A program made the position numbers and the translations under genes. The notes beneath the pieces were generated by a model. The model had not been told where the DNA came from. It made no database searches and saw only the letters and a program-made list of their open reading frames with translations. From Rhodovulum bhavnagarense (GTDB taxonomy: Bacteria > Pseudomonadota > Alphaproteobacteria > Rhodobacterales > Rhodobacteraceae), in the NCBI RefSeq assembly GCF_004343505.1, contig NZ_SLXU01000001.1, forward strand, positions 248,001 through 312,000: a DNA stretch of 64,000 bases. The letters run 5' to 3'. Below are positions 1 to 64,000 of the stretch, in pieces. Every line of letters starts with the position of its first letter. Within the stretch, counting starts at the first letter, position 1.

Positions 1-581
1 ACTTGCGATCCAACGATTTGATTTATCGCCCGGCGATCCGTAGCTACATGATGGGCGAGGCGCCCCCCGCCTTTGATCTGCTGTTCTGGAACAGTGATTC
101 GACCAACCTGCCCGCAAAGATGGTGATCGAGTACCTGCGCGGGCTGTGTCAGCAGGACCGGTTTGCCCGTGACGGTTTTGAAATCTGTGGCGAAAGCGTC
201 AGGCTTTCGGATGTTCGGGTGCCGGTCTGTGCCGTGGCCTGCGAAACCGATCACATCGCGGCCTGGGCGTCCTCTTACGAGGGTGTGCGACAGATGGGGG
301 CACGTTCTCGATTGTTCATCCTGTCGCAATCGGGCCATATCGCGGGCATCGTGAACCCGCCCGGGCGCAGGAAATACGGCCATTATGTCAGTGATGCCCC
401 GATGGCGGGGCTTGACGCCGAGGACTGGCGCGCCACCACCACGTTTCACGAAGGGTCGTGGTGGCCACGATGGGATGACTGGTTGAAACGCCGCTCGGGT
501 CGCAAGGTTCCAGCGCGTGATCCGGGCAAGGGGCTTTGCGATGCGCCCGGTATCTACGTGACAGGCGAAAAAGATATTTGA
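1..581 (+). CDS. phaC: Class I PHA synthase, C-terminal part (gene enters from outside the window)
   Basis: Polymerises (R)-3-hydroxyacyl-CoA into polyhydroxyalkanoate on the granule surface. The reading frame is open at the window edge, so only about the last 192 residues are seen and the nucleophile Cys is upstream. The visible part matches the C-terminal alpha/beta-hydrolase region of PhaC. It holds the catalytic Asp (in ETDH, about residue 83 of the fragment) and the catalytic His (in SQSGHIAGIVNPP, about residue 112). A Trp-rich stretch near the end (GSWWPRWDDW) is also typical. It is followed by phaP and phaR, the usual order in Rhodobacteraceae. The true start and full length cannot be judged here. 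Confidence 0.95.
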   Translation, partial: LRSNDLIYRPAIRSYMMGEAPPAFDLLFWNSDSTNLPAKMVIEYLRGLCQQDRFARDGFEICGESVRLSDVRVPVCAVACETDHIAAWASSYEGVRQMGARSRLFILSQSGHIAGIVNPPGRRKYGHYVSDAPMAGLDAEDWRATTTFHEGSWWPRWDDWLKRRSGRKVPARDPGKGLCDAPGIYVTGEKDI

Positions 582-603
582 ATGTCGACTTTTGCGAGAA
601 AAA

Positions 604-618
604 TGCTGCGGTGCAGCA
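604..618. promoter_or_regulatory. PhaR operator, site 1 (TGCTGC-N3-GCAGCA)
   Basis: A perfect inverted repeat, TGCTGCGGTGCAGCA, lies upstream of phaP. It contains the CTGC-N3-GCAG core reported for PhaR binding in Rhodobacter and Paracoccus. An identical copy starts 28 bp downstream. Assignment to PhaR is by motif and by phaR lying close by. Confidence 0.8.
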
Positions 619-631
619 ATAAATCTTGAAA

Positions 632-646
632 TGCTGCGGTGCAGCA
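632..646. promoter_or_regulatory. PhaR operator, site 2 (identical to site 1)
   Basis: Second copy of TGCTGCGGTGCAGCA, 28 bp from the first and about 60 bp before the phaP start codon. The spacing is close to, but not exactly, three helical turns. This would let two PhaR oligomers bind on a similar face and block the phaP promoter. Confidence 0.8.
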
Positions 647-708
647 TGTATGTTCTTCCCATGATCAAGGCCAAGGCCCGCCCCGGCCGCCACCAAGGAG
701 ACAGACAA

Positions 709-1152
709 ATGGCTGACGCCCAGGACTTTACCAAGATGATGCAGGACATGATGTCGGCGTTCTCGATGGATCCGACCGCCATGCAGGACGCGTTCAAGAC
801 CCAGGCGACGCTCGCCGAGAAGATGTCGAAAGTTGCGCTCGAGGCCGCCGAGAAATCGACAGAGATCTCGGCCAAGTGGACCAAGGACACCATCACCAAG
901 TTCGGTGATGTGGCCACCGTCAAAGACGAGCCGACCGATTACACCAAGGCCATGACCGATTTCGCCTCGGCCACCGCCGAGATGGCCGCCGAGAACATGG
1001 CCGCTTTTGCCGAGGTCGCCAAGAAGGTTCAGATGGAAACGGTCGAACTGATGCTGGCCGCCGGCAAGGACTTTTCCGAGGATGCGACCTCTGCCATGAA
1101 AAAGGCCACCACCGAGGCGACCAAGGCCGCCAAGAAGGCCACTGCCGTCTGA
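709..1152 (+). CDS. phaP: Phasin (PHA granule-associated protein)
   Basis: A small amphipathic protein that coats PHA granules and controls their size and number. At 147 residues it has the usual phasin length. It is almost entirely helical, Ala/Met/Lys rich, with a low-complexity Ala-Lys-Thr tail (MKKATTEATKAAKKATAV) resembling other Rhodobacteraceae phasins. The start at 709 is chosen because AAGGAG sits 8 bases upstream; the frame stays open upstream but lacks a comparable ribosome site. Two PhaR operators precede it and a strong terminator follows, so it is probably its own highly expressed unit, derepressed when PHA titrates PhaR. Confidence 0.92.
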   Translation: MADAQDFTKMMQDMMSAFSMDPTAMQDAFKTQATLAEKMSKVALEAAEKSTEISAKWTKDTITKFGDVATVKDEPTDYTKAMTDFASATAEMAAENMAAFAEVAKKVQMETVELMLAAGKDFSEDATSAMKKATTEATKAAKKATAV

Positions 1153-1207
1153 TCGGCGGTCAGCCAAGAGTTTCCCGCGACTCCTCCTCCCTGTCGACGG
1201 GTTTCCT

Positions 1208-1239
1208 GGGCGGGCGCGTTGCGCCTGCCCTTTTTTTTT
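1208..1239 (+). terminator. Rho-independent terminator after phaP
   Basis: A 10-bp GC stem (GGGCGGGCGC / GCGCCTGCCC, one G-T pair) with a 3-base loop is followed by nine T residues. It separates phaP from phaR. Confidence 0.93.
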
Positions 1240-1304
1240 GCCAGCGCAGCGCGTAATGTTCATTTCACTGCATCTGCGGCAATGCCATGAGGAGGAACCG
1301 GCCT

Positions 1305-1853
1305 GTGACCGACGCGAAAAAGCCGCTGCTGATCAAGCGCTACGCCAGTCGTCGTCTCTACAACACCGAGACAAGCGATTACGTCACGCTTGAAGATATA
1401 GCGCGCGTGATCCGCGAGGGGCGCGAGGTGCAGATCGTCGACCTCAAGAGTGGCGATGACCTGACCCGCCAATACCTGTTGCAGATCATCGCCGAACACG
1501 AAAGCAAGGGCGAAAGCGTCCTGCCGATCAATGTGCTGACCGATCTTGTGCGCAGCTACACCACCTCGGCGCAAAGCGTGGTGCCGCAATTTCTTGCCGC
1601 CAGCTTCGAGATGCTGCGCGAGGGGCAGTCCAAGGTGATGGAAAACATGACTGCCATGAGCCCGATGGCTGCCATGCCCGGCTTTGAGGCGATGCGCGCG
1701 CAGCAAGAGGCCTTCATCAAGGCGATGACCGCGGGCTGGACCGGAGGCAATGCCGCACCCGCCCCGAAATCCGCCGAGGGCGCGGACGAGTTGAACGAGA
1801 TCAAACGTCAGCTTGCCGAGTTGCAGAACAAGCTGTCCAGGATCAACGACTGA
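1305..1853 (+). CDS. phaR: PHA synthesis repressor
   Basis: DNA-binding repressor of phasin and its own gene, which also binds PHA granules. The protein is 182 residues. The conserved PHB/PHA accumulation-regulator domain is at the N-terminus (LLIKRYASRRLYNTETSDYV, about residues 8-30), followed by the helical PHB-binding region and a C-terminal coiled-coil-like stretch (ELNEIKRQLAELQNKL). I chose the GTG at 1305 because AGGAGG lies 9 bases upstream and because homologues begin just before the KPLLIKRY motif. An in-frame ATG at 1287 lacks a ribosome site. TGC-rich sequence before the gene might be a further PhaR site, but no exact operator copy is seen there. Confidence 0.92.
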   Translation: MTDAKKPLLIKRYASRRLYNTETSDYVTLEDIARVIREGREVQIVDLKSGDDLTRQYLLQIIAEHESKGESVLPINVLTDLVRSYTTSAQSVVPQFLAASFEMLREGQSKVMENMTAMSPMAAMPGFEAMRAQQEAFIKAMTAGWTGGNAAPAPKSAEGADELNEIKRQLAELQNKLSRIND

Positions 1854-1880
1854 CACCGGCCCGGCCGGACAGGGGGGAGC

Positions 1881-2846
1881 ATGGCCCAGCCGTCCGGCCG
1901 TTTCACGCTCTGGGGGATAGAGGTCTTTGTCGCCGCTGTAGAAGAGGGCACGCTCTCGGCCGCGGCGCGCCGTCTTGGGGCGAGTGTCTCGGCGGTCTCG
2001 CAGCAGCTTTCGACACTCGAAGGCACACTCGGGGCGACCCTGATCGACCGGGGGACGCGGCCCATGATCACCACGCCCGCAGGCGAGATGTTCTTGCGCC
2101 GTGGTCGCGCCATCCTGTCCGAGGCCAGCCAGGCGCGAGCCGAGATCGCGGCGCGCGATCTCGCGGCGCTGCCACTGCTCCGACTGGGGATGATCGAGGA
2201 TTTCGAATCGGACGTGACGCCGCGGCTCTTATCCGAAATGGGGGGGGAGCTGACGCGTAGCCATTTCCAGTTGGAAACCGGCCCCAGCCACCGTTTGCTG
2301 GGCCTTCTGGATACGCGCGCGCTGGATATCGTGGTCGCGGCAAGTACGGGCACGCCGCAGGACTGGATGGAGGTGCATCCGCTTTTGTCCGAACCATTCG
2401 TGGTTGCCGCGCCGCGGGGGCGGATCGACCCCGGCGGCGATGTCCTGGGGCAACTCATGGCGCTGCCTTTCGTGCATTACACGCCGCGTCACCAGATGGG
2501 GCGCCAGATAGCCGACCACCTTGCCGCGCAGGCCCTGCACCCGATTTGTCGGTACGAGTTGGACAGCTATAACGCGATCATCGCCATGGTGGCGCGCGGC
2601 GCGGGCTGGTCGATCCTGACGCCGCTGGGCTGGCTTCATGCACGGCGCTTTTTCGACGCGGTCGATATACTGGAACTGCCGCTTGCGCCGCTGTCGCGCC
2701 AGATCGCGTTGACCGCCCGCGCGGGCGTTCTGGACGACATGCCCGCCCGGATCGCCGGGCGGATCAGGTTGCTTTTGACCGAGATGGTGGTTGGCCCGGC
2801 GGTGGCGCGATTGCCATGGCTTGGCGGCGCGCTGAGGCTGCTTTGA
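1881..2846 (+). CDS. LysR-family transcriptional regulator
   Basis: A 321-residue regulator. The N-terminal winged helix-turn-helix spans about residues 9-68 (FVAAVEEGTLSAAARRLGAS...VSQQLSTLE), followed by a periplasmic-binding-like effector domain. The start has a strong AGGGGGGAG site. It is convergent with metG, the two stops being about 10 bp apart. LysR genes often control a divergent neighbour, but here the upstream gene is phaR on the same strand, so no target can be named. The effector is unknown. Confidence 0.88.
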   Translation: MAQPSGRFTLWGIEVFVAAVEEGTLSAAARRLGASVSAVSQQLSTLEGTLGATLIDRGTRPMITTPAGEMFLRRGRAILSEASQARAEIAARDLAALPLLRLGMIEDFESDVTPRLLSEMGGELTRSHFQLETGPSHRLLGLLDTRALDIVVAASTGTPQDWMEVHPLLSEPFVVAAPRGRIDPGGDVLGQLMALPFVHYTPRHQMGRQIADHLAAQALHPICRYELDSYNAIIAMVARGAGWSILTPLGWLHARRFFDAVDILELPLAPLSRQIALTARAGVLDDMPARIAGRIRLLLTEMVVGPAVARLPWLGGALRLL

Positions 2847-2855
2847 ACGGGCCGT

Positions 2856-4571
2856 TCAGCGTTGTCCGGCGAAATCCGCCTGCCACTGTGCGCGTTCCTC
2901 GTCGCTGATCTTGCGAAACAGGTTCTCGGGCACAGCAAAGGCGTGGCCGGAGGCCAGTCTTTCCAGCGCGGCGGTGACATCGGTCGGCCAATCCGCGTTT
3001 GCCATCTTCATCGCCTCCAGCATGGTCGCGCTGGCATCCGGGATGAAAGGGGCCGAAAGCGTCGCGTAGAATGGCACCAGGTTCAGGGCAAAGCGCACGA
3101 TGGCGGCGGCGGCGGCGGGATCGTCCTTGTAAACGGCCCAGGGGGCGGCGGCTTGCAGGTATTCGTTACCCGCCACCCATATCGCGCGCAGTTCGGTTGC
3201 GGCCTTGCGGATCTCGATTGCCTCCATATGCGCCTGGTAGGCGGTCAGCCGCGTCCCGAGTTCCTCGATCACCGCCTGTTCACGCTCGCCCCAGGCGCCG
3301 CCCGCAGGCACCTCTTCGCCGAATTTCGAGCGGCAGAACTTGGTCACCCGGCTGACGAAATTGCCCAGCACATCGGCCAGGTCCTTGTTCACGGCTTGCT
3401 GGAAATTCTCCCACGTAAATTCACTATCCGAACTTTCGGGCGCGTGGGACAAAAGCCACCAGCGCCAGTAATCGGCTGGCAGGATCGCCAGCGCCTGATC
3501 CATGAAGACGCCGCGCCCCTGGCTGGTCGAGAACTGGCCGCCGTCGTAATTCAGGTAGTTGAACGACTTGATATAGTCGACCAGCTTCCAAGGATCGCGC
3601 GAGCCCATGATCGTCGCCGGGAAGCTGAGGGTGTGGAAGGGCACGTTGTCCTTTCCCATGAATTGCACATATCGAACATCCGCCGCACCCTCGTCGGTGC
3701 GCCACCAGCGCCGCCAGTCGGCCTCGGACTTGCCGTTGGCCTCCGCCCATTCGGCGGCGGCGGCGATATATTCGATGGGGGCGTCGAACCAGACGTAGAA
3801 GACCTTGCCTTCCATCCCCGGCCAGTCCTGATCGCCCTTCTTCACCGGGATGCCCCAATGCAGGTCGCGGGTGATGCCGCGATCCTGCAAACCGTCGCCG
3901 TCATTCAGCCATTTCTTGGCGATCGAGGTCGTCAGCACGGGCCAGTCGGTTTTCGAGTCGATCCACGCCTCCAGTTCGTCCCGCATCAGCGACTGGCGCA
4001 GGTACAGGTGCTTGGTCTCGCGCACCTCCAGGTCGGTGGACCCGGAAATCGCCGAGCGCGGATTGATCAGGTCGGTCGGGTCAAGCTGTTTCGTGCAGTT
4101 CTCGCACTGGTCGCCGCGGGCCTTGTCATAGCCGCAATTCGGGCAGGTGCCCTCGATATAGCGATCGGGCAGGAAGCGGTTGTCGGCCCTTGAATAGACC
4201 TGCTTTTCGGTGACTTCCTGTATGTAACCGTTTTCCGCCAGGCGGCCCGCGAAATATTGAGTCAGCCGATGGTTCTGTGGGCTGGACGAGCGGCCGAAAT
4301 GATCGAACGACAGCCGGAACCCCCGCGCAAGGTCCGCCTGCACCTGATGCATCTCGGCGCAATAGACCTCGACCGGTTTCCCGGTCTTGGCGGCGGCCAG
4401 TTCGGCGGGGGTGCCATGTTCGTCGGTGGCGCACAAGAACATCACCTCGTGCCCCCGCGCGCGGGCATAACGGGCGTACAGATCGGCCGGCAACTGGCTG
4501 CCGACAAGGTTGCCCAGATGCTTGATCCCGTTGATGTAAGGGATCGCCGAGGTAATGAGGATACGTGCCAT
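2856..4571 (-). CDS. metG: Methionyl-tRNA synthetase
   Basis: Charges tRNA-Met with methionine in the cytoplasm. The 571-residue protein opens with the class I core and HIGH-type signature HLGN (residues 18-21). It carries a zinc knuckle with four Cys (about 143, 146, 156, 159: CPNC...CENC). A KMSKS-equivalent (QFSTSQGRG) sits in the second half of the catalytic domain, and an anticodon-binding helical domain follows. No C-terminal tRNA-binding domain is fused. A free-standing one, csaA, lies nearby at 6276, but I see no evidence that they act together. The start at 4571 gives the conserved [20 protein letters not shown] beginning; the longer open frame upstream is not protein-like. Confidence 0.95.
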
Positions 4572-4922
4572 GATGCGGGTCTGCCTGTGCTTCGGGTCTG
4601 GCGCCTCGTTTAGCGCAGGGGGGGCGCGGATGAAAGCGCGCCGTTCGGGCCGTGCAGGGGCGACGCCTTGTGCTGGCATGGCGTGACGCCCTGGGGCGTT
4701 GCAAGCCTCGTGGTTAGGTCTGCCCCTTTGCGGCGATATCTTGGCTTTTCCACAACATATTGCGGGTTGTCCCCCGGCTGTTACAAAAATTCCGCTTTAC
4801 AGCCTGTGGCTTTGCCCGCACGATATATTGTGAGGGCCCGTGGGGAGAGCCCCGGTCCTAGAGCTGGCACCAAAGCCTAGCGGGTTGGCACCCGCACCAC
4901 GCTATAACCGAAGAGGCCGGGC
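4572..4922. other. Divergent intergenic region, metG / YbjN protein
   Basis: A 351-bp gap between two divergent start codons. The middle (about 4745-4840) is AT-richer than its surroundings and is the likely promoter zone for both genes. The last 90 bp contain small GC hairpins (GGGGAGAGCCCC; GCGGGTTGGCACCCGC). I recognise no riboswitch, tRNA or conserved small gene. TGGCAC motifs here do not have the -12 GC element at the spacing a sigma-54 promoter needs. Confidence 0.5.
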
Positions 4923-5426
4923 ATGTCGCTTTCCGAAGATTTCCTTCAAACCGAGGAATTGCACCCTATCGACATCGTCGAGCATCTGGCCGAGCACCGC
5001 GAATGGGAATTCGACCGTGTTGCCGATGACCAGATCGCCATGGCGGTCGAAGGGCAGTGGCGGACCTATTCGATCACGCTGGCCTGGTCGGCCTATGACG
5101 AGACGCTGAGGCTGATTTGCACCTTCGAGATGGAACCGCCCGAGGACAGGCTTGCCGCGCTTTACGAGACGCTGAACCTTGCAAATGACATGTGCTGGGG
5201 CGGCGGATTCACCTATTGGCGGGACCAGCGCCTGATGGTCTGGCGCTATGGGCTGATGCTGTCGGGCGGGCAGGTGGCCGCGCCCGAACAGATCGAGCGG
5301 CTGATCTCGACCGCGGTCTTGACGGCAGAGCGGTTCTACCCTGCCTTCCAACTTGTTGCCTGGGGCGACCAGGGGCCCCAACAGGCAATACAGGTCGCCA
5401 TTGCAGAGGCTTACGGCCGCGCCTAA
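4923..5426 (+). CDS. YbjN-domain protein
   Basis: A 167-residue cytoplasmic protein of the YbjN family, which has a type-III-secretion-chaperone-like fold and no settled biochemical role. The family pattern is visible: an acidic N-terminal helix, a beta strand ending in WRTYSITLAW, LYETLNLANDMCWGGGF, and a C-terminal helix. It is followed after about 30 bp by proC, and in related bacteria YbjN and proC are often adjacent, so they are probably co-transcribed. No signal peptide is seen. The family call is firm but the function is not known. Confidence 0.8.
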   Translation: MSLSEDFLQTEELHPIDIVEHLAEHREWEFDRVADDQIAMAVEGQWRTYSITLAWSAYDETLRLICTFEMEPPEDRLAALYETLNLANDMCWGGGFTYWRDQRLMVWRYGLMLSGGQVAAPEQIERLISTAVLTAERFYPAFQLVAWGDQGPQQAIQVAIAEAYGRA

Positions 5427-5457
5427 CCTGCCCCCGGAGATGACAGGGGAACAGGTG

Positions 5458-6279
5458 ATGGACATGGATGATCTCGCGGACCGGGGGCTGGTTCTGCTGG
5501 GCTGCGGCAAGATGGGTTCTGCGATGCTTGAGGGGTGGCTGGCCGGGGGGCTGCCCGCGCGATCGGTCTGGGTGATGGACCCGTACCCTTCGCAATGGCT
5601 CCGCGAGAGGGCTGTCGAGGGGCTGAACCTCAACGAATCCCTGCCCGACGCCCCGGCGATCGTGCTGTTGGCGGTCAAGCCGCAGATGATGGACGATGCC
5701 TTGCCGCAGGTGGTGGGGTTTGCCGATGGGCGCACCCTGTTTCTGTCGGTGGCGGCGGGCAAGACGCTTGGATACTACGCCGAACGGCTGGGCGACGCGG
5801 CTCCGGTCGTGCGCGCGATGCCGAATACGCCGGCTGCCGTGGGCCGGGGTATCACGGCGCTGATCGGCAATGATCGGGTCGATGAAGCAGGGCTGGCACT
5901 GGCCGAGAGGCTGCTTTCCGCGGTGGGCCAGACCGTGCGCTTGGAAGCCGAGGCTCAGATGGGCGCGGTCACGGCGATTTCCGGCTGCGGGCCTGCCTAT
6001 GTTTTTCACCTGATCGAAACCATGGCTGCCGCCGGGGTGGCGCAGGGTTTGCCAGCCGATATGGCGATGCGGCTTGCCAAGGCGACGGTGGGCGGGGCCG
6101 GGCAACTGGCTGAACTGGCGGCCGAGGACCCGGCGCAGTTGCGCGTGAACGTCACCTCGCCGGGGGGGGTGACCGCCGCTGCGCTGACGGTGCTGATGGA
6201 CCCGGACAAGGGCTTTCCGGCACTGCTGTCGCGGGCGGTAGACGCGGCAATGACCCGCGACAAGGAGTTGGGATCGTGA
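5458..6279 (+). CDS. proC: Pyrroline-5-carboxylate reductase
   Basis: NAD(P)H-dependent last step of proline synthesis. The 273-residue protein has an N-terminal Rossmann motif (LLGCGKMGSAML, about residues 12-23). It also has the family signature near residues 215-240 (QLRVNVTSPGGVTAAAL) and a helical dimerisation domain. The ATG at 5458 follows AGGGGA at good spacing; earlier in-frame starts lie inside the upstream gene. The stop overlaps the GTG of csaA by four bases, so proC, csaA and the hydroxyacid dehydrogenase form one operon. Confidence 0.93.
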   Translation: MDMDDLADRGLVLLGCGKMGSAMLEGWLAGGLPARSVWVMDPYPSQWLRERAVEGLNLNESLPDAPAIVLLAVKPQMMDDALPQVVGFADGRTLFLSVAAGKTLGYYAERLGDAAPVVRAMPNTPAAVGRGITALIGNDRVDEAGLALAERLLSAVGQTVRLEAEAQMGAVTAISGCGPAYVFHLIETMAAAGVAQGLPADMAMRLAKATVGGAGQLAELAAEDPAQLRVNVTSPGGVTAAALTVLMDPDKGFPALLSRAVDAAMTRDKELGS

Positions 6280-6614
6280 GCGCGATCAGCTTTGACGATT
6301 TCCTGAAGGTCGATATCCGGGTGGGCAGGATCACCCGCGCCGAGCCCTATCCCGAGGCGCGCAAGCCCGCGATCAAGCTGTGGGTCGATTTCGGCCCAGC
6401 GATCGGCGAAAAGAAAAGCTCGGCGCAGATCACGGCTCATTACACGCCAGGGGATTTGCTAGGCAAACGGGTGCTGGCGGTGGTCAATTTTCCGCCGCGC
6501 CAGATCGGCAGGTTCATATCCGAGGTTCTGGTTCTGGGTTTGCCCGATGCCGATGGCGAGGTTGTCCTGGCGACCCCGGACAAGGATGTGCCTTTGGGTG
6601 GGCGGATGTTCTGA
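6276..6614 (+). CDS. csaA: CsaA-like tRNA-binding/export chaperone
   Basis: A 112-residue protein consisting of a single tRNA-binding OB fold, as in Bacillus CsaA, a dimeric protein with chaperone-like activity toward preproteins. The family pattern DFLKVDIRVGRI...AEPYPEARKPAIKLWVDFG...KKSSAQIT...LLGKRVLAVVNFPP is visible from end to end. It starts with GTG inside the proC stop (GTGA overlap) and its own stop overlaps the next start, so it is translationally coupled on both sides. Assignment to a secretion role rests on family knowledge only; binding of RNA is equally plausible. Confidence 0.85.
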   Translation: MSAISFDDFLKVDIRVGRITRAEPYPEARKPAIKLWVDFGPAIGEKKSSAQITAHYTPGDLLGKRVLAVVNFPPRQIGRFISEVLVLGLPDADGEVVLATPDKDVPLGGRMF

Positions 6615-7564
6615 TGCGCCTTCTGATCACCCGCCCGCTGCCAGAGCGCGTGGTCGAGGCGGCAAGCGCGCTGGCCGAGGTCGAATTGCGCACAAGGACC
6701 CAACCACTTGACAGCTCCGAGTTGCGTCGTGCCCTGCGTGAATTCGACGTGGTTCTGCCGACGCTTGGTGACCGATTCTCGGCCGAGGTCTTTGCCGATA
6801 TACCCGCGCCGCGCGCCGGTCTGCTGGCCAATTTCGGCGTCGGTTACAATCATATCGACGTGGGCGCGGCGCGGGCTGCCGGGGTTGCGGTGACCAACAC
6901 GCCCGGCGCGGTGACCGACGCGACCGCCGATATCGCGGTTCTGCTGATGCTGATGAGCTGTCGGCGGGCCGGCGAGGGCGAGCGGCTGTTGCGTGCGGGC
7001 GGTTGGGGAGGCTGGCATCCGACGCAGATGCTGGGTCTGCATGTTACCGGCAAGCGGCTGGGTATCGTCGGCATGGGCAATATCGGGCAGGCCATCGCGC
7101 GGCGCTGTCATCATGGTTTCGGGATGCCGATCTCTTACGTCACGCGCACCCCGCCTGTCCTCGATATCCCGGCGCAGGCCTTTGACAGCCTGACCGGTCT
7201 GGCAGGGGCGGTGGACGTCCTGGTATGCTGTGTACCGGGGGGGACGGCGACCCGGCACCTGATCGGCGCAGAGGTCTTTGCCGCGATGCGTCCCCATGCC
7301 CATTTTGTCAATATTTCACGCGGCGACGTTGTGGATGAGGCGGCGCTGATCGCGGCGCTTCGGGCGGGCCGGATCGCGGGGGCGGGGCTGGATGTCTACG
7401 AGTTCGAACCCGAGGTCCCCGAGGCGCTGCGCGTCATGGAAAACGTCGCGCTGTTGCCGCATCTTGGGACCGCGGCGCTTGAGGTGCGCGAGGCGATGGG
7501 GTTGATGGCGGTCGACAATATCCGCGCCCACCTCGCCGGAAAGGCACTGCCGAACCCGGTCTGA
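6614..7564 (+). CDS. D-isomer-specific 2-hydroxyacid dehydrogenase (glyoxylate/hydroxypyruvate reductase-like)
   Basis: NAD(P)H-dependent reduction of a 2-oxoacid to a D-2-hydroxyacid. The 316-residue protein has the split catalytic domain, a Rossmann motif GIVGMGNIGQAIARR (about residues 151-165) and the catalytic triad positions: Arg in NISRGDVVDE, Glu in YEFEPEV and His in LLPHLGTA. The residues around the substrate pocket fit the glyoxylate/hydroxypyruvate reductase branch better than phosphoglycerate dehydrogenase (no ACT domain), which would suit an organism handling glycolate and glyoxylate. The exact substrate is not certain. ATG overlaps the csaA stop (ATGA-type overlap). Confidence 0.85.
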   Translation: MRLLITRPLPERVVEAASALAEVELRTRTQPLDSSELRRALREFDVVLPTLGDRFSAEVFADIPAPRAGLLANFGVGYNHIDVGAARAAGVAVTNTPGAVTDATADIAVLLMLMSCRRAGEGERLLRAGGWGGWHPTQMLGLHVTGKRLGIVGMGNIGQAIARRCHHGFGMPISYVTRTPPVLDIPAQAFDSLTGLAGAVDVLVCCVPGGTATRHLIGAEVFAAMRPHAHFVNISRGDVVDEAALIAALRAGRIAGAGLDVYEFEPEVPEALRVMENVALLPHLGTAALEVREAMGLMAVDNIRAHLAGKALPNPV

Positions 7565-7600
7565 ACGACGTGGCGTCAACGGATGAAAGGGGGCAATCGA

Positions 7601-7999
7601 ATGACCCAGATCGCGGCATTCATGGGGTTTGTCGCCATGGGAAGCGCGCTTGGCGGCATGGCGCGCTATGCCGTTTCGGGTCTTGTCGTCCGCCTGATCA
7701 GTGAGACCTTTCCCTGGGGCACGCTTGTCGTGAACGTGTCGGGGGCCTTCGCGGCCGGTTGCCTGGGGTGGTTGGTTGTGAACGGGCATCTTGCCGATTG
7801 GCCCGATCTGTGGCCCGTCGTGGTGACGGGGTTTCTTGGAAGTTACACAACGGTGTCGTCCTTCAGTCTGCAGACCCTCGCCTTGATGCGGGATGGCGAG
7901 TGGTGGCGGGCGGGGGGCAACGTGGTGCTGTCGCTTTCCCTGTGCTTGGGCGCGGCAGTGGCGGGCGGGTTGGCGGCGAGCGCGGCGGTCGGCCAATGA
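7601..7999 (+). CDS. crcB: Fluoride channel CrcB/Fluc, first paralogue
   Basis: A small inner-membrane channel that lets fluoride leave the cell. The 132-residue protein has four hydrophobic segments (about 5-25, 38-60, 67-90, 103-127), the GGMARY motif in TM1, NVSGAFAAG in TM2 and a Phe-box-like GSYTTVSSFSLQTL in TM3. The last motif departs from the common TTFSTFS form. ATG at 7601 has AAGGGGG upstream. It overlaps the second paralogue by four bases, and paired genes of this kind often encode a heterodimer. No fluoride riboswitch precedes it; only 36 bp separate it from the upstream gene. Confidence 0.88.
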   Translation: MTQIAAFMGFVAMGSALGGMARYAVSGLVVRLISETFPWGTLVVNVSGAFAAGCLGWLVVNGHLADWPDLWPVVVTGFLGSYTTVSSFSLQTLALMRDGEWWRAGGNVVLSLSLCLGAAVAGGLAASAAVGQ

Positions 8000-8469
8000 C
8001 CACTGTGATATCCATCCGAGGACGCGAGCTGGCCGAGCGGCTGGCCATGTACCTGGCGATTGCAGCCGGGGCCGCAATCGGCGGGGTGCTGCGCGCGGGT
8101 CTCTCGATCGGGACCGTCGCCTGGCTGGGGCCGGGATTTCCCTGGGGAACACTGTTGGCCAATATCCTGGGGTCTTTTGCCATTGGCCTTTACGCCGCGT
8201 TGACCGGGCCCGATGGCCGTCTACTGGTCAGCGCGCGCCAGCGGCAATTCGTGATGACCGGGCTGTGCGGTGGTTTTACCACCTTTTCGCTCTTCAGCCT
8301 GGAAAATGTCACACTCCTTGGGGGAGGGGAATACCGCCTTGCGGCGTTCAACATCGGCGGATCGGTCCTGGCCTGGCTTGTCGCGGTCTGGGCAGGGTTT
8401 GCGCTGGGATCTCGCCACGGCAGATTGAGGCGCGGACCGGCAAGCGATCGCCACCAGGAAAGGACCTGA
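7996..8469 (+). CDS. crcB: Fluoride channel CrcB/Fluc, second paralogue
   Basis: Second Fluc-type channel, 157 residues. It has a longer hydrophilic N-terminus (about 17 residues) before the four membrane segments. The motifs are more canonical than in its partner: GGVLRA in TM1, GTLLANILGSFAIGLY in TM2, and GLCGGFTTFSLFSLE with the full TTFS Phe box in TM3. ATG overlaps the TGA of the first paralogue. The pairing of a canonical and a divergent subunit suggests an obligate dual-topology pair, which is inference. Confidence 0.9.
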   Translation: MTTVISIRGRELAERLAMYLAIAAGAAIGGVLRAGLSIGTVAWLGPGFPWGTLLANILGSFAIGLYAALTGPDGRLLVSARQRQFVMTGLCGGFTTFSLFSLENVTLLGGGEYRLAAFNIGGSVLAWLVAVWAGFALGSRHGRLRRGPASDRHQERT

Positions 8470-8472
8470 ACC

Positions 8473-8823
8473 ATGCAGATACCGTCGCGTGCGATCGCGC
8501 TGCGCATTTTCATCGGCGAAGACGACCGCGATGACGGTCGTCCGCTTTACGAGTCGATCGTGCTCAAGGCGCGCGAGATGCGGCTTGCCGGTGCCACCGT
8601 GCTGCGGGGACCGCTGGGTTATGGCCATTCCAGTCGCCTGCATAGCGCCAAGGTCCTGCGCCTGTCCGAGAATTTGCCCATGGTGATCGAGATCGTCGAC
8701 AGTGAAGAGCGGATTGACGCCTTCCTGCCGGAACTTGATCGGCTGATGACAAGCGGTCTGATCACCATGGAAGCCGTTCGTGTTCTGCAATACGGCAAGA
8801 CGCGCGGGGATAGGCCTGACTGA
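8473..8823 (+). CDS. DUF190 protein, third gene of the crcB operon
   Basis: A 116-residue cytoplasmic protein of the DUF190 family, small proteins with a PII-like ferredoxin fold. The family pattern is LRIFIGEDDRDDGRPLYESIV...ATVLRGPLGYG...VIEIVDSEERIDAFLPELDRLM. It starts 3 bp after the second crcB, with its ribosome site inside that gene. DUF190 genes are repeatedly found with crcB, which suggests a role in fluoride sensing or channel control; no activity is proven. Confidence 0.85.
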   Translation: MQIPSRAIALRIFIGEDDRDDGRPLYESIVLKAREMRLAGATVLRGPLGYGHSSRLHSAKVLRLSENLPMVIEIVDSEERIDAFLPELDRLMTSGLITMEAVRVLQYGKTRGDRPD

Positions 8824-8962
8824 ACGCGGGCCGATCTGTCTGATTTGACCGGTCGTCGAATAAATCGGCCGAATTCGCGGGTCAGAGCTTACTTCCCTGT
8901 GCAATTCATCCTAGATCGGTCCTGAATGCGCCACGAATGGCTGTGACTATGCAGGATGTAAG

Positions 8963-9928
8963 ATGCTTCACGATCTGGCTCTTGTGGCCGCGGGCCTCGT
9001 TCTTCTTTTCCTCGGTGGCGAGGGGCTGGTGCGCGGCGCGGTCGCCATTGCCGAACGGCTGGGCATATCCAAGCTGCTGATCGGTCTCGTGATCGTCGGT
9101 TTCGGTACGTCGATGCCGGAACTCCTGGTTTCGGTCAACGCCGCCCTTGGTGGCGCATCCGAGATCGCGCTTGGAAATGTCGTGGGTTCCAACATTGCCA
9201 ACGCCCTGCTGATCGTCGGCGTGGCCGCGGTCATTGCGCCGATCATCGGTTGGGAACGAACTGCGGTGCGCGAGGCGCTGGTGGCGACCGTCGTTGCGCT
9301 GGCGGCTTTTGCGCTGGTCAAGGGCGCGGTCATCACCCGGATCGAAGGGATCGCGATGCTGGTGGTTCTCGCCGGCTACCTGTTTTCCAGTTATTGGCTG
9401 GAAAAGCGTGACCGCGAGGCAAAGACGTTCCAGCACGAGGCCGAGGAATTCGAGGATATCCCCCTTACCCGACCGTGGCTTGCGCCGGTTCTCGCCGTGG
9501 CCGGCATCGGCGCGCTGGTCTTTGGGGCGGATATGCTTGTCGAGGGGTCGGTGAACATCGCGCGCGTATTCGGCGTGCCCGATGCGGTTATCGGTCTGTC
9601 GCTGGTGGCGATCGGCACCTCGCTGCCGGAACTGGCCACAGCGATAGTTGCCGCGATCCGGCGGCATTCCGACGTGATTCTGGGAAACGTGATCGGCTCG
9701 AACATCTTCAATATCCTGGCCATTCTGGGGGTCACGGTGGTGATCCAGCCCATCGAGGTCAGCGCGCGGTTTCGCGAGGTCGACGCGCCCGTCATGTTGA
9801 CGTCGTCGCTCTTGCTGCTGGTGTTGCTGTTTGCCGCGAAAAGCATCGGGCGCGGCCTGGGCGTAATGATGTTGGCGATCTATGCCGGTTATATGGTCCT
9901 CTTGTTTTCAAACGGCATGACAGGCTGA
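8963..9928 (+). CDS. Calcium/sodium (cation) antiporter, YrbG-like CaCA family
   Basis: An inner-membrane exchanger of 321 residues with about ten hydrophobic helices. The two alpha repeats of the family are clear: GFGTSMPELLVSVNAAL with GNVVGSNIANALLIVG (about residues 46-90), and AIGTSLPELATAIVAAI with GNVIGSNIFNILAILG (about residues 214-258). The Glu of each PEL motif is the ion-binding position. An acidic loop separates the halves (about 150-170). It stands alone after a 139-bp gap from the fluoride operon. Substrate could be Ca2+/Na+ or Ca2+/K+. Confidence 0.9.
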   Translation: MLHDLALVAAGLVLLFLGGEGLVRGAVAIAERLGISKLLIGLVIVGFGTSMPELLVSVNAALGGASEIALGNVVGSNIANALLIVGVAAVIAPIIGWERTAVREALVATVVALAAFALVKGAVITRIEGIAMLVVLAGYLFSSYWLEKRDREAKTFQHEAEEFEDIPLTRPWLAPVLAVAGIGALVFGADMLVEGSVNIARVFGVPDAVIGLSLVAIGTSLPELATAIVAAIRRHSDVILGNVIGSNIFNILAILGVTVVIQPIEVSARFREVDAPVMLTSSLLLLVLLFAAKSIGRGLGVMMLAIYAGYMVLLFSNGMTG

Positions 9929-10042
9929 TCCGGGGGCGCGATCCCCGGCGGACGTTTCGCTTTGGTGCCACGCAGCGCCGGTTTCGCCTGTCAGCGTCGC
10001 CGTACCGGGTTCGACCAGGCACGCCGCCCCGCGCGGTGGAGC

Positions 10043-10225
10043 CATGTCCATCATCGCCCGGATATGGTCCCATTTCGCGCTGCCCATGGGGGCGCGGGCC
10101 TGCGCGATCGTGGCCTTGATCCCGAATTCCGCAAAGGCCCTGACGAACACGCCGATGGGCGCAAAAGAGCCAAAGTCAATCCTCGTGCCTGCCCAGTCAA
10201 AGACAGCGGCCTTGAATTTCCTCAT
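10043..10225 (-). pseudogene. phnX: Remnant of phosphonoacetaldehyde hydrolase (5' end only)
   Basis: The first ~61 codons read as the N-terminus of PhnX: KAAVFDWAGTRIDFGSFAP with the HAD nucleophile Asp in DWAGT, then PMGSAKWDHIRAMMDM. A good ribosome site (AGGAGGCAG) precedes the ATG. After that the frame continues to 9908 with sequence unlike PhnX, and the Schiff-base Lys region, cap and rest of the HAD core are missing. Intact PhnX is about 270 residues, so this is a 3'-truncated gene. It follows a phnW remnant in the normal phnW-phnX order. Confidence 0.85.
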
Positions 10226-10235
10226 CTCTGCCTCC

Positions 10236-10577
10236 TCAGCTTGCCAGTTTCTTGTGTTCTTCCAGTGCCGCGGCGGGCGGGGCCGCGCGATTGACGCCCA
10301 TTTCCGCCAGAACCTCCCCGGCGGCGGCCACCACCCGGCGCATCACATGCACGTCCAGCTGCCCGATGCAGCCGATGCGGAAACTGTCCACCACCGTCAG
10401 TTTGCCCAGGTAAAGGATGAACCCCCGCGCCTTCATCGCGTCAGCCCCTAGCTTGATGCGCGGGGCCAGACACGCCCGCAGGATGTCGGAGACGAAATTC
10501 ATGAACACGATCATGAAAGTCAGCAGCAGCATCGTGACGATCATTCCGACGAAGCGTTCAGCGGTGAACCGCAGCAT
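10236..10577 (-). pseudogene. phnW: Chimeric remnant: unknown membrane-protein start joined to the PhnW C-terminus
   Basis: A 113-codon frame in two parts. Residues 44-113 match the end of 2-aminoethylphosphonate:pyruvate aminotransferase (AMKARGFILYLGKLTVVDSFRIGCIGQLD), but with Leu where Pro is usual in YPGKL. Residues 1-43 are a hydrophobic N-terminus (MLRFTAERFVGMIVTMLLLT) that resembles the start of a peptide/nickel-type ABC permease, not PhnW. A deletion has apparently fused the two, removing the PLP-binding Lys region and most of PhnW. The permease origin is a guess; the PhnW end is confident. Confidence 0.8.
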
Positions 10578-10666
10578 GGGCCTTGTTCTTGCACTATCAC
10601 ATTGGGTGCGGTGTGGTCCGGGCGCGGAGGCGCCCGGAGCCTTGCGTCAGATGTGCGAGGGCGCGC

Positions 10667-10795
10667 TTACTGCTCCAGCCTCCACCGCTGCGGGCGGTAG
10701 GGGGAGGTCCAGTAGTAGTCGTAAGCCTTGGCCGGCAGCGCGGGCAGGGCCATTGCCATGCGGGCACAGCCGGAGAGGAGAAGAGCTTTCGTCAT
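10667..10795 (-). CDS. Small ORF with a signal-like N-terminus (42 codons, unknown)
   Basis: Encodes 42 residues: a hydrophobic N-terminus with a lipobox-like LSGC and an Ala/Leu/Pro stretch ending in LPAKA, then an aromatic-rich tail (YDYYWTSPYRPQRWRLEQ). GGAG lies about 8 bases before the ATG. It sits inside the decayed phosphonate region, between the phnW chimera and the broken LysR gene. It may be a small exported protein or the leftover 5' end of a binding-protein gene. I do not recognise a family. Confidence 0.35.
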   Translation of the reverse strand: MTKALLLSGCARMAMALPALPAKAYDYYWTSPYRPQRWRLEQ

Positions 10796-10834
10796 GGTGG
10801 GGCTCCGTGATACGAAACGACCCCCGCCTGTTGG

Positions 10835-11738
10835 CTATATTCTAGCTGTCGTCGCGGAACCGTTACCCTGTACGCAGGTCTTGGCAAGAAAGGCCTCGAC
10901 TACGGCGACATGGGCCATGTGTTTTTGACAGACAACGAAATGGCGCGCGATCAGGCGGCCATCCGCAATACGCACAGGCACCAATTCGTCCGTCGCGGAC
11001 AGTTCAGCGGCAAAGGCAACGCCCAGCCCGATCCCGGCGCGCACCATGGTCACGATTGATCGCCAGGGCCCCAGCGCCAGAACGGTATCGGGCTCGATCT
11101 GGGCCAGGTTTGCCGCGCGTTCGAAAATCTGGCGCGTCCCCGAGCCCTTTTCGCGCTGTATCAACGAAAACTGCGCAATTTCCGACCAATCCGCATGGCC
11201 TTTGATCGCGAGGGGATGATCGGGGCGGGCGACCAGAACCACGGGTGTTTTGACCAGCTTCATTCCCTGCATCCCGTCAGGCACTTCGCGGGCGGTGATG
11301 AAACCTATATCCAGCCGTCCGGCCTCTATCCCGCTCAGCACATCGGCAGAGGCCTTTGCGCGGGCTTCGATTTCTGTGCCGGGCTGAGCCTGCATGAACC
11401 GCCCGATCACCGGAATCGCAAGCTGGTAGGTCGAGTGGCAGATCCTCAAAGTCACGATCGCCAGGTCGCGTGCGGCGACAAGTTCGCGTTCCAGATCGGC
11501 ACAAAGCACGCGCAACACGTGGATTCGGGGCGAAAGCGCCTCAAGCGCCGGATGGAATGCACATGACGGATAAACAGTATCGCGCGGGATTGCCGTTCCA
11601 CCGCGGCGATGTGGTTTGAAATCGATGGCTGCGATACTTTCGAAGATTGGCCGCCGCCGAAGAGGTTCCCAACCGTACCACTGCCTCGAGTGCCCGCAAC
11701 TGAGGAACGGTCAGTCCCTTCAGCGGGCTCTTTTTCAT
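10835..11738 (-). pseudogene. LysR-family regulator broken by at least two frameshifts
   Basis: Three consecutive frames must be joined to read one LysR protein. The start (MKKSPLKGLTVPQLRALEAVVRLGTSSAAA, from 11738) is in one frame. The recognition helix and wing (QPSISNHIAAVERQSRAILFIR) are in a second. The effector domain (about 11518 to 10835) is in a third. Each piece is well conserved, so the damage is recent. It lies beside the phnW/phnX remnants and was probably their regulator; a sequencing error could explain one shift but less easily two. Confidence 0.82.
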
Positions 11739-11797
11739 GGTGGCGTCATCGCCTCCTCAAGGCCCGGTATGCCCGCGCGGGCGAATGCTTGCCCGCC

Positions 11798-12286
11798 CTA
11801 GCGGCAATGTCGCGCGATTTCTCGGGTGTTGAGGGCGGTTTCGACCAGCAGGCAACGGTCGCGCGCCTCGTAGTAATAGCCGCGTGCGTACCAGTTTACG
11901 GCCTCGTCCATGTCGCCATCCGAAACGATCCACGCCCCGCGCAGGTATTTCACCGCGTAGCGCAGGTTCGTTTCGGCATCCAGCAGATCGCCTGGCTGTC
12001 CCTCGAATCCCATGCTTTGCGCGGTTTGCGGCAGGATCTGCATCAGCCCGTAATAGGGCCCGTTGCGTGCCTCTGGGCGATAGTCGCTTTCGCGCTGTAT
12101 GACCTTGTGAACCAATGGGCGAGGCACATCGTGCAGGTCGGCGTACAGGTTGATAAGAGACCGCAATTGCGGCGTCTCGTTGGGATAAAGAGGGGCCTGG
12201 CGCGATGCCTGTTCGGGCGGTGTGCCGCCAGAACAGGCGCCAAGCGCGACACTCATGGCAGCACAGAACAGAGCGAGCCTGGCCAT
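11798..12286 (-). CDS. Lytic transglycosylase, SLT-domain lipoprotein
   Basis: Cleaves peptidoglycan between MurNAc and GlcNAc. The 162-residue protein starts with a lipoprotein signal peptide (lipobox LGAC, about residues 14-17). The transglycosylase SLT fold follows: catalytic Glu in VIQRESDYRPEARN, then GLMQILPQTAQ, and NLRYAVKYLRG near the C-terminal half. The ATG at 12286 has GGAG 7 bases upstream; an earlier ATG at 12310 would put hydrophilic residues before the signal. It is short for the family and has no extra domains. It stands alone, upstream on the same strand of the broken LysR gene. Confidence 0.88.
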   Translation of the reverse strand: MARLALFCAAMSVALGACSGGTPPEQASRQAPLYPNETPQLRSLINLYADLHDVPRPLVHKVIQRESDYRPEARNGPYYGLMQILPQTAQSMGFEGQPGDLLDAETNLRYAVKYLRGAWIVSDGDMDEAVNWYARGYYYEARDRCLLVETALNTREIARHCR

Positions 12287-12403
12287 GTGGCTCTCCGGGT
12301 CGTTTTCCATCCCGATTTAACCCCGCCCGGAGGGCTGCAGGCAAGGCCTCCGGGCGGATTTGGCAAAATGCGGCCGAGCCCCTCGCGCACGGCACGGGGC
12401 GTG

Positions 12404-14245
12404 TCAGTCGGTTTCGGGTACCCTTCGCACCGCGCCCTGCGCCGCGCTGGTGGCCATCGCGGCATAGGCCTTCAGCGCCGATGTGACGCGACGTGTCCGC
12501 GGTTGGGCCGGTTTCCAGCCGGCGGCATCCTGCGCGGCGCGGCGCGCGGCAAGTTCCGCGTCGTCCACGGCCAGCCGGATCGCGCGGCCCGGAATATCGA
12601 TCTCGATCCGGTCGCCCTCGCGCACCAGGCCGATGGTGCCACCATCCGCGGCCTCGGGCGAAACATGCCCGATCGACAGACCCGACGTGCCCCCCGAGAA
12701 GCGCCCGTCGGTGATCAGTGCGCAGGCTTTGCCCAGCCCCTTGGATTTGAGGTAGCTGGTGGGATACAGCATTTCCTGCATACCCGGCCCGCCTTTTGGA
12801 CCCTCATAGCGGATCACCACCACGTCGCCGGCCTGCACCTTACCGGTCAGGATCGCGCTGACCGCGGCATCTTGGCTTTCGAAAACGCGGGCGGGTCCGG
12901 TAAAGACCAGGATGCTCTCATCCACGCCCGCCGTTTTCACGATGCAGCCATCGGGGGCAAGGTTGCCCGACAGCACCGCCAGCCCGCCATCGGGCGAAAA
13001 CGCATGTTCGACGTCGCGGATCACGCCAGTTGCGCGGTCGGTATCCAGGCTGTCCCACCGCCGGTCGGTGCTGAATGCCGTCTGGGTCGGCACGCCCCCC
13101 GGCGCGGCGCGGAAAAAGGTTTCCACCTCGTCGTCAATGCCCCGGCTGATGTCCCAGGCGTCGATGGCCGCGCCCAGCGTGGGGGAATGGATCGTGGGAA
13201 CGGTGCGGTCCAGCAGCCCCGCCGCATCCAGCCGGCCAAGGATCGCCATGATCCCGCCGGCGCGGTGGACGTCCTCCATATGCACATCGTTCTTGGCAGG
13301 GGCGACCTTGCACAGTACCGGCACCCTGCGCGACAGCGCATCCACGTCCTCCATGGTGAAATCGACCTCGCCCTCATGGGCGGCGGCGAGGATGTGCAGA
13401 ACGGTGTTCGACGAGCCCCCCATCGCGATATCCAGTGTCATCGCGTTCAGAAAGGCCGCGCGCGTGGCGATGCCCCGCGGCGTGGCGGTTGCGTCATCGC
13501 CCTCGTAATAGCGTTTCGCCAGTTCGACGACGCGGTGACCGGCCTCTTCGAACAGGCGGCGGCGGTCGGCATGGGTGGCCAGGACAGACCCGTTACCCGG
13601 CAGCGACAGGCCCAGAGCCTCGGTCAGGCAGTTCATCGAGTTGGCGGTGAACATGCCAGAGCACGACCCGCAGGTCGGGCAGGCCGAGCGTTCTATCGCC
13701 TGCACCTCCTCGTCGCTGATCCGGTCGTCGGCGGCGGCAACCATCGCGTCCACCAGGTCCAGTGCCTGGGTCTTGCCGTTCAGTACGACCTTGCCGGCCT
13801 CCATCGGGCCGCCGGACACGAAAACGGCCGGGATGTTCAGGCGCATCGCCGCCATCAGCATACCCGGCGTGATCTTGTCGCAATTCGAGATGCAGACCAT
13901 CGCGTCGGCGCAATGGGCGTTGACCATGTATTCCACGCTGTCGGCGATCAACTCGCGAGAGGGCAGGGAATAAAGCATCCCGTCATGGCCCATCGCGATG
14001 CCGTCATCCACGGCGATGGTGTTGAATTCCTTGGCGACCCCGCCGGCCTTTTCGATCTCGCGGGCGACCAGTTGGCCCATGTCCTTCAGGTGCACATGGC
14101 CCGGCACGAACTGGGTGAAGGAGTTGACCACCGCGATGATGGGCTTGTTGAAATCCGCATCCGTCATGCCGGTTGCACGCCACAGGCCGCGGGCGCCGGC
14201 CATGTTGCGGCCATGGGTAGAGGTGCGGGAACGGAGGGCTGGCAT
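12404..14245 (-). CDS. ilvD: Dihydroxy-acid dehydratase
   Basis: Iron-sulfur enzyme that dehydrates 2,3-dihydroxyisovalerate and its methyl homologue in valine, isoleucine and leucine synthesis. The length, 613 residues, is that of the family. Seen are [12 protein letters not shown]-type cluster ligands ([13 protein letters not shown]), [16 protein letters not shown], and the C-terminal [19 protein letters not shown]. The start at 14245 gives the usual [19 protein letters not shown] beginning. The very long open frame on the opposite strand is a codon-bias shadow. Downstream (oriented) lies the lytic transglycosylase; oxyR lies upstream on the same strand. Confidence 0.96.
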
Positions 14246-14348
14246 GGGGCATGTCCTTTGCTGACGGCTTTGAGGGGAAATCGCAGGTTGGCGCGGAAAA
14301 ATCAATCTCTGGCAAGATCGTTGCGCGGGTCGTGCCGCGCGGGACCGA

Positions 14349-15263
14349 TCATGTTGCGCGGCGTGTCGTGGCCAGGTCGCGGGCGATGTCGCGCACGGCC
14401 TCGGCGATGCGCTGAAAGCGGCTGGCCAGCGGGCTTGCCTGACGCCATACCAGACCGATGGTGCGTTCGGGGCGCGGTGCGTCGAACCGGGCGACCGCGA
14501 CATCGGCCGAGCGCGTCTCGACCGGGACGGCCATTTCCGGGATCAAGGTCACCCCCATGCCCGCCCCCACCATCTGCACGAGGGTCGACAGTGAACTGCC
14601 GTCCATCAATTCACGCGGGCGTGCGGAGGGGGCTGTGCAAAACGACAACGCCTGGTCGCGAAAGCAATGCCCCTCTTCCAGCAACAACAGGCGCATCCGA
14701 TGCAGGCTGTCGGCCCTCGGCACCGGCAGGTCTGCCTCGGCCGCGGGCCGGACAAGAACGAATTCCTCGGTAAAGAGCGGCACTTCGGTCAGTGCCGGTT
14801 CGGAGACGGGCAGGGCGACGATCGCGGCGTCAAGCCGGCCTTCGTCCAGTTCCCGCAACAGCCGGGGCGTAACGGTTTCCCGCACCCTCAGGTCAAGACC
14901 GGGATAGTCGCGCATCAGGCGCCCGATCACCGCCGGCAACAGGTAGGGTGCAATGGTCGGGATAACGCCCAGCCTCAGCCGGCCGGTCAACTCGCCTTGC
15001 GCGGCGCGCGCCATGGCTTGCAGGTCGTCGACCGCACGCAGGATGGTGCGGGCCTGCGCACGCACCTCTTCGCCAAAGCCGGTCAGCCGCACATGGCGCG
15101 GGCCTCGTTCGAAAAGCGGCGTGCCGAGGATCGTCTCAAGTTCCTTGATCTGCATCGAAAGCGCCGGCTGCGAAATCGCGCAGGTCTCTGCGGCATGGCC
15201 GAAATGGTTGTGCCGGGCGACCGCCTCGAAATAGCGGAGCTGTTTCAGCGTCGGAGAGGGCAT
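14349..15263 (-). CDS. oxyR: OxyR-type hydrogen peroxide-sensing regulator
   Basis: LysR-family activator of the peroxide response, 304 residues. The N-terminal helix-turn-helix ([38 protein letters not shown]) is followed by an effector domain. That domain holds the redox pair of OxyR: two Cys nine residues apart in [18 protein letters not shown] (about residues 197-206). The beginning at 15263 matches other OxyR proteins. No katG or ahpC is adjacent. It is followed by ilvD about 100 bp away. Confidence 0.88.
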
Positions 15264-15315
15264 AAGTGTTTCTTTCAAAATGCGATCAGATAGGCAAGTT
15301 TTTCTGACTCCGGGG

Positions 15316-16161
15316 TTATTGCCCCGGCCGGATGCCGCCGCCGATGCCCTCGGTGATCCTTTGCGCGGCGCGGACGACCTCGCGGGCGAGTTCAGGCAGG
15401 CCATCCTCGGGAAGGCGCAGCGCGGGGCCGGAAACCGATACGCCGGCCACGGCCTCGCCATGCATGTCGAAAATCGGCGCAGCGACGCATCGCATGCCGT
15501 CGTTTTTCTCTTCGGAATCAATTGAATATCCGCGTGCGCGCGTTTCAGCGAGATCCCTGGACAAGGCTTGCGGATCGGTCAGCGTGGTGGCGGTGAACCG
15601 GTCCAGCCCGTGACGCCTGACGACGGCCTCGACCCGGCGGGGCGGCATCTGTGCCAGCAATGCCTTGCCTATTCCCGAACAATGCATGGGCGACAGCGTG
15701 CCCGGCGGAAAAAACGCGCGGATCGCGGCATGGGTCTCGACCTGGCTGACAAAGAGAACCTGCCCGTCACGCTCGACGCCGAGATTCGCAGTCTCTCCAG
15801 TGGCCTCCATCAGTGCACGCAGTGCGGGGCGGGCGCGTTCGGCCAAAGAGGACCGACGCAAAAAGCGCGAACCGATCAGGAAGGCGCCCGCGCCAATATT
15901 CCAGGTCTGGCTGTCAGGGTCGAAATCAACCATCCCCCGCGCCTCGAAGGTGAACAGCACCCGGTAAACAGAGGCGGGCGGCTGGTTCAATGCCGTGGCA
16001 AGCTCCGAAAGCGTGCTGGCACCCATCTCGCCCAACCGCTCCAGCACCTCTATGCCACGGTCGAGCGACTTGATCACGTTCTGCCCGCTGGTGTCGGACC
16101 AGGCGCGAGGGCGGCCGCGCGCGCGACGGTCGGAGGAGCGTGCGTCGGATGTTTCAGCCAT
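15316..16161 (-). CDS. bhcR: IclR-family regulator of the beta-hydroxyaspartate cycle
   Basis: A 281-residue IclR-type regulator, divergent from bhcB. An N-terminal basic, disordered stretch (DRRARGRPRAWSD) is followed by the winged HTH (SLDRGIEVLERLGEMGASTLSELATALNQPPASVYRVLFTFEARGMV, about residues 30-80) and the GAF-like effector domain. In Paracoccus denitrificans BhcR is known to bind glyoxylate and control the bhc genes. The name here rests on that position and family. ATG 16161 is chosen over upstream in-frame codons, which would lie within the palindromic operator region. Confidence 0.87.
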   Translation of the reverse strand: MAETSDARSSDRRARGRPRAWSDTSGQNVIKSLDRGIEVLERLGEMGASTLSELATALNQPPASVYRVLFTFEARGMVDFDPDSQTWNIGAGAFLIGSRFLRRSSLAERARPALRALMEATGETANLGVERDGQVLFVSQVETHAAIRAFFPPGTLSPMHCSGIGKALLAQMPPRRVEAVVRRHGLDRFTATTLTDPQALSRDLAETRARGYSIDSEEKNDGMRCVAAPIFDMHGEAVAGVSVSGPALRLPEDGLPELAREVVRAAQRITEGIGGGIRPGQ

Positions 16162-16174
16162 TGGTGTCCTGATG

Positions 16175-16189
16175 TGAAAATGTTTTTCA
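16175..16189. promoter_or_regulatory. Candidate BhcR operator 1 (TGAAAA-N3-TTTTCA)
   Basis: Perfect inverted repeat TGAAAATGTTTTTCA in the bhcR-bhcB intergenic region, 14 bp upstream of the bhcR start codon. The same 6-bp arms with a 3-bp spacer recur at 16246. The position fits autoregulation of bhcR. Confidence 0.65.
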
Positions 16190-16241
16190 TAATGTGAAAA
16201 AAGCAACGGCTTGATGCAACGAGTTTTTCTGTTCCTATCCA

Positions 16242-16264
16242 TTTTTGAAAAACGTTTTCAAAAA
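16242..16264. promoter_or_regulatory. Candidate BhcR operator 2 (extended TGAAAA-N3-TTTTCA)
   Basis: A 23-bp perfect palindrome with 10-bp arms (TTTTTGAAAA, ACG spacer, TTTTCAAAAA). Its core, 16246-16260, is the same TGAAAA-N3-TTTTCA as operator 1. It lies about 85 bp upstream of bhcB. IclR proteins bind short palindromes of this size. Assignment to BhcR is inference from position and duplication. Confidence 0.7.
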
Positions 16265-16348
16265 AATTGAGGTCACCGGGGCCTGCCGCTAGCCTCTGGA
16301 TCGAAGTTTGACGCGTCGCCGCAGTGGCGCCGCGCAGGAGGCAGCGAG

Positions 16349-17320
16349 ATGAAGGACATGGTGACGCCGACGATGCCGGTTTTCGAAGACATGCTTGCGG
16401 CGCATGACCGGATCGCGCCCCATATCCACCGAACGCCGGTCTTGACCTCGGCCTACCTGAACGGCCTGAGCGGGGCCGAGCTGTTCTTCAAGTGCGAGAA
16501 TTTCCAGAAAGCGGGTGCATTCAAGGTGCGCGGGGCCTGCAACGCGGTGTTCGGTCTGGATAACGAGACGGCGAGGAGGGGCGTGGCGACCCACAGTTCG
16601 GGCAATCACGCGCTGTCGCTGTCCTACGCGGCCGGCCGGCGCGGTATCCCCTGCCACGTGGTGATGCCGCGCACGGCCCCGCAGGCGAAAAAGGATGCGG
16701 TCCGAGGCTATGGCGGACTCATCACCGAATGCGAGCCCTCGACCAGTTCGCGCGAGGCGGTCTTTGCCGAGGTGCAGGCCGCGACCGGCGCGGAATTCGT
16801 TCACCCCTATGACGACCCGCGGGTGATCGCAGGGCAGGGAACCTGTTCGCGCGAGTTGATCGAACAGACTGGCGGTCTGGACGCGGTGATCGCCCCCATC
16901 GGTGGGGGTGGCATGGTGTCGGGCTGTTGCCTGACCTTGTCGCGGCTTGGGCCCGGTACGCTGATTTTCGCGGCCGAGCCGGAACAGGCCGATGACGCCT
17001 GTCGCAGCCTGCGCGCGGGCCGCATCATCGCCGATGATGCCCCCGAGACCGTGGCCGACGGGCTAAAGGTGCCGCTCAAGGACAATACCTGGCATTTCGT
17101 GTCGCGCCACGTGACCGACATCCTGACCGCTTCGGAACAGGAGATCGTCGAGGCCATGCGTCTGGCCTGGCAGCGGATGAAGATCGTGATCGAGCCGAGC
17201 AGCGCCGTGGCCCTGGCCGCGATCCTGAAAAACCCCGAAATCTTCCGCGGCAAGCGTGTCGGTGTGATCGTCACTGGCGGCAACGTGGATCTCGACCGCC
17301 TGCCCTGGAGCGCAGGCTGA
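16349..17320 (+). CDS. bhcB: beta-Hydroxyaspartate dehydratase
   Basis: PLP enzyme of the serine/threonine dehydratase fold. In the beta-hydroxyaspartate cycle it converts (2R,3S)-beta-hydroxyaspartate to iminosuccinate. The 323 residues include the PLP Lys (NFQKAGAFKVRGA, about residue 58), the Ser-Ser-Gly-Asn-His phosphate-cup element (THSSGNHALSLSYAA) and the glycine loop (APIGGGGMVSG). The GGAGG ribosome site is strong. It is the first gene of bhcBCD here and lies directly behind the divergent promoter; bhcA, normally first, is absent. On sequence alone a general threo-3-hydroxyaspartate dehydratase is the alternative, but the neighbours decide. Confidence 0.88.
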   Translation: MKDMVTPTMPVFEDMLAAHDRIAPHIHRTPVLTSAYLNGLSGAELFFKCENFQKAGAFKVRGACNAVFGLDNETARRGVATHSSGNHALSLSYAAGRRGIPCHVVMPRTAPQAKKDAVRGYGGLITECEPSTSSREAVFAEVQAATGAEFVHPYDDPRVIAGQGTCSRELIEQTGGLDAVIAPIGGGGMVSGCCLTLSRLGPGTLIFAAEPEQADDACRSLRAGRIIADDAPETVADGLKVPLKDNTWHFVSRHVTDILTASEQEIVEAMRLAWQRMKIVIEPSSAVALAAILKNPEIFRGKRVGVIVTGGNVDLDRLPWSAG

Positions 17321-17342
17321 GCCCCGAGAAGGAGGACGAAGC

Positions 17343-18506
17343 ATGAAAGATCTCAACCGGCTAGACACCCTCGACGTGGGCTATGACGTGCCTGCACTGC
17401 CCGGCATGGACGAGGCCGACATCCAGACGCCCTGCCTTGTGCTGGATCTTGATGCCCTTGAACGCAACATTCGCAAAATGGGCGATTATGCCCGCGCCCA
17501 CGGCATGCGTCACCGGGTGCATGGCAAGATGCACAAGTCGGTCGATGTGGCGCGGCTCCAGATCGAGATGGGCGGTGCCTGCGGCCTGTGTTGCCAGAAG
17601 GTCAGCGAGGCCGAGGTCTTTGCCCGTGGCGGTATCCGGGATATTCTGATCTCGAACCAGGTGCGCGACCTGGTCAAGATCGACCGTTTGGCGCGCCTGC
17701 CGTTACTGGGCGCGCGCACGATCGTTTGTGTCGACGACCTCGACAACATCCCTGACCTGTCGGCCGCCGCGAAGCGGCATGGTACCGTGATCGAATGCCT
17801 GGTCGAGATCGACTGCGGTGCGGGCCGCTGTGGTGTCACGACGACGCGAGATGTGGTCGAGATCGCCCGCGCCATCAATGCCGCGCCGGCGCTGACATTC
17901 GCGGGCCTACAGGCCTACCAGGGGGCGATGCAGCACCTGGACCTTTACGAGGACCGCAAGGCGAAGATCGACATCGCGGTGGGGATGGTTCGAGAGGCGG
18001 TCGAGGCATTGAAGGCCGAGGGGCTGGACTGCGCCATAGTGGGCGGCGGTGGCACTGGCAGCTATCAGTTCGAAACAGCCTCGGGTGTCTACAACGAGCT
18101 GCAATGCGGGTCCTATGCTTTCATGGATGCCGATTACGGGCGCATCCTGGACAGGAACGGTGTGCGCATCGACCGGGGCGAATGGGAAAACGCGCTGTTC
18201 ATCCTGGCCGGGGTTATGAGCCATGCCAAGCCTGACAAGGCCATCGTCGATGCGGGCCTCAAGGCGCAGTCGGTCGATAGCGGTTTGCCGGTCGTGCATG
18301 GCCGCGACGACGTGGCCTATGTGAAATGTTCGGACGAGCACGGGGTCGTGTCCGATCCGGAGGGCCGTCTCAAGGTGGGTGACAAGCTCAGACTGGTGCC
18401 CGGCCACTGCGACCCGACCTGTAATCTTCATGACTGGTATGTCGGTCTGCGTGGCGGCAAGGTCGAAGCACTCTGGCCCGTTTCGGCCCGCGGCAAAGCC
18501 TATTGA
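17343..18506 (+). CDS. bhcC: beta-Hydroxyaspartate aldolase
   Basis: PLP enzyme of the D-threonine aldolase (alanine-racemase-fold) family. It condenses glyoxylate and glycine into (2R,3S)-beta-hydroxyaspartate. The 387-residue protein has the PLP Lys region near residue 60 (RVHGKMHKSVDVARLQ) and GLCCQKVSEAEVFARGG. It ends in the metal-binding signature typical of the family, with His and Cys ligands (LVPGHCDPTCNLHDWYVG). It begins 22 bp after bhcB with a good AGGAGG. The 110-bp gap before bhcD contains a hairpin and a REP-like motif. Confidence 0.9.
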   Translation: MKDLNRLDTLDVGYDVPALPGMDEADIQTPCLVLDLDALERNIRKMGDYARAHGMRHRVHGKMHKSVDVARLQIEMGGACGLCCQKVSEAEVFARGGIRDILISNQVRDLVKIDRLARLPLLGARTIVCVDDLDNIPDLSAAAKRHGTVIECLVEIDCGAGRCGVTTTRDVVEIARAINAAPALTFAGLQAYQGAMQHLDLYEDRKAKIDIAVGMVREAVEALKAEGLDCAIVGGGGTGSYQFETASGVYNELQCGSYAFMDADYGRILDRNGVRIDRGEWENALFILAGVMSHAKPDKAIVDAGLKAQSVDSGLPVVHGRDDVAYVKCSDEHGVVSDPEGRLKVGDKLRLVPGHCDPTCNLHDWYVGLRGGKVEALWPVSARGKAY

Positions 18507-18511
18507 GGAAA

Positions 18512-18529
18512 GCCGCCCATCGGGCGGCT
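18512..18529 (+). terminator. Hairpin after bhcC (possible partial terminator)
   Basis: A 7-bp perfect stem, GCCGCCC / GGGCGGC, around ATC. No T run follows, so it may only stabilise or attenuate the transcript between bhcC and bhcD. Confidence 0.45.
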
Positions 18530-18530
18530 G

Positions 18531-18561
18531 CCTCCGGCGGGGATATTTCGCCCAAAGCAGG
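18531..18561. repeat. REP-like intergenic repeat, copy 1
   Basis: CTCCGGCGGGGATATTTCGC followed by CCAAAGCAGG. The copy at 38190-38220 matches in about 26 of 30 positions. The CCCAAAGC arm (18551-18558) is repeated inverted as GCTTTGGG at 18585-18592, so the element could fold. Motifs of this kind are scattered between genes in this bacterial group, to my recollection. Confidence 0.6.
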
Positions 18562-18616
18562 ACGGCGCGGGCGCACATTTGTCCGCTTTGGGAGATGACG
18601 ACAAGGAGGGACGGGG

Positions 18617-19582
18617 ATGATCATCGTGCCCGAGAGCGAGATTGCCGCGCTGATCTCGGCGCAGGACTGTTTCGAGGCCGTGGAAGCGGTCCTTGCCGCG
18701 ATGGCGCGCGACCAGGCCGTCAATTTCCCGGTCATACGCGAGGCGCTCGGGCATGCGGATGCGCTTTACGGGTTCAAATCGGGTTTTGACCGCGAGGCGG
18801 CGGTTCTGGGCGTGAAATCAGGTGGCTACTGGCCGGCAAACGCGGCAAGGGGGGTGGCCAACCACCAGTCCACCGTGTTGCTGTTCGATCCCGATACCGG
18901 ACGGCCGCGCGCGCTGGTCGGAGGCAACCTGTTGACCGCGCTACGCACGGCCGCCGCTGCCGCAGTCTCCATCCGCCACCTGGCGCGCGCCGATGCGCGG
19001 GTTCTGGGGATCATCGGTGCGGGCCACCAGGCCCCGTTCCAGTTGCGCGCGGCGGCGGCTCAACACCCCTTTGAAAGAGTTGTCGCCTGGAACCGCACGC
19101 CGGAACGTTTGCAGGGACTGGCGGAGATCGCTGCCGAGCTTGGGCTGCCCTTCGAGGTGGTGTCACTGGAACGGCTGGGCGCGGAGGCGGAGGTGATCGT
19201 CACGATCACCTCGAGCTTTGCCGCGATCCTGCGCGATGCGCATTTGCGTGCGGGCACGCACATCGCCTGTATGGGGACCGATACACGGGGCAAACAGGAA
19301 TTGGAACCCGAGATCCTGGCCCGCGCGCGTGTCTTTACCGACGAGATCGCCCAGTCCATCAGCATCGGCGAGGCGCAACATGCCGTGGCGCATGGGATGA
19401 TCGGGCCGGCAGACATTACCGCGATCGGCGCGGTCATCACCGGGGGGCATCCGGGGCGATGCGTGCAAGACGAGATCACGCTGTTCGACGGAACGGGGAT
19501 CGCGTTGCAGGATCTTGCGGTTGCGAGCCGCGTTGCCAGGCTCGCACGTGAGAGGGGGGTGGCGCAGCAGGTGGGTGTCTAG
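18617..19582 (+). CDS. bhcD: Iminosuccinate reductase
   Basis: NAD(P)H enzyme of the ornithine cyclodeaminase/mu-crystallin family. It reduces iminosuccinate to L-aspartate, the last step of the beta-hydroxyaspartate cycle. The 321 residues show the N-terminal dimer domain with the substrate Lys region (AVLGVKSGGYWPAN) and the Rossmann motif VLGIIGAGHQAPFQLRAA (about residues 130-147). The family element GTHIACMGTDTRGKQEL also shows. The start has AAGGAGGGACGGGG in front. It is separated from bhcC by 110 bp but is on the same strand and completes the cluster. Confidence 0.87.
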   Translation: MIIVPESEIAALISAQDCFEAVEAVLAAMARDQAVNFPVIREALGHADALYGFKSGFDREAAVLGVKSGGYWPANAARGVANHQSTVLLFDPDTGRPRALVGGNLLTALRTAAAAAVSIRHLARADARVLGIIGAGHQAPFQLRAAAAQHPFERVVAWNRTPERLQGLAEIAAELGLPFEVVSLERLGAEAEVIVTITSSFAAILRDAHLRAGTHIACMGTDTRGKQELEPEILARARVFTDEIAQSISIGEAQHAVAHGMIGPADITAIGAVITGGHPGRCVQDEITLFDGTGIALQDLAVASRVARLARERGVAQQVGV

Positions 19583-19760
19583 GTGGCGGGCCGCTGTCCA
19601 TGGGCCGCAAGCGAGCGTCGCAAGACGATTCTGTCGGAAGTGGCACCTTGTTTGCGTGTTACATAACAGTAGCCCAGGCGGGGACACGTATCTTCTTCCA
19701 GCGTCACCTTGCGCACTGGCGCCACAAGATCGCATGGCCCGTGCCGTGCGCCCTGCCACG

Positions 19761-19784
19761 AAAAAGCCCGCATATGGCGGGGCT
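19761..19784 (-). terminator. Terminator downstream of tRNA-Arg
   Basis: On the minus strand, AGCCCCGCC-ATAT-GCGGGCT is followed by TTTT. It lies 43 bp past the tRNA 3' end. Confidence 0.7.
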
Positions 19785-19827
19785 CCGGGCATCGCGATTT
19801 TCCTGGGATCAGCGAAAATGGATAAGG

Positions 19828-19904
19828 TGGCGACCCCTGAAGGATTCGAACCCTCGACCTGCCGATTAGAAGTCGGCTGCTCTATCCAGCTGAGCTAAGG
19901 GGCC
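19828..19904 (-). tRNA. tRNA-Arg (anticodon TCT), CCA encoded
   Basis: A complete 77-nt cloverleaf on the minus strand. The acceptor stem is GGCCCCT / AGGGGTC with one G-T pair, followed by discriminator G and an encoded CCA. The D arm is AGCTCAGCTGGATAGAGC, the anticodon stem-loop CCGAC-TTCTAAT-CGG gives anticodon TCT, and the T arm contains GGTTCGAATCC. It reads AGA (and AGG by wobble) codons, which are rare in this genome's usage. Confidence 0.97.
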
Positions 19905-19946
19905 GCTGGCGGCGTATTGCCTGTCGGCGCCGCGTTCTGCAAGCGT

Positions 19947-20258
19947 TCAGTGGGTCCAGGCGCCACGGCGGTCGGTGGCGAAATTCTCGGCATAGCCGGC
20001 CGGGCGGATATTATGCTTGCGCGGGGTGGGGCGCAGGACGACCGCGTCGATCCCGTTGCGGCGGGCATAATCCAGCGCGGCATCGCGGCTTTCGAATGTC
20101 AGTCGCACCTGCGCATGCGTGTCCGACGATCCGGTCCAGCCCATCAGGGGGTCAAGTTCGCGCGGCGCGGCAGGGGCGAATTCCAGCACCCAGTGGTGGG
20201 TCTTTGCCTGGCCGGACTGCATGGCGGTTTTCGAGGGCTGGTAGATGCGGGCGCGCAT
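19947..20258 (-). CDS. NDUFS4-like accessory subunit of NADH dehydrogenase (ETC complex I)
   Basis: A 103-residue soluble protein of the ETC complex I subunit conserved region family, the bacterial counterpart of mitochondrial NDUFS4 (18-kDa subunit). In alphaproteobacteria it is a known complex I component beyond the 14 core Nuo subunits. Recognised features are [38 protein letters not shown] and the C-terminal [23 protein letters not shown]. It is not in a nuo operon: it sits between tRNA-Arg and fabI. Confidence 0.88.
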
Positions 20259-20336
20259 GTGGTCATATCCTCCCGGGAAATCGTCATCTTTTTATGGGGC
20301 CGAGATACGGCCGGATCAAGACCGGGTCGCCGGGCC

Positions 20337-21125
20337 TCAGATATTCTCGAAACGCGGCATGCCCAGGACGTGATAGCCACCGTCCACGGTGATGATTTCG
20401 CCCGTGGTACAAGCGCCGTGGTCAGAGGCCAGGTAGACGGCGGTGCCGCCGATGCATTCCAGTGTCGCGTTCTGGCGTAGCGGCGCATTGCTTTCGGCGT
20501 GGCGGTAGGTCTTGCGGCCACCGGCGATCGCGGCACCGGCCAGGGTCTTCATCGGGCCGGGTGAGATCGCGTTGACCCGAATGCCCTCGGGACCAAGGTC
20601 GGAGGCGAGGTAGCGCACGGTCGATTCCAGCGCCGCCTTGGCCACGCCCATCACGTTGTAGAACGGCGTCACCCGGTTCGACCCCTGGTAGGTCAGGGTC
20701 AGGATCGTGCCGCCATTGGGCATCAGGGGCTGGGCGCGTCGGGCCACGTCGATCAGAGAATAGCAGGAAATGGCGAGGCTGTTCTTGAAGTTCTCGCGCG
20801 TGGTGTTGATGAACCGGCCGGTCAGTTCGTTCTTGTCGGAATAGGCGATGGCGTGGACCACGAAATCGAGGCTGCCCCATTCCTGTTCCAGCCGCCCGAA
20901 ACAACGTTCCAGCGAGGCGTCATCGTTCACATCGACGTCGACAAGGAAGTCCGATCCAACGCTTGCGGCCAGCGGTTCTACCCGCTTGCCGAAATTCTCG
21001 CCCTGGTAGGAAAAGGCAAGCTCTGCGCCCTCGTCGGCCAACGCCTTGGCAATGCCCCACGCGATGGAGCGGTCATTGGCAACGCCCATGACCAGCCCGC
21101 GCTTTCCCTTCATCAATTCAGGCAT
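20337..21125 (-). CDS. fabI: Enoyl-[acyl-carrier-protein] reductase (NADH)
   Basis: Last reductive step of each fatty-acid elongation round; target of triclosan in related bacteria. The 262-residue short-chain dehydrogenase fold shows GKRGLVMGVANDRSIAWGIA at the N-terminus. The FabI active-site pair Tyr-x6-Lys is in FYNVMGVAKAAL, with the extra Tyr ten residues upstream region (TYQGSNRVTPFYN). It ends RVNAISPGPMKTLA...ITVDGGYH. It is transcribed after fabB, separated by 6 bp, so fabA-fabB-fabI form one operon. Confidence 0.95.
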   Translation of the reverse strand: MPELMKGKRGLVMGVANDRSIAWGIAKALADEGAELAFSYQGENFGKRVEPLAASVGSDFLVDVDVNDDASLERCFGRLEQEWGSLDFVVHAIAYSDKNELTGRFINTTRENFKNSLAISCYSLIDVARRAQPLMPNGGTILTLTYQGSNRVTPFYNVMGVAKAALESTVRYLASDLGPEGIRVNAISPGPMKTLAGAAIAGGRKTYRHAESNAPLRQNATLECIGGTAVYLASDHGACTTGEIITVDGGYHVLGMPRFENI

Positions 21126-21131
21126 CGGCGC

Positions 21132-22361
21132 TTATCCCTGATACTTGCTCATTACCAGCGAGGCGTTCGTGCCGCCAAAGCCGAAGCTGTTGGACAGCAC
21201 GCTGTCGATCTCGACGCCCTCGCGCAGTTCGGTGACGATCTCGCCCTCGTGGATCTCGGGGTCCAACTGGGTGATGTTGGCCGAGGCCGCGATAAAGCCC
21301 TTTTCCATCATGATCAGCGAATAGATCGCCTCGTGCACGCCGGTCGCGCCCAAGGAATGCCCGGTCAGCGACTTGGTCGAGGCGATGGGCGGCACGTTGC
21401 CCTCGCCAAAGACGTTGCGCACGGCCTTGATCTCGGTCGCGTCGCCCGCCACGGTCGAGGTGCCATGGGCGTTGATATAGTCGATCTTGCGGCCCTCGGG
21501 CAGAGTGGACAGCGCCAGTTTCATCGACCGCTCGCCGCCCTCGCCGGCGGGTGCCACCATGTCATAGCCGTCCGACGTGGCGCCATAGCCCGTCACCTCG
21601 GCATAGATCTTGGCGCCGCGCGCCTTGGCGTGTTCCAGTTCCTCCAGCACGACGGTGCCGCCGCCGCCCGCGATCACGAAGCCGTCGCGCGTGGCGTCGA
21701 ACGGGCGCGAGGCAGTCTCGGGCGTGTCGTTGTATTTCGACGACAGCGCGTTCATCGCGTCGAACAGGCAGGACAGCGTCCAGTCCACCTCTTCGCCGCC
21801 GCCGGCGAAGACGATGTCCTGCTTGCCCATCTGGATCAGCTCGACGCCGTTGCCGATGCAATGGGCCGATGTCGAGCAGGCCGAGGTGATCGAGTAGTTC
21901 ACGCCCTTGATCTTGAACGGCGTGGCCAGGCAGGCCGAGTTCGTGGACGACATGCAGCGCGTCACCATGAACGGGCCCATCCGCTTCGGGCTGCCCTTTT
22001 CCTTGACGATCTGGTGCGCGGTGAAGAAGTTCGAGGTCGACGGCCCGCCGGACCCCATGATCAGGCCGGTGCGCTCGTTCGAGATGTCGGAGGCCTCGAG
22101 CCCGGAATCGGCAATGGCCTGTTCCATCGCGATGTAATTATAGGCCGCACCCGCCCCCATGAATCGAAGCTGGCGCTTGTCGATCGTGGCGGCCAGGTCG
22201 ATCTGGGGGATGCCCGCGACCTGGCTGCGAAAGCCGTTCTCGGCATAGACGGGTTCGAACCGGATGCCGGATGTCCCGGCGCGCAGGGCGGCCTCGACTT
22301 CGGCGGCATTGTTGCCGATGGGGGAGACGATGCCGAACCCCGTGATGACGACGCGGCGCAT
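21132..22361 (-). CDS. fabB: beta-Ketoacyl-ACP synthase I
   Basis: Elongates unsaturated acyl chains after FabA. The 409-residue thiolase-fold enzyme has the Cys-His-His triad: Cys in [12 protein letters not shown], His in [12 protein letters not shown], His in [12 protein letters not shown]. The start [22 protein letters not shown] is the FabB form. It lies between fabA and fabI in the expected order. Gene pairing with fabA favours FabB over FabF. Confidence 0.95.
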
Positions 22362-22382
22362 GGGCGCTCCTTTCGTTTTGAA

Positions 22383-22892
22383 TCAGCTCTCGGACAAGGC
22401 GACCTTCATGTCTTTGACATGATAGATCGTTTCGCCATCCGCTTCGACCCGGCCATCGGCCACACCCATGGTCAGGCGGCGGGTATGGATGGCCTTGGTG
22501 AAGTCGACGTAATAGGTCAGCATCTTGCGGTCCGGTCGCACCATGCCGGTGAGTTTCACCTCACCCACGCCCAGCGCATAGCCACGCCCCTGCCAGCCGC
22601 GCCAGCCCAGGTTGAAACCCGTCAATTGCCACAGCCCGTCCAGGCCCAGGCAGCCCGGCATGATCGGGTTTCCGGGGAAATGGCAGGAAAAGAACCAGAG
22701 ATCTGGGTGGATGTCGAACTCGGCCACCACGTGCCCCTTGCCATGTGCCCCGCCATCGGCGCTGATATCGGTGATGCGGTCCATCATCAGCATGGGCGGT
22801 TCCGGCAGTTGTGCGTTGCCGGGGCCGAAAAGCTCTCCCCGCGCGCATTTCAGAAGCTGGTCGCGATCAAAGCTCGTCGGGAAATCACTCAT
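22383..22892 (-). CDS. fabA: 3-Hydroxydecanoyl-ACP dehydratase/isomerase
   Basis: Makes the cis-3-decenoyl-ACP that commits carbon to unsaturated fatty acids. The 169-residue hot-dog protein has the catalytic His in [19 protein letters not shown] and the catalytic Asp in [11 protein letters not shown]. The start at 22892 gives [14 protein letters not shown], in line with FabA; an earlier ATG at 22922 is possible. It is divergent from irr, so the 155-bp gap carries both promoters. Confidence 0.94.
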
Positions 22893-23047
22893 CCGGGCCC
22901 TGTCCCCTTTTGGTTGGGTCATGTTTTGTACGCCTCCGTCTATCACTCTGCCTCGCAGAGTGGCAATAGTGCCGGCATGCTGCGCCAAACCGCCGCCTCG
23001 ACTTAAATTTATTTGAATTCGGATCTTGCAGTGACCATATAGTCGTC

Positions 23048-23494
23048 ATGACACAATTCAACGCACATCCCGATACTCCCGACGCGGTGGAACGCAGCAG
23101 CCGTTGGTTATCCAAGGCTGGCCTGCGCCCGACCCGTCAGCGTGTCAGCCTTGCCGCCCTGTTGATCGGAGATGGCAAGAACCGGCACGTCACGGCCGAA
23201 AGTCTGTACGCGGCCTCTTGCACGAGCGACGAAAAAGTGTCGCTCGCGACTGTCTACAACACGCTGCGCGCATTTTGCGATGCGGGCCTGATGCAGGAAG
23301 TGATGGTCGACGGGACCAAGAGCTATTTCGATACCCGTGTCGACGATCATCCGCATTTCTTTTGGGAAGATGAGGGCAGGCTGTCCGATGCGCCTTCTGA
23401 CCAGCTTGAAATCGCGCGCCTTCCCGATGCCCCGCAGGGCGCCGAAATCACCAAGGTAGAGGTGGTCATCCGCCTGCGGCGTGCCGACACCTGA
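23048..23494 (+). CDS. irr: Iron response regulator (Fur family)
   Basis: Regulates iron and haem genes in alphaproteobacteria, being stable when haem is scarce. The 148-residue Fur-family protein has the winged helix (WLSKAGLRPTRQRVSLAALLI...SLATVYNTLRAFCDAGLMQEV). It has an Irr-type HxH element (DDHPHFFWEDEG) but lacks the CxxC zinc pairs of Fur. Irr is commonly divergent from fabA in this group. An AT-rich segment just upstream (about 23002-23020) could be the operator zone, but I see no convincing iron-control-element palindrome. Confidence 0.9.
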   Translation: MTQFNAHPDTPDAVERSSRWLSKAGLRPTRQRVSLAALLIGDGKNRHVTAESLYAASCTSDEKVSLATVYNTLRAFCDAGLMQEVMVDGTKSYFDTRVDDHPHFFWEDEGRLSDAPSDQLEIARLPDAPQGAEITKVEVVIRLRRADT

Positions 23495-23590
23495 CACTGG
23501 CCCTTTCCGATGAGCCTGCTTGGCGGAAAGGGCCGCACCGGTCGCCCGTCGTGAAAACGCGGCATCGGTCGGGATGCCCTTGTTATGGCG

Positions 23591-24463
23591 TCAGAACCAC
23601 TGGCCCGGTTCCATCAGGCCCAGATCCAGCAATTGCTGTGAGTTCCAGTCGAATGGCACAGAGTTGTGCCACTTGAAATCGTGGATATCGAACCGCGAGC
23701 CCGCATTGGTTTTCAATGCCTTGGCGGTGCGAAAGGAACAGATTGCCGCAGTCAGGTTGTGGTGCCAGGGGCAGGCATAGGTGTTGTATTCCTCATCGTT
23801 GAAGAGGTGATTGTCGCCCAACCGCAGCCCTGGCTTGGCGCGAAACAGTCCGATCCGGTCGATATGGCGCCGCGTCTTGGGAATGTGTTCCTCGAATCGC
23901 CAGCGAATCCCGCCGAAAAAATCGAGTTGCCTGTCCTTGGGGGCCCCGTTCGCATCGGTCCGTGCCAGCGCGTAATAGCCAGATCGATCGATCATCGCCG
24001 TCTCAAGCGAGACAGCATCGGGGAACGTGTCGAGGTCGCCCGCGTAAAGGTCGATCACGTAGGTCAGCATCGCGTCGCGCCTTTCCTCGGTGTGAAAGGC
24101 AAGCATTTCGCCGACAGAGCGCGTCTCGCAGAACGGAAAGAACAGGAATTCCGCGTTGTAACAGTAGTAAAACCAGCTTCCCGGAGCGGCTTCGATCATC
24201 CGGTTGACCGTGTCGGGCACCGCGTTGTCGGCCAACGTGTCATGGCGCACGCGGTGGATGGTGGTGGTGATGTCCTCGGGCAGGTCAAGCGCATCCGGGG
24301 CAAAAACCACGATGCTTTGAAACCCGAGTTGCGCGTGGTGTCGGATCGTGGTGTCGACCTCGATGAGATCCTCGACCATGATCAATGCGACCGGCCCCTT
24401 GGCCAGTGCCGCCTGTCCGCGTTCGAGGAAATCCTTCAGCCCGTCATAGCGCTTCCCCGCCAT
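23591..24463 (-). CDS. Conserved protein of unknown function
   Basis: A 290-residue soluble protein that I do not recognise with confidence. It begins [54 protein letters not shown], which looks like the nucleotide-binding start of a glycosyltransferase-2-like fold. It then has [17 protein letters not shown], an acidic strand ending [17 protein letters not shown], and a C-terminal aromatic, His-rich stretch (ACPWHHNLT). No signal peptide or membrane segment is seen. The start at 24463 has AAGGAG upstream. It is divergent from miaB, and in related genomes I recall a similar gene at this position. Confidence 0.6.
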
Positions 24464-24588
24464 CGGTTTCGTTCTCCTTGTGCGGCCTGTCTGTGCGTCA
24501 AGCTCTGACAATTGCGGGGGGGATGCAAGCGTTGCGGCGGCCCGCCGCATTGTGTAGGACACGCCCCATACCCCCGGATGTCAGGCCC

Positions 24589-25920
24589 ATGCCCAAGAAA
24601 CTCTATATCAAGACCTATGGCTGTCAGATGAACGTCTATGACAGCGAGAGGATGGCCGAGGCGCTGGGCGCGTCGGGCTACGTCACCACCGACACGCCCG
24701 AAGCCGCCGACATGATCCTGCTTAACACCTGCCACATCCGCGAAAAGGCCGCCGAAAAGGTCTATTCGGAACTGGGGCGCCTCAAGGGGCTCAAGGCCGC
24801 CAATCCCGAGTTGAAGATCGGCGTGGCGGGCTGCGTCGCCCAGGCCGAGGGTGCGGAAATCCTGCGCCGCCAGCCGCTGGTCGACCTGGTGGTCGGCCCG
24901 CAAAGCTATCACCGCCTGCCCGAGATGGAGGCCAAGGCGCGGGGCGGCGAAAAGGCGCTGGATACCGATTTCCCCGAAGAGGACAAGTTCGACCGGCTGG
25001 GCGGCCGCCCCAAGGCCAGCCGCGGCCCGACCGCGTTTTTGACCGTGCAGGAAGGCTGCGACAAGTTCTGCGCCTTCTGCGTGGTGCCCTATACCCGCGG
25101 CGCCGAGGTCTCGCGCCCTGCCACGCGCATCCTGGACGAGGCGCGCGACTTGGTGGAGCGCGGCGTGCGGGAACTCACGCTTCTGGGTCAGAACGTCAAC
25201 GCCTATCACTGGGACGGGCCGGATGGCACCTGGGGCCTTGCCCGGCTGATCCGTGAACTGGCGAAGATCGACGGGCTGGACCGGCTGCGCTATACCACAT
25301 CGCACCCCAACGACATGGAAGACGACCTGATCGCCGCCCACGGCGATTGTGCGGAACTGATGCCCTACCTGCACCTGCCGGTGCAGTCGGGGTCCGACCG
25401 CATCCTCAAGGCGATGAACCGCAAGCATACGGCCGAGCAGTATCTGCGCCTGATCGAACGCATCCGCGCCGCCCGCCCCGATATCCTCATCTCGGGCGAT
25501 TTCATCGTGGGCTTTCCCGGCGAAACCGATGCCGATTTCGAGGATACCCTCGCGCTGGTGCGCGCGGTCGGCTACGGCCAGTGCTATTCCTTCAAGTATT
25601 CGCCTCGCCCGGGCACCCCCGCGGCGGAACGCGCGGAACAGGTGCCCGAAGATGTCATGGCCGACCGGCTGGCGCGGCTCCAGGCGTTGTTGCACCACCA
25701 ACAGGAGGCCGCGCAAAAGGCCATGGTCGGGCGGCGTGTTGGCGTGCTGTTCGAAAAGCAGGGGCGAATGCCCGGCCAGATGGTCGGCAAGTCCGACCAC
25801 CTCCAGGCGGTTCATGCCGAGGCCGGGCCGGACTGGCTGGGCCGGATTGCCGAGGTCGAGATCGTCGCCGCCGCGCCCAACTCGCTATCCGGGCGCCTCG
25901 TGACGTCGGTGGACGCCTGA
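24589..25920 (+). CDS. miaB: tRNA-2-methylthio-N6-dimethylallyladenosine synthase
   Basis: Radical-SAM methylthiotransferase modifying A37 of tRNAs reading UNN codons. The 443 residues start with the UPF0004 domain carrying three cluster Cys ([14 protein letters not shown] and VAGCVAQ). The radical-SAM motif CDKFCAFC lies near residue 157, and a TRAM domain ends the protein. The start follows an upstream frame that is not protein-like. It is divergent from the unknown conserved protein and followed by a 170-bp gap. Confidence 0.96.
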
Positions 25921-26090
25921 TCGCCGACAATTCGTTGCGAGAAAGGGTAGCTGTTTCTTTTCCGCCTACAATATCTGGTAAAAGAATCTTCACAAGCTAG
26001 CCGAATTTGGTAATCTCTTGTCGTATACGGTGGGTGCGTGTGTCTCCGGCACCGCCTTTTCCGTTTTTGCAAGGGCAGGGGGCGACAGCC

Positions 26091-26666
26091 GTGATCAAAG
26101 GATTTTTCGACAAGGCAAAGCGAGGGCTTGCGGGCGCGGCAATCATGACGGGGGCTGTGGCACTGGCCGGCATTCCCGCCGCTCAGGCGCAGCAGAAGGT
26201 CATCCAGGGCGAACGCTATGTGCCCACGATCTGGGTCGATCCCGACGGATGCGAACATTGGGTGATGGATGACGGCTGGGAGGGGTACATGACGCCCCAT
26301 GTCACCCGCGAAGGCATTCCGGTCTGTCGTCGAGGCAATACTTGCGGGGTTATGAATTCCGACCAGCTTTTCGCTACTGACAGCGCCACGGTAACAGCCG
26401 CTGGCCGGGCCCGTTTGCAGGAATTTTTCCGCGCGACGACTGCGCGTGCCTTTGTCATAGCCGGCCACACCGACAGCCGTGCGAGTGCAGAATACAACAT
26501 GGCATTGTCCAAACGCCGTGCGGATGCCGTCGCCAGGATCGCTCAGCAATCGGGCGCGCGCATCGCCGATGTGCGCGGCTATGGCGAGCATATGCCGCGC
26601 GCAACCAACCAGACCGCGGCCGGGATGCAGCAAAACCGCCGTGTCGAGATCATCTGTCTTCGTTGA
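26091..26666 (+). CDS. OmpA-family outer-membrane/peptidoglycan-binding protein with a WVDPxGCEHW module
   Basis: A 191-residue exported protein. A signal peptide (about 1-33, ending IPAAQA) is followed by a short Cys/Trp module (PTIWVDPDGCEHWVMDDGWEGY, Cys pairs downstream). The C-terminal OmpA peptidoglycan-binding domain follows (QLFATDSATVTAAGRARL...VIAGHTDSRASAEYNMALSKRRADAV...YGEHMP...NRRVEIIC). I chose the GTG at 26091, which has AGGGGGCGA upstream; a longer frame starts at 26007. The next gene, 13 bp away, carries the same module, so they are a pair. Confidence 0.78.
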   Translation: MIKGFFDKAKRGLAGAAIMTGAVALAGIPAAQAQQKVIQGERYVPTIWVDPDGCEHWVMDDGWEGYMTPHVTREGIPVCRRGNTCGVMNSDQLFATDSATVTAAGRARLQEFFRATTARAFVIAGHTDSRASAEYNMALSKRRADAVARIAQQSGARIADVRGYGEHMPRATNQTAAGMQQNRRVEIICLR

Positions 26667-26679
26667 AGGGGCGAGCACT

Positions 26680-26979
26680 ATGAAAAAGGCCAAGATCATC
26701 GCGATTGCCGCTCTCGCCGTTTCGGTCGCGGGCTGTGTCGATAACAAGGTTGACAAGACGGTCGACCGGTTCATCGACTCCAAGGATCTCAGCCAGCTTC
26801 GCGCAGGCATCTGGGTCGATCCCAACGGGTGCGAACACTGGATCATCGATGACGGGATCGAGGGCTACCTGTCGCAGCGCCTGGACAAGTATGGCAAGCC
26901 GGTCTGTTCAGGTATCGCGCCGCCCAATACCGCGATCGGGCCTTACAAGTCCGGCTCTGGCGTTACCGATCCGATCTGA
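26680..26979 (+). CDS. Small lipoprotein sharing the WVDPxGCEHW module
   Basis: A 99-residue lipoprotein: signal peptide with lipobox VAGC (about residues 16-19), a charged linker (DKTVDRFIDSKDLSQ), then GIWVDPNGCEHWIIDDGIEGYLSQRLDKYGKPVC. The last part matches the module of the preceding OmpA-family protein nearly residue for residue. Function unknown. The pairing suggests two envelope proteins, one peptidoglycan-bound and one lipid-anchored, using the same small domain. A terminator follows. Confidence 0.75.
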   Translation: MKKAKIIAIAALAVSVAGCVDNKVDKTVDRFIDSKDLSQLRAGIWVDPNGCEHWIIDDGIEGYLSQRLDKYGKPVCSGIAPPNTAIGPYKSGSGVTDPI

Positions 26980-27003
26980 CGCGGGGCGTCCTTGCACGAC
27001 ATC

Positions 27004-27036
27004 TGACCGCCGTGGCTGGTCCCGGCGGTCATTTTT
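27004..27036 (+). terminator. Terminator after the lipoprotein gene
   Basis: Stem TGACCGCC / GGCGGTCA with a 12-base loop, followed by five T residues. Confidence 0.88.
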
Positions 27037-27129
27037 GTATCAATCGGGTAAAACATTTCACCGAGAGCTTGCGGTTTGATCCGTCGGTTGGCACCATATC
27101 TTGGCAGGCTTTCACCGACGGAGTCCTTA

Positions 27130-28140
27130 TTGGCCATCAGCGCTCTGCCCCCCCCGCCGAAAGATGCGGATATCGCCGAGACCCGGCTGGAATTCGCAGA
27201 TAATCGCCTGTTGATCGACCTCTGCGGCGAGTTCGATCGCAACCTTGCCCAGATCGAGCACCGCCTCGGGGTGCATATTCTGCGCCGGGGAAACCAACTT
27301 GCAATCGTAGGCGAAGATCCGCCGCGTGCGCAGGCCGCGCAGGTTCTGGGCCAGCTTTACGCGCGGCTCGAAAGTGGCAAGGGGGTCGAGGCGGGCGATA
27401 TCGACGGCGCGATCCGGCTGGGCGATTCCGCCGATGGAACGGGCGCGCGCGATGGCGATCAACTCGAGATGTTCCAGCGCGGACGGGTTGAAATTCACAC
27501 CAGGAAGAAACTGGTCGAGCCCCGAACCGAGGCCCAGCGCAGCTATGTCCGTTCACTATATGAACACGAGCTGGCCTTTGGTATCGGGCCCGCAGGCACT
27601 GGCAAGACCTACCTTGCCGTGGCGGTCGCGGTGAACATGTTCATCGGCGGCCATGTCGACCGCATCATTCTCAGTCGTCCCGCTGTCGAGGCCGGCGAGC
27701 GGCTGGGCTTTCTGCCCGGCGACATGAAGGAAAAAGTCGATCCCTACATGCAGCCGCTTTACGACGCGCTGAACGATTTCCTGCCGGGCAAGCAGGTGGC
27801 CAAGCTGATGGAGGAAAAGCGTATAGAGATCGCGCCGCTCGCGTTCATGCGGGGACGGACGTTGTCGAATGCCTTCGTAGTGTTGGACGAGGCGCAGAAT
27901 GCAACCACGATGCAGATGAAGATGTTTCTCACCCGCCTGGGCGAGGGGTCGCGCATGGTCGTCACCGGCGATCGGTCGCAGGTGGACCTGCCGCGCGGCG
28001 TGGCCAGCGGGCTGGCGGATGCGCAGCGCTTGCTTTCCGGCATCGAAAGGATTTCGTTCAATTACTTTACCTCGAAAGATGTCGTGCGTCATCCCCTGGT
28101 GGCCAGGATCATCGAGGCCTATGACGCGGACGAGGCCTGA
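27130..28140 (+). CDS. phoH: PhoH-family ATPase
   Basis: Cytoplasmic P-loop ATPase of the PhoH/YbeZ type, linked to RNA metabolism with YbeY. The protein is 336 residues: an N-terminal RNA-binding-like region, Walker A GPAGTGKTYLAVA, RIILSRPAVEAGERLGFLPGD, Walker B FVVLDEAQNAT, and the sensor VTGDRSQVDLP. The TTG at 27130 is preferred because GGAG lies 7 bases upstream; the TTG at 27076 has no such site. It heads the phoH-ybeY-corC-lnt series, a common operon. Confidence 0.93.
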   Translation: MAISALPPPPKDADIAETRLEFADNRLLIDLCGEFDRNLAQIEHRLGVHILRRGNQLAIVGEDPPRAQAAQVLGQLYARLESGKGVEAGDIDGAIRLGDSADGTGARDGDQLEMFQRGRVEIHTRKKLVEPRTEAQRSYVRSLYEHELAFGIGPAGTGKTYLAVAVAVNMFIGGHVDRIILSRPAVEAGERLGFLPGDMKEKVDPYMQPLYDALNDFLPGKQVAKLMEEKRIEIAPLAFMRGRTLSNAFVVLDEAQNATTMQMKMFLTRLGEGSRMVVTGDRSQVDLPRGVASGLADAQRLLSGIERISFNYFTSKDVVRHPLVARIIEAYDADEA

Positions 28141-28260
28141 GCGCGTCGGCCATGCCGGGCGCGTGCGTCATCGCCCTTGCCTGAGCGGCTTGCATGGTCT
28201 TCCATGCGATTTGGCCCGCCCCCCCTTACGGGGCGCCGTTTCACGCGCTAGATCGTGACG

Positions 28261-28782
28261 ATGAGCACCGATACCACCGATACCCTTGTCGAAGATCCCC
28301 GTTGGAACACGCTTGGGCTTGAGGCCCTGGCCGAAACCGCCGCGCGTGCCACCCTTGACCATCTGGGGCTGGTTCCCGAGGCCTGCGAGATCGCGATCCT
28401 GGCCTGTGACGACGCGCGTATTGCCACGCTGAACGCGGAATTCCGCGACAAACCCGGCCCCACCAACGTGTTGTCCTGGCCTGCCGAGAATCTGGCCCCG
28501 CAACGCGATGGCGCCGCCCCTGACAGGCCCGCGGCTGCGTTGCCCGGCATGCCCCTGGAACTGGGCGATATCGCGATTGCCTATGATACCTGCGCCCGCG
28601 AGGCCCGCGAGCAAGCCAAGCCGATGGCCGATCACGTCACCCACCTGATCGTCCATGGCTGTCTGCACCTGTTGGGTTACGATCACATTCGGCCGAAAGA
28701 TGCAGAAGTAATGGAACGTATCGAGGTCGAAATACTTGCAAAACTGGGGCTGTCCGACCCATATGACGATCACGGACCGTGA
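28261..28782 (+). CDS. ybeY: Endoribonuclease YbeY
   Basis: Metal-dependent RNase for 16S rRNA 3' maturation and ribosome quality control. The 173-residue protein has the zinc motif HLIVHGCLHLLGYDH (three His) near the C-terminus and RDKPGPTNVLSWP in the middle. It carries a slightly extended acidic N-terminus. The start could be GTG 28255 or ATG 28261; neither has a strong ribosome site. It lies between phoH and the CBS-domain gene. Confidence 0.93.
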   Translation: MSTDTTDTLVEDPRWNTLGLEALAETAARATLDHLGLVPEACEIAILACDDARIATLNAEFRDKPGPTNVLSWPAENLAPQRDGAAPDRPAAALPGMPLELGDIAIAYDTCAREAREQAKPMADHVTHLIVHGCLHLLGYDHIRPKDAEVMERIEVEILAKLGLSDPYDDHGP

Positions 28783-28806
28783 GTCCGGGTTATTCGGTAA
28801 GGATTT

Positions 28807-29697
28807 ATGGGCGACGAGATCGACGGATCGTCTAGCGCCGCGCAGGGCGCGCTTGAGACAGACACTCTTGAAGGGCGGGGCCTTCTGGGCCGGCTTGTAG
28901 GGGCGATCATGCCCAACGCGAATTCTCCATCGACCGGACAGGATCAGGCGAGCGAGGGCGCGGACCCGCCCACAGGCGCATTGCCGCCGGGGATGCTGAA
29001 CCTGCGGCGGATGCGTGTTGATGACGTGGCGATCCCCAAGGCAGAGATCGAGGCGGTGCCGCTGGATATCGGCAAGGATGACCTCGTTCAGGTCTTTCGC
29101 GAAACGGGCATGACCCGGCTGCCTGTCTATGACGGCACCTTGGATACCCCCGTGGGGCTGGTGCATCTCAAGGATTTCGCCTTGCGCCATGGGTTCAACG
29201 GCAAGGCAGGCTCTTTTGACCTCAAAGAAATGATCCGCCCGCTTCTTTATGCCCCGCCGTCGATGCCGATCGGGGTCTTGTTGCAAAAGATGCAAAGCCA
29301 GCGGATGCACATGGCGCTGGTGATCGACGAATATGGCGGGGTTGATGGGCTTGTGACCATCGAAGACCTGATCGAACAGGTCGTGGGCGAGATCGAGGAT
29401 GAGCACGATATCGATGAAGGCACGCTCTGGTCCTTGGAAAAGCCGGGCATCTTTCTCGTTCAGGCCCGCGCCCCGCTGGACGAATTCGAGGCCGAGATCG
29501 GCCTGCGGCTGGCCGATCCGGATGACGAGCAGGAAATCGATACGCTGGGCGGGCTGTTGTTCATGATGATCGGTCGCGTCCCTGCGCGTGGCGAGGTGAT
29601 TCGCCAGCGTGACGGTGTGGAATTCGAGGTGATCGACGCCGATCCCCGCCGCATCAAGCGGTTGCGCGTCCGTCTCCCCGGCCGCGAAGAGGCCTGA
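28807..29697 (+). CDS. CorC/HlyC-type CBS-domain protein
   Basis: A 296-residue soluble protein: acidic, disordered N-terminus (about 1-65), two CBS domains ([19 protein letters not shown]... and ...[22 protein letters not shown]...[33 protein letters not shown]), and a C-terminal CorC/HlyC transporter-associated domain ([22 protein letters not shown]). No DUF21 membrane part, so it is the short CorC type. It is tied to magnesium/cobalt handling in E. coli and sits before lnt in many genomes. Spacing to neighbours is 24 bp and 4 bp. Confidence 0.9.
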
Positions 29698-29701
29698 GCC
29701 C

Positions 29702-31216
29702 TTGCGCGCGCGGCCGGCGCTATCGTGGCGGTCGCGCGGCGTGCCGATGGCGATGGCCTTCGGGCTGGGCCTTTTGCTTGCGCTGGGGCAGGTACCTTTC
29801 GCGTTTTGGCCCCTGGGGTTGGCCGGGCTGGCAGGGCTGACGATCCTCGTTGCACGGGCCGGTGGCGCGCTTGCTGCCGCGCGGCTGGCATGGGCCGGGG
29901 GTGCGGGGCATTTCGCGCTGAGCCTTTCATGGATCGTCGAACCCTTTCTCGTGGATATTCGCGTCCATGGCTGGATGGCGCCCTTTGCCCTGGTCGCGAT
30001 GGCGGGGGGGCTGGCGCTGTTCTGGGGGGCGGCGGGTGCATTCGCAGGCTGGGCGGGGCAGGGGGTGCGAACACGTGCGCTGGCCTTTGCGCTGGCGCTT
30101 GCGGCGGTGGAACTTGCCCGCGGCTATGTGTTGACCGGTTTTCCCTGGGCGCTGCCGGGTCATATCTGGATCGGTACGGCCCCGATGCAGATTGCCGCGC
30201 TTGGCGGGCAATACGGCCTGACGCTGATGACGACGCTTGCCGTGGCGTTGGCGGTGATTTTGCCAATTGGGCCGGGGCGCGCGCTTGGCGCGGTGCTGGG
30301 TGCGATGTTGTTGGGCGGGGCGATGTTTTGGGGAATGGCGCGACTGTCGGCGCCTTTGCCCGAACGGCCGGACGCGCCTTTGATCCGCGTGATCCAGCCC
30401 AATGCCGCGCAGCATCTGAAATGGCGTCCGGACATGGTGCCGCTTTTCTGGAACCGCCAGCTGGATTACACCGCCGCGCGGGCCGATCCGGCGCCGGACC
30501 TGGTGATCTGGCCTGAAACCGCGATCCCCTTCATGCTGGAACGCGCGGGCGGCGCGCTGGGGGCGATTGCCGATGCGGCTGGCGGGGTGCCGGTGATGGC
30601 CGGCATCCAGCGCCGGGAGGGCTCGCAGGCCTTTAACAGCCTCGTCGTGATCGGGTCCGGCGGGCAGGTTGTTCAGCTTTACGACAAGCACCATCTCGTG
30701 CCCTTTGGCGAATATATCCCCTTGGGTGGTTTGCTGGGCCGGTTCGGGATCAGGGGGCTGGCGGCCACCGATGTATTTGGCTATGCGCCCGGTCCCGGTC
30801 CGCAGGTTCTCGATCTTGGTCCGCGGCTGGGCGCGGCTGTGCCGCTGATTTGTTATGAGGCGGTGTTCCCGCAGGATGTTCGCACCGATAGCCGCGGGGA
30901 CTGGCTGGTACAGATTACCAATGACGCGTGGTTCGGCGCCGGTTCCGGCCCGTACCAGCACCTGTCGCTTGCCCGGCTGCGCGCGGTCGAAACCGGCCTG
31001 CCGATGGTGCGTGCAGCCAATACCGGTGTCTCGGCCTTTATCGATCCGATGGGACGCATCACCGCCAGCCTGCCGCTGAATGCCGAGGGCGCGCTGACGG
31101 CTCCCCTGCCGCCAGCGCTGGCCGCAACACCCTATGCGCGGCTCGGTGACTGGCCCGTTGCACTGGTGATCGCTCTGTCCCTCGCTGCTTTGGTCGCAGC
31201 AAGAGCACGGAAATAG
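29702..31216 (+). CDS. lnt: Apolipoprotein N-acyltransferase
   Basis: Inner-membrane enzyme adding the third acyl chain to lipoproteins. The 504-residue protein has about six N-terminal membrane helices, a periplasmic nitrilase domain with the catalytic triad Glu (WPETAIPF), Lys (YDKHHLVPFGEYIP) and Cys (LICYEAVFP), and one C-terminal helix. It starts with TTG 4 bp after the previous stop; a GTG at 29741 is an alternative. Last gene of the operon; metK follows behind its own riboswitch. Confidence 0.92.
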   Translation: MRARPALSWRSRGVPMAMAFGLGLLLALGQVPFAFWPLGLAGLAGLTILVARAGGALAAARLAWAGGAGHFALSLSWIVEPFLVDIRVHGWMAPFALVAMAGGLALFWGAAGAFAGWAGQGVRTRALAFALALAAVELARGYVLTGFPWALPGHIWIGTAPMQIAALGGQYGLTLMTTLAVALAVILPIGPGRALGAVLGAMLLGGAMFWGMARLSAPLPERPDAPLIRVIQPNAAQHLKWRPDMVPLFWNRQLDYTAARADPAPDLVIWPETAIPFMLERAGGALGAIADAAGGVPVMAGIQRREGSQAFNSLVVIGSGGQVVQLYDKHHLVPFGEYIPLGGLLGRFGIRGLAATDVFGYAPGPGPQVLDLGPRLGAAVPLICYEAVFPQDVRTDSRGDWLVQITNDAWFGAGSGPYQHLSLARLRAVETGLPMVRAANTGVSAFIDPMGRITASLPLNAEGALTAPLPPALAATPYARLGDWPVALVIALSLAALVAARARK

Positions 31217-31260
31217 CGATTGATTCCCGCGCTTGCCGGGCGTAAGCCGCAAGTCATGAA

Positions 31261-31309
31261 CCGCCACAACGGCTTCCTGGCGTGGCGGGGATATTCATAA
31301 CGGAGCACC
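31261..31309 (+). promoter_or_regulatory. SAM/SAH-type riboswitch upstream of metK
   Basis: The leader shows the features of the SAM/SAH riboswitch class, found in front of metK in Rhodobacterales. A 7-bp stem, CCGCCAC (31261-31267) with GTGGCGG (31282-31288), encloses AACGGCTTCCTGGC. A linker ATATTCATAAC follows, then GGAGCAC (31302-31308), whose GGAG is also the metK ribosome site. Pairing of the loop with GGAGCA would form the pseudoknot and hide that site when SAM is bound, lowering MetK synthesis. Confidence 0.85.
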
Positions 31310-31314
31310 TTCAC

Positions 31315-32481
<1,167 letters not shown>

Positions 32482-32516
32482 GCATCGGTGCCGGGGGCTG
32501 TCCCGGCGTAATTTGC

Positions 32517-32542
32517 GGGTGCGCATCTCGTGATGCGCACCC
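32517..32542 (+). terminator. Strong hairpin after metK
   Basis: Perfect 11-bp stem GGGTGCGCATC / GATGCGCACCC with a TCGT loop. The downstream sequence is only modestly T-rich (GTTCGTGTTT), so termination may be partial. Confidence 0.7.
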
Positions 32543-32614
32543 GTTCGTGTTTCCGGAACACGTTACCCAGACTGTCTCTTGTGCGGGGCCTTGACCCCGC
32601 GATCCCCGCATCCT

Positions 32615-33343
32615 ATGGCGCGCGGCATGATCGATAGCCCCACTCCCCCGTACCGTGCCTGGCGAAACTTTTATGGCCGCCGCCACGGCAAGACCCTGCG
32701 TGACGGTCAGAAAAGCGTTCTTGACCAGGATCTGGCGCGGCTTTCGCCCGGACCTGTCGATTGGGACGAAAACCCCCTGCGCGAGCCGTTGGACCTTGCG
32801 GCACGGTTCGGGGAAGGGCGCGAGATCTGGCTTGAGATCGGCTTTGGCGGGGGGGAACACATGGTCCACCAGGCCGCCGCCAATCCCGAGGTTGCGATCA
32901 TCGGATGCGAGCCGTTCATCAACGGTGTCGCCATGTTGCTGGGCAAGTTGCGCGCGGCGGGGGTAAACAATGTCGCGGTGCATCCGGGTGACGCGCGCGA
33001 CCTTTTCGATGTCTTGCCCGAGGCCAGCCTTTCGCGGGCGTTCCTGCTCTATCCCGATCCCTGGCCCAAGAAGAAACACCACCGGCGCCGTTTCGTCACC
33101 CCCGAACACCTGGCCCCGCTCGCCCGCGTGATGAAGCCCGGTGCCAGCCTGCGCATTGCCACGGATATTCCCGACTATGTTCGCCAGTCCTTGCTGGAGG
33201 TGCCGCGTGCGGGGTTTGACTGGCTGGCCGAGGGGCCGGCGGATTGGCGCAACCCATGGGATGACTGGATATCCACCCGTTACGAGAAAAAGGCGCTGCG
33301 CGAAGGCCGCACGCCCCATTACCTGAGCTTTAGCCGCCGCTGA
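32615..33343 (+). CDS. trmB: tRNA (guanine-N7-)-methyltransferase
   Basis: Forms m7G46 in tRNA. The 242-residue class I methyltransferase has the SAM motif WLEIGFGGGEHMVHQAA (about residues 72-88) and the TrmB hallmark LLYPDPWPKKKHHRRRF, then GASLRIATDIPDYV and PTRYE-like STRYEKKALREGR. ATG 32615 or 32627 may be used; the earlier frame is not conserved. It is convergent with rpmB. Confidence 0.93.
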   Translation: MARGMIDSPTPPYRAWRNFYGRRHGKTLRDGQKSVLDQDLARLSPGPVDWDENPLREPLDLAARFGEGREIWLEIGFGGGEHMVHQAAANPEVAIIGCEPFINGVAMLLGKLRAAGVNNVAVHPGDARDLFDVLPEASLSRAFLLYPDPWPKKKHHRRRFVTPEHLAPLARVMKPGASLRIATDIPDYVRQSLLEVPRAGFDWLAEGPADWRNPWDDWISTRYEKKALREGRTPHYLSFSRR

Positions 33344-33400
33344 GTGTTCGTTGCCATATGCCTTGGGGACGGGGCTGGCACGGACCGACGGCGCAAACAC

Positions 33401-33430
33401 GAAAACCCCGCGTACTATGCACGCGGGGCC
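33401..33430 (-). terminator. Terminator of rpmB
   Basis: On the minus strand, CCCCGCGT-GCATAGT-ACGCGGGG is followed by TTTT. It lies 23 bp after the rpmB stop. Confidence 0.85.
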
Positions 33431-33452
33431 GATATCACAAACGCGACAGGGA

Positions 33453-33740
33453 TCAGGCGGTGGCCTGGGCCTTGGCGATATCTTTCTTGATTTTCAGCGC
33501 CTTCTCGGACAGTTCCGCGTCGCGCGCCTTGGCAAGGAAGGCGTCCAGCCCGCCGCGATGGTCCACTGTGCGCAGTGCCGAGGCAGACACGCGCAGCTTG
33601 TACGAACGGCCAAGTACGTCCGAAATCAGCGTCACGTCATTGAGGTTCGGCAGGAACCGGCGCCTGGTCTTGTTATGGGCGTGGCTGACATTGTTGCCCG
33701 TCATCGGCCCTTTTCCGGTCAGTTCGCAGACACGCGACAT
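33453..33740 (-). CDS. rpmB: 50S ribosomal protein L28
   Basis: Large-subunit ribosomal protein of 95 residues. The start [29 protein letters not shown] and the core [24 protein letters not shown] are typical of the longer alphaproteobacterial L28. The N-terminal zinc Cys motif is reduced to a single Cys. An AAGGAA site precedes the ATG at 33740; the longer frame upstream is not L28. Transcribed alone. Confidence 0.96.
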
Positions 33741-33843
33741 GGGTTTTTTCCTTGTCTCGACTAATAGGATCGGCGCCGCAAGCCGCAGCGCCGCGAATTC
33801 AGTCCGGGTCAGATACGGGCAATCGACAGGGGCGTCAAGCGAT

Positions 33844-34593
33844 TCATCGCCGCCGCTCGCGGGCATATCGCGCCACGAAGCGTTGCAGGATTGCCTCGGG
33901 CACATGCACGTCCTCGACCCGACACATCGCAACCAACCCGGCCGCGGTCTCGGGCGGGAAATAGCCGCGATCCTTGTAGATGCGAATCCGCACCTCGAAA
34001 CCGTCGCTATCCGCCTCGGGGTGGAATTGCGTGGCATAGACGTTTTGTCCGAACCGGATCATCTGGAACGGGCAGGGGGCAGAGGCCAGAAGATGCACAC
34101 ATCCCGCAGGCAGGGTCTGCACCGCCTCCTTGTGGCCGACAAAGGCGCGGAACGCCTCCGGCAATCCCTTCAACAGCGGGTCGGCCCGGCCCTCCGGGGT
34201 CAGCAGGCAGGTTGTCGCGCCCACGGCTTCGGCAAATTTCTCTTTCGTGACCGTCGCGCCCAGGTGGTGGGCAAGGATGCCGATCCCGTAACAACAGCCC
34301 ATGAAGGGAAAATCGCGTGTCGTGATCTCGGGCATCAGCCCCAGCACCGCCGCCTCTATGCGCGCCTCGACATCGGTCTTCTTGTCCGGCGGATCTGATA
34401 CACAGCCCGGTCCGCCCCCCACGATCACGCCGGAATAGTCGTCCAGCGATATCTCGTCGGGCAGGTCTTGCCGATCCAGCCGGATGCGGTGCGCCTGGTC
34501 GGCGCGCAGGCCGCCCTTGCGCAGGATCGCGGCGAACTCGTCATCCGAGGCCTCGGTCTCGGGACGCAACTGGAGGATCAGAAAGGGTTTCAG
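33844..34593 (-). CDS. Class I glutamine amidotransferase-like protein, probable CTG start
   Basis: A 249-residue amidotransferase related to the GMP-synthase GATase domain. The nucleophile Cys is in [10 protein letters not shown], the His-x-Glu pair in ATQFHPEAD, and [11 protein letters not shown] is near the start. The substrate partner is not known; it stands alone, without a synthetase. No ATG or GTG opens the frame. The only standard start is TTG at 34569, which would cut off conserved [15 protein letters not shown] at 34593 overlaps the meaB stop as CTGA and gives a natural beginning, so I use it. It is translationally coupled to meaB. Confidence 0.8.
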
Positions 34594-35573
34594 GAGGTTA
34601 TTCCCAAGGTTTCGAGCATCTCGGAGGTGGCGCGCGCGACGCTCAGATCGCCCCTTGCCACCTGGTCGCCCAGTGCGGCCATCCGCGCGCGCGCCGCCGC
34701 GTCACGTTCCAGCCGCGCGAGGAGCCCGCGCCGGACCTCTTCCCCGAACCAATAGCGCGCCTGTTCGGCCCGTCGGGTGTCGAAATGCCCCTGTTCGCGC
34801 CGCCACAGGGCCAGTTGCTGCATTTCGTCCCAGGCCCGCTCAAGGCCTGCTTCTTCCAGCGCCGACACGCACATGGCCTTGGGAAAGCCCTCTGGGTCTT
34901 GCGGACGGCGGCGCAACAGTCGCAATGCGCCCGCGTAATCGGCCCGCGTGCGTTCCGCCGCCGGTTTCAGGTCACCATCGGCCTTGTTGACAAGGATCAG
35001 GTCCGCCATTTCCATGATGCCGCGCTTGACCCCCTGCAACTCGTCGCCGCCCGCCGGTGCCATCAGCAGGATAAACAGGTCGGTCATCTCGGCCACCATC
35101 GTTTCCGACTGGCCCACGCCCACCGTCTCGATCAGCACGATGTCAAACCCGGCCGCCTCGCACAGGCTTACCGCCTCGCGGGTACGCCGCGCCACGCCAC
35201 CCAGCGCCGACTGGCTGGGCGAGGGTCGGATGAAAGCGGCCGGATCGCGCGAGAGACGTTCCATCCGCGTCTTGTCGCCGAGGATCGACCCGCCCGATCG
35301 CGCCGAGGAAGGGTCAACCGCCAAGACCGCCACCTTGTGGCCCATCCCGGTGAGAAGGATGCCGAAACTCTCGATAAAGGTCGACTTGCCCACACCGGGC
35401 GTGCCTGACAGCCCCAGCCGCAGCGCCTGTCCCGGTGTCGCGGTCAACGCATCCAGCAACGCCCGGGCCTGCACCCGGTGATCGGCCCGGCCGCTCTCGA
35501 CCAGGGTAATCGCGCGGGCAAGCGCCCGGCGCTCGCCGTTGCGGATACGGCTGGCCAATTCGTCTGTCTGCAT
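34590..35573 (-). CDS. meaB: Methylmalonyl-CoA mutase-associated GTPase MeaB
   Basis: G3E-type chaperone GTPase that protects and reloads the B12-dependent mutase. The 327 residues include the P loop [15 protein letters not shown], the Mg-binding [20 protein letters not shown], the switch ETVGVGQSE and the G4 motif VNKADGD. ATG 35573 has GGAGG just upstream; a GTG two codons earlier is possible. The mutase itself is not in the window. It overlaps the next gene by four bases and is divergent from hrpB. Confidence 0.94.
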
Positions 35574-35684
35574 TGCCACCTCCGGTCCATCGGGCCGTCG
35601 CCTCTTGGCGCGTGTCTTGCCGCGTGCGCGCGGGGCTGTCCAGCCCTCTGGCGTGCGCGGATGATTTCGCCCATAACCCGGCTC

Positions 35685-38135
35685 ATGACGCCGCTACCCA
35701 TCGATGCCGTTTTGCCAGAGCTCGCACAGGCCCTTGCCAGTGCCGGCCGCGCGGTGTTGCAAGCGCCCCCCGGCGCGGGCAAGACCACTCGCGTGCCGCT
35801 GGCCCTGCTCGAGGCTGGGCTGGTAGAGGGGCGCATCGTGATGCTGGAACCCCGGCGACTGGCTGCCCGTGCGGCTGCCGAGCGCATGGCTGAAATGCTG
35901 GGTGAAAAAGTCGGACAGACCGTCGGCTACCGCATCCGGGGCGAGTCGAAACTTGGCAAGGCCACGCGGATCGAGGTGGTGACAGAGGCCGTCCTGACGC
36001 GCATGATCCAGTCCGATCCCGCGCTTTGTGGCATTGGCGCGGTGATCTTCGACGAGTTCCACGAACGCTCCCTCAATGCCGATCTTGGCCTTGCCCTGAC
36101 ATGGGAGCTGCGCGAGGCCCTGCGCGACGATCTGATCGTTCTGGTGATGTCGGCCACGCTTGATGCCGCGCCGGTCGCCGCGCTGATGGACAATGCGCCC
36201 GTGATTACCTCGCAGGGGCGCAGCTTTCCGGTCGAAACCCGCTGGCTGGACCGGCCCCTGCCCAAGGGCGCGCGCCTGCCCGAGGCCATTGCCGACCTGG
36301 TGGCGCACGCCCTGGCCGAGACCGAGGGGGGCGTGCTGGTCTTCCTGCCCGGCGAGGGTGAGATCCGGCGCACCGCAACCGCGCTGGCTGGTCGCCTGCC
36401 GCCCGGCTGCCATATCCGCCCGCTTTATGGCGCGCTTTCCCTTTCCGAGCAACGCGCCGCGATCCGTCCCGCGCCGGACGGGCGCAAGCTGGTACTGGCT
36501 ACAGCCATCGCCGAAACCTCCCTGACCATCGAAGATGTGCGCGTCGTGGTCGATTCAGGCCGCGCCCGCCGCGCCCGGTTCGACCCCGGTTCGGGGATGT
36601 CGCGGCTGGTGACCGAACGCGTCACCCGTGCCGAGGCAGACCAGCGTCGCGGCCGTGCGGGCCGAGTGGCGCCGGGCACCTGCTACCGGCTCTGGACCCG
36701 CGGCGAAGAAGGCGCCTTGGCGCCTTATCCACCCGCCGAGATCGAGGTGGGCGACCTGACGGGGCTCGCGTTGGACCTTGCGCTCTGGGGCACCGACGAT
36801 CCGGCCGAGATGGCTTTCCTGACTGCTCCCAATCCCGGTGCGCTGGCCGGGGCGCGTAGCCTTCTGGCCCGGTTGGGGGCGCTTGACGGGAGCGGGCGCA
36901 TCACCGATCACGGCCGCCGACTTGCCAGCCTGCCGGTGCACCCTCGCCTCGGTCACATGCTGGAGATCGCGGGAAAACAGGCCGCGCCCCTGGCAGCGGT
37001 GCTGACAGATCGCGACCCTTTGCGCGGTGCTGGAAGTGATCTTGCCTTGCGTCTTAAGACTATCGCGGATCCCGGGGCGCCCTGTCCCGTTCCGCCCGAC
37101 CGGGGCGCCCTGGCCCGCATCCGGGACGAGGCCCGGCGGCTGGCCGCGCTTGTCCCCGACGGCCCCCGCCCGATGCCGCCGGGGGAAATGGCCGCCCTTG
37201 CCTATCCCGACCGGGTGGGCTTGCGGCGCAAGGGGGACGATGCGCGCTATGTGCTGTCGGGCGGCAAGGGGGCGGTTCTGGATGCGGAAGACGCGCTGGC
37301 CGGGCAGCGCCTGGTCGTGGCGCTCGATCTTGACGGCGACGCGCGCGAGGCGCGCATCCGCCTGGCCGTGGCTTTGGGCGAGAGCGAATTGCGGGCAAGC
37401 CATTGTCATGCCATCCGCTGGTACGATCTCTGCATCTGGTCGCGCCGCGAAAACCGCGTGATCGCGCGTCGGCAGGAACGCTTCGGTGCGCTGGTGCTGG
37501 AGGACCGGCCCTGGACAGATGCGCCGCCCCAGGCGATCGCCGCCGCCATGGTCGAGGGTGTCCGCCTGCTGGGCCTGCCCTGGTCAGAGGCCGCCCGCCG
37601 CTTGCAGGCACGCGTGGAATTGCTGCGCCACGAGGGCGTGCAACTGCCCGATTTTTCCGACACGGCCCTGATGGGCCGACTGGAAGAGTGGCTGTTGCCG
37701 GTCCTCGACGGGGTGAAAACCGCCGAAGACCTGAAACGCTTCGACATGTTGCCCGCCCTCAAGGCAATGTTGAGCTGGGAAGACCAACACGCCCTCGACC
37801 GTCTTGCCCCGGCCTGTTTCGAAACCCCGCTTGGCCGCCGTGTCCCGATCGATTACAACGGTGCCGTTCCCGCGATCGAACTCCGGCTCCAGGAACTGTT
37901 CGGCACGACCGAACACCCGGTAATCGGCCCCAGACGCCTGCCGCTCAGGATCACGCTGCTGTCGCCCGCGCATCGACCGGTTCAGGTCACCATGGACTTG
38001 CCGGGCTTCTGGGCCTCGTCCTATGCCGAAGTGCGCAAGGACATGCGCGGGCGCTATCCCAGGCATCCCTGGCCAGAAGATCCGACCCGCGCCGATCCGA
38101 CCCTGCGCGCGCGCCCGCGCGGTTCGCGCGGCTGA
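35685..38135 (+). CDS. hrpB: ATP-dependent helicase HrpB
   Basis: DEAH-box RNA-helicase-like protein of 816 residues, the normal HrpB length. It shows motif [15 protein letters not shown], motif II DEFHERS, motif III SATLD, motif [20 protein letters not shown], the HA2 region and the HrpB C-terminal domain ending [26 protein letters not shown]. The role in bacteria is poorly defined. The start 35685 is chosen as the first Met next to the conserved [13 protein letters not shown]. It is convergent with argF across a REP-like element. Confidence 0.94.
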
Positions 38136-38189
38136 CGGCACTGCCCGCGCGCAGTTCGCGCGTTGGATCTGCTGGCCTGAGGTGTGACG

Positions 38190-38263
38190 CCTTCGGCGAG
38201 GATATTTTTCCCAAAGCAGGGTCAGGTGCCGTGCGCTGTCCAGATGCTTTGGTTGAAATATCC
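38190..38263. repeat. REP-like element, copy 2, with inverted arms
   Basis: Begins with CCTTCGGCGAGGATATTTTT, then CCCAAAGCAGG, matching the repeat at 18531. Arms GGATATTTTTCCCAAAGC (38200-38217) and GCTTTGGTTGAAATATCC (38246-38263) pair in 15 of 18 positions. A downstream GC hairpin (GTCGCCCGGTGACGGGCGAC) follows. It lies between the convergent hrpB and argF and probably ends transcription in both directions. Confidence 0.7.
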
Positions 38264-38305
38264 CGGGGGAGTCGCCCGGTGACGGGCGACGGGGGCAGAG
38301 CCCCC

Positions 38306-39232
38306 TCAGACCCCGAGGCAGTGGCGCATGATCGCCTTTTGCGCATGAAGACGGTTTTCCGCCTCGTCGAACACGACCGAGGCCGGGCCGTCCATCACCG
38401 CGTTGGTCACCTCTTCCTCGCGATGGGCGGGCAGGCAGTGCATGAACAGAGCGTCAGGCTTGGCCGCGGCCATGAGCCGCTCGTTCACCTGGTAGGGGCG
38501 CAACTGGTTGTGTCGCCTTTCGCGCGCGGATTGGGCGTCATGCATCGATATCCATGTGTCGGTGACGACCAGGTCGGCGCCCTCGACCGCTCTAAGCGGA
38601 TCGCGCTCGATCTCGGCCTTGACGCCGGATATGCGCGCTTCGTTCAGAAAGCCCGGTTCCGGGTCCAGCATCGGCGGGCCCGTGAAGGTGATGTCGAAGC
38701 CGAAGCGCCCGGCCGCCTGGATCAGCGACGCGCAGACATTGTTGCCATCGCCCGACCAGACCACCTTGCGCCCGGCGATCGGGCCGCGATGTTCCTCGTA
38801 GGTCAGGATATCTGCCATGATCTGGCAGGGATGGGTGCGGTTGGTCAGCCCGTTGATCACCGGCACCGTGGCAAATTCGGCCATTTCCAGGAGCGTTGCC
38901 TCCTCGAAGGTGCGGATCATGATCAGGTCGACATAGCGCGACAGCACCCGCGCGGTGTCGGCGATGGTCTCGCCATGGCCGAGCTGCATGTCGCTGCCGG
39001 ACAGGACCATGGTCTGCCCGCCCATCTGGCGCACGCCAACATCAAAGCTGACGCGTGTCCGGGTAGAAGGTTTTTCGAAGATCAGCGCGACCATCCGCCC
39101 GGCCAGCGGCTGTTCATCGTCTGGACTGCCCTTGGGGCGTCCCGCGCGGGCCTCTTTCATCCTGCGTGCCTGGTCGATCATCGCCCTGAGCGCCGCGGGA
39201 TCGGTGGAGTTGATGTCGAGGAAATGGGTCAT
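38306..39232 (-). CDS. argF: Ornithine carbamoyltransferase
   Basis: Makes citrulline from ornithine and carbamoyl phosphate. The 308-residue protein shows [13 protein letters not shown], the HPCQ motif in [11 protein letters not shown], and HCLPAHR with the active Cys. ATG overlaps the argD stop by four bases. It is the last gene of argD-argF, so the leader described upstream of argD would govern both. Confidence 0.95.
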
Positions 39233-40422
39233 TGCCCGGTCTCCTTGCCTGAAAGTGCCGTTGCTGCGGCGTCCAGCCGGGCTACGGCCTCGGCGATTTC
39301 ATCGTCGGTGATGGTCAGCGGCGGCAGCAGGCGCACCACGTTGTCGGCGGCCGGAACCGTCAGCAGGCGCTGCGCATACCCCGCATGCACCACGTCGGTA
39401 TTCGTCACCTTGCATTTCAGCCCCAGCATCAGGCCCTGACCGCGCACCGTTTCGAACACCTCCGGGTGCGAGTCGACCAAACCCTCCAGCCTCTGCCGCA
39501 GAAGGCCAGCCTTGCGGCCCACCTCTTCAAGGAAGGCCGGCTCGGCCACGATATCCAGAACCGCCTTGCCCACCGCACAGGCCAGCGGATTGCCGCCATA
39601 GGTCGATCCGTGGGTTCCCGCCGTCATGCCGCTGGCGGCGTTTCCGGTCGCCAGAACCGCGCCCAGTGGAAAGCCGCCCCCGATCCCCTTGGCAACCATC
39701 ATGATGTCGGGTGCCGCGCCCTCGGCCCATTCATGGGCGAACAACCGCCCGGTCCGGCCCATTCCGCATTGCACCTCGTCATAGATCAATAGTGCCCCGG
39801 TTGCATCGCAAAGCTCGCGCAGGCCCCTCAGGCAGGGGGCGGGCAGGGGACGAATGCCGCCTTCGCCCTGGACGGGTTCGACCAGGATCGCGGCGATGGT
39901 ATCGTCCATGGTATTCTGCAAGAGCGCGTCATGGGTGCCGAAGGGAAGGTGGATGAAGCCGGGCAGGAGCGGGCCGAAGCCCTTGGTCATCTTGTCAGAC
40001 CCGGCCGCAGCGATCCCCGCCGACGACCGGCCGTGGAACGCGCCCGAAAAGGTGACGATGTTGACCCGATCGGGTTGGCCCTTGTCGTACCAGTACTTGC
40101 GGGCCATCTTGACCGCCAGCTCGCACGATTCCGTGCCTGAATTGGTAAAGAACACCGTGTCGGCAAAAGTCTTTTCCACCAGCGCATCGGCCAGCGCCAC
40201 CTGTTCGGGGATCTGGTAGAGGTTGGACAGGTGCCAGAGCTTGCCGGCCTGTTCGGTCAGCGCGGCGACCAGGGCGGGGTGCGCATGACCCAGCGCGTTG
40301 ACCGCGATTCCGGCGCCCATGTCCAGGTATCGGGCTCCATCCGTTGCGATCAGCCAGGTGCCTTCGCCCCGGTCAAAGGCGAGGGGCGCGCGGTTGTAGG
40401 TCGGCAGGACGGAGGGGGTCAT
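39229..40422 (-). CDS. argD: Acetylornithine aminotransferase
   Basis: PLP enzyme of arginine synthesis, 397 residues, class III aminotransferase. Visible are [30 protein letters not shown], the PLP Asp in [15 protein letters not shown] and the Lys in [18 protein letters not shown]. The start [21 protein letters not shown] is the alphaproteobacterial form. The long open frame upstream is shadow sequence from the ZIP gene. Overlap with argF shows an operon; a leader ORF lies 105 bp upstream. Confidence 0.94.
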
Positions 40423-40519
40423 GGGAAGAAATCCTGGGATGTGGAAACCAAAGGGGTGCCCCAGCCACGGGGGCAAGTCAATGCAGGTCGGGGGGACGCG
40501 TTGGCGCACGCGCGGGCGG

Positions 40520-40536
40520 CCGGTCCTCAGGACCGG
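40520..40536 (-). promoter_or_regulatory. Hairpin at the end of the arg leader ORF
   Basis: Perfect 7-bp stem CCGGTCC / GGACCGG whose loop is the TGA stop codon of the leader peptide. A second stem (TGCCCC / GGGGCA, 40457-40475) lies between it and argD. No clear T run follows either stem. Confidence 0.5.
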
Positions 40537-40577
40537 CGGGGACGTCGCAGTGCGCGAATGTGAAACCCGTGTTTCAT
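40527..40577 (-). CDS. Candidate arginine leader peptide upstream of argD
   Basis: A 16-codon ORF reading [16 protein letters not shown], with five Arg codons in its last nine. AAGG lies about 9 bases before the ATG. It is on the argD strand, in the 206-bp gap before argD, and its stop codon is the loop of a perfect hairpin. This is what a translation-sensing attenuator for arginine genes would look like: ribosome stalling at the Arg codons would unfold the hairpin. The function is inference from layout and composition. Confidence 0.5.
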
Positions 40578-40628
40578 GACGCTGTGCCTTAACCGGGACC
40601 GGGGCGCTTGTCCAGTGTGATCGCGGGT

Positions 40629-41402
40629 TTAGCCCAGCGTCACGTCGAGGATCATCATCAGGATCAGCCCTGCGGTCAGGCCCGTGGTCGCGCGGTTCTG
40701 ATGGCCGTGGCGATGGGTTTCGGGGATGATCTCGTGACTGATGATATAGATCATCGCCCCCGCCGCAAAGGCCAGCCCCCAGGGCAGCAGGTGTTCCGAG
40801 ACCGAGACCGCCGCCGCGCCCAGCACACCGCCCACCGGTTCGATCAGGCCGGTGGCCAGCGCGATGAGGAAGGCGCTCTTGCGCCGATAGCCTTGCCCGC
40901 GCAGCGCGACGGCCACCGCAAGTCCTTCGGGGGCGTTCTGCAATCCGATTCCGGCGGCCAGTGACAGCCCGTTGGCCACGTTTCCGCCGCCAAAGCCGAC
41001 GCCAACGGCCATGCCTTCGGGGAAGTTGTGGATCGTGATGGCGAAGACGAAAAGCCATATCTTTGCAAGTGCGGCGGCCTCGGCGCCTTCGCGGCCGGCA
41101 ATGAAATGTTCGTGGGGCACGTGTTCGTTCAGCGCGGCGACCGCCACTGCGCCCAGCGCGATTCCCGTGCCCGCGATCAGCGCGGCCAGCAGCACGCTGT
41201 TGTAAAGGTCGCGGGCGGCATCGATCCCCGGCAGGATCAGCGAGAAGAACGAGGCCGACAGCATCACCCCGGCCGCAAAGCCGAGCATCGTGTCATTGGA
41301 CCTGCGCGAGACCGTGCGACCGAACAAAACCGGAAGAGCCCCGACGCCGGTCATCAGGCCGGCGGCAAGCGAGGCGATGAGGCCAAGGGCGAGAATGCTC
41401 AT
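40629..41402 (-). CDS. ZIP-family divalent metal transporter
   Basis: Inner-membrane metal importer, 257 residues, eight predicted helices. The ZIP metal-site motifs are clear: HNFPEG in helix 4 and QNAPEG in helix 5, and HEIIPE in helix 6. A short His-rich loop (HVPHEHF) precedes helix 4 and another (HRHGHQN) follows helix 6. Likely substrate Zn2+ or Fe2+. ATG 41402 begins the first helix. Divergent from lldD. Confidence 0.9.
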
Positions 41403-41440
41403 GGCGCCTGAATGACCGATGGACGCGTCCCGAGCAATAG

Positions 41441-41474
41441 GCAAGCACCGTTGCGGGGCAAGCACCGTTGCGGC
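41441..41474. repeat. Tandem 17-bp duplication
   Basis: GCAAGCACCGTTGCGGG is followed at once by GCAAGCACCGTTGCGGC in the divergent gap upstream of lldD. There are two units only. It is probably a simple duplication, though it could double a regulator half-site. Confidence 0.6.
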
Positions 41475-41523
41475 ATCCTTTCGGGATTGGTAAGGGAACC
41501 TGACCAACGCAAGGATCCCAGCC

Positions 41524-42687
41524 ATGCCCGTGATCACCAGTATCGAAGACTTGCGACGCCTCTATGAACGCCGCGTGCCGAGGATGTTTTACGACTATTG
41601 CGAAACGGGCAGCTGGACGGAACAGACATTCCGCGAGAACAGCTCTGATTTCGCCGATATCCGCCTGCGCCAGCGCGTCGCCGTGGACATGGAGGGACGC
41701 AGCACCGCGTCACGCATGATCGGGCAGCAGGTGGCAATGCCGGTGGCGCTGGCGCCCGTCGGCCTGACGGGCATGAACACCGCCGATGGCGAGATAAAGG
41801 CGGCCCGCGCCGCCGAGAGGTTCGGCGTGCCCTTCACGCTGTCCACGATGTCGATCTGTTCGATCGAGGACGTGGCGGCGCATACCGAAAAACCCTTCTG
41901 GTTCCAGCTTTACGTGATGCGCGACCAGGAATTCGTCGAAAACATCCTTGATCGCGCGCGCAACGCGGGATGCTCGGCGCTGGTGCTGACGCTAGACCTT
42001 CAGATCCTGGGCCAGCGCCACAAGGACCTCAAGAACGGGTTGTCTGCCCCGCCGAAACTGACGCTGCCCACGATGGTGAACCTCGCCACCAAGTGGCGTT
42101 GGGGGGCGGGGATGCTGGGCACGAAACGGCGGTTTTTCGGCAATATCGTCGGGCATGCGCGCGGCGTCACGGATGCCTCAAGCCTGATGACATGGACGGC
42201 GGAACAGTTCGATCCCCGGCTCGACTGGGACAAGGTGCGAAAGCTCAAGGACATGTGGGGCGGCAAGCTGATCCTCAAGGGCATCCTGGATGCCGAGGAC
42301 GCCCGCCGCGCCGCCGATGTGGGGGCCGATGCGATCGTGGTGTCGAACCACGGCGGTCGGCAACTGGACGGGGCGATTTCGGCGATCCGGGCATTGCCGG
42401 GGATCGTGCGCGCGGTGGGCGACCGGGTCGAGGTGCATTTCGACAGCGGCATCCGGTCCGGGCAGGACGTGCTCAAGGCAATCGCTCTGGGGGCAAAGGG
42501 CACCTATATCGGCCGATCCTACATTTATGGGTTGGGCGCGATGGGCGAGGCGGGCGTGACCCGCGCGCTGGAGGTGATCCACAAGGAGCTGGACACCACC
42601 ATGGCGCTGTGCGGGCGCAAGTCGATCGCGGGGCTGGACCGCGACATCCTGCTGGTTCCGCAGGATTTCGAGGGGAAATGGGCCTGA
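41524..42687 (+). CDS. lldD: FMN-dependent L-lactate (alpha-hydroxyacid) dehydrogenase
   Basis: Oxidises an L-2-hydroxyacid, most likely L-lactate, and passes electrons to quinone. The 387-residue TIM-barrel shows the FMN-binding N-terminal region (PRMFYDYCETGSWTEQTFREN), LAPVGLTGMN, and the catalytic signature VSNHGGRQLDG with the active His, then DSGIRSGQDVLKA. Glycolate or mandelate oxidation are alternatives. It stands alone between a divergent ZIP gene and rplY. Confidence 0.88.
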   Translation: MPVITSIEDLRRLYERRVPRMFYDYCETGSWTEQTFRENSSDFADIRLRQRVAVDMEGRSTASRMIGQQVAMPVALAPVGLTGMNTADGEIKAARAAERFGVPFTLSTMSICSIEDVAAHTEKPFWFQLYVMRDQEFVENILDRARNAGCSALVLTLDLQILGQRHKDLKNGLSAPPKLTLPTMVNLATKWRWGAGMLGTKRRFFGNIVGHARGVTDASSLMTWTAEQFDPRLDWDKVRKLKDMWGGKLILKGILDAEDARRAADVGADAIVVSNHGGRQLDGAISAIRALPGIVRAVGDRVEVHFDSGIRSGQDVLKAIALGAKGTYIGRSYIYGLGAMGEAGVTRALEVIHKELDTTMALCGRKSIAGLDRDILLVPQDFEGKWA

Positions 42688-42792
42688 GCGGCCTTTTTGT
42701 CCCTTTCCATTTGTTCCGTGCTCGGCTAAGGGCACGGCTTCATCCGGGCATACACCCTTGGAGGATGCCCATAACCCAGGAGACCGAACAAC

Positions 42793-43419
42793 ATGGCTGG
42801 TGAGATTCCCGATCTTCACGCCACGGAACGGACGAGGACAGGCAAGGGGGCCGCTCGTCAGTCGCGCCGCGATCAACTCGTTCCGGGCATCGTCTATGGT
42901 GGCGGGGCAGATCCGCTCCCGATCGACATCAAGTATAATGAACTTATCAAGCGTCTCAAGGCAGGCCGGTTCCTGTCGACGCTTTTCAACCTCAAGGTCG
43001 AAGGCCAGGAGGACGTGCGCGTGATCTGTCGCGGCGTGCAACGCGACGTTGTCAAGGATCTGCCGATCCATGTCGACCTCATGCGCCTGCGCCGTATCTC
43101 GCGGATCAACCTGTTCATTCCCGTTGAGTTCGTTGGCGAGGAAAAGTCGCCTGGCCTCAAGAAGGGTGGCGTGCTGACCGTGGTGCGCCCCGAGGTGGAA
43201 CTGGTCGTGACCGCAGGCGACATTCCCGAAAAGATCACCGTCGACTTGTCGGGCCTCGACATCAACGACATCGTCCATATCAACGATGTCGTACTGCCCG
43301 AAGGCGCGACACCGACGATCACCGACCGGAACTTCGTGATCGCCAACATCTCGGCACCGTCGGGGCTGCGCGCCGCGGGCGATGAGGATGGCGAAGGCGA
43401 GGAGGGCGGCGAGGCCTGA
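42793..43419 (+). CDS. rplY: 50S ribosomal protein L25 (Ctc form)
   Basis: 5S rRNA-binding protein with the long general-stress (Ctc) C-terminal domain, 208 residues. Seen are [32 protein letters not shown] and the beta-rich C-terminal domain, ending in an acidic Glu/Gly tail. It follows a 105-bp gap. In many relatives pth comes next; here pth is about 7 kb away. Confidence 0.95.
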
Positions 43420-43445
43420 GGCCTGCCCTGACCTGGCAATCGGAG

Positions 43446-43472
43446 CGGGGCCCCAATCGGGGCCCCGTTTTC
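43446..43472 (+). terminator. Terminator after rplY
   Basis: Stem CGGGGCCCC-AATC-GGGGCCCCG followed by TTTTCGTT. Confidence 0.9.
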
Positions 43473-43567
43473 GTTGTGGCGCGCCATTCCTACGCTGGCT
43501 TGGTGCTGGACCGGGCCGCGCACATGCGCTAGGCCCCGGCTGCCGGAACCCTGCAAGGAGGCGCCCG

Positions 43568-44920
43568 ATGTCCGCCCATGGCGACCCGATCCCGATGACC
43601 GCCCGCTGCGCCGGCCCGTTGCGTGGCACTGCCCATGTGCCGGGCGACAAGTCGATCAGCCACCGCGCGCTGATCCTGGGCGCGCTGAGCGTGGGCGAAA
43701 CCCGGATCACCGGCCTTCTGGAGGGGCAGGACGTTCTGGACACCGCCCGCGCGATGCGGGCCTTCGGTGCCGAAGTCGCGCATCTGGCCCCCGGCGAATG
43801 GGTCGTTAACGGTGTCGGCACGTGCGGTTTTGCCGAACCCGAGGACGTGATCGATTGCGGCAATTCGGGAACCGGGGTGCGGCTGATCATGGGGGCGATG
43901 GCGACCTGCCCGATCACGGCGACCTTTACCGGCGATGCCTCGTTGCGCAGCCGGCCGATGGGGCGCGTCACCGACCCGCTGGCGCTGTTCGGCGCGCGGG
44001 CCCATGGGCGCGGGGGCGGGCGGTTGCCGATGACGATCGTCGGCGCGGCAGACCCGGTGCCGGTGCGCTATGCGGTGCCGGTGCCCTCGGCGCAGGTGAA
44101 ATCCGCGGTGCTGCTGGCGGGCCTCAACGCACCCGGCGAAACCGTGGTGATCGAGCGCGAGGCGACGCGCGATCATACCGAGCGGATGCTTGCCGGGTTC
44201 GGCGCGGCCCTGCGGGTGGAAGAAGCGGCCGAGGGCCGGGTCATCACGCTCATCGGCCAGCCCGAGTTGAAACCCCAGGCCATCGCCGTGCCACGCGATC
44301 CAAGTTCGGCCGCCTTCCCGGTCTGCGCGGCGCTGATCGTCGAGGGCTCGGACGTGCTGGTGCCGGGCATCGGGCTGAACCCCACCCGCGCGGGGCTGTT
44401 CACGACGCTGCGCGAGATGGGGGCCGACCTGACCTATGAAAACGAGCGCGAAGAGGGCGGCGAGCCGGTTGCCGACCTGCGCGCCCGTTTCTCGCCCGAC
44501 ATGAAGGGCATCGAGGTCCCGCCCGAGCGCGCGCCCGCCATGATCGACGAATACCCGATCCTGGCCGTGGTCGCGGCCTTTGCCGAGGGGCCGACCGTGA
44601 TGCGCGGCATTCGCGAATTGCGGGTCAAGGAAAGCGACCGCATCGCCGCGATGGCCGACGGTCTGACGGCCTGTGGCGTGCGGGTCGAAACCGGCGAGGA
44701 CTGGATGATCGTGCACGGGATGGGCGCGGGCGGGATGCCGGGCGGGGCTATCTGCGCCACCCACCTCGACCATCGGATCGCGATGTCCTTCCTGTGCGCG
44801 GGGCTTGCGGCGGTGGCGCCGGTTACGGTGGATGATGTCGGGCCGATTTCGACCTCTTTCCCGGTGTTCGACCCCTTGATGGAAGGGCTTGGCGCGCAGT
44901 TCGAGCGGGCCGAGACATGA
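43568..44920 (+). CDS. aroA: 3-Phosphoshikimate 1-carboxyvinyltransferase (EPSP synthase)
   Basis: Shikimate pathway enzyme, 450 residues, closer in length to the class II type. Visible are [17 protein letters not shown], the glyphosate/PEP loop [22 protein letters not shown]-like [11 protein letters not shown] and [22 protein letters not shown] precedes the ATG. It overlaps cmk by four bases; aroA-cmk-rpsA is a common order. In the conserved GNAGT site the residue is Ser (GNSGT), a position known from class II enzymes. Confidence 0.95.
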
Positions 44921-45525
44921 GTTTCACCGTTGCTATCGATGGCCCCGCCGCTGCGGGCAAGGGCACCATCAGCCGCGCGGTTGCAGCGCATTTCGGCTTT
45001 GCCCATCTTGATACCGGGCTTTTGTATCGCGCGGTGGCGGCGCGTATGCTGGACGGGTTTGACCCGGTCGTTGCGGCGCAGGGGCTGGACCCGGCCCATC
45101 TTGAGCGGGGCGATCTGCGTAGTCCCGCCGTCAGCCAGGCCGCCAGCAAGGTGGCCGCCATTGCCGAGGTGCGCGCCGCGCTCGTGGATTTTCAGCGCGC
45201 CTTTGGTGCGCGGGCGGGCGGGGCGGTTCTGGACGGGCGCGATATCGGCACCGTGATCTGCCCCGAGGCCGAGGTTAAGCTGTTCGTGACCGCATCTGAC
45301 GAGGTGCGCGCCGAACGGCGCTGGCGTGAATTGGCGGCCGGCGGTGTCGACACCACCCCGGCCGATGTGCTGGCCGAGATTCGCGAACGTGATCGCCGTG
45401 ATAGTGCGCGCGCCACCGCACCCTTGCGCCCTGCCGAAGATGCCTTTGTTCTGGACACGTCGCGGATGTCGATCGACGAGGCCGTGGCGGCTGCCATCTC
45501 GGCGATCGGCGAAAGGCAGCGCTGA
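44917..45525 (+). CDS. cmk: Cytidylate kinase
   Basis: Phosphorylates CMP and dCMP. The 202-residue P-loop kinase shows [20 protein letters not shown] at the start, [26 protein letters not shown] and [18 protein letters not shown] overlaps the aroA stop. A terminator-like hairpin separates it from rpsA. Confidence 0.95.
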
Positions 45526-45620
45526 CGGGCCGGTTGGCCGTGCGCCCCCTTGCGGGATGGCGCGTCAGCCTGTATAGGGCACCCGTCGAAAGGCCGAAAG
45601 AGCCACAGGGACTCCGGGCA

Positions 45621-45654
45621 GGGTCGGGCAAGCACCGGCCCTTCTTGTTTTTTT
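45621..45654 (+). terminator. Terminator-like hairpin in the cmk-rpsA gap
   Basis: Stem GGGTCGG-GCAAGCA-CCGGCCC (one G-T pair) followed by TTCTTG and a seven-T run. It lies 94 bp before rpsA and could end cmk transcripts or attenuate read-through into rpsA. Confidence 0.7.
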
Positions 45655-45747
45655 CCTTGTTGCTACGCGCCACGCAGACCAACCCAAGACCGGCGGAGAC
45701 AACCGCCCGGCCGGAAAAAACGACTTGTAAAGGAAACACGAGACCAC

Positions 45748-47430
45748 ATGGCTCAGATCGCATCCATGGAGGAATTCGAAGCCCTCCTGAAAGAAAGCTT
45801 CGAGATCGACACGCCCGAAGAGGGCAGCGTCGTCAGGGGCAAGGTCATCGCCATCGAGGCGGGCCAGGCCATCATCGATGTCGGCTACAAGATGGAAGGC
45901 CGCGTCGATCTGAAAGAATTCGCCAATCCGGGTGAGGCCGCCGAGATCGAGATCGGCGACGAGGTCGAGGTGTTCCTCGATCGTGTGGAAAACGCCCGCG
46001 GCGAGGCCGTCATCAGCCGTGACAAGGCCCGCCGCGAAGAAGCGTGGGATCGCCTGGAAAAGGCCTATGCCGAGGATGCGCGCGTCGAGGGTGCAATCTT
46101 TGGCCGCGTCAAGGGTGGCTTTACCGTCGATCTGGGCGGCGCCGTGGCCTTCCTGCCCGGCAGCCAGGTCGATGTGCGCCCCGTGCGCGATGCCGGCCCG
46201 CTGATGGGTCTGAAACAGCCCTTCCAGATTCTCAAGATGGATCGCCGCCGCGGCAATATAGTGGTCTCGCGCCGCGCCATCCTGGAAGAATCCCGTGCCG
46301 AGCAGCGCGCCGAGATCATCGCCAAGCTGACCGAAGGCGACGCGGTGGATGGTGTCGTCAAGAACATCACTGAATACGGTGCCTTCGTGGACCTGGGCGG
46401 TGTGGACGGCCTGCTGCACGTCACAGACATGGCCTGGCGCCGCGTCAACCACCCGTCGGAAATCCTGTCGATCGGCGAGACCGTCAAGGTTCAGGTCATC
46501 AAGATCAACAAGGAAACCCATCGTATCAGCCTGGGCATGAAACAGCTTCAGGCCGATCCGTGGGATGCGGTCGAAGCCAAGTTCCCGATGGGCACCGTCC
46601 ACAAGGGCCGCGTGACCAACATCACCGATTACGGTGCATTCGTGGAGCTGGAGCCGGGCGTCGAGGGTCTGGTCCATGTCAGCGAAATGTCCTGGACCAA
46701 GAAGAACGTCCATCCCGGCAAGATCGTGTCCACCTCGCAAGAGGTCGATGTCATGGTGCTGGAGATCGACACCGCCAAGCGCCGCGTGTCGCTGGGTCTG
46801 AAACAGACCATGCGCAACCCGTGGGAAGTCTTCGCCGAGACCCACCCGGTCGGCACCGAGGTCGAGGGCGAGGTCAAGAACATCACCGAGTTCGGTCTGT
46901 TCATCGGTCTGGATAACGACATCGATGGCATGGTGCACCTCTCTGATCTCAGCTGGGACCAGCGTGGCGAGGATGCGATCCAGGACTATCGCAAGGGCGA
47001 CATGGTCAAGGCCGTCGTCACCGAGGTGGATGTCGAGAAAGAGCGTATCTCGCTGTCCGTCAAGGCCCTGGAAGGCGATCCCTTTGCCGAGGCTGTCGGC
47101 GGCGTCAAGCGCGGTTCGATCATCACCGTGACCGTGACCGCGATCGAGGAAGGCGGGATCGAGGTGGAATACGAGGGTATGAAGTCCTTCATCCGCCGCT
47201 CCGACCTCAGCCGCGACCGTGCCGAACAGCGCCCCGAGCGGTTCCAGGTCGGCGATCATGTCGATGTGCGCGTGACCAATATCGACAGCAAGTCGCGCCG
47301 CCTGGGCCTGTCGATCAAGGCCCGCGAGATTGCCGAAGAGAAAGAGGCCGTCGAACAGTATGGCAGCTCTGACTCGGGCGCGTCGCTGGGCGACATCCTG
47401 GGCGCCGCCCTCAAGGGCGACGACAAGTAA
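45748..47430 (+). CDS. rpsA: 30S ribosomal protein S1
   Basis: RNA-binding protein of the 30S platform that helps load mRNA. The 560 residues hold six S1 (OB) domains. The most regular are the central ones (GVVKNITEYGAFVDLGGVDGLLHVTDMAW; GRVTNITDYGAFVELEPGVEGLVHVSEMSW; GEVKNITEFGLFIGLDNDIDGMVHLSDLSW). A large antisense open frame over it is a shadow. An AAAGGAAA site precedes the ATG. Confidence 0.97.
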   Translation: MAQIASMEEFEALLKESFEIDTPEEGSVVRGKVIAIEAGQAIIDVGYKMEGRVDLKEFANPGEAAEIEIGDEVEVFLDRVENARGEAVISRDKARREEAWDRLEKAYAEDARVEGAIFGRVKGGFTVDLGGAVAFLPGSQVDVRPVRDAGPLMGLKQPFQILKMDRRRGNIVVSRRAILEESRAEQRAEIIAKLTEGDAVDGVVKNITEYGAFVDLGGVDGLLHVTDMAWRRVNHPSEILSIGETVKVQVIKINKETHRISLGMKQLQADPWDAVEAKFPMGTVHKGRVTNITDYGAFVELEPGVEGLVHVSEMSWTKKNVHPGKIVSTSQEVDVMVLEIDTAKRRVSLGLKQTMRNPWEVFAETHPVGTEVEGEVKNITEFGLFIGLDNDIDGMVHLSDLSWDQRGEDAIQDYRKGDMVKAVVTEVDVEKERISLSVKALEGDPFAEAVGGVKRGSIITVTVTAIEEGGIEVEYEGMKSFIRRSDLSRDRAEQRPERFQVGDHVDVRVTNIDSKSRRLGLSIKAREIAEEKEAVEQYGSSDSGASLGDILGAALKGDDK

Positions 47431-47456
47431 CAGACCGTTCGAGGTCTGAAACAGAA

Positions 47457-47485
47457 CGGCCCCGCCAGCTCGGCGGGGCCGTTTT
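47457..47485 (+). terminator. Terminator after rpsA
   Basis: Stem CGGCCCCGCC / GGCGGGGCCG with an AGCTC loop and TTTT. A small 6-bp hairpin (CAGACC / GGTCTG, 47431-47448) lies just before it. Confidence 0.92.
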
Positions 47486-47710
47486 CGTGTCAGCGAATCA
47501 TGGATGCCCCGGGCTGCGTGCGGAGGTGAACCTTATGGCGATTCCCGCGGTCAAGAACAAAAAGCGCGCCGAAACAGCGCATAAAAGGCTGGCGTGCCCA
47601 TGTTTTTTCCGCCTTTTCAAGGCTTTCTGTTTCTTCGTGGTGCAATTCGTGGCTATAGTCTCGACAGCTTCTCCGAGGGGTTTATTGGTGTTGAACAGGG
47701 ACAGGGCCGC

Positions 47711-47992
47711 ATGATCCGCTCCGAATTGATACAGAAGATTGCCGACGAGAACCCGCATCTCTATCAGCGTGATGTCGAAAAGATCGTGAATACCATCTTT
47801 GAAGAGATCATCGCGGCAATGGCCCGTGGTGACAGGGTCGAATTGCGGGGCTTTGGCGCGTTCTCGGTCAAGAGGCGCGACGCGCGCACCGGGCGCAATC
47901 CGCGCACGGGGGAATCGGTCGAGGTCGATGAAAAGCACGTGCCCTTCTTCAAGACCGGCAAGCTCCTTCGGGACCGGCTGAACGGAAAATAA
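47711..47992 (+). CDS. ihfB: Integration host factor, beta subunit
   Basis: DNA-bending protein of the HU/IHF family, 93 residues. It shows [29 protein letters not shown], the arm sequence [23 protein letters not shown] and the end [15 protein letters not shown]. The start MIRSEL is the IHF-beta form, and the preceding 140 bp do not code convincingly. It is followed after 16 bp by the LapA-domain gene and then trpF, a frequent order in this group. Confidence 0.94.
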
Positions 47993-48008
47993 AAGAGACA
48001 GAGCCAAC

Positions 48009-48359
48009 ATGCGTTACATTCGCCTACTTTTCCTGCTTGTTCTCGCGCTGTGCCTGGTCGTGGTCGCGATGGCCAATAATGTCATGGTCACGCTGACGCT
48101 CTTGCCGCAGGAGCTTGCGACCTTCTCGGGCGTGTCACAGTCGATTGACCTGCCGCTATACGTCGTTGGCTTTGGCGGGGTGCTGGTGGGTCTGCTGGTC
48201 GGTTTCATCTGGGAATGGATGCGCGAGAGTAAATACCGCTCGACCGCGTCCCGCCAGAAACGCGAGAATGCCAAGCTCAAGCGCGAGCTTGACAAGGTCA
48301 ACGCCGAGAAACACCGCAACGAAGGCCGCGACGAGGTTCTGGCCCTCGTCGAGAAATAG
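48009..48359 (+). CDS. lapA: LapA-domain inner-membrane protein
   Basis: A 116-residue protein with two membrane helices (about 3-24 and 45-68) and a C-terminal charged coiled coil ([25 protein letters not shown]). The LapA (lipopolysaccharide assembly A) domain spans the helices. E. coli LapA works with LapB to control LpxC and LPS assembly. Here it is co-transcribed with ihfB and trpF. Domain call is firm; equivalence of function is inferred. Confidence 0.8.
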
Positions 48360-48381
48360 GCGCGCTGTACCATCCCGCGCC

Positions 48382-49038
48382 ATGGGCACGGATATCCGCA
48401 TAAAGATCTGCGGCCTGCACACACGGGCCGCCATCGCCCAGGCGGCAAGCCTGGGCGTTGCCTATATCGGCCTTGTCTTTTTTCCCAAATCCCCCCGCCA
48501 CCTCGATATCGAAGAGGCTCGCGCGCTGGCGCTGGATACGCCGCCGGGGATGGCCAAGGTCGCGCTGACGGTCAATGCCGAGGATGCCGCGATCGAGGCA
48601 ATCCTGAACCGCGTGCCGATAGACATGCTGCAACTGCACGGCGCTGAAACGCCGGGGAGGGTTGCAGAGGTTCGCGCCCGGTTCGGTTTGCCGGTGATGA
48701 AGGCGGTGGGCGTTGCCGGGGCAGAGGACCTGCCCGCTCTTGATGCCTATGCACGCGTGGCCGACCAGATCCTCGTCGATGCCAAGCCGCCAAAGGGCGC
48801 CGATCTGCCCGGCGGCAACGGGCTTGCCTTTGACTGGCAACTGATTGCGAAGCGCAGATGGGCGGTGCCCTGGATGCTTGCCGGTGGTCTCACGCCCGAA
48901 AACGTCGCGGCGGCGATCCGGTTGACCGGGGCGCGGCAGGTTGATGTTTCCTCGGGGGTCGAATCGGCGCCGGGGATCAAGGATGCCGACAAGATGGCCC
49001 GGTTCGTGGCTGCTGCGCGGGGGGAAACGGACGCATGA
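48382..49038 (+). CDS. trpF: Phosphoribosylanthranilate isomerase
   Basis: Third step of tryptophan synthesis from anthranilate. The 218-residue TIM barrel shows the active Cys in [25 protein letters not shown], the Asp in [23 protein letters not shown] and the phosphate site [14 protein letters not shown]...VDVSSGVES. It starts 22 bp after lapA and overlaps the small secreted-protein gene by four bases. Confidence 0.94.
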
Positions 49039-49372
49039 GAATGCTGTTGAGCCTGGTCCTTCTGCTAGGGGGGCTGGCGCTTGCCGCGGCTTTTACCAAG
49101 CAACCCGGCCCGATGCCGTGGCCGAGATAGAGGCACGCCTGCTGACGCAGATCGATGCGGCCCGGATCGACGAAGAGACCGATCCCCCGCGGGCGGTTCT
49201 GTTGGCCGCGTGCAAGCTGGGGCGCGGCCAGTGCGTTCAGGTCCTGCGTTCGATGCTATCGGTGACATACGAAGACCGGGTGCTCTATTCCCGGGTGACG
49301 GTCGAGACCGCCGGCGGGGAACCGGCCACCTGCCTGGGCCTGTTCACAAAGATCGTCTGCACCCGTCCCTGA
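49035..49372 (+). pseudogene. Small secreted protein gene with a frameshift
   Basis: ATG overlaps the trpF stop. It opens with a clear signal peptide ([20 protein letters not shown]) but stops after 31 codons at 49128-49130. The continuing sequence in another frame (DAVAEIEARLLTQIDAARIDEETDPPRAVLLAACKLGRGQCVQVL... to 49372) reads as a protein. It would join in frame if one base were added near 49108-49112 (...KQPGP|DAVAEIEARL). Joined, it is a ~113-residue exported protein with three or four Cys, family unknown. Real inactivation and a sequencing slip in a GC run cannot be told apart here. Confidence 0.72.
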
Positions 49373-49430
49373 CCCCTTGCCGCGCCGCGCCCGCCCGGCT
49401 AGGCAAGGCGGAAACTGGCGGGAGGGCAGC

Positions 49431-50660
49431 ATGGCCGACGATCTTTTCAATTCCTTCATGACCGGCCCGAACGACAAGGGCAGGTTCGGCGATTTCGGCG
49501 GGCGGTTCGTGTCGGAAACGCTGATGCCGCTGATCCTGGAGCTTGAGGCGCAATACGAGCACGCCAAGACCGATCAGAGTTTCTGGGACGAGATGAACCA
49601 TCTCTGGACCCATTACGTTGGCCGTCCCTCGCCGCTTTATTTTGCCGAACGCCTGACCGAGCGGCTGGGCGGGGCCAAGATCTATCTCAAGCGTGACGAG
49701 TTGAACCATACCGGCGCCCACAAGATCAACAATGTGCTAGGCCAGCTCTTGCTGGCGCGGCGGATGGGCAAGACCCGGATCATCGCCGAAACCGGCGCCG
49801 GACAGCACGGGGTGGCCACTGCCACGGTCTGTGCCAAGTTCGGGTTGAAATGCGTGGTCTACATGGGGGCGCATGACGTCGAACGCCAAAAGCCCAACGT
49901 CTTTCGGATGCGGCTTCTGGGGGCGGAGGTGGTTCCGGTCACCTCGGGTCGCGGCACGCTAAAGGATGCGATGAACGACGCGCTGCGCGACTGGGTGACC
50001 AATGTCCGCGATACCTTCTACTGCATCGGCACGGTGGCCGGGCCGCATCCTTACCCCGCGATGGTGCGCGATTTCCAGGCGATCATCGGCAAGGAGACCA
50101 AGGAACAGATGCTGGCGGCCGAGGGCCGGTTGCCCGACACGCTGGTCGCCGCGATCGGCGGAGGGTCGAACGCGATGGGGCTGTTTTACCCGTTTCTCGA
50201 CGACAAGGACGTGCGGATTATCGGGGTGGAGGCCGGCGGACGCGGCGTGAACGAGAAAATGGAACATTGCGCCTCGTTGACCGGTGGGCGGCCTGGCGTG
50301 CTGCACGGCAACCGGACCTACCTGTTGCAGGACGAGGACGGGCAGATCCTTGAGGGGCACTCGATTTCTGCGGGGCTGGATTACCCCGGTATCGGACCGG
50401 AACATGCGTGGCTGCATGACACGGGCCGGGCAGAATATGTCGCGATCACCGACGATGAGGCGCTTGGCGCATTCCAGTTGTCTTGCGAAACCGAGGGCAT
50501 CATTCCCGCGCTGGAGCCCAGCCATGCGCTGGCCCATGTGGCCAAGATTGCGCCGGACCTGCCTGCCGATCACCTGATCTGCATGAATATGTGTGGCCGC
50601 GGCGACAAGGATATCTTTACCGTTGCCCGGCACCTGGGGCACGATATGAACGGCGCATGA
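49431..50660 (+). CDS. trpB: Tryptophan synthase, beta chain
   Basis: Condenses indole and serine to tryptophan. The 409-residue PLP enzyme shows the PLP Lys in [30 protein letters not shown], the phosphate loop [15 protein letters not shown] and [12 protein letters not shown] at the end. A GGGAGG site precedes the ATG. It follows trpF across the frameshifted small gene; trpA is not in the window, which is unusual since trpB-trpA pairs are common. Confidence 0.96.
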
Positions 50661-50680
50661 CCTCTTGACCGCATGGTCGG

Positions 50681-51358
50681 CTATCGGAAACGGTCGGCCA
50701 GTTTTTGCAGCGGCGTGCGGTTGTCGGTCGCGGTCTGGGGGGATGTCGGGGCCGGCGTCGGGGTCACGGCGGCGCTTGCGGATTTGCGCGGCGGTGCCAT
50801 GCGCAGGGCCAGTTTGTTCAGAAAACCGGTAGTGTCCCGCTCTGCCAGTGCCACCGCCCCGTCGGAAATCCCGCGCATGAGGTCGTCCAGCCAGGCGCCA
50901 TCGGCCTTGGCGAAATCACTCAGGACATAGGCGGCAACCTGGTCCTTGTGCCCCGGATGCCCGATGCCAAGCCGCACGCGACCATAGTCGGCGCCCAGAT
51001 GCGAATGGATCGACCGCAGACCGTTATGGCCGGCATGTCCGCCCCCCTGTTTGACACGGCATTTGCCCGGCGCCAGATCCAGTTCGTCGTGAAAGACCAC
51101 TACGTCGTCGGGGGTCAGCTTGAAGAATTGCACCGCCGCAGCCACCGCGTCGCCAGAGCGATTCATGTAGGTTTCGGGCTTGAGCAGAACGACTTTTTCC
51201 CGCCCAAGCCGTCCCTCGGCCACCTGTCCCTGGAACTTGGTCCGCCAAGGGCTAAACCCGTGATCCGCTGCGATCCGGTCCACAGCCATGAAACCGATAT
51301 TGTGGCGGTTCCCGCCGTATTTTGCCCCGGGATTGCCCAGCCCGACGAAAAGACGCAT
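50681..51358 (-). CDS. pth: Peptidyl-tRNA hydrolase
   Basis: Recycles tRNA from drop-off peptidyl-tRNA. The 225-residue protein shows [21 protein letters not shown] with the catalytic His and Asn, [45 protein letters not shown] and [11 protein letters not shown] Pro/Thr/Ala-rich tail of about 40 residues extends past the core. It is convergent with trpB, and the start at 51358 has GAGGA upstream. Confidence 0.95.
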
Positions 51359-51567
51359 TGGTGAAGTCCTCGCGCTTGCAGTTTGGGCCTTGATGCCCTG
51401 AACCGGCATGGAAAACCAGCCTTGCACGGCAAAAGCCAGGACATGCCGCCGTCGCGCGGGAACTTGGTTTTGATGCGGGGCCTGACACAGGAATGACGGC
51501 GATCATGGCTTGGCGTTTGACGCCGGGGTGCCTAGAAAGAACGGACCAACAAGCGGAGGAGGGGACG

Positions 51568-52047
51568 ATGCGGCCGAAAGGTGGTCTTTTTGCTGGGGCG
51601 TTGGTCCTGTGCGGGGCGTTGCCTGTCTGGGCCCAGGATATCATGGTCTCTGACGCTTATGCGCGTGCCTCGACGATGATGTCGCAATCCGGCGCGGCCT
51701 TCATGGTGATCGGGAATGGGGGCTTACAAGACGACCGGTTGGTTCGGGCGGCCTCGGACGTGGCCGCCAAGGTGGAACTGCACACTCACGCCGAGGACGC
51801 CAATGGCGTGATGCGCATGATCGAGGTCGAGCAAGGTTTTGCCATTCCCGCGGGCGGACAGCATGTGCTGCGCCGTGGTGGCGATCACGTCATGTTCCTG
51901 GGTTTGACCCGGCCGCTGGCCCATGGCGACACCGTGTCGGTCACGCTGCATTTCGAAAAGGCGGGCGAGATGGTGATCGAGGTGCCTGTCGACCTGGAAC
52001 GCGGCGCTGCGGGTGCGATGGGCGGCCAGATGAAAATGGGCGAGTGA
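51568..52047 (+). CDS. PCu(A)C-type periplasmic copper chaperone
   Basis: Exported copper(I) chaperone, 159 residues, of the family that feeds copper to the CuA site of cytochrome oxidase. A signal peptide (about 1-22, ending PVWA) is followed by DIMVSDAYARASTMMSQSGAAFMVI. The copper site H-M-H-M is visible: HTHAEDANGVMRM and HVLRRGGDHVMFLG. The C-terminal tail is Met/Gly rich (GGQMKMG). ATG 51568 is preceded by GGAGGAGGGG. It stands alone. Confidence 0.88.
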   Translation: MRPKGGLFAGALVLCGALPVWAQDIMVSDAYARASTMMSQSGAAFMVIGNGGLQDDRLVRAASDVAAKVELHTHAEDANGVMRMIEVEQGFAIPAGGQHVLRRGGDHVMFLGLTRPLAHGDTVSVTLHFEKAGEMVIEVPVDLERGAAGAMGGQMKMGE

Positions 52048-52060
52048 GGCGTATAGCGGC

Positions 52061-52753
52061 TCATGCCCCCAGGAGTTCGGCGACCCAAGCCGGGACGATA
52101 GCCGAGGCGCGTCCATGTCTTGCCTCGGTGAAGTCCGACACTGTCTGCGAAGGTTCCAGGTTGAGTTCCAGCGTGTGGGCCCCCGCCCGCCGCGCATCCT
52201 GCACGAAGGCCGCGGCGGGATAGACGCTGCCCGAGGTGCCGATCGCCACGAACAACTCGGCTGCGCGGATCGCAGCCCAGATCTCTTCCATGTGATAGGG
52301 GAATTCACCGAACCAGACGATATCGGGCCGCGTGGCTTGTGCAGCGCAGGCCGGGCAGGGGGTATCGGCATGGAGCTCTGCCGGGGCGGACCAGCCATGG
52401 CCGCAGGCCGCACAACAGGCGCGGGTGAGTTGTCCATGCATGTGCAGGACGTTTCTGCTGCCGGCGCGTTCATGCAGGTCGTCGATATTCTGGGTGATGA
52501 TGAGCACCTCGCCGGGGCGGGCGGCCTCTAGCCGGGCAAGGGCGGCATGGGCGGCATTGGGGATCGCCTCGGCGGCGTTGCGCCGCCGCGCGTTGTAAAA
52601 CTCATGCACCAACGCCGGGTTGCGCGCGAAACCCTCGGGCGTGGCGACCTCGTCCAAGTCGTAGCGCGACCAGAGTCCGTCAATGTCGCGAAAGGTGCCC
52701 AGCCCGCTTTCGGCAGAGATACCCGCCCCGGTCAGAATCACGATCTTGGTCAT
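52061..52753 (-). CDS. cobB: NAD-dependent protein deacylase (sirtuin)
   Basis: Class III sirtuin, 230 residues. Visible are the NAD motif ILTGAGISAESGLGTFRD, TQNIDDLHERAG, the catalytic His in LHMHGQL, a zinc site of four Cys (CCAACG...CPAC) and the Tyr/Arg pocket region typical of the desuccinylase branch (YNARRR). The start at 52753 has AAGGAGG upstream. It is divergent from the phosphatase gene with only 42 bp between the start codons. Confidence 0.92.
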   Translation of the reverse strand: MTKIVILTGAGISAESGLGTFRDIDGLWSRYDLDEVATPEGFARNPALVHEFYNARRRNAAEAIPNAAHAALARLEAARPGEVLIITQNIDDLHERAGSRNVLHMHGQLTRACCAACGHGWSAPAELHADTPCPACAAQATRPDIVWFGEFPYHMEEIWAAIRAAELFVAIGTSGSVYPAAAFVQDARRAGAHTLELNLEPSQTVSDFTEARHGRASAIVPAWVAELLGA

Positions 52754-52795
52754 CGCGCCCTCCTTCGTTATCAGTGTGGCGCAAAGGAGATACCC

Positions 52796-53278
52796 ATGAC
52801 TACCCGTATCCTGTTCGTCTGTCTTGGCAATATCTGTCGTTCCCCAACCGCCGAAGGCGTGTTCGCGGCGCTGGCCGCGCGGGCGGGTGCGGCGGTCGAG
52901 ATCGACAGCGCGGGCACGGGCGGTTGGCATGTGGGCGATTCGCCCGATGCCCGCGCCCAGGCCGCCGCGATGGCGCGCGGTTACGACCTCGGCGGACTGC
53001 GCGCTCGCCAGGTCCTGCCCGAGGATTTCGAGCGCTTTGATCTCATCCTCGCGATGGACCGGTCCAACATGGCCGCGCTTGAACAGATGCGTCCCGCGGG
53101 CAATGCGACGCCCGTGCGGTTGTTTCTGGATTATGCCGACAGCACTTATGAAGAAGTGCCCGACCCGTATTACGATGGAGGATTCAACCTTGTCCTGGAC
53201 TTGGTCGAACAAGCCGCGCGCGGAGTTTTGACCGAGATCGCGAAAGCGCCGACGGGGCGGTATACAAGCTGGGAATAG
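52796..53278 (+). CDS. Low-molecular-weight protein-tyrosine phosphatase
   Basis: A 160-residue phosphatase. The CX5R loop VCLGNICRSPTAEGVF is at residues 7-22 and the general-acid Asp is in DPYYDGGFNLVLDLVE. It acts on phosphotyrosine proteins or low-molecular-weight substrates. An AAAGGAG site precedes the ATG. It is divergent from the sirtuin. No tyrosine kinase or polysaccharide genes are adjacent, so a housekeeping role is more likely than one in capsule export. Confidence 0.92.
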   Translation: MTTRILFVCLGNICRSPTAEGVFAALAARAGAAVEIDSAGTGGWHVGDSPDARAQAAAMARGYDLGGLRARQVLPEDFERFDLILAMDRSNMAALEQMRPAGNATPVRLFLDYADSTYEEVPDPYYDGGFNLVLDLVEQAARGVLTEIAKAPTGRYTSWE

Positions 53279-53320
53279 GCGGGGCAGGAACGTGCGCCCC
53301 GGCGCCGCGATGCCCGGCCG

Positions 53321-53617
53321 CTAGCCGCAATAGGCCTCTGCCGTGGCGCCAAAGCGTTGGTAGCGTTGCCAGAAATCCTCATCGCTGGGGCGGTCCGACT
53401 GGCGCACGACCTGGGCCTCGTGGGGTTCCGAAAAGAAACGGGTCGCGCGGCGCTGATCGCTTTTGGTCAATGTCAGGTCGGCGGCCTGCTGGATACAGGC
53501 GCACAGCCCGCGATTGACGCCGGGCCGGTCAGACCCCAGGCAGGCCCTTTCGATGGGGCCTGCGGCAAGGGGGGTCGCACACATGGCGAAAAACGCCGCG
53601 GTCAAAACGGGTTTCAT
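53321..53617 (-). CDS. Small exported Cys-containing protein, unknown
   Basis: A 98-residue protein with a signal peptide (about 1-19, ending LAAG) and five Cys, of which four lie in the mature part (ERACLG, GLCACIQQAADL, and EAYCG at the very end). The middle is charged (KSDQRRATRFFSEPHEAQVVRQSD). I recall similar small secreted proteins in related genomes but can name no function. It is downstream of the hemolysin-III gene on the same strand. Confidence 0.65.
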   Translation of the reverse strand: MKPVLTAAFFAMCATPLAAGPIERACLGSDRPGVNRGLCACIQQAADLTLTKSDQRRATRFFSEPHEAQVVRQSDRPSDEDFWQRYQRFGATAEAYCG

Positions 53618-53728
53618 CGATCTGCCTCATTCCTTGGCCGTGACGGTTTGCCCGTTCTGGCGGCCCGGTTATATTGATGCAGACCACTATGCCACGGTCG
53701 CGGCAAAATTCAAAGCTCTCTGCCCGGA

Positions 53729-54376
53729 TCACGCGGTCTGGACAAGGTGCAGCGTGACCGCGGCAAAGAAAATCCCGCTGGCAACCAGTACGAACAGGTG
53801 CCAGATCGTGTTGTGATAGGGCAGGCCGCGCCAGAGATAAAAGGTCATGCCGACCGTATAAATCACACCGCCCGCGACGATCAGGCCCAGCACCACGGGG
53901 CTGAGCGTTGCAAACAGGCCCCAGCCCGCGACCAGCCCGGCCCAGCCCATCGCCGGGTAGAGCGCCAGGTTGACAACACGAAAGCGGTGCGGTGCTAGCA
54001 CCCTCAGCCCCGTTCCCGCCAGTGCCGCCGCCCAAAGCCCGGTCACCAGCGCGGCGCCCTGTCCGCCCGACAGCACGGTAAAGGGCGTATAGGTGCCCGC
54101 GATTTTCCAGTAGATCGCCGAGTGGTCGAGCCTGCGAAAGATCGGCGTCCAGCCGGGATGCCGGACCATGTGATAAAGTGCTGAAAAGCCGATCATCGCG
54201 GCCAGTGCCACGGCATAGACCGAAATTCCGGCGAGTGCCGCGCCGCCGCCATGCAGGGCAACCCCCAGCGCGATCAGCACCGGCACACCGACTGCCACCC
54301 CGGCCAGGCCGGTCACATGGACGACGGCGTCACTCAACCGCTCGGCGCGGGTATAGGAGGGGTAGTCGGTGACCAT
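53729..54376 (-). CDS. Hemolysin-III/PAQR-family membrane protein
   Basis: A 215-residue inner-membrane protein with seven helices. The family's metal site residues are present: Ser/His in GFSALYHMVRH, Asp-His in RRLDHSAIYWKIAGTYTP and the C-terminal His pair in YHNTIWHLFVLVAS. Despite the name, family members are better seen as membrane hydrolases or receptors (PAQR). The role here is unknown. Divergent from the thiamine operon. Confidence 0.88.
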   Translation of the reverse strand: MVTDYPSYTRAERLSDAVVHVTGLAGVAVGVPVLIALGVALHGGGAALAGISVYAVALAAMIGFSALYHMVRHPGWTPIFRRLDHSAIYWKIAGTYTPFTVLSGGQGAALVTGLWAAALAGTGLRVLAPHRFRVVNLALYPAMGWAGLVAGWGLFATLSPVVLGLIVAGGVIYTVGMTFYLWRGLPYHNTIWHLFVLVASGIFFAAVTLHLVQTA

Positions 54377-54479
54377 GGCGTGATGATAGCGCGCCGCGTC
54401 GACGCGGCCAACTCACGACCAGATCAGGGACATGCGCGGGGCTTTTCTCGGGGCGGGCGATGGTGTAAATCCGTTTTGC

Positions 54480-54555
54480 CGACAGGGGCGTCCGGGCATC
54501 CGGGCTGAGAAGCACCCTTTGAACCTGAACCAGATCATGCTGGCGGAGGGAGTCG
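54480..54555 (+). promoter_or_regulatory. TPP riboswitch (THI element)
   Basis: The conserved THI-box landmarks are present in order: CGGGCTGAGA (54511-54520), ACCCTTTGAACCTGA (54524-54538), and the 3' part TCATGCTGGCGGAGGGA (54535-54551). It lies about 65 bp before thiM. When thiamine diphosphate binds, expression of thiM-thiE-thiD would fall, probably by blocking translation since no clear terminator follows. Confidence 0.93.
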
Positions 54556-54616
54556 CGGACCCTTGGCCCCAAACGGGCGATGGCCGTCATTCCTGCCGCC
54601 TCGGAAGGAGCGATGA

Positions 54617-55405
54617 ATGGCCGACTGGGGCAGCCACCTTTCCACCATGCGCAGCACTGCGCCGCTGGTGTTGAACATCACCAACTTCGTGGCCATGAAT
54701 GTCATGGCAAATGTTCTTTTGGCCACGGGGGCATCCCCGGCGATGGCCCATGCAGAGGAAGAAATCGCCGAGATCACGGCGCTGTCGGATGCCTTGACGA
54801 TCAATTTCGGTACTGCCGATGCGGGCTGGATGCGCGGGATATTCCGTGCCGTCGAAACCGCGCGCGGGCAAGGCATCCCATGGGTGCTCGATCCGGTGGC
54901 GGTTGGCGTCAGCACCCTGCGAAAGCAAACTGCGGCGCGATTGATCGAGATGGGGCCAGCGGTCATTCGCGGGAATGCCTCTGAAATCCTCGTGCTCGCC
55001 GGGCAGGGGGCGGGCGGCAAGGGGGTCGATGCCACCGATGGCGTGACCGAGGCCGCGGCGGCGGCCCGCGCGTTGGCGAGTCGGACGGGTGCCGTGGTGG
55101 CCGTGACCGGGGCGGTGGATTACGTCACCGACGGATGCCGGGCGTTCAGCGTGGCAAATGGTCATCCGTTGATGCCGCGCGTCACGGCCCTGGGTTGTTC
55201 GTTGACAGGTGTGGTCGGTGCGTTCCTGGTTGGCCAGCCCACGCTTGAGGCCGCGACGGCCGCGTTGGCCTGTTATGGGGTCGCGGGCGAGCGCGCGGGC
55301 AAGTGCGCCTCTGGGCCCGGCAGTTTCGCGGTGGACTTTCTCGATGCGCTGGCCGCGTTGACGCCGGACGAGCTGTCGCAGATGGCAAGGGTGACGCCGG
55401 CATGA
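54617..55405 (+). CDS. thiM: Hydroxyethylthiazole kinase
   Basis: Salvage kinase for the thiazole half of thiamine. The 262 residues show LNITNFVAMNVMANVLLATGASPAMAHA, INFGT, WVLDPVAVG, VIRGNASEI and TALGCSLTGVVGAFL with the catalytic Cys. It starts after GGAAGGAG and overlaps thiE by four bases. First gene of a TPP-riboswitch-controlled salvage operon. Confidence 0.94.
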   Translation: MADWGSHLSTMRSTAPLVLNITNFVAMNVMANVLLATGASPAMAHAEEEIAEITALSDALTINFGTADAGWMRGIFRAVETARGQGIPWVLDPVAVGVSTLRKQTAARLIEMGPAVIRGNASEILVLAGQGAGGKGVDATDGVTEAAAAARALASRTGAVVAVTGAVDYVTDGCRAFSVANGHPLMPRVTALGCSLTGVVGAFLVGQPTLEAATAALACYGVAGERAGKCASGPGSFAVDFLDALAALTPDELSQMARVTPA

Positions 55406-56010
55406 ACCTTTCGGTTTATTTCGTTACGCCGGACGGGGCTGACGATGCGCTGGTTCTGGCCGCGCTGAAAGGCGGGGCGACGGCGATCCAGTTGCGTGAC
55501 AAGACGGCAACCGACGCCGAGATGATGGCTCAGGCGCGCCGGCTGATACCCCGGCTTGCCGAGGCGGGCGTGGCGTTAATCGTGAATGACCGGATCGAGG
55601 TCGCCCGTGCGGCTGGGGCGGCGGGGCTGCATATCGGGCAGGGCGACGGCGATCCGCGCGTGGCGCGCGCCGCGATCGGCCCCGACTTGCTATTGGGGCT
55701 TTCGGTCGAGCAGGCGGCGCATGTCGCGGCGATCCCCCATGGCATCGTTGACTACCTGGGCGTCGGCCCGGTTCGTGCAACCGCGACCAAGCCAGACCAC
55801 GCCGCGCCCATCGGGTTGGACGGGCTTGCCCGCCTGGTTACCGCCGCCGCCCCGGTGCCGTGCGTTGCCATCGGCGGTGTTACCGCCGCCGATATCCCCG
55901 ATATCAAGCGCAATGGCTGCGCCGGCATCGCGGTCGTTTCGGCCATTTCCGCCGCCGCCGATCCCCAGGCCGCCACCCGGTCCCTTGTCGATGCATGGAG
56001 GATAGCATGA
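55402..56010 (+). CDS. thiE: Thiamine-phosphate synthase
   Basis: Joins the thiazole and pyrimidine phosphates. The 202-residue TIM barrel shows YFVTPDG, AIQLRDKTATD, LIVNDRIEVARAAGAAGLHIGQGD, DYLGVGPVRATATKPDHAAPIG and VAIGGVTAADI. ATG overlaps the thiM stop and the thiD start overlaps its own stop. Confidence 0.94.
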   Translation: MNLSVYFVTPDGADDALVLAALKGGATAIQLRDKTATDAEMMAQARRLIPRLAEAGVALIVNDRIEVARAAGAAGLHIGQGDGDPRVARAAIGPDLLLGLSVEQAAHVAAIPHGIVDYLGVGPVRATATKPDHAAPIGLDGLARLVTAAAPVPCVAIGGVTAADIPDIKRNGCAGIAVVSAISAAADPQAATRSLVDAWRIA

Positions 56011-56813
56011 TCCCGACCATCCCCAACATCCTCGCGATAGCCGGTTCCGACCCCTCGGGCGGGGCCGGGATACAGGCCGATATAAAGGCGATCTCGGCCA
56101 ATGGCGGCTACGCGATGGCCGCGATCACCGCGTTGACCGTGCAAAATACCCTTGGGGTGCGGGCGGCCAGCCTGATGAATCCAAGCTTTGTCGCCGAGCA
56201 GGTAGCCGCGGTTTTCGATGATATCCGCGTGGATGCGGTCAAGATCGGAATGCTGGGCGATGCAGCGATCGTCGAGGCCGTGGCGCAGGTGCTGGCCGGC
56301 CGCGATGTGCCGGTCGTTCTGGACCCGGTGATGGTGGCCAAGGGGGGCGATCGGCTGTTGGCCGGTGACGCCGTTGCCGCGCTGCGCGACAGGTTGGTGC
56401 CGCTGGCCACAGTCATCACCCCCAACCTGCCCGAGGCCGCCGACCTGCTGGGCTGTGCCGAGGCCACCACCCGCGATGACATGCGCACGCAGGCCCAGAC
56501 GCTGCTGGCGCTGGGCTGCGGTGCGGTGCTGTTGAAAGGCGGGCACCTTGCGGAAGATGATAGCCCGGACCTTTTGCATGCGCCCGCGCGCAGCGAGTGG
56601 CTTGAGGGGCCACGCCTGCGCACGGTCAATACGCATGGCACGGGGTGTACGTTGTCGGCCACGCTCGCCACCCATCTGGCCCTGACCGGCGACCCTCTGG
56701 CGGCGGCCCTTGCGGCAAAGGCATACACCGCCGGCGCGATCGCCGGCGCGTCGGCGCTGACCGTGGGGCGCGGGCACGGACCGACTGATCATTTCTTTGC
56801 CTCGCGCAGGTGA
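56007..56813 (+). CDS. thiD: Hydroxymethylpyrimidine/phosphomethylpyrimidine kinase
   Basis: Phosphorylates HMP twice for thiamine synthesis. The 268-residue ribokinase-fold enzyme shows IAGSDPSGGAGIQADIKA at the start, MLGDAAIVEAV, VLDPVMVAKGGDRLL, TPNLPEAADLLG and the catalytic NTHGTGCTLSATLATHLA. Overlaps thiE. Third gene of thiM-E-D. Confidence 0.95.
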   Translation: MIPTIPNILAIAGSDPSGGAGIQADIKAISANGGYAMAAITALTVQNTLGVRAASLMNPSFVAEQVAAVFDDIRVDAVKIGMLGDAAIVEAVAQVLAGRDVPVVLDPVMVAKGGDRLLAGDAVAALRDRLVPLATVITPNLPEAADLLGCAEATTRDDMRTQAQTLLALGCGAVLLKGGHLAEDDSPDLLHAPARSEWLEGPRLRTVNTHGTGCTLSATLATHLALTGDPLAAALAAKAYTAGAIAGASALTVGRGHGPTDHFFASRR

Positions 56814-56959
56814 GGGTGTTCCGGGACCGTTGCGTTTTCGCATCGCTTTTCGAAAAAGCGTCACTGTATACCCACATGTGGTAAATCATTATACTTCCAA
56901 AGGTTAAAAGTTGATGCTAACGTCCTGCTAATAATAATGAACTGAGGCAGGCTACAGGT

Positions 56960-58030
56960 ATGAAAACGTGCTTTCGCGGCGCGTTCGTCATTTCCTGGGC
57001 ACAGACGGAACTGGATGGGGTACGGGGCGCTGCGCCCGAGGCTTTGGCCGTTGGCGCGTCCTGGCGCTGGATCGGCGAGGCCGTTCGGGTGGACGGGCCC
57101 AAGGGTATCATGGTTCTGGACGGCGTCCGGGAAGAGGGCGATCTGCGCCGCCGCGCAGCACAATCGGTGCGTCGGCTGGTGGGCGCGGCACTGGATCGCG
57201 CGGTGTCGCCTCTTGCGCCGGCAGAGGACCAGATGCCGGACCGCGGGTTCGTGGTGACCGACGGTGTGACAAGCTTTACCGTGACCGAAATCGACACCGG
57301 ACAGGGCGGCGCCCCGTTGCTTATGTTTGTCAATGACATGCCGCCGCCGAACTGCGACTTGTGGGTGGTGCGGCGGATTGCCGAAGGCCCGGTCACCAAC
57401 CGCATCGGCGACATGGAACGCGGTGTGATCTGTTTCGTGCAAGGCACCCGGATCGCGACGCCACGTGGCGCGCTACCGGTCGAGGCTCTGCGTCCGGGGG
57501 ACCGTGTCGATACACTGGATGACGGGCCCCAGGAAATTCTTTGGGTTGGTCGGCGAAGGATGACCGGTGCGCGGCTTTACGCCATGCCGCACCTGCGGCC
57601 GGTGCGCATCCGGGCTGGTGCATTGGCCAGCGGGCGGCCCGAGGACGATTTGCTGGTGTCGCCGCAACACCGCGTCTTGCTGCGCGGCAGAAAGGCAGAG
57701 CTGCTGTTCAATGCGTCCGAGGTTCTGATCGCGGCAGAAGATCTTTTGAACGACCGTTCGATCACCTACGATCACGGTCTGCGCGAGGTTACCTATATCC
57801 ACCTGATGCTGGAACGGCACCAGGTTCTCTGGGCCAACGGGGTCGAAACCGAGAGCTTTCATCCCGCCAATACCGCGCTTGATGCGGTCCAGGAAGATCA
57901 GCGCAGGGCGTTGCTGGATCTCTTTCCGGCGATTGGCGATGATCCCCACAGCTATGGCGCCTTTGCCCGTCGAAGCCTGACGGGATCAGAGGCCGCGATC
58001 TTGGCCCACGAGGGCGGGCTGGGGCATTGA
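56960..58030 (+). CDS. Hint-domain protein
   Basis: A 356-residue protein with a C-terminal Hint (hedgehog/intein-like) domain from about residue 155: VICFVQGTRIATPRGALPVEALRPGDRVDTLDDGPQEILWVGRRR. It continues RPVRIRAGALASGRPEDDLLVSPQHRVLLR. The N-terminal part (1-150) is not recognised and has no signal peptide. Such proteins are common in roseobacters, often close to RTX-type exported proteins, but none is adjacent. The intein end (His-Asn) is not evident, so splicing is not implied. A 146-bp AT-rich upstream region holds the palindrome CCACATGTGG (56872-56881). Confidence 0.82.
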   Translation: MKTCFRGAFVISWAQTELDGVRGAAPEALAVGASWRWIGEAVRVDGPKGIMVLDGVREEGDLRRRAAQSVRRLVGAALDRAVSPLAPAEDQMPDRGFVVTDGVTSFTVTEIDTGQGGAPLLMFVNDMPPPNCDLWVVRRIAEGPVTNRIGDMERGVICFVQGTRIATPRGALPVEALRPGDRVDTLDDGPQEILWVGRRRMTGARLYAMPHLRPVRIRAGALASGRPEDDLLVSPQHRVLLRGRKAELLFNASEVLIAAEDLLNDRSITYDHGLREVTYIHLMLERHQVLWANGVETESFHPANTALDAVQEDQRRALLDLFPAIGDDPHSYGAFARRSLTGSEAAILAHEGGLGH

Positions 58031-58062
58031 CACCGCCGCGCGCATCCGTATAAGCACATCGT

Positions 58063-58087
58063 CCCCGGCCTTTGTGGTCGGGGTTTT
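58063..58087 (+). terminator. Terminator after the Hint-domain gene
   Basis: Stem CCCCGGCC / GGTCGGGG (one G-T pair) with a short loop, then TTTT. Confidence 0.85.
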
Positions 58088-58206
58088 CATTGGTGTTGGT
58101 GGCCCCCGCAAGGGGATGCCTGTCGGGATGACGCGCAAGCGGAATGCCAAAGGACAACGCCCTTCATGGCCGCGCGGCGCGCGGCGCCTAAAGAAGGAGA
58201 TCAGCC

Positions 58207-58827
58207 GTGACCAAACGCACGTCTGCCAAGTACAAGATCGACCGCCGGATGGGTGAAAACATCTGGGGCCGCGCTAAATCCCCCGTCATTCGCCGTGAAT
58301 ACGGCCCCGGTCAGCATGGCCAGCGCCGCAAGGGCAAGATGTCCGATTTCGGCCTGCAACTGCGCGCCAAGCAAAAGCTGAAGGGTTATTACGGTGATCT
58401 GACCGAGAAACAGTTCCGCCGCATCTATGCCGAGGCCGAACGCGTCCGTGGCGATACCGGCGAAATCCTCATCGGCCTGCTGGAGCGGCGCCTTGATGCG
58501 GTCGTTTACCGTGCCAAGTTCGTACCGACGATCTTTGCCGCGCGCCAGTTCGTGAACCATGGTCATGTTACCGTGAACGGCAAGCGTGTGAACATCCCCT
58601 CTTACCGCGTGCAGGAAGGTGACGTGATCGAAGTGCGTGACCGATCCAAGCAGATGGCGGTCTTGCTGGAGGCCGTGCAACTGACTGAGCGTGACGTTCC
58701 CGATTACATCGAGGCCGATCATTCCAAGATGACCGCGAAATTCGTGCGTACGCCGGGCTTGGCCGATGTGCCTTACCCGGTGCACATGGAACCCAACCTC
58801 GTCATCGAATTCTACGCGCAGAACTAA
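58207..58827 (+). CDS. rpsD: 30S ribosomal protein S4
   Basis: Primary 16S-rRNA-binding protein of the small subunit, 206 residues. It shows [55 protein letters not shown], and the S4 RNA-binding domain ([45 protein letters not shown]). It starts with GTG after AAGAAGGAG. Single-gene unit, as is usual in alphaproteobacteria. Confidence 0.97.
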
Positions 58828-58852
58828 GCCTGCGCCAAAGGCTGGGAATAGT

Positions 58853-58883
58853 GGCCCGTCCCGGCAAAGGGGCGGGCCTTTTT
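58853..58883 (+). terminator. Terminator after rpsD
   Basis: Stem GGCCCGTCCC / GGGGCGGGCC (one G-T pair) with a GGCAAA loop and five T residues. Confidence 0.92.
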
Positions 58884-59015
58884 CATGCTCTGCAGGGGCT
58901 TTGGCCCCCCGTCGGTTATTTGCGCAACACTGCCCATCCCACAGGTTGCGGGCCTTTCGTTTCCCGCTGGCCTTGCTTGGGGGGCACGGCTAGGTATGCG
59001 GCGAAGGAGACGTTG

Positions 59016-60101
59016 ATGGCCCGCATCATTCCCCAACCCGGAATCCTGGAAATCGCGCCCTATGTGGGTGGTCAGTCCAGGATCGAGGGCATGGCCGAGG
59101 TGGTGAAACTCTCGTCCAACGAGAACCCGTTCGGCCCCTCTGACAAGGCGCGCGCCGCCTTTGCGCGCACGGTTCACACGCTGCACCGTTATCCCTCGAC
59201 CGACCATGCCGAATTGCGCGCCGCGATCGGCGAGGTTCATCGCGTGGACCCGGCCCGTGTGATTTGCGGTGTCGGTTCGGACGAGATCATTTCGTTCCTG
59301 TGCTATGCCTATGCGGGGCCGGGAACCGAGGTGATCCACACCGAGCACGGGTTTTCGATGTATCGCATCTCGGCGCTGGGTGCGGGCGCGACCCCGGTCG
59401 AGGTGCCGGAAAAGGCGCGCGTCGTCGATGTTGATGCGATTCTTTCCGCCTGTACCGACCGTACCCGGCTTGTATTCATCGCCAATCCTGGCAACCCGAC
59501 CGGCACGATGGTTCCCATGCACGATATCGAGCGTCTTGCCGCGTCGCTTCCGGGCCAGGTGCTGCTGGTTCTGGACGGGGCCTATGCTGAATATGCCGAG
59601 GGTTTCGATGGCGGCGCACGCCTGGTAGAGTCGCGCGACAACGTTGTGATGACGCGCACTTTTTCCAAGCTTTACGGCTTGGGCGGGCTGCGTATCGGGT
59701 GGGGCTATGGCCCGGCGCCGGTGATCGATGTTCTCAATCGCATCCGCGGGCCGTTCAACCTCAGCCAGACCCAGCTTGAGACCGCCGAGGCCGCCGTGCG
59801 CGACACCGACTATGCAGAACGGTGCCGGTCGGAAAACGCGCGGCTGCGAGCCTGGATGGTCGAGGCGCTGAACAGGCTCGGCGTTGCGACCGATGCCTCT
59901 TTCGCCAATTTCGTGTTGGCCCGGTTTGCCGGGCAGGCGCAGGCAGAGGCGTGCGAGGCCTATCTTCAGACGCAGGGGCTGATCGTGCGCAAGGTCGCAG
60001 GTTACAAGCTGCCGCAGGCGCTGCGGATCACGGTGGGTGACGAACCGTCCTGCCGGCGGGTGGTTCATGCCATCGGCCAGTTCCTAGAGGGCGAGGAATG
60101 A
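59016..60101 (+). CDS. hisC: Histidinol-phosphate aminotransferase
   Basis: PLP aminotransferase of histidine synthesis; in this group it often also serves phenylalanine and tyrosine synthesis. The 361 residues show [41 protein letters not shown]-like [14 protein letters not shown], and the PLP Lys in [20 protein letters not shown]. It is followed, with a four-base overlap, by prephenate dehydrogenase, which supports a shared role in aromatic amino acids. Confidence 0.94.
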
Positions 60102-61018
60102 GCTTGGTCTACAAGCGTGTCGCGTTGATCGGGATGGGGCTGATCGCAGGGTCCATGGCGCTGGCGATGCGCCGTGGCGGGTTGGCCGGTGAAATCGTCG
60201 GTACCGCACGCTCGGCAGAAACGCGCCGCATTGCCGCCGAGATCGGCCTGGTAGACCGGGTGGCCGAAACCGCTGCCGAGGCCGTGCGAGGCGCAGACCT
60301 GGTGGTTCTGGCCGTCCCGGTCGGAGCAATGGACCAGATTGCCGCCGAGATCGGGCCGCATCTTGAACCGGGCGTGACGGTGACCGATGTCGGCTCGGTC
60401 AAGCGCGCGGTGATCGAGGCCGTGGGCCCAAAGCTGCCCGCAGGTGTACATTTCATCCCCGGCCATCCCCTTGCCGGGACCGAGCATTCCGGCCCGCGCG
60501 CGGGCTTTGCCGAACTGTTCGACAACCGCTGGTGCCTTCTGGTGCCGGTCGAGGGCACTGACCCGGCTGCCACCGCCCGGCTGCGGACGCTTTGGGAAGG
60601 TATGGGCGCCCATGTCGAAGAAATGGATGCCGACCACCACGACCTCGTGCTGGCGGTGACCAGCCATGTGCCGCACCTGATCGCCTATACGATGGTGGGT
60701 GTGGCCGATGATCTGCGCCGGGTGACCGATAGCGAGGTGATCAAGTATTCCGCTGCGGGGTTTCGCGATTTCACACGCATCGCGGCCTCGGACCCCACGA
60801 TGTGGCGCGATGTTTTCCTGACCAACAAGGAAGCAACGCTGGAAATCCTTGGCCGGTTCACCGAGGAACTCTTCGCCCTGCAACGGGCGATCCGCACCGG
60901 GCAGGGAGAACAGCTTTTCGACTATTTCACCCATACCCGCGCCATACGCCGCGGGATTATCGAGGCAGGTCAGGATACAGACGCGCCCGATTTCGGGCGC
61001 GGCAAGGCGCGGTCATGA
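60098..61018 (+). CDS. Prephenate/arogenate dehydrogenase
   Basis: NAD(P)-dependent oxidative decarboxylase for tyrosine synthesis (TyrA/TyrC type). The 306 residues show the Rossmann start [33 protein letters not shown], the active His in [14 protein letters not shown] and [18 protein letters not shown]. There is no chorismate mutase or ACT domain, so it is the monofunctional form. Overlaps hisC upstream and the extensin-like gene downstream. Confidence 0.92.
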
Positions 61019-61968
61019 TCGCGCCGCTGGCATTCGCGCTGTTTTCTGCGATTGCCGTTGCGCCGGCTTTGGCATCCCTCGATCAAGAGGGGCCGCGGCC
61101 GGTGCCGCGCCCCTTGGCGGGGGCTTACGCGCGGGCCGAGATGTTGCCACGTGTTCCGCTTGCCCCTGTCCATTACAACGCCACGATCCGGCCCGCACCG
61201 CGTCCGGGATCGGGGCCAGGAACCGGAGCGGGGCTGATCCTGTTGGTGCCGGTGCATTACTCGGCGGCGATCCGGCCCGCCCCCCGGCCGCTGCGCCCGC
61301 CGTTGCCCGGCCGGGTGCTGGAAATTCAGACGGGTGCGGGGCTGGCGCGCTCGGCTCGACCGGTGGCGCGCCCGCATGTCATGTCGGCCACGCCCGTACC
61401 GACCCTGGTGCAAACCCGGCCTGCCATCATGGCGCATGGATCAAGCGGCACGATCTGCGGCGATCCCGCCATCCAGGGCGAGGCATTGCCGCCCATCGAG
61501 GGCCGGATAGCGGGCTGTGGTGTGGCCCGTCCGGTACGTGTCTCATCGGTGGACGGTGTCGTCCTGGCCCAGCCTGCCACGATGGAGTGCGACACCGCGC
61601 GCGCCCTGCGGGATTGGGTGAATGCGGGCGTCAAGCCAGTGATCGGTCGGCTTGGCGGCGGGGTCGCCTCGTTGCGGATCGTGGCCGGCTATGCCTGTCG
61701 GCCGCGTAACAACAAGCCCGGCGCCAAGCTGTCGGAACATGCCGCGGGGCGCGCGGTAGACGTCGCTGCGATCGATCTGCGCAATGGCGTATCGCTCAGC
61801 GTGCTGAACGGCTGGTCCGACCCGGTGCAGGGCAAGCTGTTGCGCCGGATGCACGCCTCGGCCTGCGGTCCGTTCGGCACCGTTCTGGGGCCGGATTCCG
61901 ACGGCTATCACCGGGACCATTTCCATCTCGATACCGCGCGTTACCGCGCCGGACCCTATTGCCGCTAG
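61015..61968 (+). CDS. Extensin-like C-terminal-domain protein (exported)
   Basis: A 317-residue protein with a signal peptide (about 1-20, ending ALAS), then a Pro-rich stalk that contains an internal repeat (PVHYNATIRPAPRPG and PVHYSAAIRPAPRPL). The C-terminal extensin-like domain is a zinc-peptidase-like fold: CDTARALRDWVNAGVKP, YACRPRNNKPGAKLSEHAAGRAVDVAAI, and DHFHLDTARY with conserved His/Asp. It resembles MepA/LAS-type peptidoglycan peptidases. The HAAGRAVDV and HFHLD elements would bind zinc. ATG overlaps the upstream stop. Confidence 0.82.
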   Translation: MIAPLAFALFSAIAVAPALASLDQEGPRPVPRPLAGAYARAEMLPRVPLAPVHYNATIRPAPRPGSGPGTGAGLILLVPVHYSAAIRPAPRPLRPPLPGRVLEIQTGAGLARSARPVARPHVMSATPVPTLVQTRPAIMAHGSSGTICGDPAIQGEALPPIEGRIAGCGVARPVRVSSVDGVVLAQPATMECDTARALRDWVNAGVKPVIGRLGGGVASLRIVAGYACRPRNNKPGAKLSEHAAGRAVDVAAIDLRNGVSLSVLNGWSDPVQGKLLRRMHASACGPFGTVLGPDSDGYHRDHFHLDTARYRAGPYCR

Positions 61969-62054
61969 GCATCGAGATGCCGGGCGCATGACGCGCCCTT
62001 TCACTTTGCGTGCCGTTGGAGTTTACAGCGGACGGCTGAAAAAGGACCAGACGG

Positions 62055-62594
62055 ATGCGCGACGGGCTTTGGGTCTTTGGATACGGATCGCTGTTGTGGA
62101 ATCCCGGCTTTCCGGTGGCGGATCGGCGGCTTGCGCGGCTTGACGGCTGGCACCGCAGTTTCTGCATGCGATCGATCCATCATCGAGGAACCGAGCAAGA
62201 GCCGGGGCTGGTGCTGGCGCTCGATGCAATGGCGGGGGCGGCGTGTCATGGGCTTGCACTGCGGGTCGCAGCGGGCAGCGAAAAGCCGACGATTGCCTAT
62301 CTGCGCGAGCGCGAACTGGTTTCCTCGGCATATCTCGAAACCGAGCTTGAGGTAGAGGCCCAAGGCCTAGGCCCGCTATCCGTTCTGGCCTATGTCATCG
62401 ACCCCGAACACGGACAGTATTGCGGTGGTCTGCCGCTCGAGGAACAGGCGCGTATCATCGCCCGTGCCCACGGCGGGATGGGGCCGAACGATGCCTATCT
62501 CTACAACACCGCCGCGCACCTGGCCGAGCTTGGCATCGCCGATCCCGACCTTGAATGGCTGGCCGCGCGGGTGCGCGCACTGTCACGGGATTGA
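62055..62594 (+). CDS. chaC: ChaC-type gamma-glutamylcyclotransferase
   Basis: Splits glutathione to 5-oxoproline and Cys-Gly. The 179-residue protein starts with the family motif LWVFGYGSLLWNPGF, then CMRSIHHRGTEQEPGLVLALD, the catalytic Glu in REREL, and YIDPEHGQYCGGLPLEEQARIIARAHGGMGPN. The family call is firm. It follows the extensin-like gene by 86 bp. Confidence 0.9.
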   Translation: MRDGLWVFGYGSLLWNPGFPVADRRLARLDGWHRSFCMRSIHHRGTEQEPGLVLALDAMAGAACHGLALRVAAGSEKPTIAYLRERELVSSAYLETELEVEAQGLGPLSVLAYVIDPEHGQYCGGLPLEEQARIIARAHGGMGPNDAYLYNTAAHLAELGIADPDLEWLAARVRALSRD

Positions 62595-62660
62595 ATGTTG
62601 TCCGCCTGGTGGCCTTGGCCTAGTGTCACGACCAGGAACAAGCGCGTCAGGACCCGACCA

Positions 62661-63860
62661 ATGGACATGACCGACCGCGAGGCCGCGCCGCAATTTTCCC
62701 AGCCCTTGCGCCAGGTGGTGCTGATGCTTCTGGCCGTGGCGCTGTTCGCGGCGGGGGCCTACATGGCCTATCCCCAGGTGGCGCCGGTCTTTCTCGCCAA
62801 CCCTTATCTGAACGGCGTCATCGTCTTCGTTTTCGTGGTTGGGGTTGCGGCCTGCTTTCTTCAGGTGGTGCAACTCATCGCCTCGGTGCGCTGGATCGAG
62901 GAATTTACCGCCGATCTCGGGGGGCAGGCGCCTAGCCGCGCGCCGCGCCTGCTGGCCCCCCTAGCGGCCCTTTTACGCAAGCGCGGCAAACGGATGCAGA
63001 TCGGCACCGCCTCGGCGCGGTCGATCCTGGACTCGGTTGCCACCCGTATCGAAGAGGCGCGCGATATCACGCGCTATATAACCAGCCTTTTGATTTTCTT
63101 GGGCCTTCTGGGCACCTTTTACGGGCTGGCCACAACGGTTCCGGCGGTGGTCGAAACCATCCGATCGCTTGCTCCGCAAGAGGGTGAGGGCGGGGTGCAG
63201 GTCTTTGGTCGGCTGATGAGCGGTCTGGAGGCGCAACTGGGCGGCATGGGGACCGCCTTTGCTTCGTCGCTATTGGGACTGGCAGGGTCGTTGGTGGTGG
63301 GGCTTCTGGAACTGTTTGCAGGCCACGGGCAGAACCGGTTTTACCAGGAGCTGGAGGAATGGTTGTCCTCGATCACCCGGCTCAGCTTTTCGACCGGAGA
63401 GGGCGAAGGCGAAGCCGGCGCCGAGGCGGGGCTTCTTGCGGCCACGCTGGACCAGTTGGCCGACCAGATGCAGGGTCTTCACGCATTGTTTTCCAAGTCT
63501 GACGCCGAACGTCATGCCCTTGCACAGCGCGTCGGCGCGCTGGCCGATGCTGTTGAAACACTTGGCGCGGCGATGGAGGCGCAACTTGGCGATTCCCATG
63601 CGATGACCGAGGCCCTGAGTCGGGTCGCACAGGGCCAGGAACGCGCGGCCATGGCGATCGAGGCGCGCATGGGTGACGAGGGCGCGTTGGCCGATGCCGA
63701 GGCGCGGATGCGCCTGCGATCGATCGACGTGCAACTCTTGCGCATCCTCGAGGAAATCTCTGCTGGGCGGCAGGAAACCGTGACCGATCTGCGCGGTGAC
63801 CTGGTCGACCTGGGCCGAGTGTTGGCGCGACTGGCCCCGCCAGACGGGCGTGGGGTCTAA
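62661..63860 (+). CDS. MotA/TolQ/ExbB-family proton-channel protein with a coiled-coil tail
   Basis: A 399-residue inner-membrane protein. It has four hydrophobic segments (about 19-45, 51-76, 139-165, 197-224). The MotA/TolQ/ExbB core is in the last two (TSLLIFLGLLGTFYGLATTVPAVV; GGMGTAFASSLLGLAGSLVVG). It then has a long charged helical tail (about 250-390) with heptad-like Leu/Ala repeats (LADQMQGLHALFSKSDAERHALAQRVGALADAVETLG). It is followed after 3 bp by an OmpA/MotB-like gene, so the two should form a stator-type complex. Which process it drives is not known. Confidence 0.82.
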   Translation: MDMTDREAAPQFSQPLRQVVLMLLAVALFAAGAYMAYPQVAPVFLANPYLNGVIVFVFVVGVAACFLQVVQLIASVRWIEEFTADLGGQAPSRAPRLLAPLAALLRKRGKRMQIGTASARSILDSVATRIEEARDITRYITSLLIFLGLLGTFYGLATTVPAVVETIRSLAPQEGEGGVQVFGRLMSGLEAQLGGMGTAFASSLLGLAGSLVVGLLELFAGHGQNRFYQELEEWLSSITRLSFSTGEGEGEAGAEAGLLAATLDQLADQMQGLHALFSKSDAERHALAQRVGALADAVETLGAAMEAQLGDSHAMTEALSRVAQGQERAAMAIEARMGDEGALADAEARMRLRSIDVQLLRILEEISAGRQETVTDLRGDLVDLGRVLARLAPPDGRGV

Positions 63861-63863
63861 CCC

Positions 63864-64000
63864 ATGGCCCTGAGCCGTCGAAGCGGGCAGCGGCTCCAGG
63901 CCTCGATCTGGCCGGGATTCGTCGATGCGATGACGGCATTGTTGCTGGTGCTGATGTTCGTGCTGTCGATCTTCATGATCGTGCAGGTCATGTTGCGGGA
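63864..64000 (+). CDS. MotB/OmpA-like protein, N-terminal part (runs off the window)
   Basis: The first 45 codons are seen: a basic N-terminus (ALSRRSGQRLQASIWPGFVDAMT) and one membrane helix (ALLLVLMFVLSIFMIVQVML). The Asp in FVDAMTALLLVLMFVLSIF sits where MotB/ExbD carry the proton-carrying Asp. The gene begins 3 bp after the ExbB/MotA-like gene and continues beyond 64000, where an OmpA peptidoglycan-binding domain would be expected. Confidence 0.8.
   Translation, partial: MALSRRSGQRLQASIWPGFVDAMTALLLVLMFVLSIFMIVQVMLR

Follow-up and report, generated by a model that had tools for sequence, protein, structure and literature searches.

A CGA-rich leader ORF conserved before argD in Rhodobacteraceae is a probable arginine-codon sensor

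Introduction

Ribosome-mediated attenuators of the trp, his and leu type combine a short leader ORF holding codons for the product of the pathway, a hairpin that includes some of these codons, and a biosynthetic operon downstream, and their leaders show a biased choice of synonymous codons (PMC1183508; this and all other PMC reports are cited here from partial text). The leader ORF before argD that we describe shares these traits, and differs in that the amino acid is arginine, no U-tract terminator or antiterminator was found, there is apparently no ribosome-binding site, and a second promoter lies between leader and gene. Its closest described relatives, as far as the cited texts go, are the cysS leader, trpL and orf34-speF. 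The uORFC-8-2 motif before cysS comes from the same order, Rhodobacterales, and has an ATG leader with tandem cognate codons for which ribosome-mediated attenuation was proposed (PMC8632094); unlike the argD leader it concerns cysteine, precedes a tRNA synthetase gene and has a U run at the 3' end of its consensus. The trpL of Sinorhizobium meliloti is likewise an alphaproteobacterial leaderless leader ORF before a biosynthetic gene (PMC10117765), with the differences that it responds to tryptophan and that the attenuator yields a functional small RNA, rnTrpL, and peptide. In orf34-speF of Salmonella two consecutive Arg codons sense arginine, termination is Rho-dependent and a hairpin lies past the stop codon (PMC6386406), whereas the gene controlled encodes ornithine decarboxylase, the peptide has a conserved domain, the codons are AGG-CGG (replaceable by CGA-CGA or CGC-CGC) and the leader is long and led by a Shine-Dalgarno (SD) sequence. 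In the CruR uORF of Bordetella, too, leader translation decides Rho-dependent termination over a region with more C than G (PMC9426467), the difference being that copper is sensed through a motif of the nascent protein. A first-pass annotation of the DNA studied here knew of no attenuation leader for arginine genes in Alphaproteobacteria, and we found no description of one in the open-licence literature searched.

The usual account of how bacteria control arginine biosynthesis is repression by ArgR or, in Gram-positives, regulation through T boxes. ArgR (PF01316) was found in 0 of 61 Rhodobacteraceae genomes and in 4 of 142 Alphaproteobacteria genomes, which leaves the regulation of the pathway to be explained; the argD leader offers an answer. 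Here we compare this leader across Rhodobacteraceae and other families. The tiny gene with its slowly read Arg codons is, judged by these comparisons, probably a built-in gauge that would raise argD-argF when arginine is short.

Results

A short Arg-rich ORF lies between a transporter gene and argD-argF

The window is the whole stretch of DNA analysed, 64 kb (64,000 nucleotides) of the 3.15-Mb genome of Rhodovulum bhavnagarense; its features around the leader are collected in Table 1. The arginine operon argD-argF, which the first-pass annotation had placed directly after the leader on the same strand, is borne out by the NF and TIGR models, and argF overlaps the end of argD by 4 nt. The leader sits between argD and an upstream gene for a ZupT-like metal transporter, for which ZupT is the best model, at 129 bits under its cut-off of 252. 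The ORF of 16 codons with five Arg codons near its end is present as had been noticed; these codons are, in order, CGC, CGA, CGT, CGC and CGG, and the terminal run is interrupted (CGA-CGT-CCC-CGC-CGG). By a lax test (at least four Arg in seven codons), 9 of 325 genes of the R. bhavnagarense genome also have an Arg-rich ORF upstream, so the observation in one genome is suggestive and the comparison with relatives decides. A search of a plasmid collection returned matches within argD only, and no tRNA-Arg gene was found in the 400 kb of the genome that were scanned.

Table 1. Features of the argD leader region of R. bhavnagarense, in window coordinates.
Feature	Position	Strand	Remarks
argF, ornithine carbamoyltransferase	38306..39232	-	NF001986 and TIGR00658 above cut-offs
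argD, acetylornithine transaminase	39229..40422	-	NF002325 and TIGR00707 above cut-offs
argD Shine-Dalgarno AGGA	40432..40435	-	seen in the sequence; SD-like motif before argD in 160/164 loci
P2 -10 position CACCCC	40453..40458	-	17 nt past the -35 hexamer; poor -10 in Rhodobacteraceae
Stem B GCCCC-CGTGGCT-GGGGC	40474-40458	-	the "further stem" of the first-pass annotation
P2 -35 box TTGAC	40477..40481	-	putative older argD promoter; 98/99 loci near the window's argD
C-rich, G-poor tract TCCCCCCGACC	40486..40496	-	candidate Rho loading site
Hairpin A GCGCGTGCGCCAACGCG	40513-40497	-	new here; post-stop hairpin in many family members, segments covary
Hairpin S GCCGGTCC-TGA-GGACCGGC	40537-40519	-	perfect 8 bp; loop is the stop codon; last Arg codons in 5' arm
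Leader ORF ATGAAACACGGGTTTCACATTCGCGCACTGCGACGTCCCCGCCGGTCCTGA	40577-40527	-	16 sense codons, five Arg; CGA is codon 11; apparently leaderless
5' hairpin TGAAAC-ACGG-GTTTCA	40561..40576	-	from position and fold; covers part of the leader start codon
P1 -10-like box GTTAAGG	40587..40593	-	putative; the "ribosome site" of the first-pass annotation
P1 -35-like box TGGACA	40609..40614	-	putative; relatives CTGGACA, CTTTACA, CTTTGCA or similar; T 74% at -35
ZupT-like metal transporter gene	40629-41411	-	upstream of the leader

The leader is conserved in Rhodobacteraceae

Of 98 Rhodobacteraceae loci, 96 combine an ATG leader that contains Arg with a TTGAC motif by a lax criterion; the 98 comprise 18 loci that include the window's own, plus the best 80 of 578 relatives of the window's argD. 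Since these loci were chosen for closeness to the window's argD, we drew a fairer sample of 94 other genera, one genome per genus, from which two genomes without an argD match, the window's own genome and G016, G017 and G018 were left out. The leader test asked for an ATG ORF of 7-28 codons, a CGA-holding Arg run ending in the last six residues, and a stop at least 75 nt before argD. Such a leader precedes argD in 73 of the 94 genera. In the controls, 3 of 94 pass when these stretches are read on the reverse strand, and a leader of this kind lies before 11 of 275 other genes of the R. bhavnagarense genome. When CGA is dropped from the test and three Arg in five codons are required instead, 63 of 94 genera pass. 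Within the genus, L008 has the same leader and spacer as Rhodovulum visakhapatnamense (L028).

Among the 21 genera in which the CGA test finds no leader are several whose argD starts with GTG and is less similar. One of the leader-less loci, L221, still has a CGA-rich frame with a GTG start; in four others (L197, L210, L220 and L223) an apparently coding other sequence extends to TTGAC, and TTGAC is present where the leader is absent.

The first-pass annotation had proposed this comparison of argD upstream regions and had been ready to give up its reading had neither ORF nor hairpin been conserved. The outcome spares it on this count: ORF and Arg codons are kept in most relatives, the run is led by CGA, the helices covary (see below) and the stop-codon hairpin occurs in part of the family. 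Judged by this conservation, the leader before argD is not a product of chance.

The leaders favour the codon CGA

We collected 164 distinct leaders without using CGA as a criterion, 94 by Arg content and 70 by the pair RR, and CGA is found in 164 of 164. Two chance-looking RR matches, L224 (no CGA) and L235 (one CGA), were excluded; including them gives 165 of 166. The Arg run opens with CGA in 143 leaders and with CGC in 21. CGA accounts for 281 of the 597 Arg codons within the runs, compared with 13 of the 184 elsewhere in the leaders and 95 of 1552 Arg codons in argD of 94 of the leader-bearing loci. Every two-codon run has CGA first (34 of 34), 23 of them being CGA-CGA, and the commonest run, CGA-CGC-CGA-CGC, accounts for 66 of 91 four-codon runs. 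The preference is not explained by pairing in hairpin S: of the 51 leaders with an S score of at least 5, only 11 have the run's first CGA within S. As these counts indicate, selection is acting on the codon CGA and not only on Arg.

Such conservation at the codon level favours sensing by decoding, and an arginine-codon-sensing leader ORF before argD is, on this comparative footing, well supported. CGA is decoded by an inosine tRNA that also serves CGU and CGC (PMC3711424), and in a Salmonella his-leader assay CGA was slower to be read than CGU and CGC, codons of the same tRNAs (PMC4046918). The equivalence reported for orf34-speF of Salmonella, where the rare CGA-CGA and the frequent CGC-CGC were equally good for arginine sensing, counts against an explanation by the reading speed of CGA (PMC6386406, partial text as above).

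Outside the Arg run the peptide is weakly conserved, Ile 2 (57 of 164), Ile 7 (53) and His 6 (42) being the commonest residues. The stretch CATATC (His-Ile) stands near codons 6-7 in many Rhodobacteraceae leaders, for example L070, L085 and L096, and CATAT is in frame in 37 of its 50 occurrences among the leaders.

CGA-ended leaders precede argD in other families

A second family of Alphaproteobacteria was reached through locus L121; among its 31 genomes 26 have an argD match, and 25 loci hold the argD start (L121, L247-L270). All 25 carry an ATG ORF, 15-27 codons long, in which CGA-CGA or a longer run of CGA stands no further than two codons from the stop. Of the 87 codons in these runs 69 are CGA, whereas in argD 13 of 563 Arg codons are. 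An SD-like motif precedes this leader in 24 of 25, and its stop lies 48-110 nt before argD, about 50-60 nt in most members. Because a promoter-like stretch, TTGAC...NATANT, stands ahead of the ORF in 22 of 25, the second-family leader would lie inside a transcript from a promoter of the P2 type, unlike that of Rhodobacteraceae. Some members have stop-codon hairpins like the window's, for example GAGGC-TGA-GCCTC (L254) and GACGC-TGA-GCGTC (L256), and the S helix score reaches at least 6 in 7 of 25, versus 7% in shuffles. Real S pairs are slightly weaker than swapped ones (4.74 vs 5.04, the real value being reached in 1982 of 2000 permutations); the test runs the opposite way here because the 5' arm hardly varies.

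Among other Alphaproteobacteria families, 8 of 90 loci pass when three of the last seven codons must be Arg, a requirement that misses two-Arg leaders, and just L121 and L327 of these eight combine ATG with at least three CGA. Locus L327, of a third family represented by one genome, has before argD an ORF that reads MTLRVALLRLRRPR up to its stop, with CGA-CGA-CCT-CGA, much like the window's leader.

We tentatively propose that ArgR-less Alphaproteobacteria acquired CGA-ended argD leaders at least twice in different architectures, leaderless with an own promoter in Rhodobacteraceae and SD-led within the argD transcript in the second family, and that the sensor may be the I.A wobble codon CGA as such, read more slowly than the other codons of a tRNA that is otherwise well used, in a switch without an intrinsic terminator/antiterminator pair.

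The leader looks leaderless and two promoters are likely

Of the 164 leaders, 19 have an SD-like motif (AGGA, GGAG, GAGG or AAGG at -18..-5 of the start) before their ATG, or 3 if AAGG is not counted; argD is preceded by such a motif in 160 of 164 loci, or 143 without AAGG. The element GGTTAAGG (40594-40587), which the first-pass annotation took for the ribosome site of the leader, is better read as a -10-like box, as relatives show gCTAAg- or gCTATc-like boxes at that place. The best GCTAAG-like hexamer ends 8-10 nt upstream of the leader ATG in 77 of 94; a YTAN box lies at -18..-8 in no more than 115 of 164, and C stands at -1 of the ATG in 135 of 164. With -35-like and CTA-like boxes before the ATG and SD-like motifs rare at the leader compared with argD, the leader ORF looks leaderless, and its RNA would start at or near the ATG from a promoter that we call P1.

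Between leader and argD lies TTGAC, found in 98 of 99 close loci (54-63 nt upstream of argD in 86 of the 98) and in 84 of the 94 Rhodobacteraceae genera. It also stands within 260 nt of argD in 71 of 90 loci of other families, several of which have TTGACA-N17-GATACT- or GATAAT-like promoters at this position; we thus read it as part of an older argD promoter, P2. The -10 columns of P2 in Rhodobacteraceae read C82 A77 C76 C65 in the logo (pattern CACC(A/C)(A/C), CACCAA- or CACCCC-like). A simple scan of 40380-40720 returned no sigma-70 promoter, and a logo of the sequence downstream of 29 TTGAC sites of the R. bhavnagarense genome gave no -10 signal. Two other readings of these elements were dropped: TTGAC as part of an RNA switch, since leader-less genera keep it and other families show full promoters there, and a sigma-54 site (GG-N10-GC) at GGCACC...GGGC, whose first two G positions vary (G 71% and 78%).

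Four genera (L155, L186, L209 and L222) keep the leader and have no TTGAC 40-110 nt before argD, which suggests that the leader's own promoter P1 can reach argD. Taken with the four TTGAC-only genera (L197, L210, L220 and L223), this leads us to infer that P1 and P2 each can serve argD. A transcription start downstream of 40527, which the first-pass annotation had named as fatal to its reading, thus meets a divided answer: some transcripts may start there, TTGAC matching the -35 box of argD promoters in other families, whereas the four genera without TTGAC speak for a start ahead of the leader.

An inverted repeat overlaps P2 in the window (40453-40481) and in L022, L110, L111, L117 and L131; its arms vary and stay paired. 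It is present even without a leader, and in other families the -10 often lies, by eye, in or beside it. Superimposed on the promoter, the repeat may serve to end transcription that arrives from upstream, covariation having been tested for Rhodobacteraceae only.

Helices around the stop codon covary

The perfect hairpin with the stop codon as its loop, recognised in the first pass, is found as hairpin S. The 64-kb window holds eight perfect hairpins of 8 bp with a 3-nt loop, S among them, so that one within a given 120 bp is an event of about 1-2%. We measured covariation by permutation tests that swap partners between species, over segment pairs; the permutation breaks relatedness, so all z values are too high by some amount. 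Over the 164 leaders the S arms covary (z 6.7 and 7.4, 0 of 1000 permutations reaching the real value), with arms such as GCCGGTCC/GGACCGGC (L001, L014), GCCGGG/CCCGGC (L011, L013), CGAAACC/GGTTTCG (L086) and GACGCTA/TAGCGTC (L070). Long S helices are a minority, a helix score of at least 6 being reached in 26 of 164 leaders versus 5% in shuffles. In many relatives a further helix, H1, pairs nt 2-16 of the leader with nt 5-30 past the stop (z 7.3, 0 of 1000 permutations), for example GAACAAAAGC/GCTTTTGTTC (L033), GATTAAACGC/GTGTTTAATC (L017) and TGATCACCG/CGGTGATCA (L035); in place of H1 the window has the local hairpin over the ATG. The further stem noted before argD in the first pass is stem B, whose outer arms covary in Rhodobacteraceae (T5..19 x T28..42, z 7.0), and a B-like stem occurs also where the leader is absent, as in L197. 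Six control pairings in the same test gave z from -1.1 to 2.0.

The strongest covariation between leader and stem B has z 3.3 (orf mid x T0..12; background spread 1.4), compared with at least 7 for S, A and B, and none stood out between leader and argD ribosome site in the segment-pair permutation tests. Hence no classical switch is visible. In some Rhodovulum, where H1 overlaps hairpin A, there may be an A/H1 switch. Taken in full, the region 40420-40600 shows no better folding than its shuffled versions (z -0.67).

A simple scan of 40380-40720 found 0 intrinsic terminators with a U-tract, and across Rhodobacteraceae the columns after stem B are about 45% T. Before TTGAC, G falls to 3-11% per column at -15..-8 (98 loci). 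The C-minus-G excess of the argD spacer is 0.149 in the window, a value among the highest 5.4% for 280 R. bhavnagarense genes, with a family mean of 0.14 and a value of 0.197 in the second family; as evidence for Rho the C-rich spacer is weak.

Of the layout of translation-coupled attenuation seen in the first pass, the conserved ORF, the Arg codons and in part the hairpin stand, and the codon conservation points to translational sensing; its switch does not, given the lack of a U-tract terminator in the scanned region and of leader-B covariation. Set against the trp type, there is a leader ORF holding codons for the amino acid that the operon makes (the CGA-led run of 73 of 94 genera), and codons within a helix are present in the window's S, with z 6.7-7.4 for S in the family, but long S helices (26 of 164) and a first CGA inside S (11 of 51) are infrequent. 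The other two defining features tested, an intrinsic terminator and a mutually exclusive antiterminator, were not found; trp-style attenuation is not supported, and we do not file the leader as a trp-type attenuator. Its way of working, so far as the evidence reaches, resembles that of a ribosome-mediated leader.

Discussion

A proposed codon-sensing leader ORF that would relieve premature termination

Comparison of relatives brings out the conserved leader, its choice of CGA, the rarity of SD-like motifs before it, the covariation of S, H1, A and B, and the near-invariant TTGAC. The explanation that we find best, and hold to be rather probable, is that a codon-sensing leader ORF governs argD-argF, with a leaderless RNA from P1, a stall at CGA that relieves premature termination, likeliest by Rho, and basal transcription from P2. 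We infer P1 and P2 as promoters, the sensing of tRNA-Arg charge, the termination step and the part of Rho. P1 would start RNA at, or 1-2 bases from, the leader ATG, so that the leader would be translated as a leaderless mRNA. The sensor would be the short CGA-opened Arg run just before the stop, next to or inside the 5' arm of the stop-codon hairpin, CGA presumably being the least readily decoded codon of tRNA-Arg(ICG). When arginine abounds, the ribosome would pass and leave, the leader would refold into S plus either H1 or the local hairpin hiding the ATG, and most P1 RNA would be ended ahead of argD, the likeliest agent being Rho on the C-rich, G-poor stretch. With charged tRNA-Arg scarce, the ribosome would halt at CGA, hold S open and shield the downstream RNA, and P1 RNA would continue into argD-argF. 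A basal supply would come from the older promoter P2, close before argD, which could by itself produce argD mRNA without the leader. We propose termination of the Rho type, relieved by the halted ribosome, because the window offers no intrinsic terminator at this place and the spacer has its excess of C over G. The chain as a whole appears rather probable to us, and the Rho step taken alone less so. Should the switch indeed need no intrinsic terminator, the Rho-dependent leader ORFs would come to include an amino-acid sensor.

Other explanations

A post-transcriptional mechanism like that of speF would have P1 RNA always reach argD, with the position of the ribosome altering argD translation or mRNA decay. 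It would require no terminator; S and A lie past the stop codon as does the hairpin in speF (PMC6386406, from the partial text), and in the second family the leader stop is mostly about 50-60 nt from argD. The argD ribosome site shows no standout covariation with the leader, and we regard this explanation as unlikely.

The leader might instead yield a small RNA or peptide acting in trans, like rnTrpL/peTrpL of Sinorhizobium, its position before argD reflecting an origin as attenuator. S, H1 and hairpin A do form a unit that ends before P2 and has no strong pairing with B, and rnTrpL is also a leaderless small mRNA (PMC10117765, cited from partial text). Apart from the Arg run the peptide is poorly conserved, and the four TTGAC-less genera keep the leader, so that P1 seems to serve argD; we find such a role improbable, and note that trans-acting and cis-regulatory roles do not exclude each other.

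That argD is transcribed from P2 only, the leader being a separate short transcript that interferes with P2 or does nothing for argD, fits the near-invariance of TTGAC in close relatives (98 of 99), the complete TTGACA-N17-GATACT-like promoters that several loci of other families have there, and the TTGAC kept in leader-less L197, L210, L220 and L223. Its small probability follows from the CACCAA- or CACCCC-like sequence at the -10 position in Rhodobacteraceae, from the four genera with a leader and no TTGAC, and from the second family, in which the CGA leader lies downstream of a P2-type promoter in 22 of 25 loci.

Nascent-peptide sensing of free arginine rather than of tRNA charging has precedents, SpeFL and the fungal arginine attenuator peptide being arginine-sensing arrest peptides, and the exit tunnel could hold the Arg-rich C-terminus. 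Such peptides are recognised by conservation apart from the sensed residue, whereas here the best-kept residue is Ile 2 (57 of 164), the residues ahead of the run vary, and the codon CGA is selected and not only Arg; an arrest peptide is on these grounds very improbable. A chance ORF in G+C-rich DNA, for which one could cite the 9 of 325 genes passing the lax Arg test and the 11 of 275 passing the CGA test in the R. bhavnagarense genome, is dismissed by conservation in 73 of 94 genera, in 25 of 25 second-family loci and at the level of the codon.

Further observations

By the same CGA test, leaders stand before other arg genes in 0 of 14 argG loci, 0 of 14 argJ loci, 0 of 15 carA loci (one of which, L374, had a shortened flank) and 1 of 15 argC loci. 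This single argC match is an ATG ORF in L379 that reads MAPAPFQVLRRQ up to its stop and holds CGA-CGA. Looser matches with GTG or TTG starts before other arg genes, and the ATG match L387 before argC, were set aside, as they look like ends of upstream genes. Rfam covariance models run over 30000-50000 up to E 5 gave none on the leader; the sole match is a SAM/SAH riboswitch (RF01727) at 31258-31307 on the plus strand, with 61.4 bits against a gathering score of 40.
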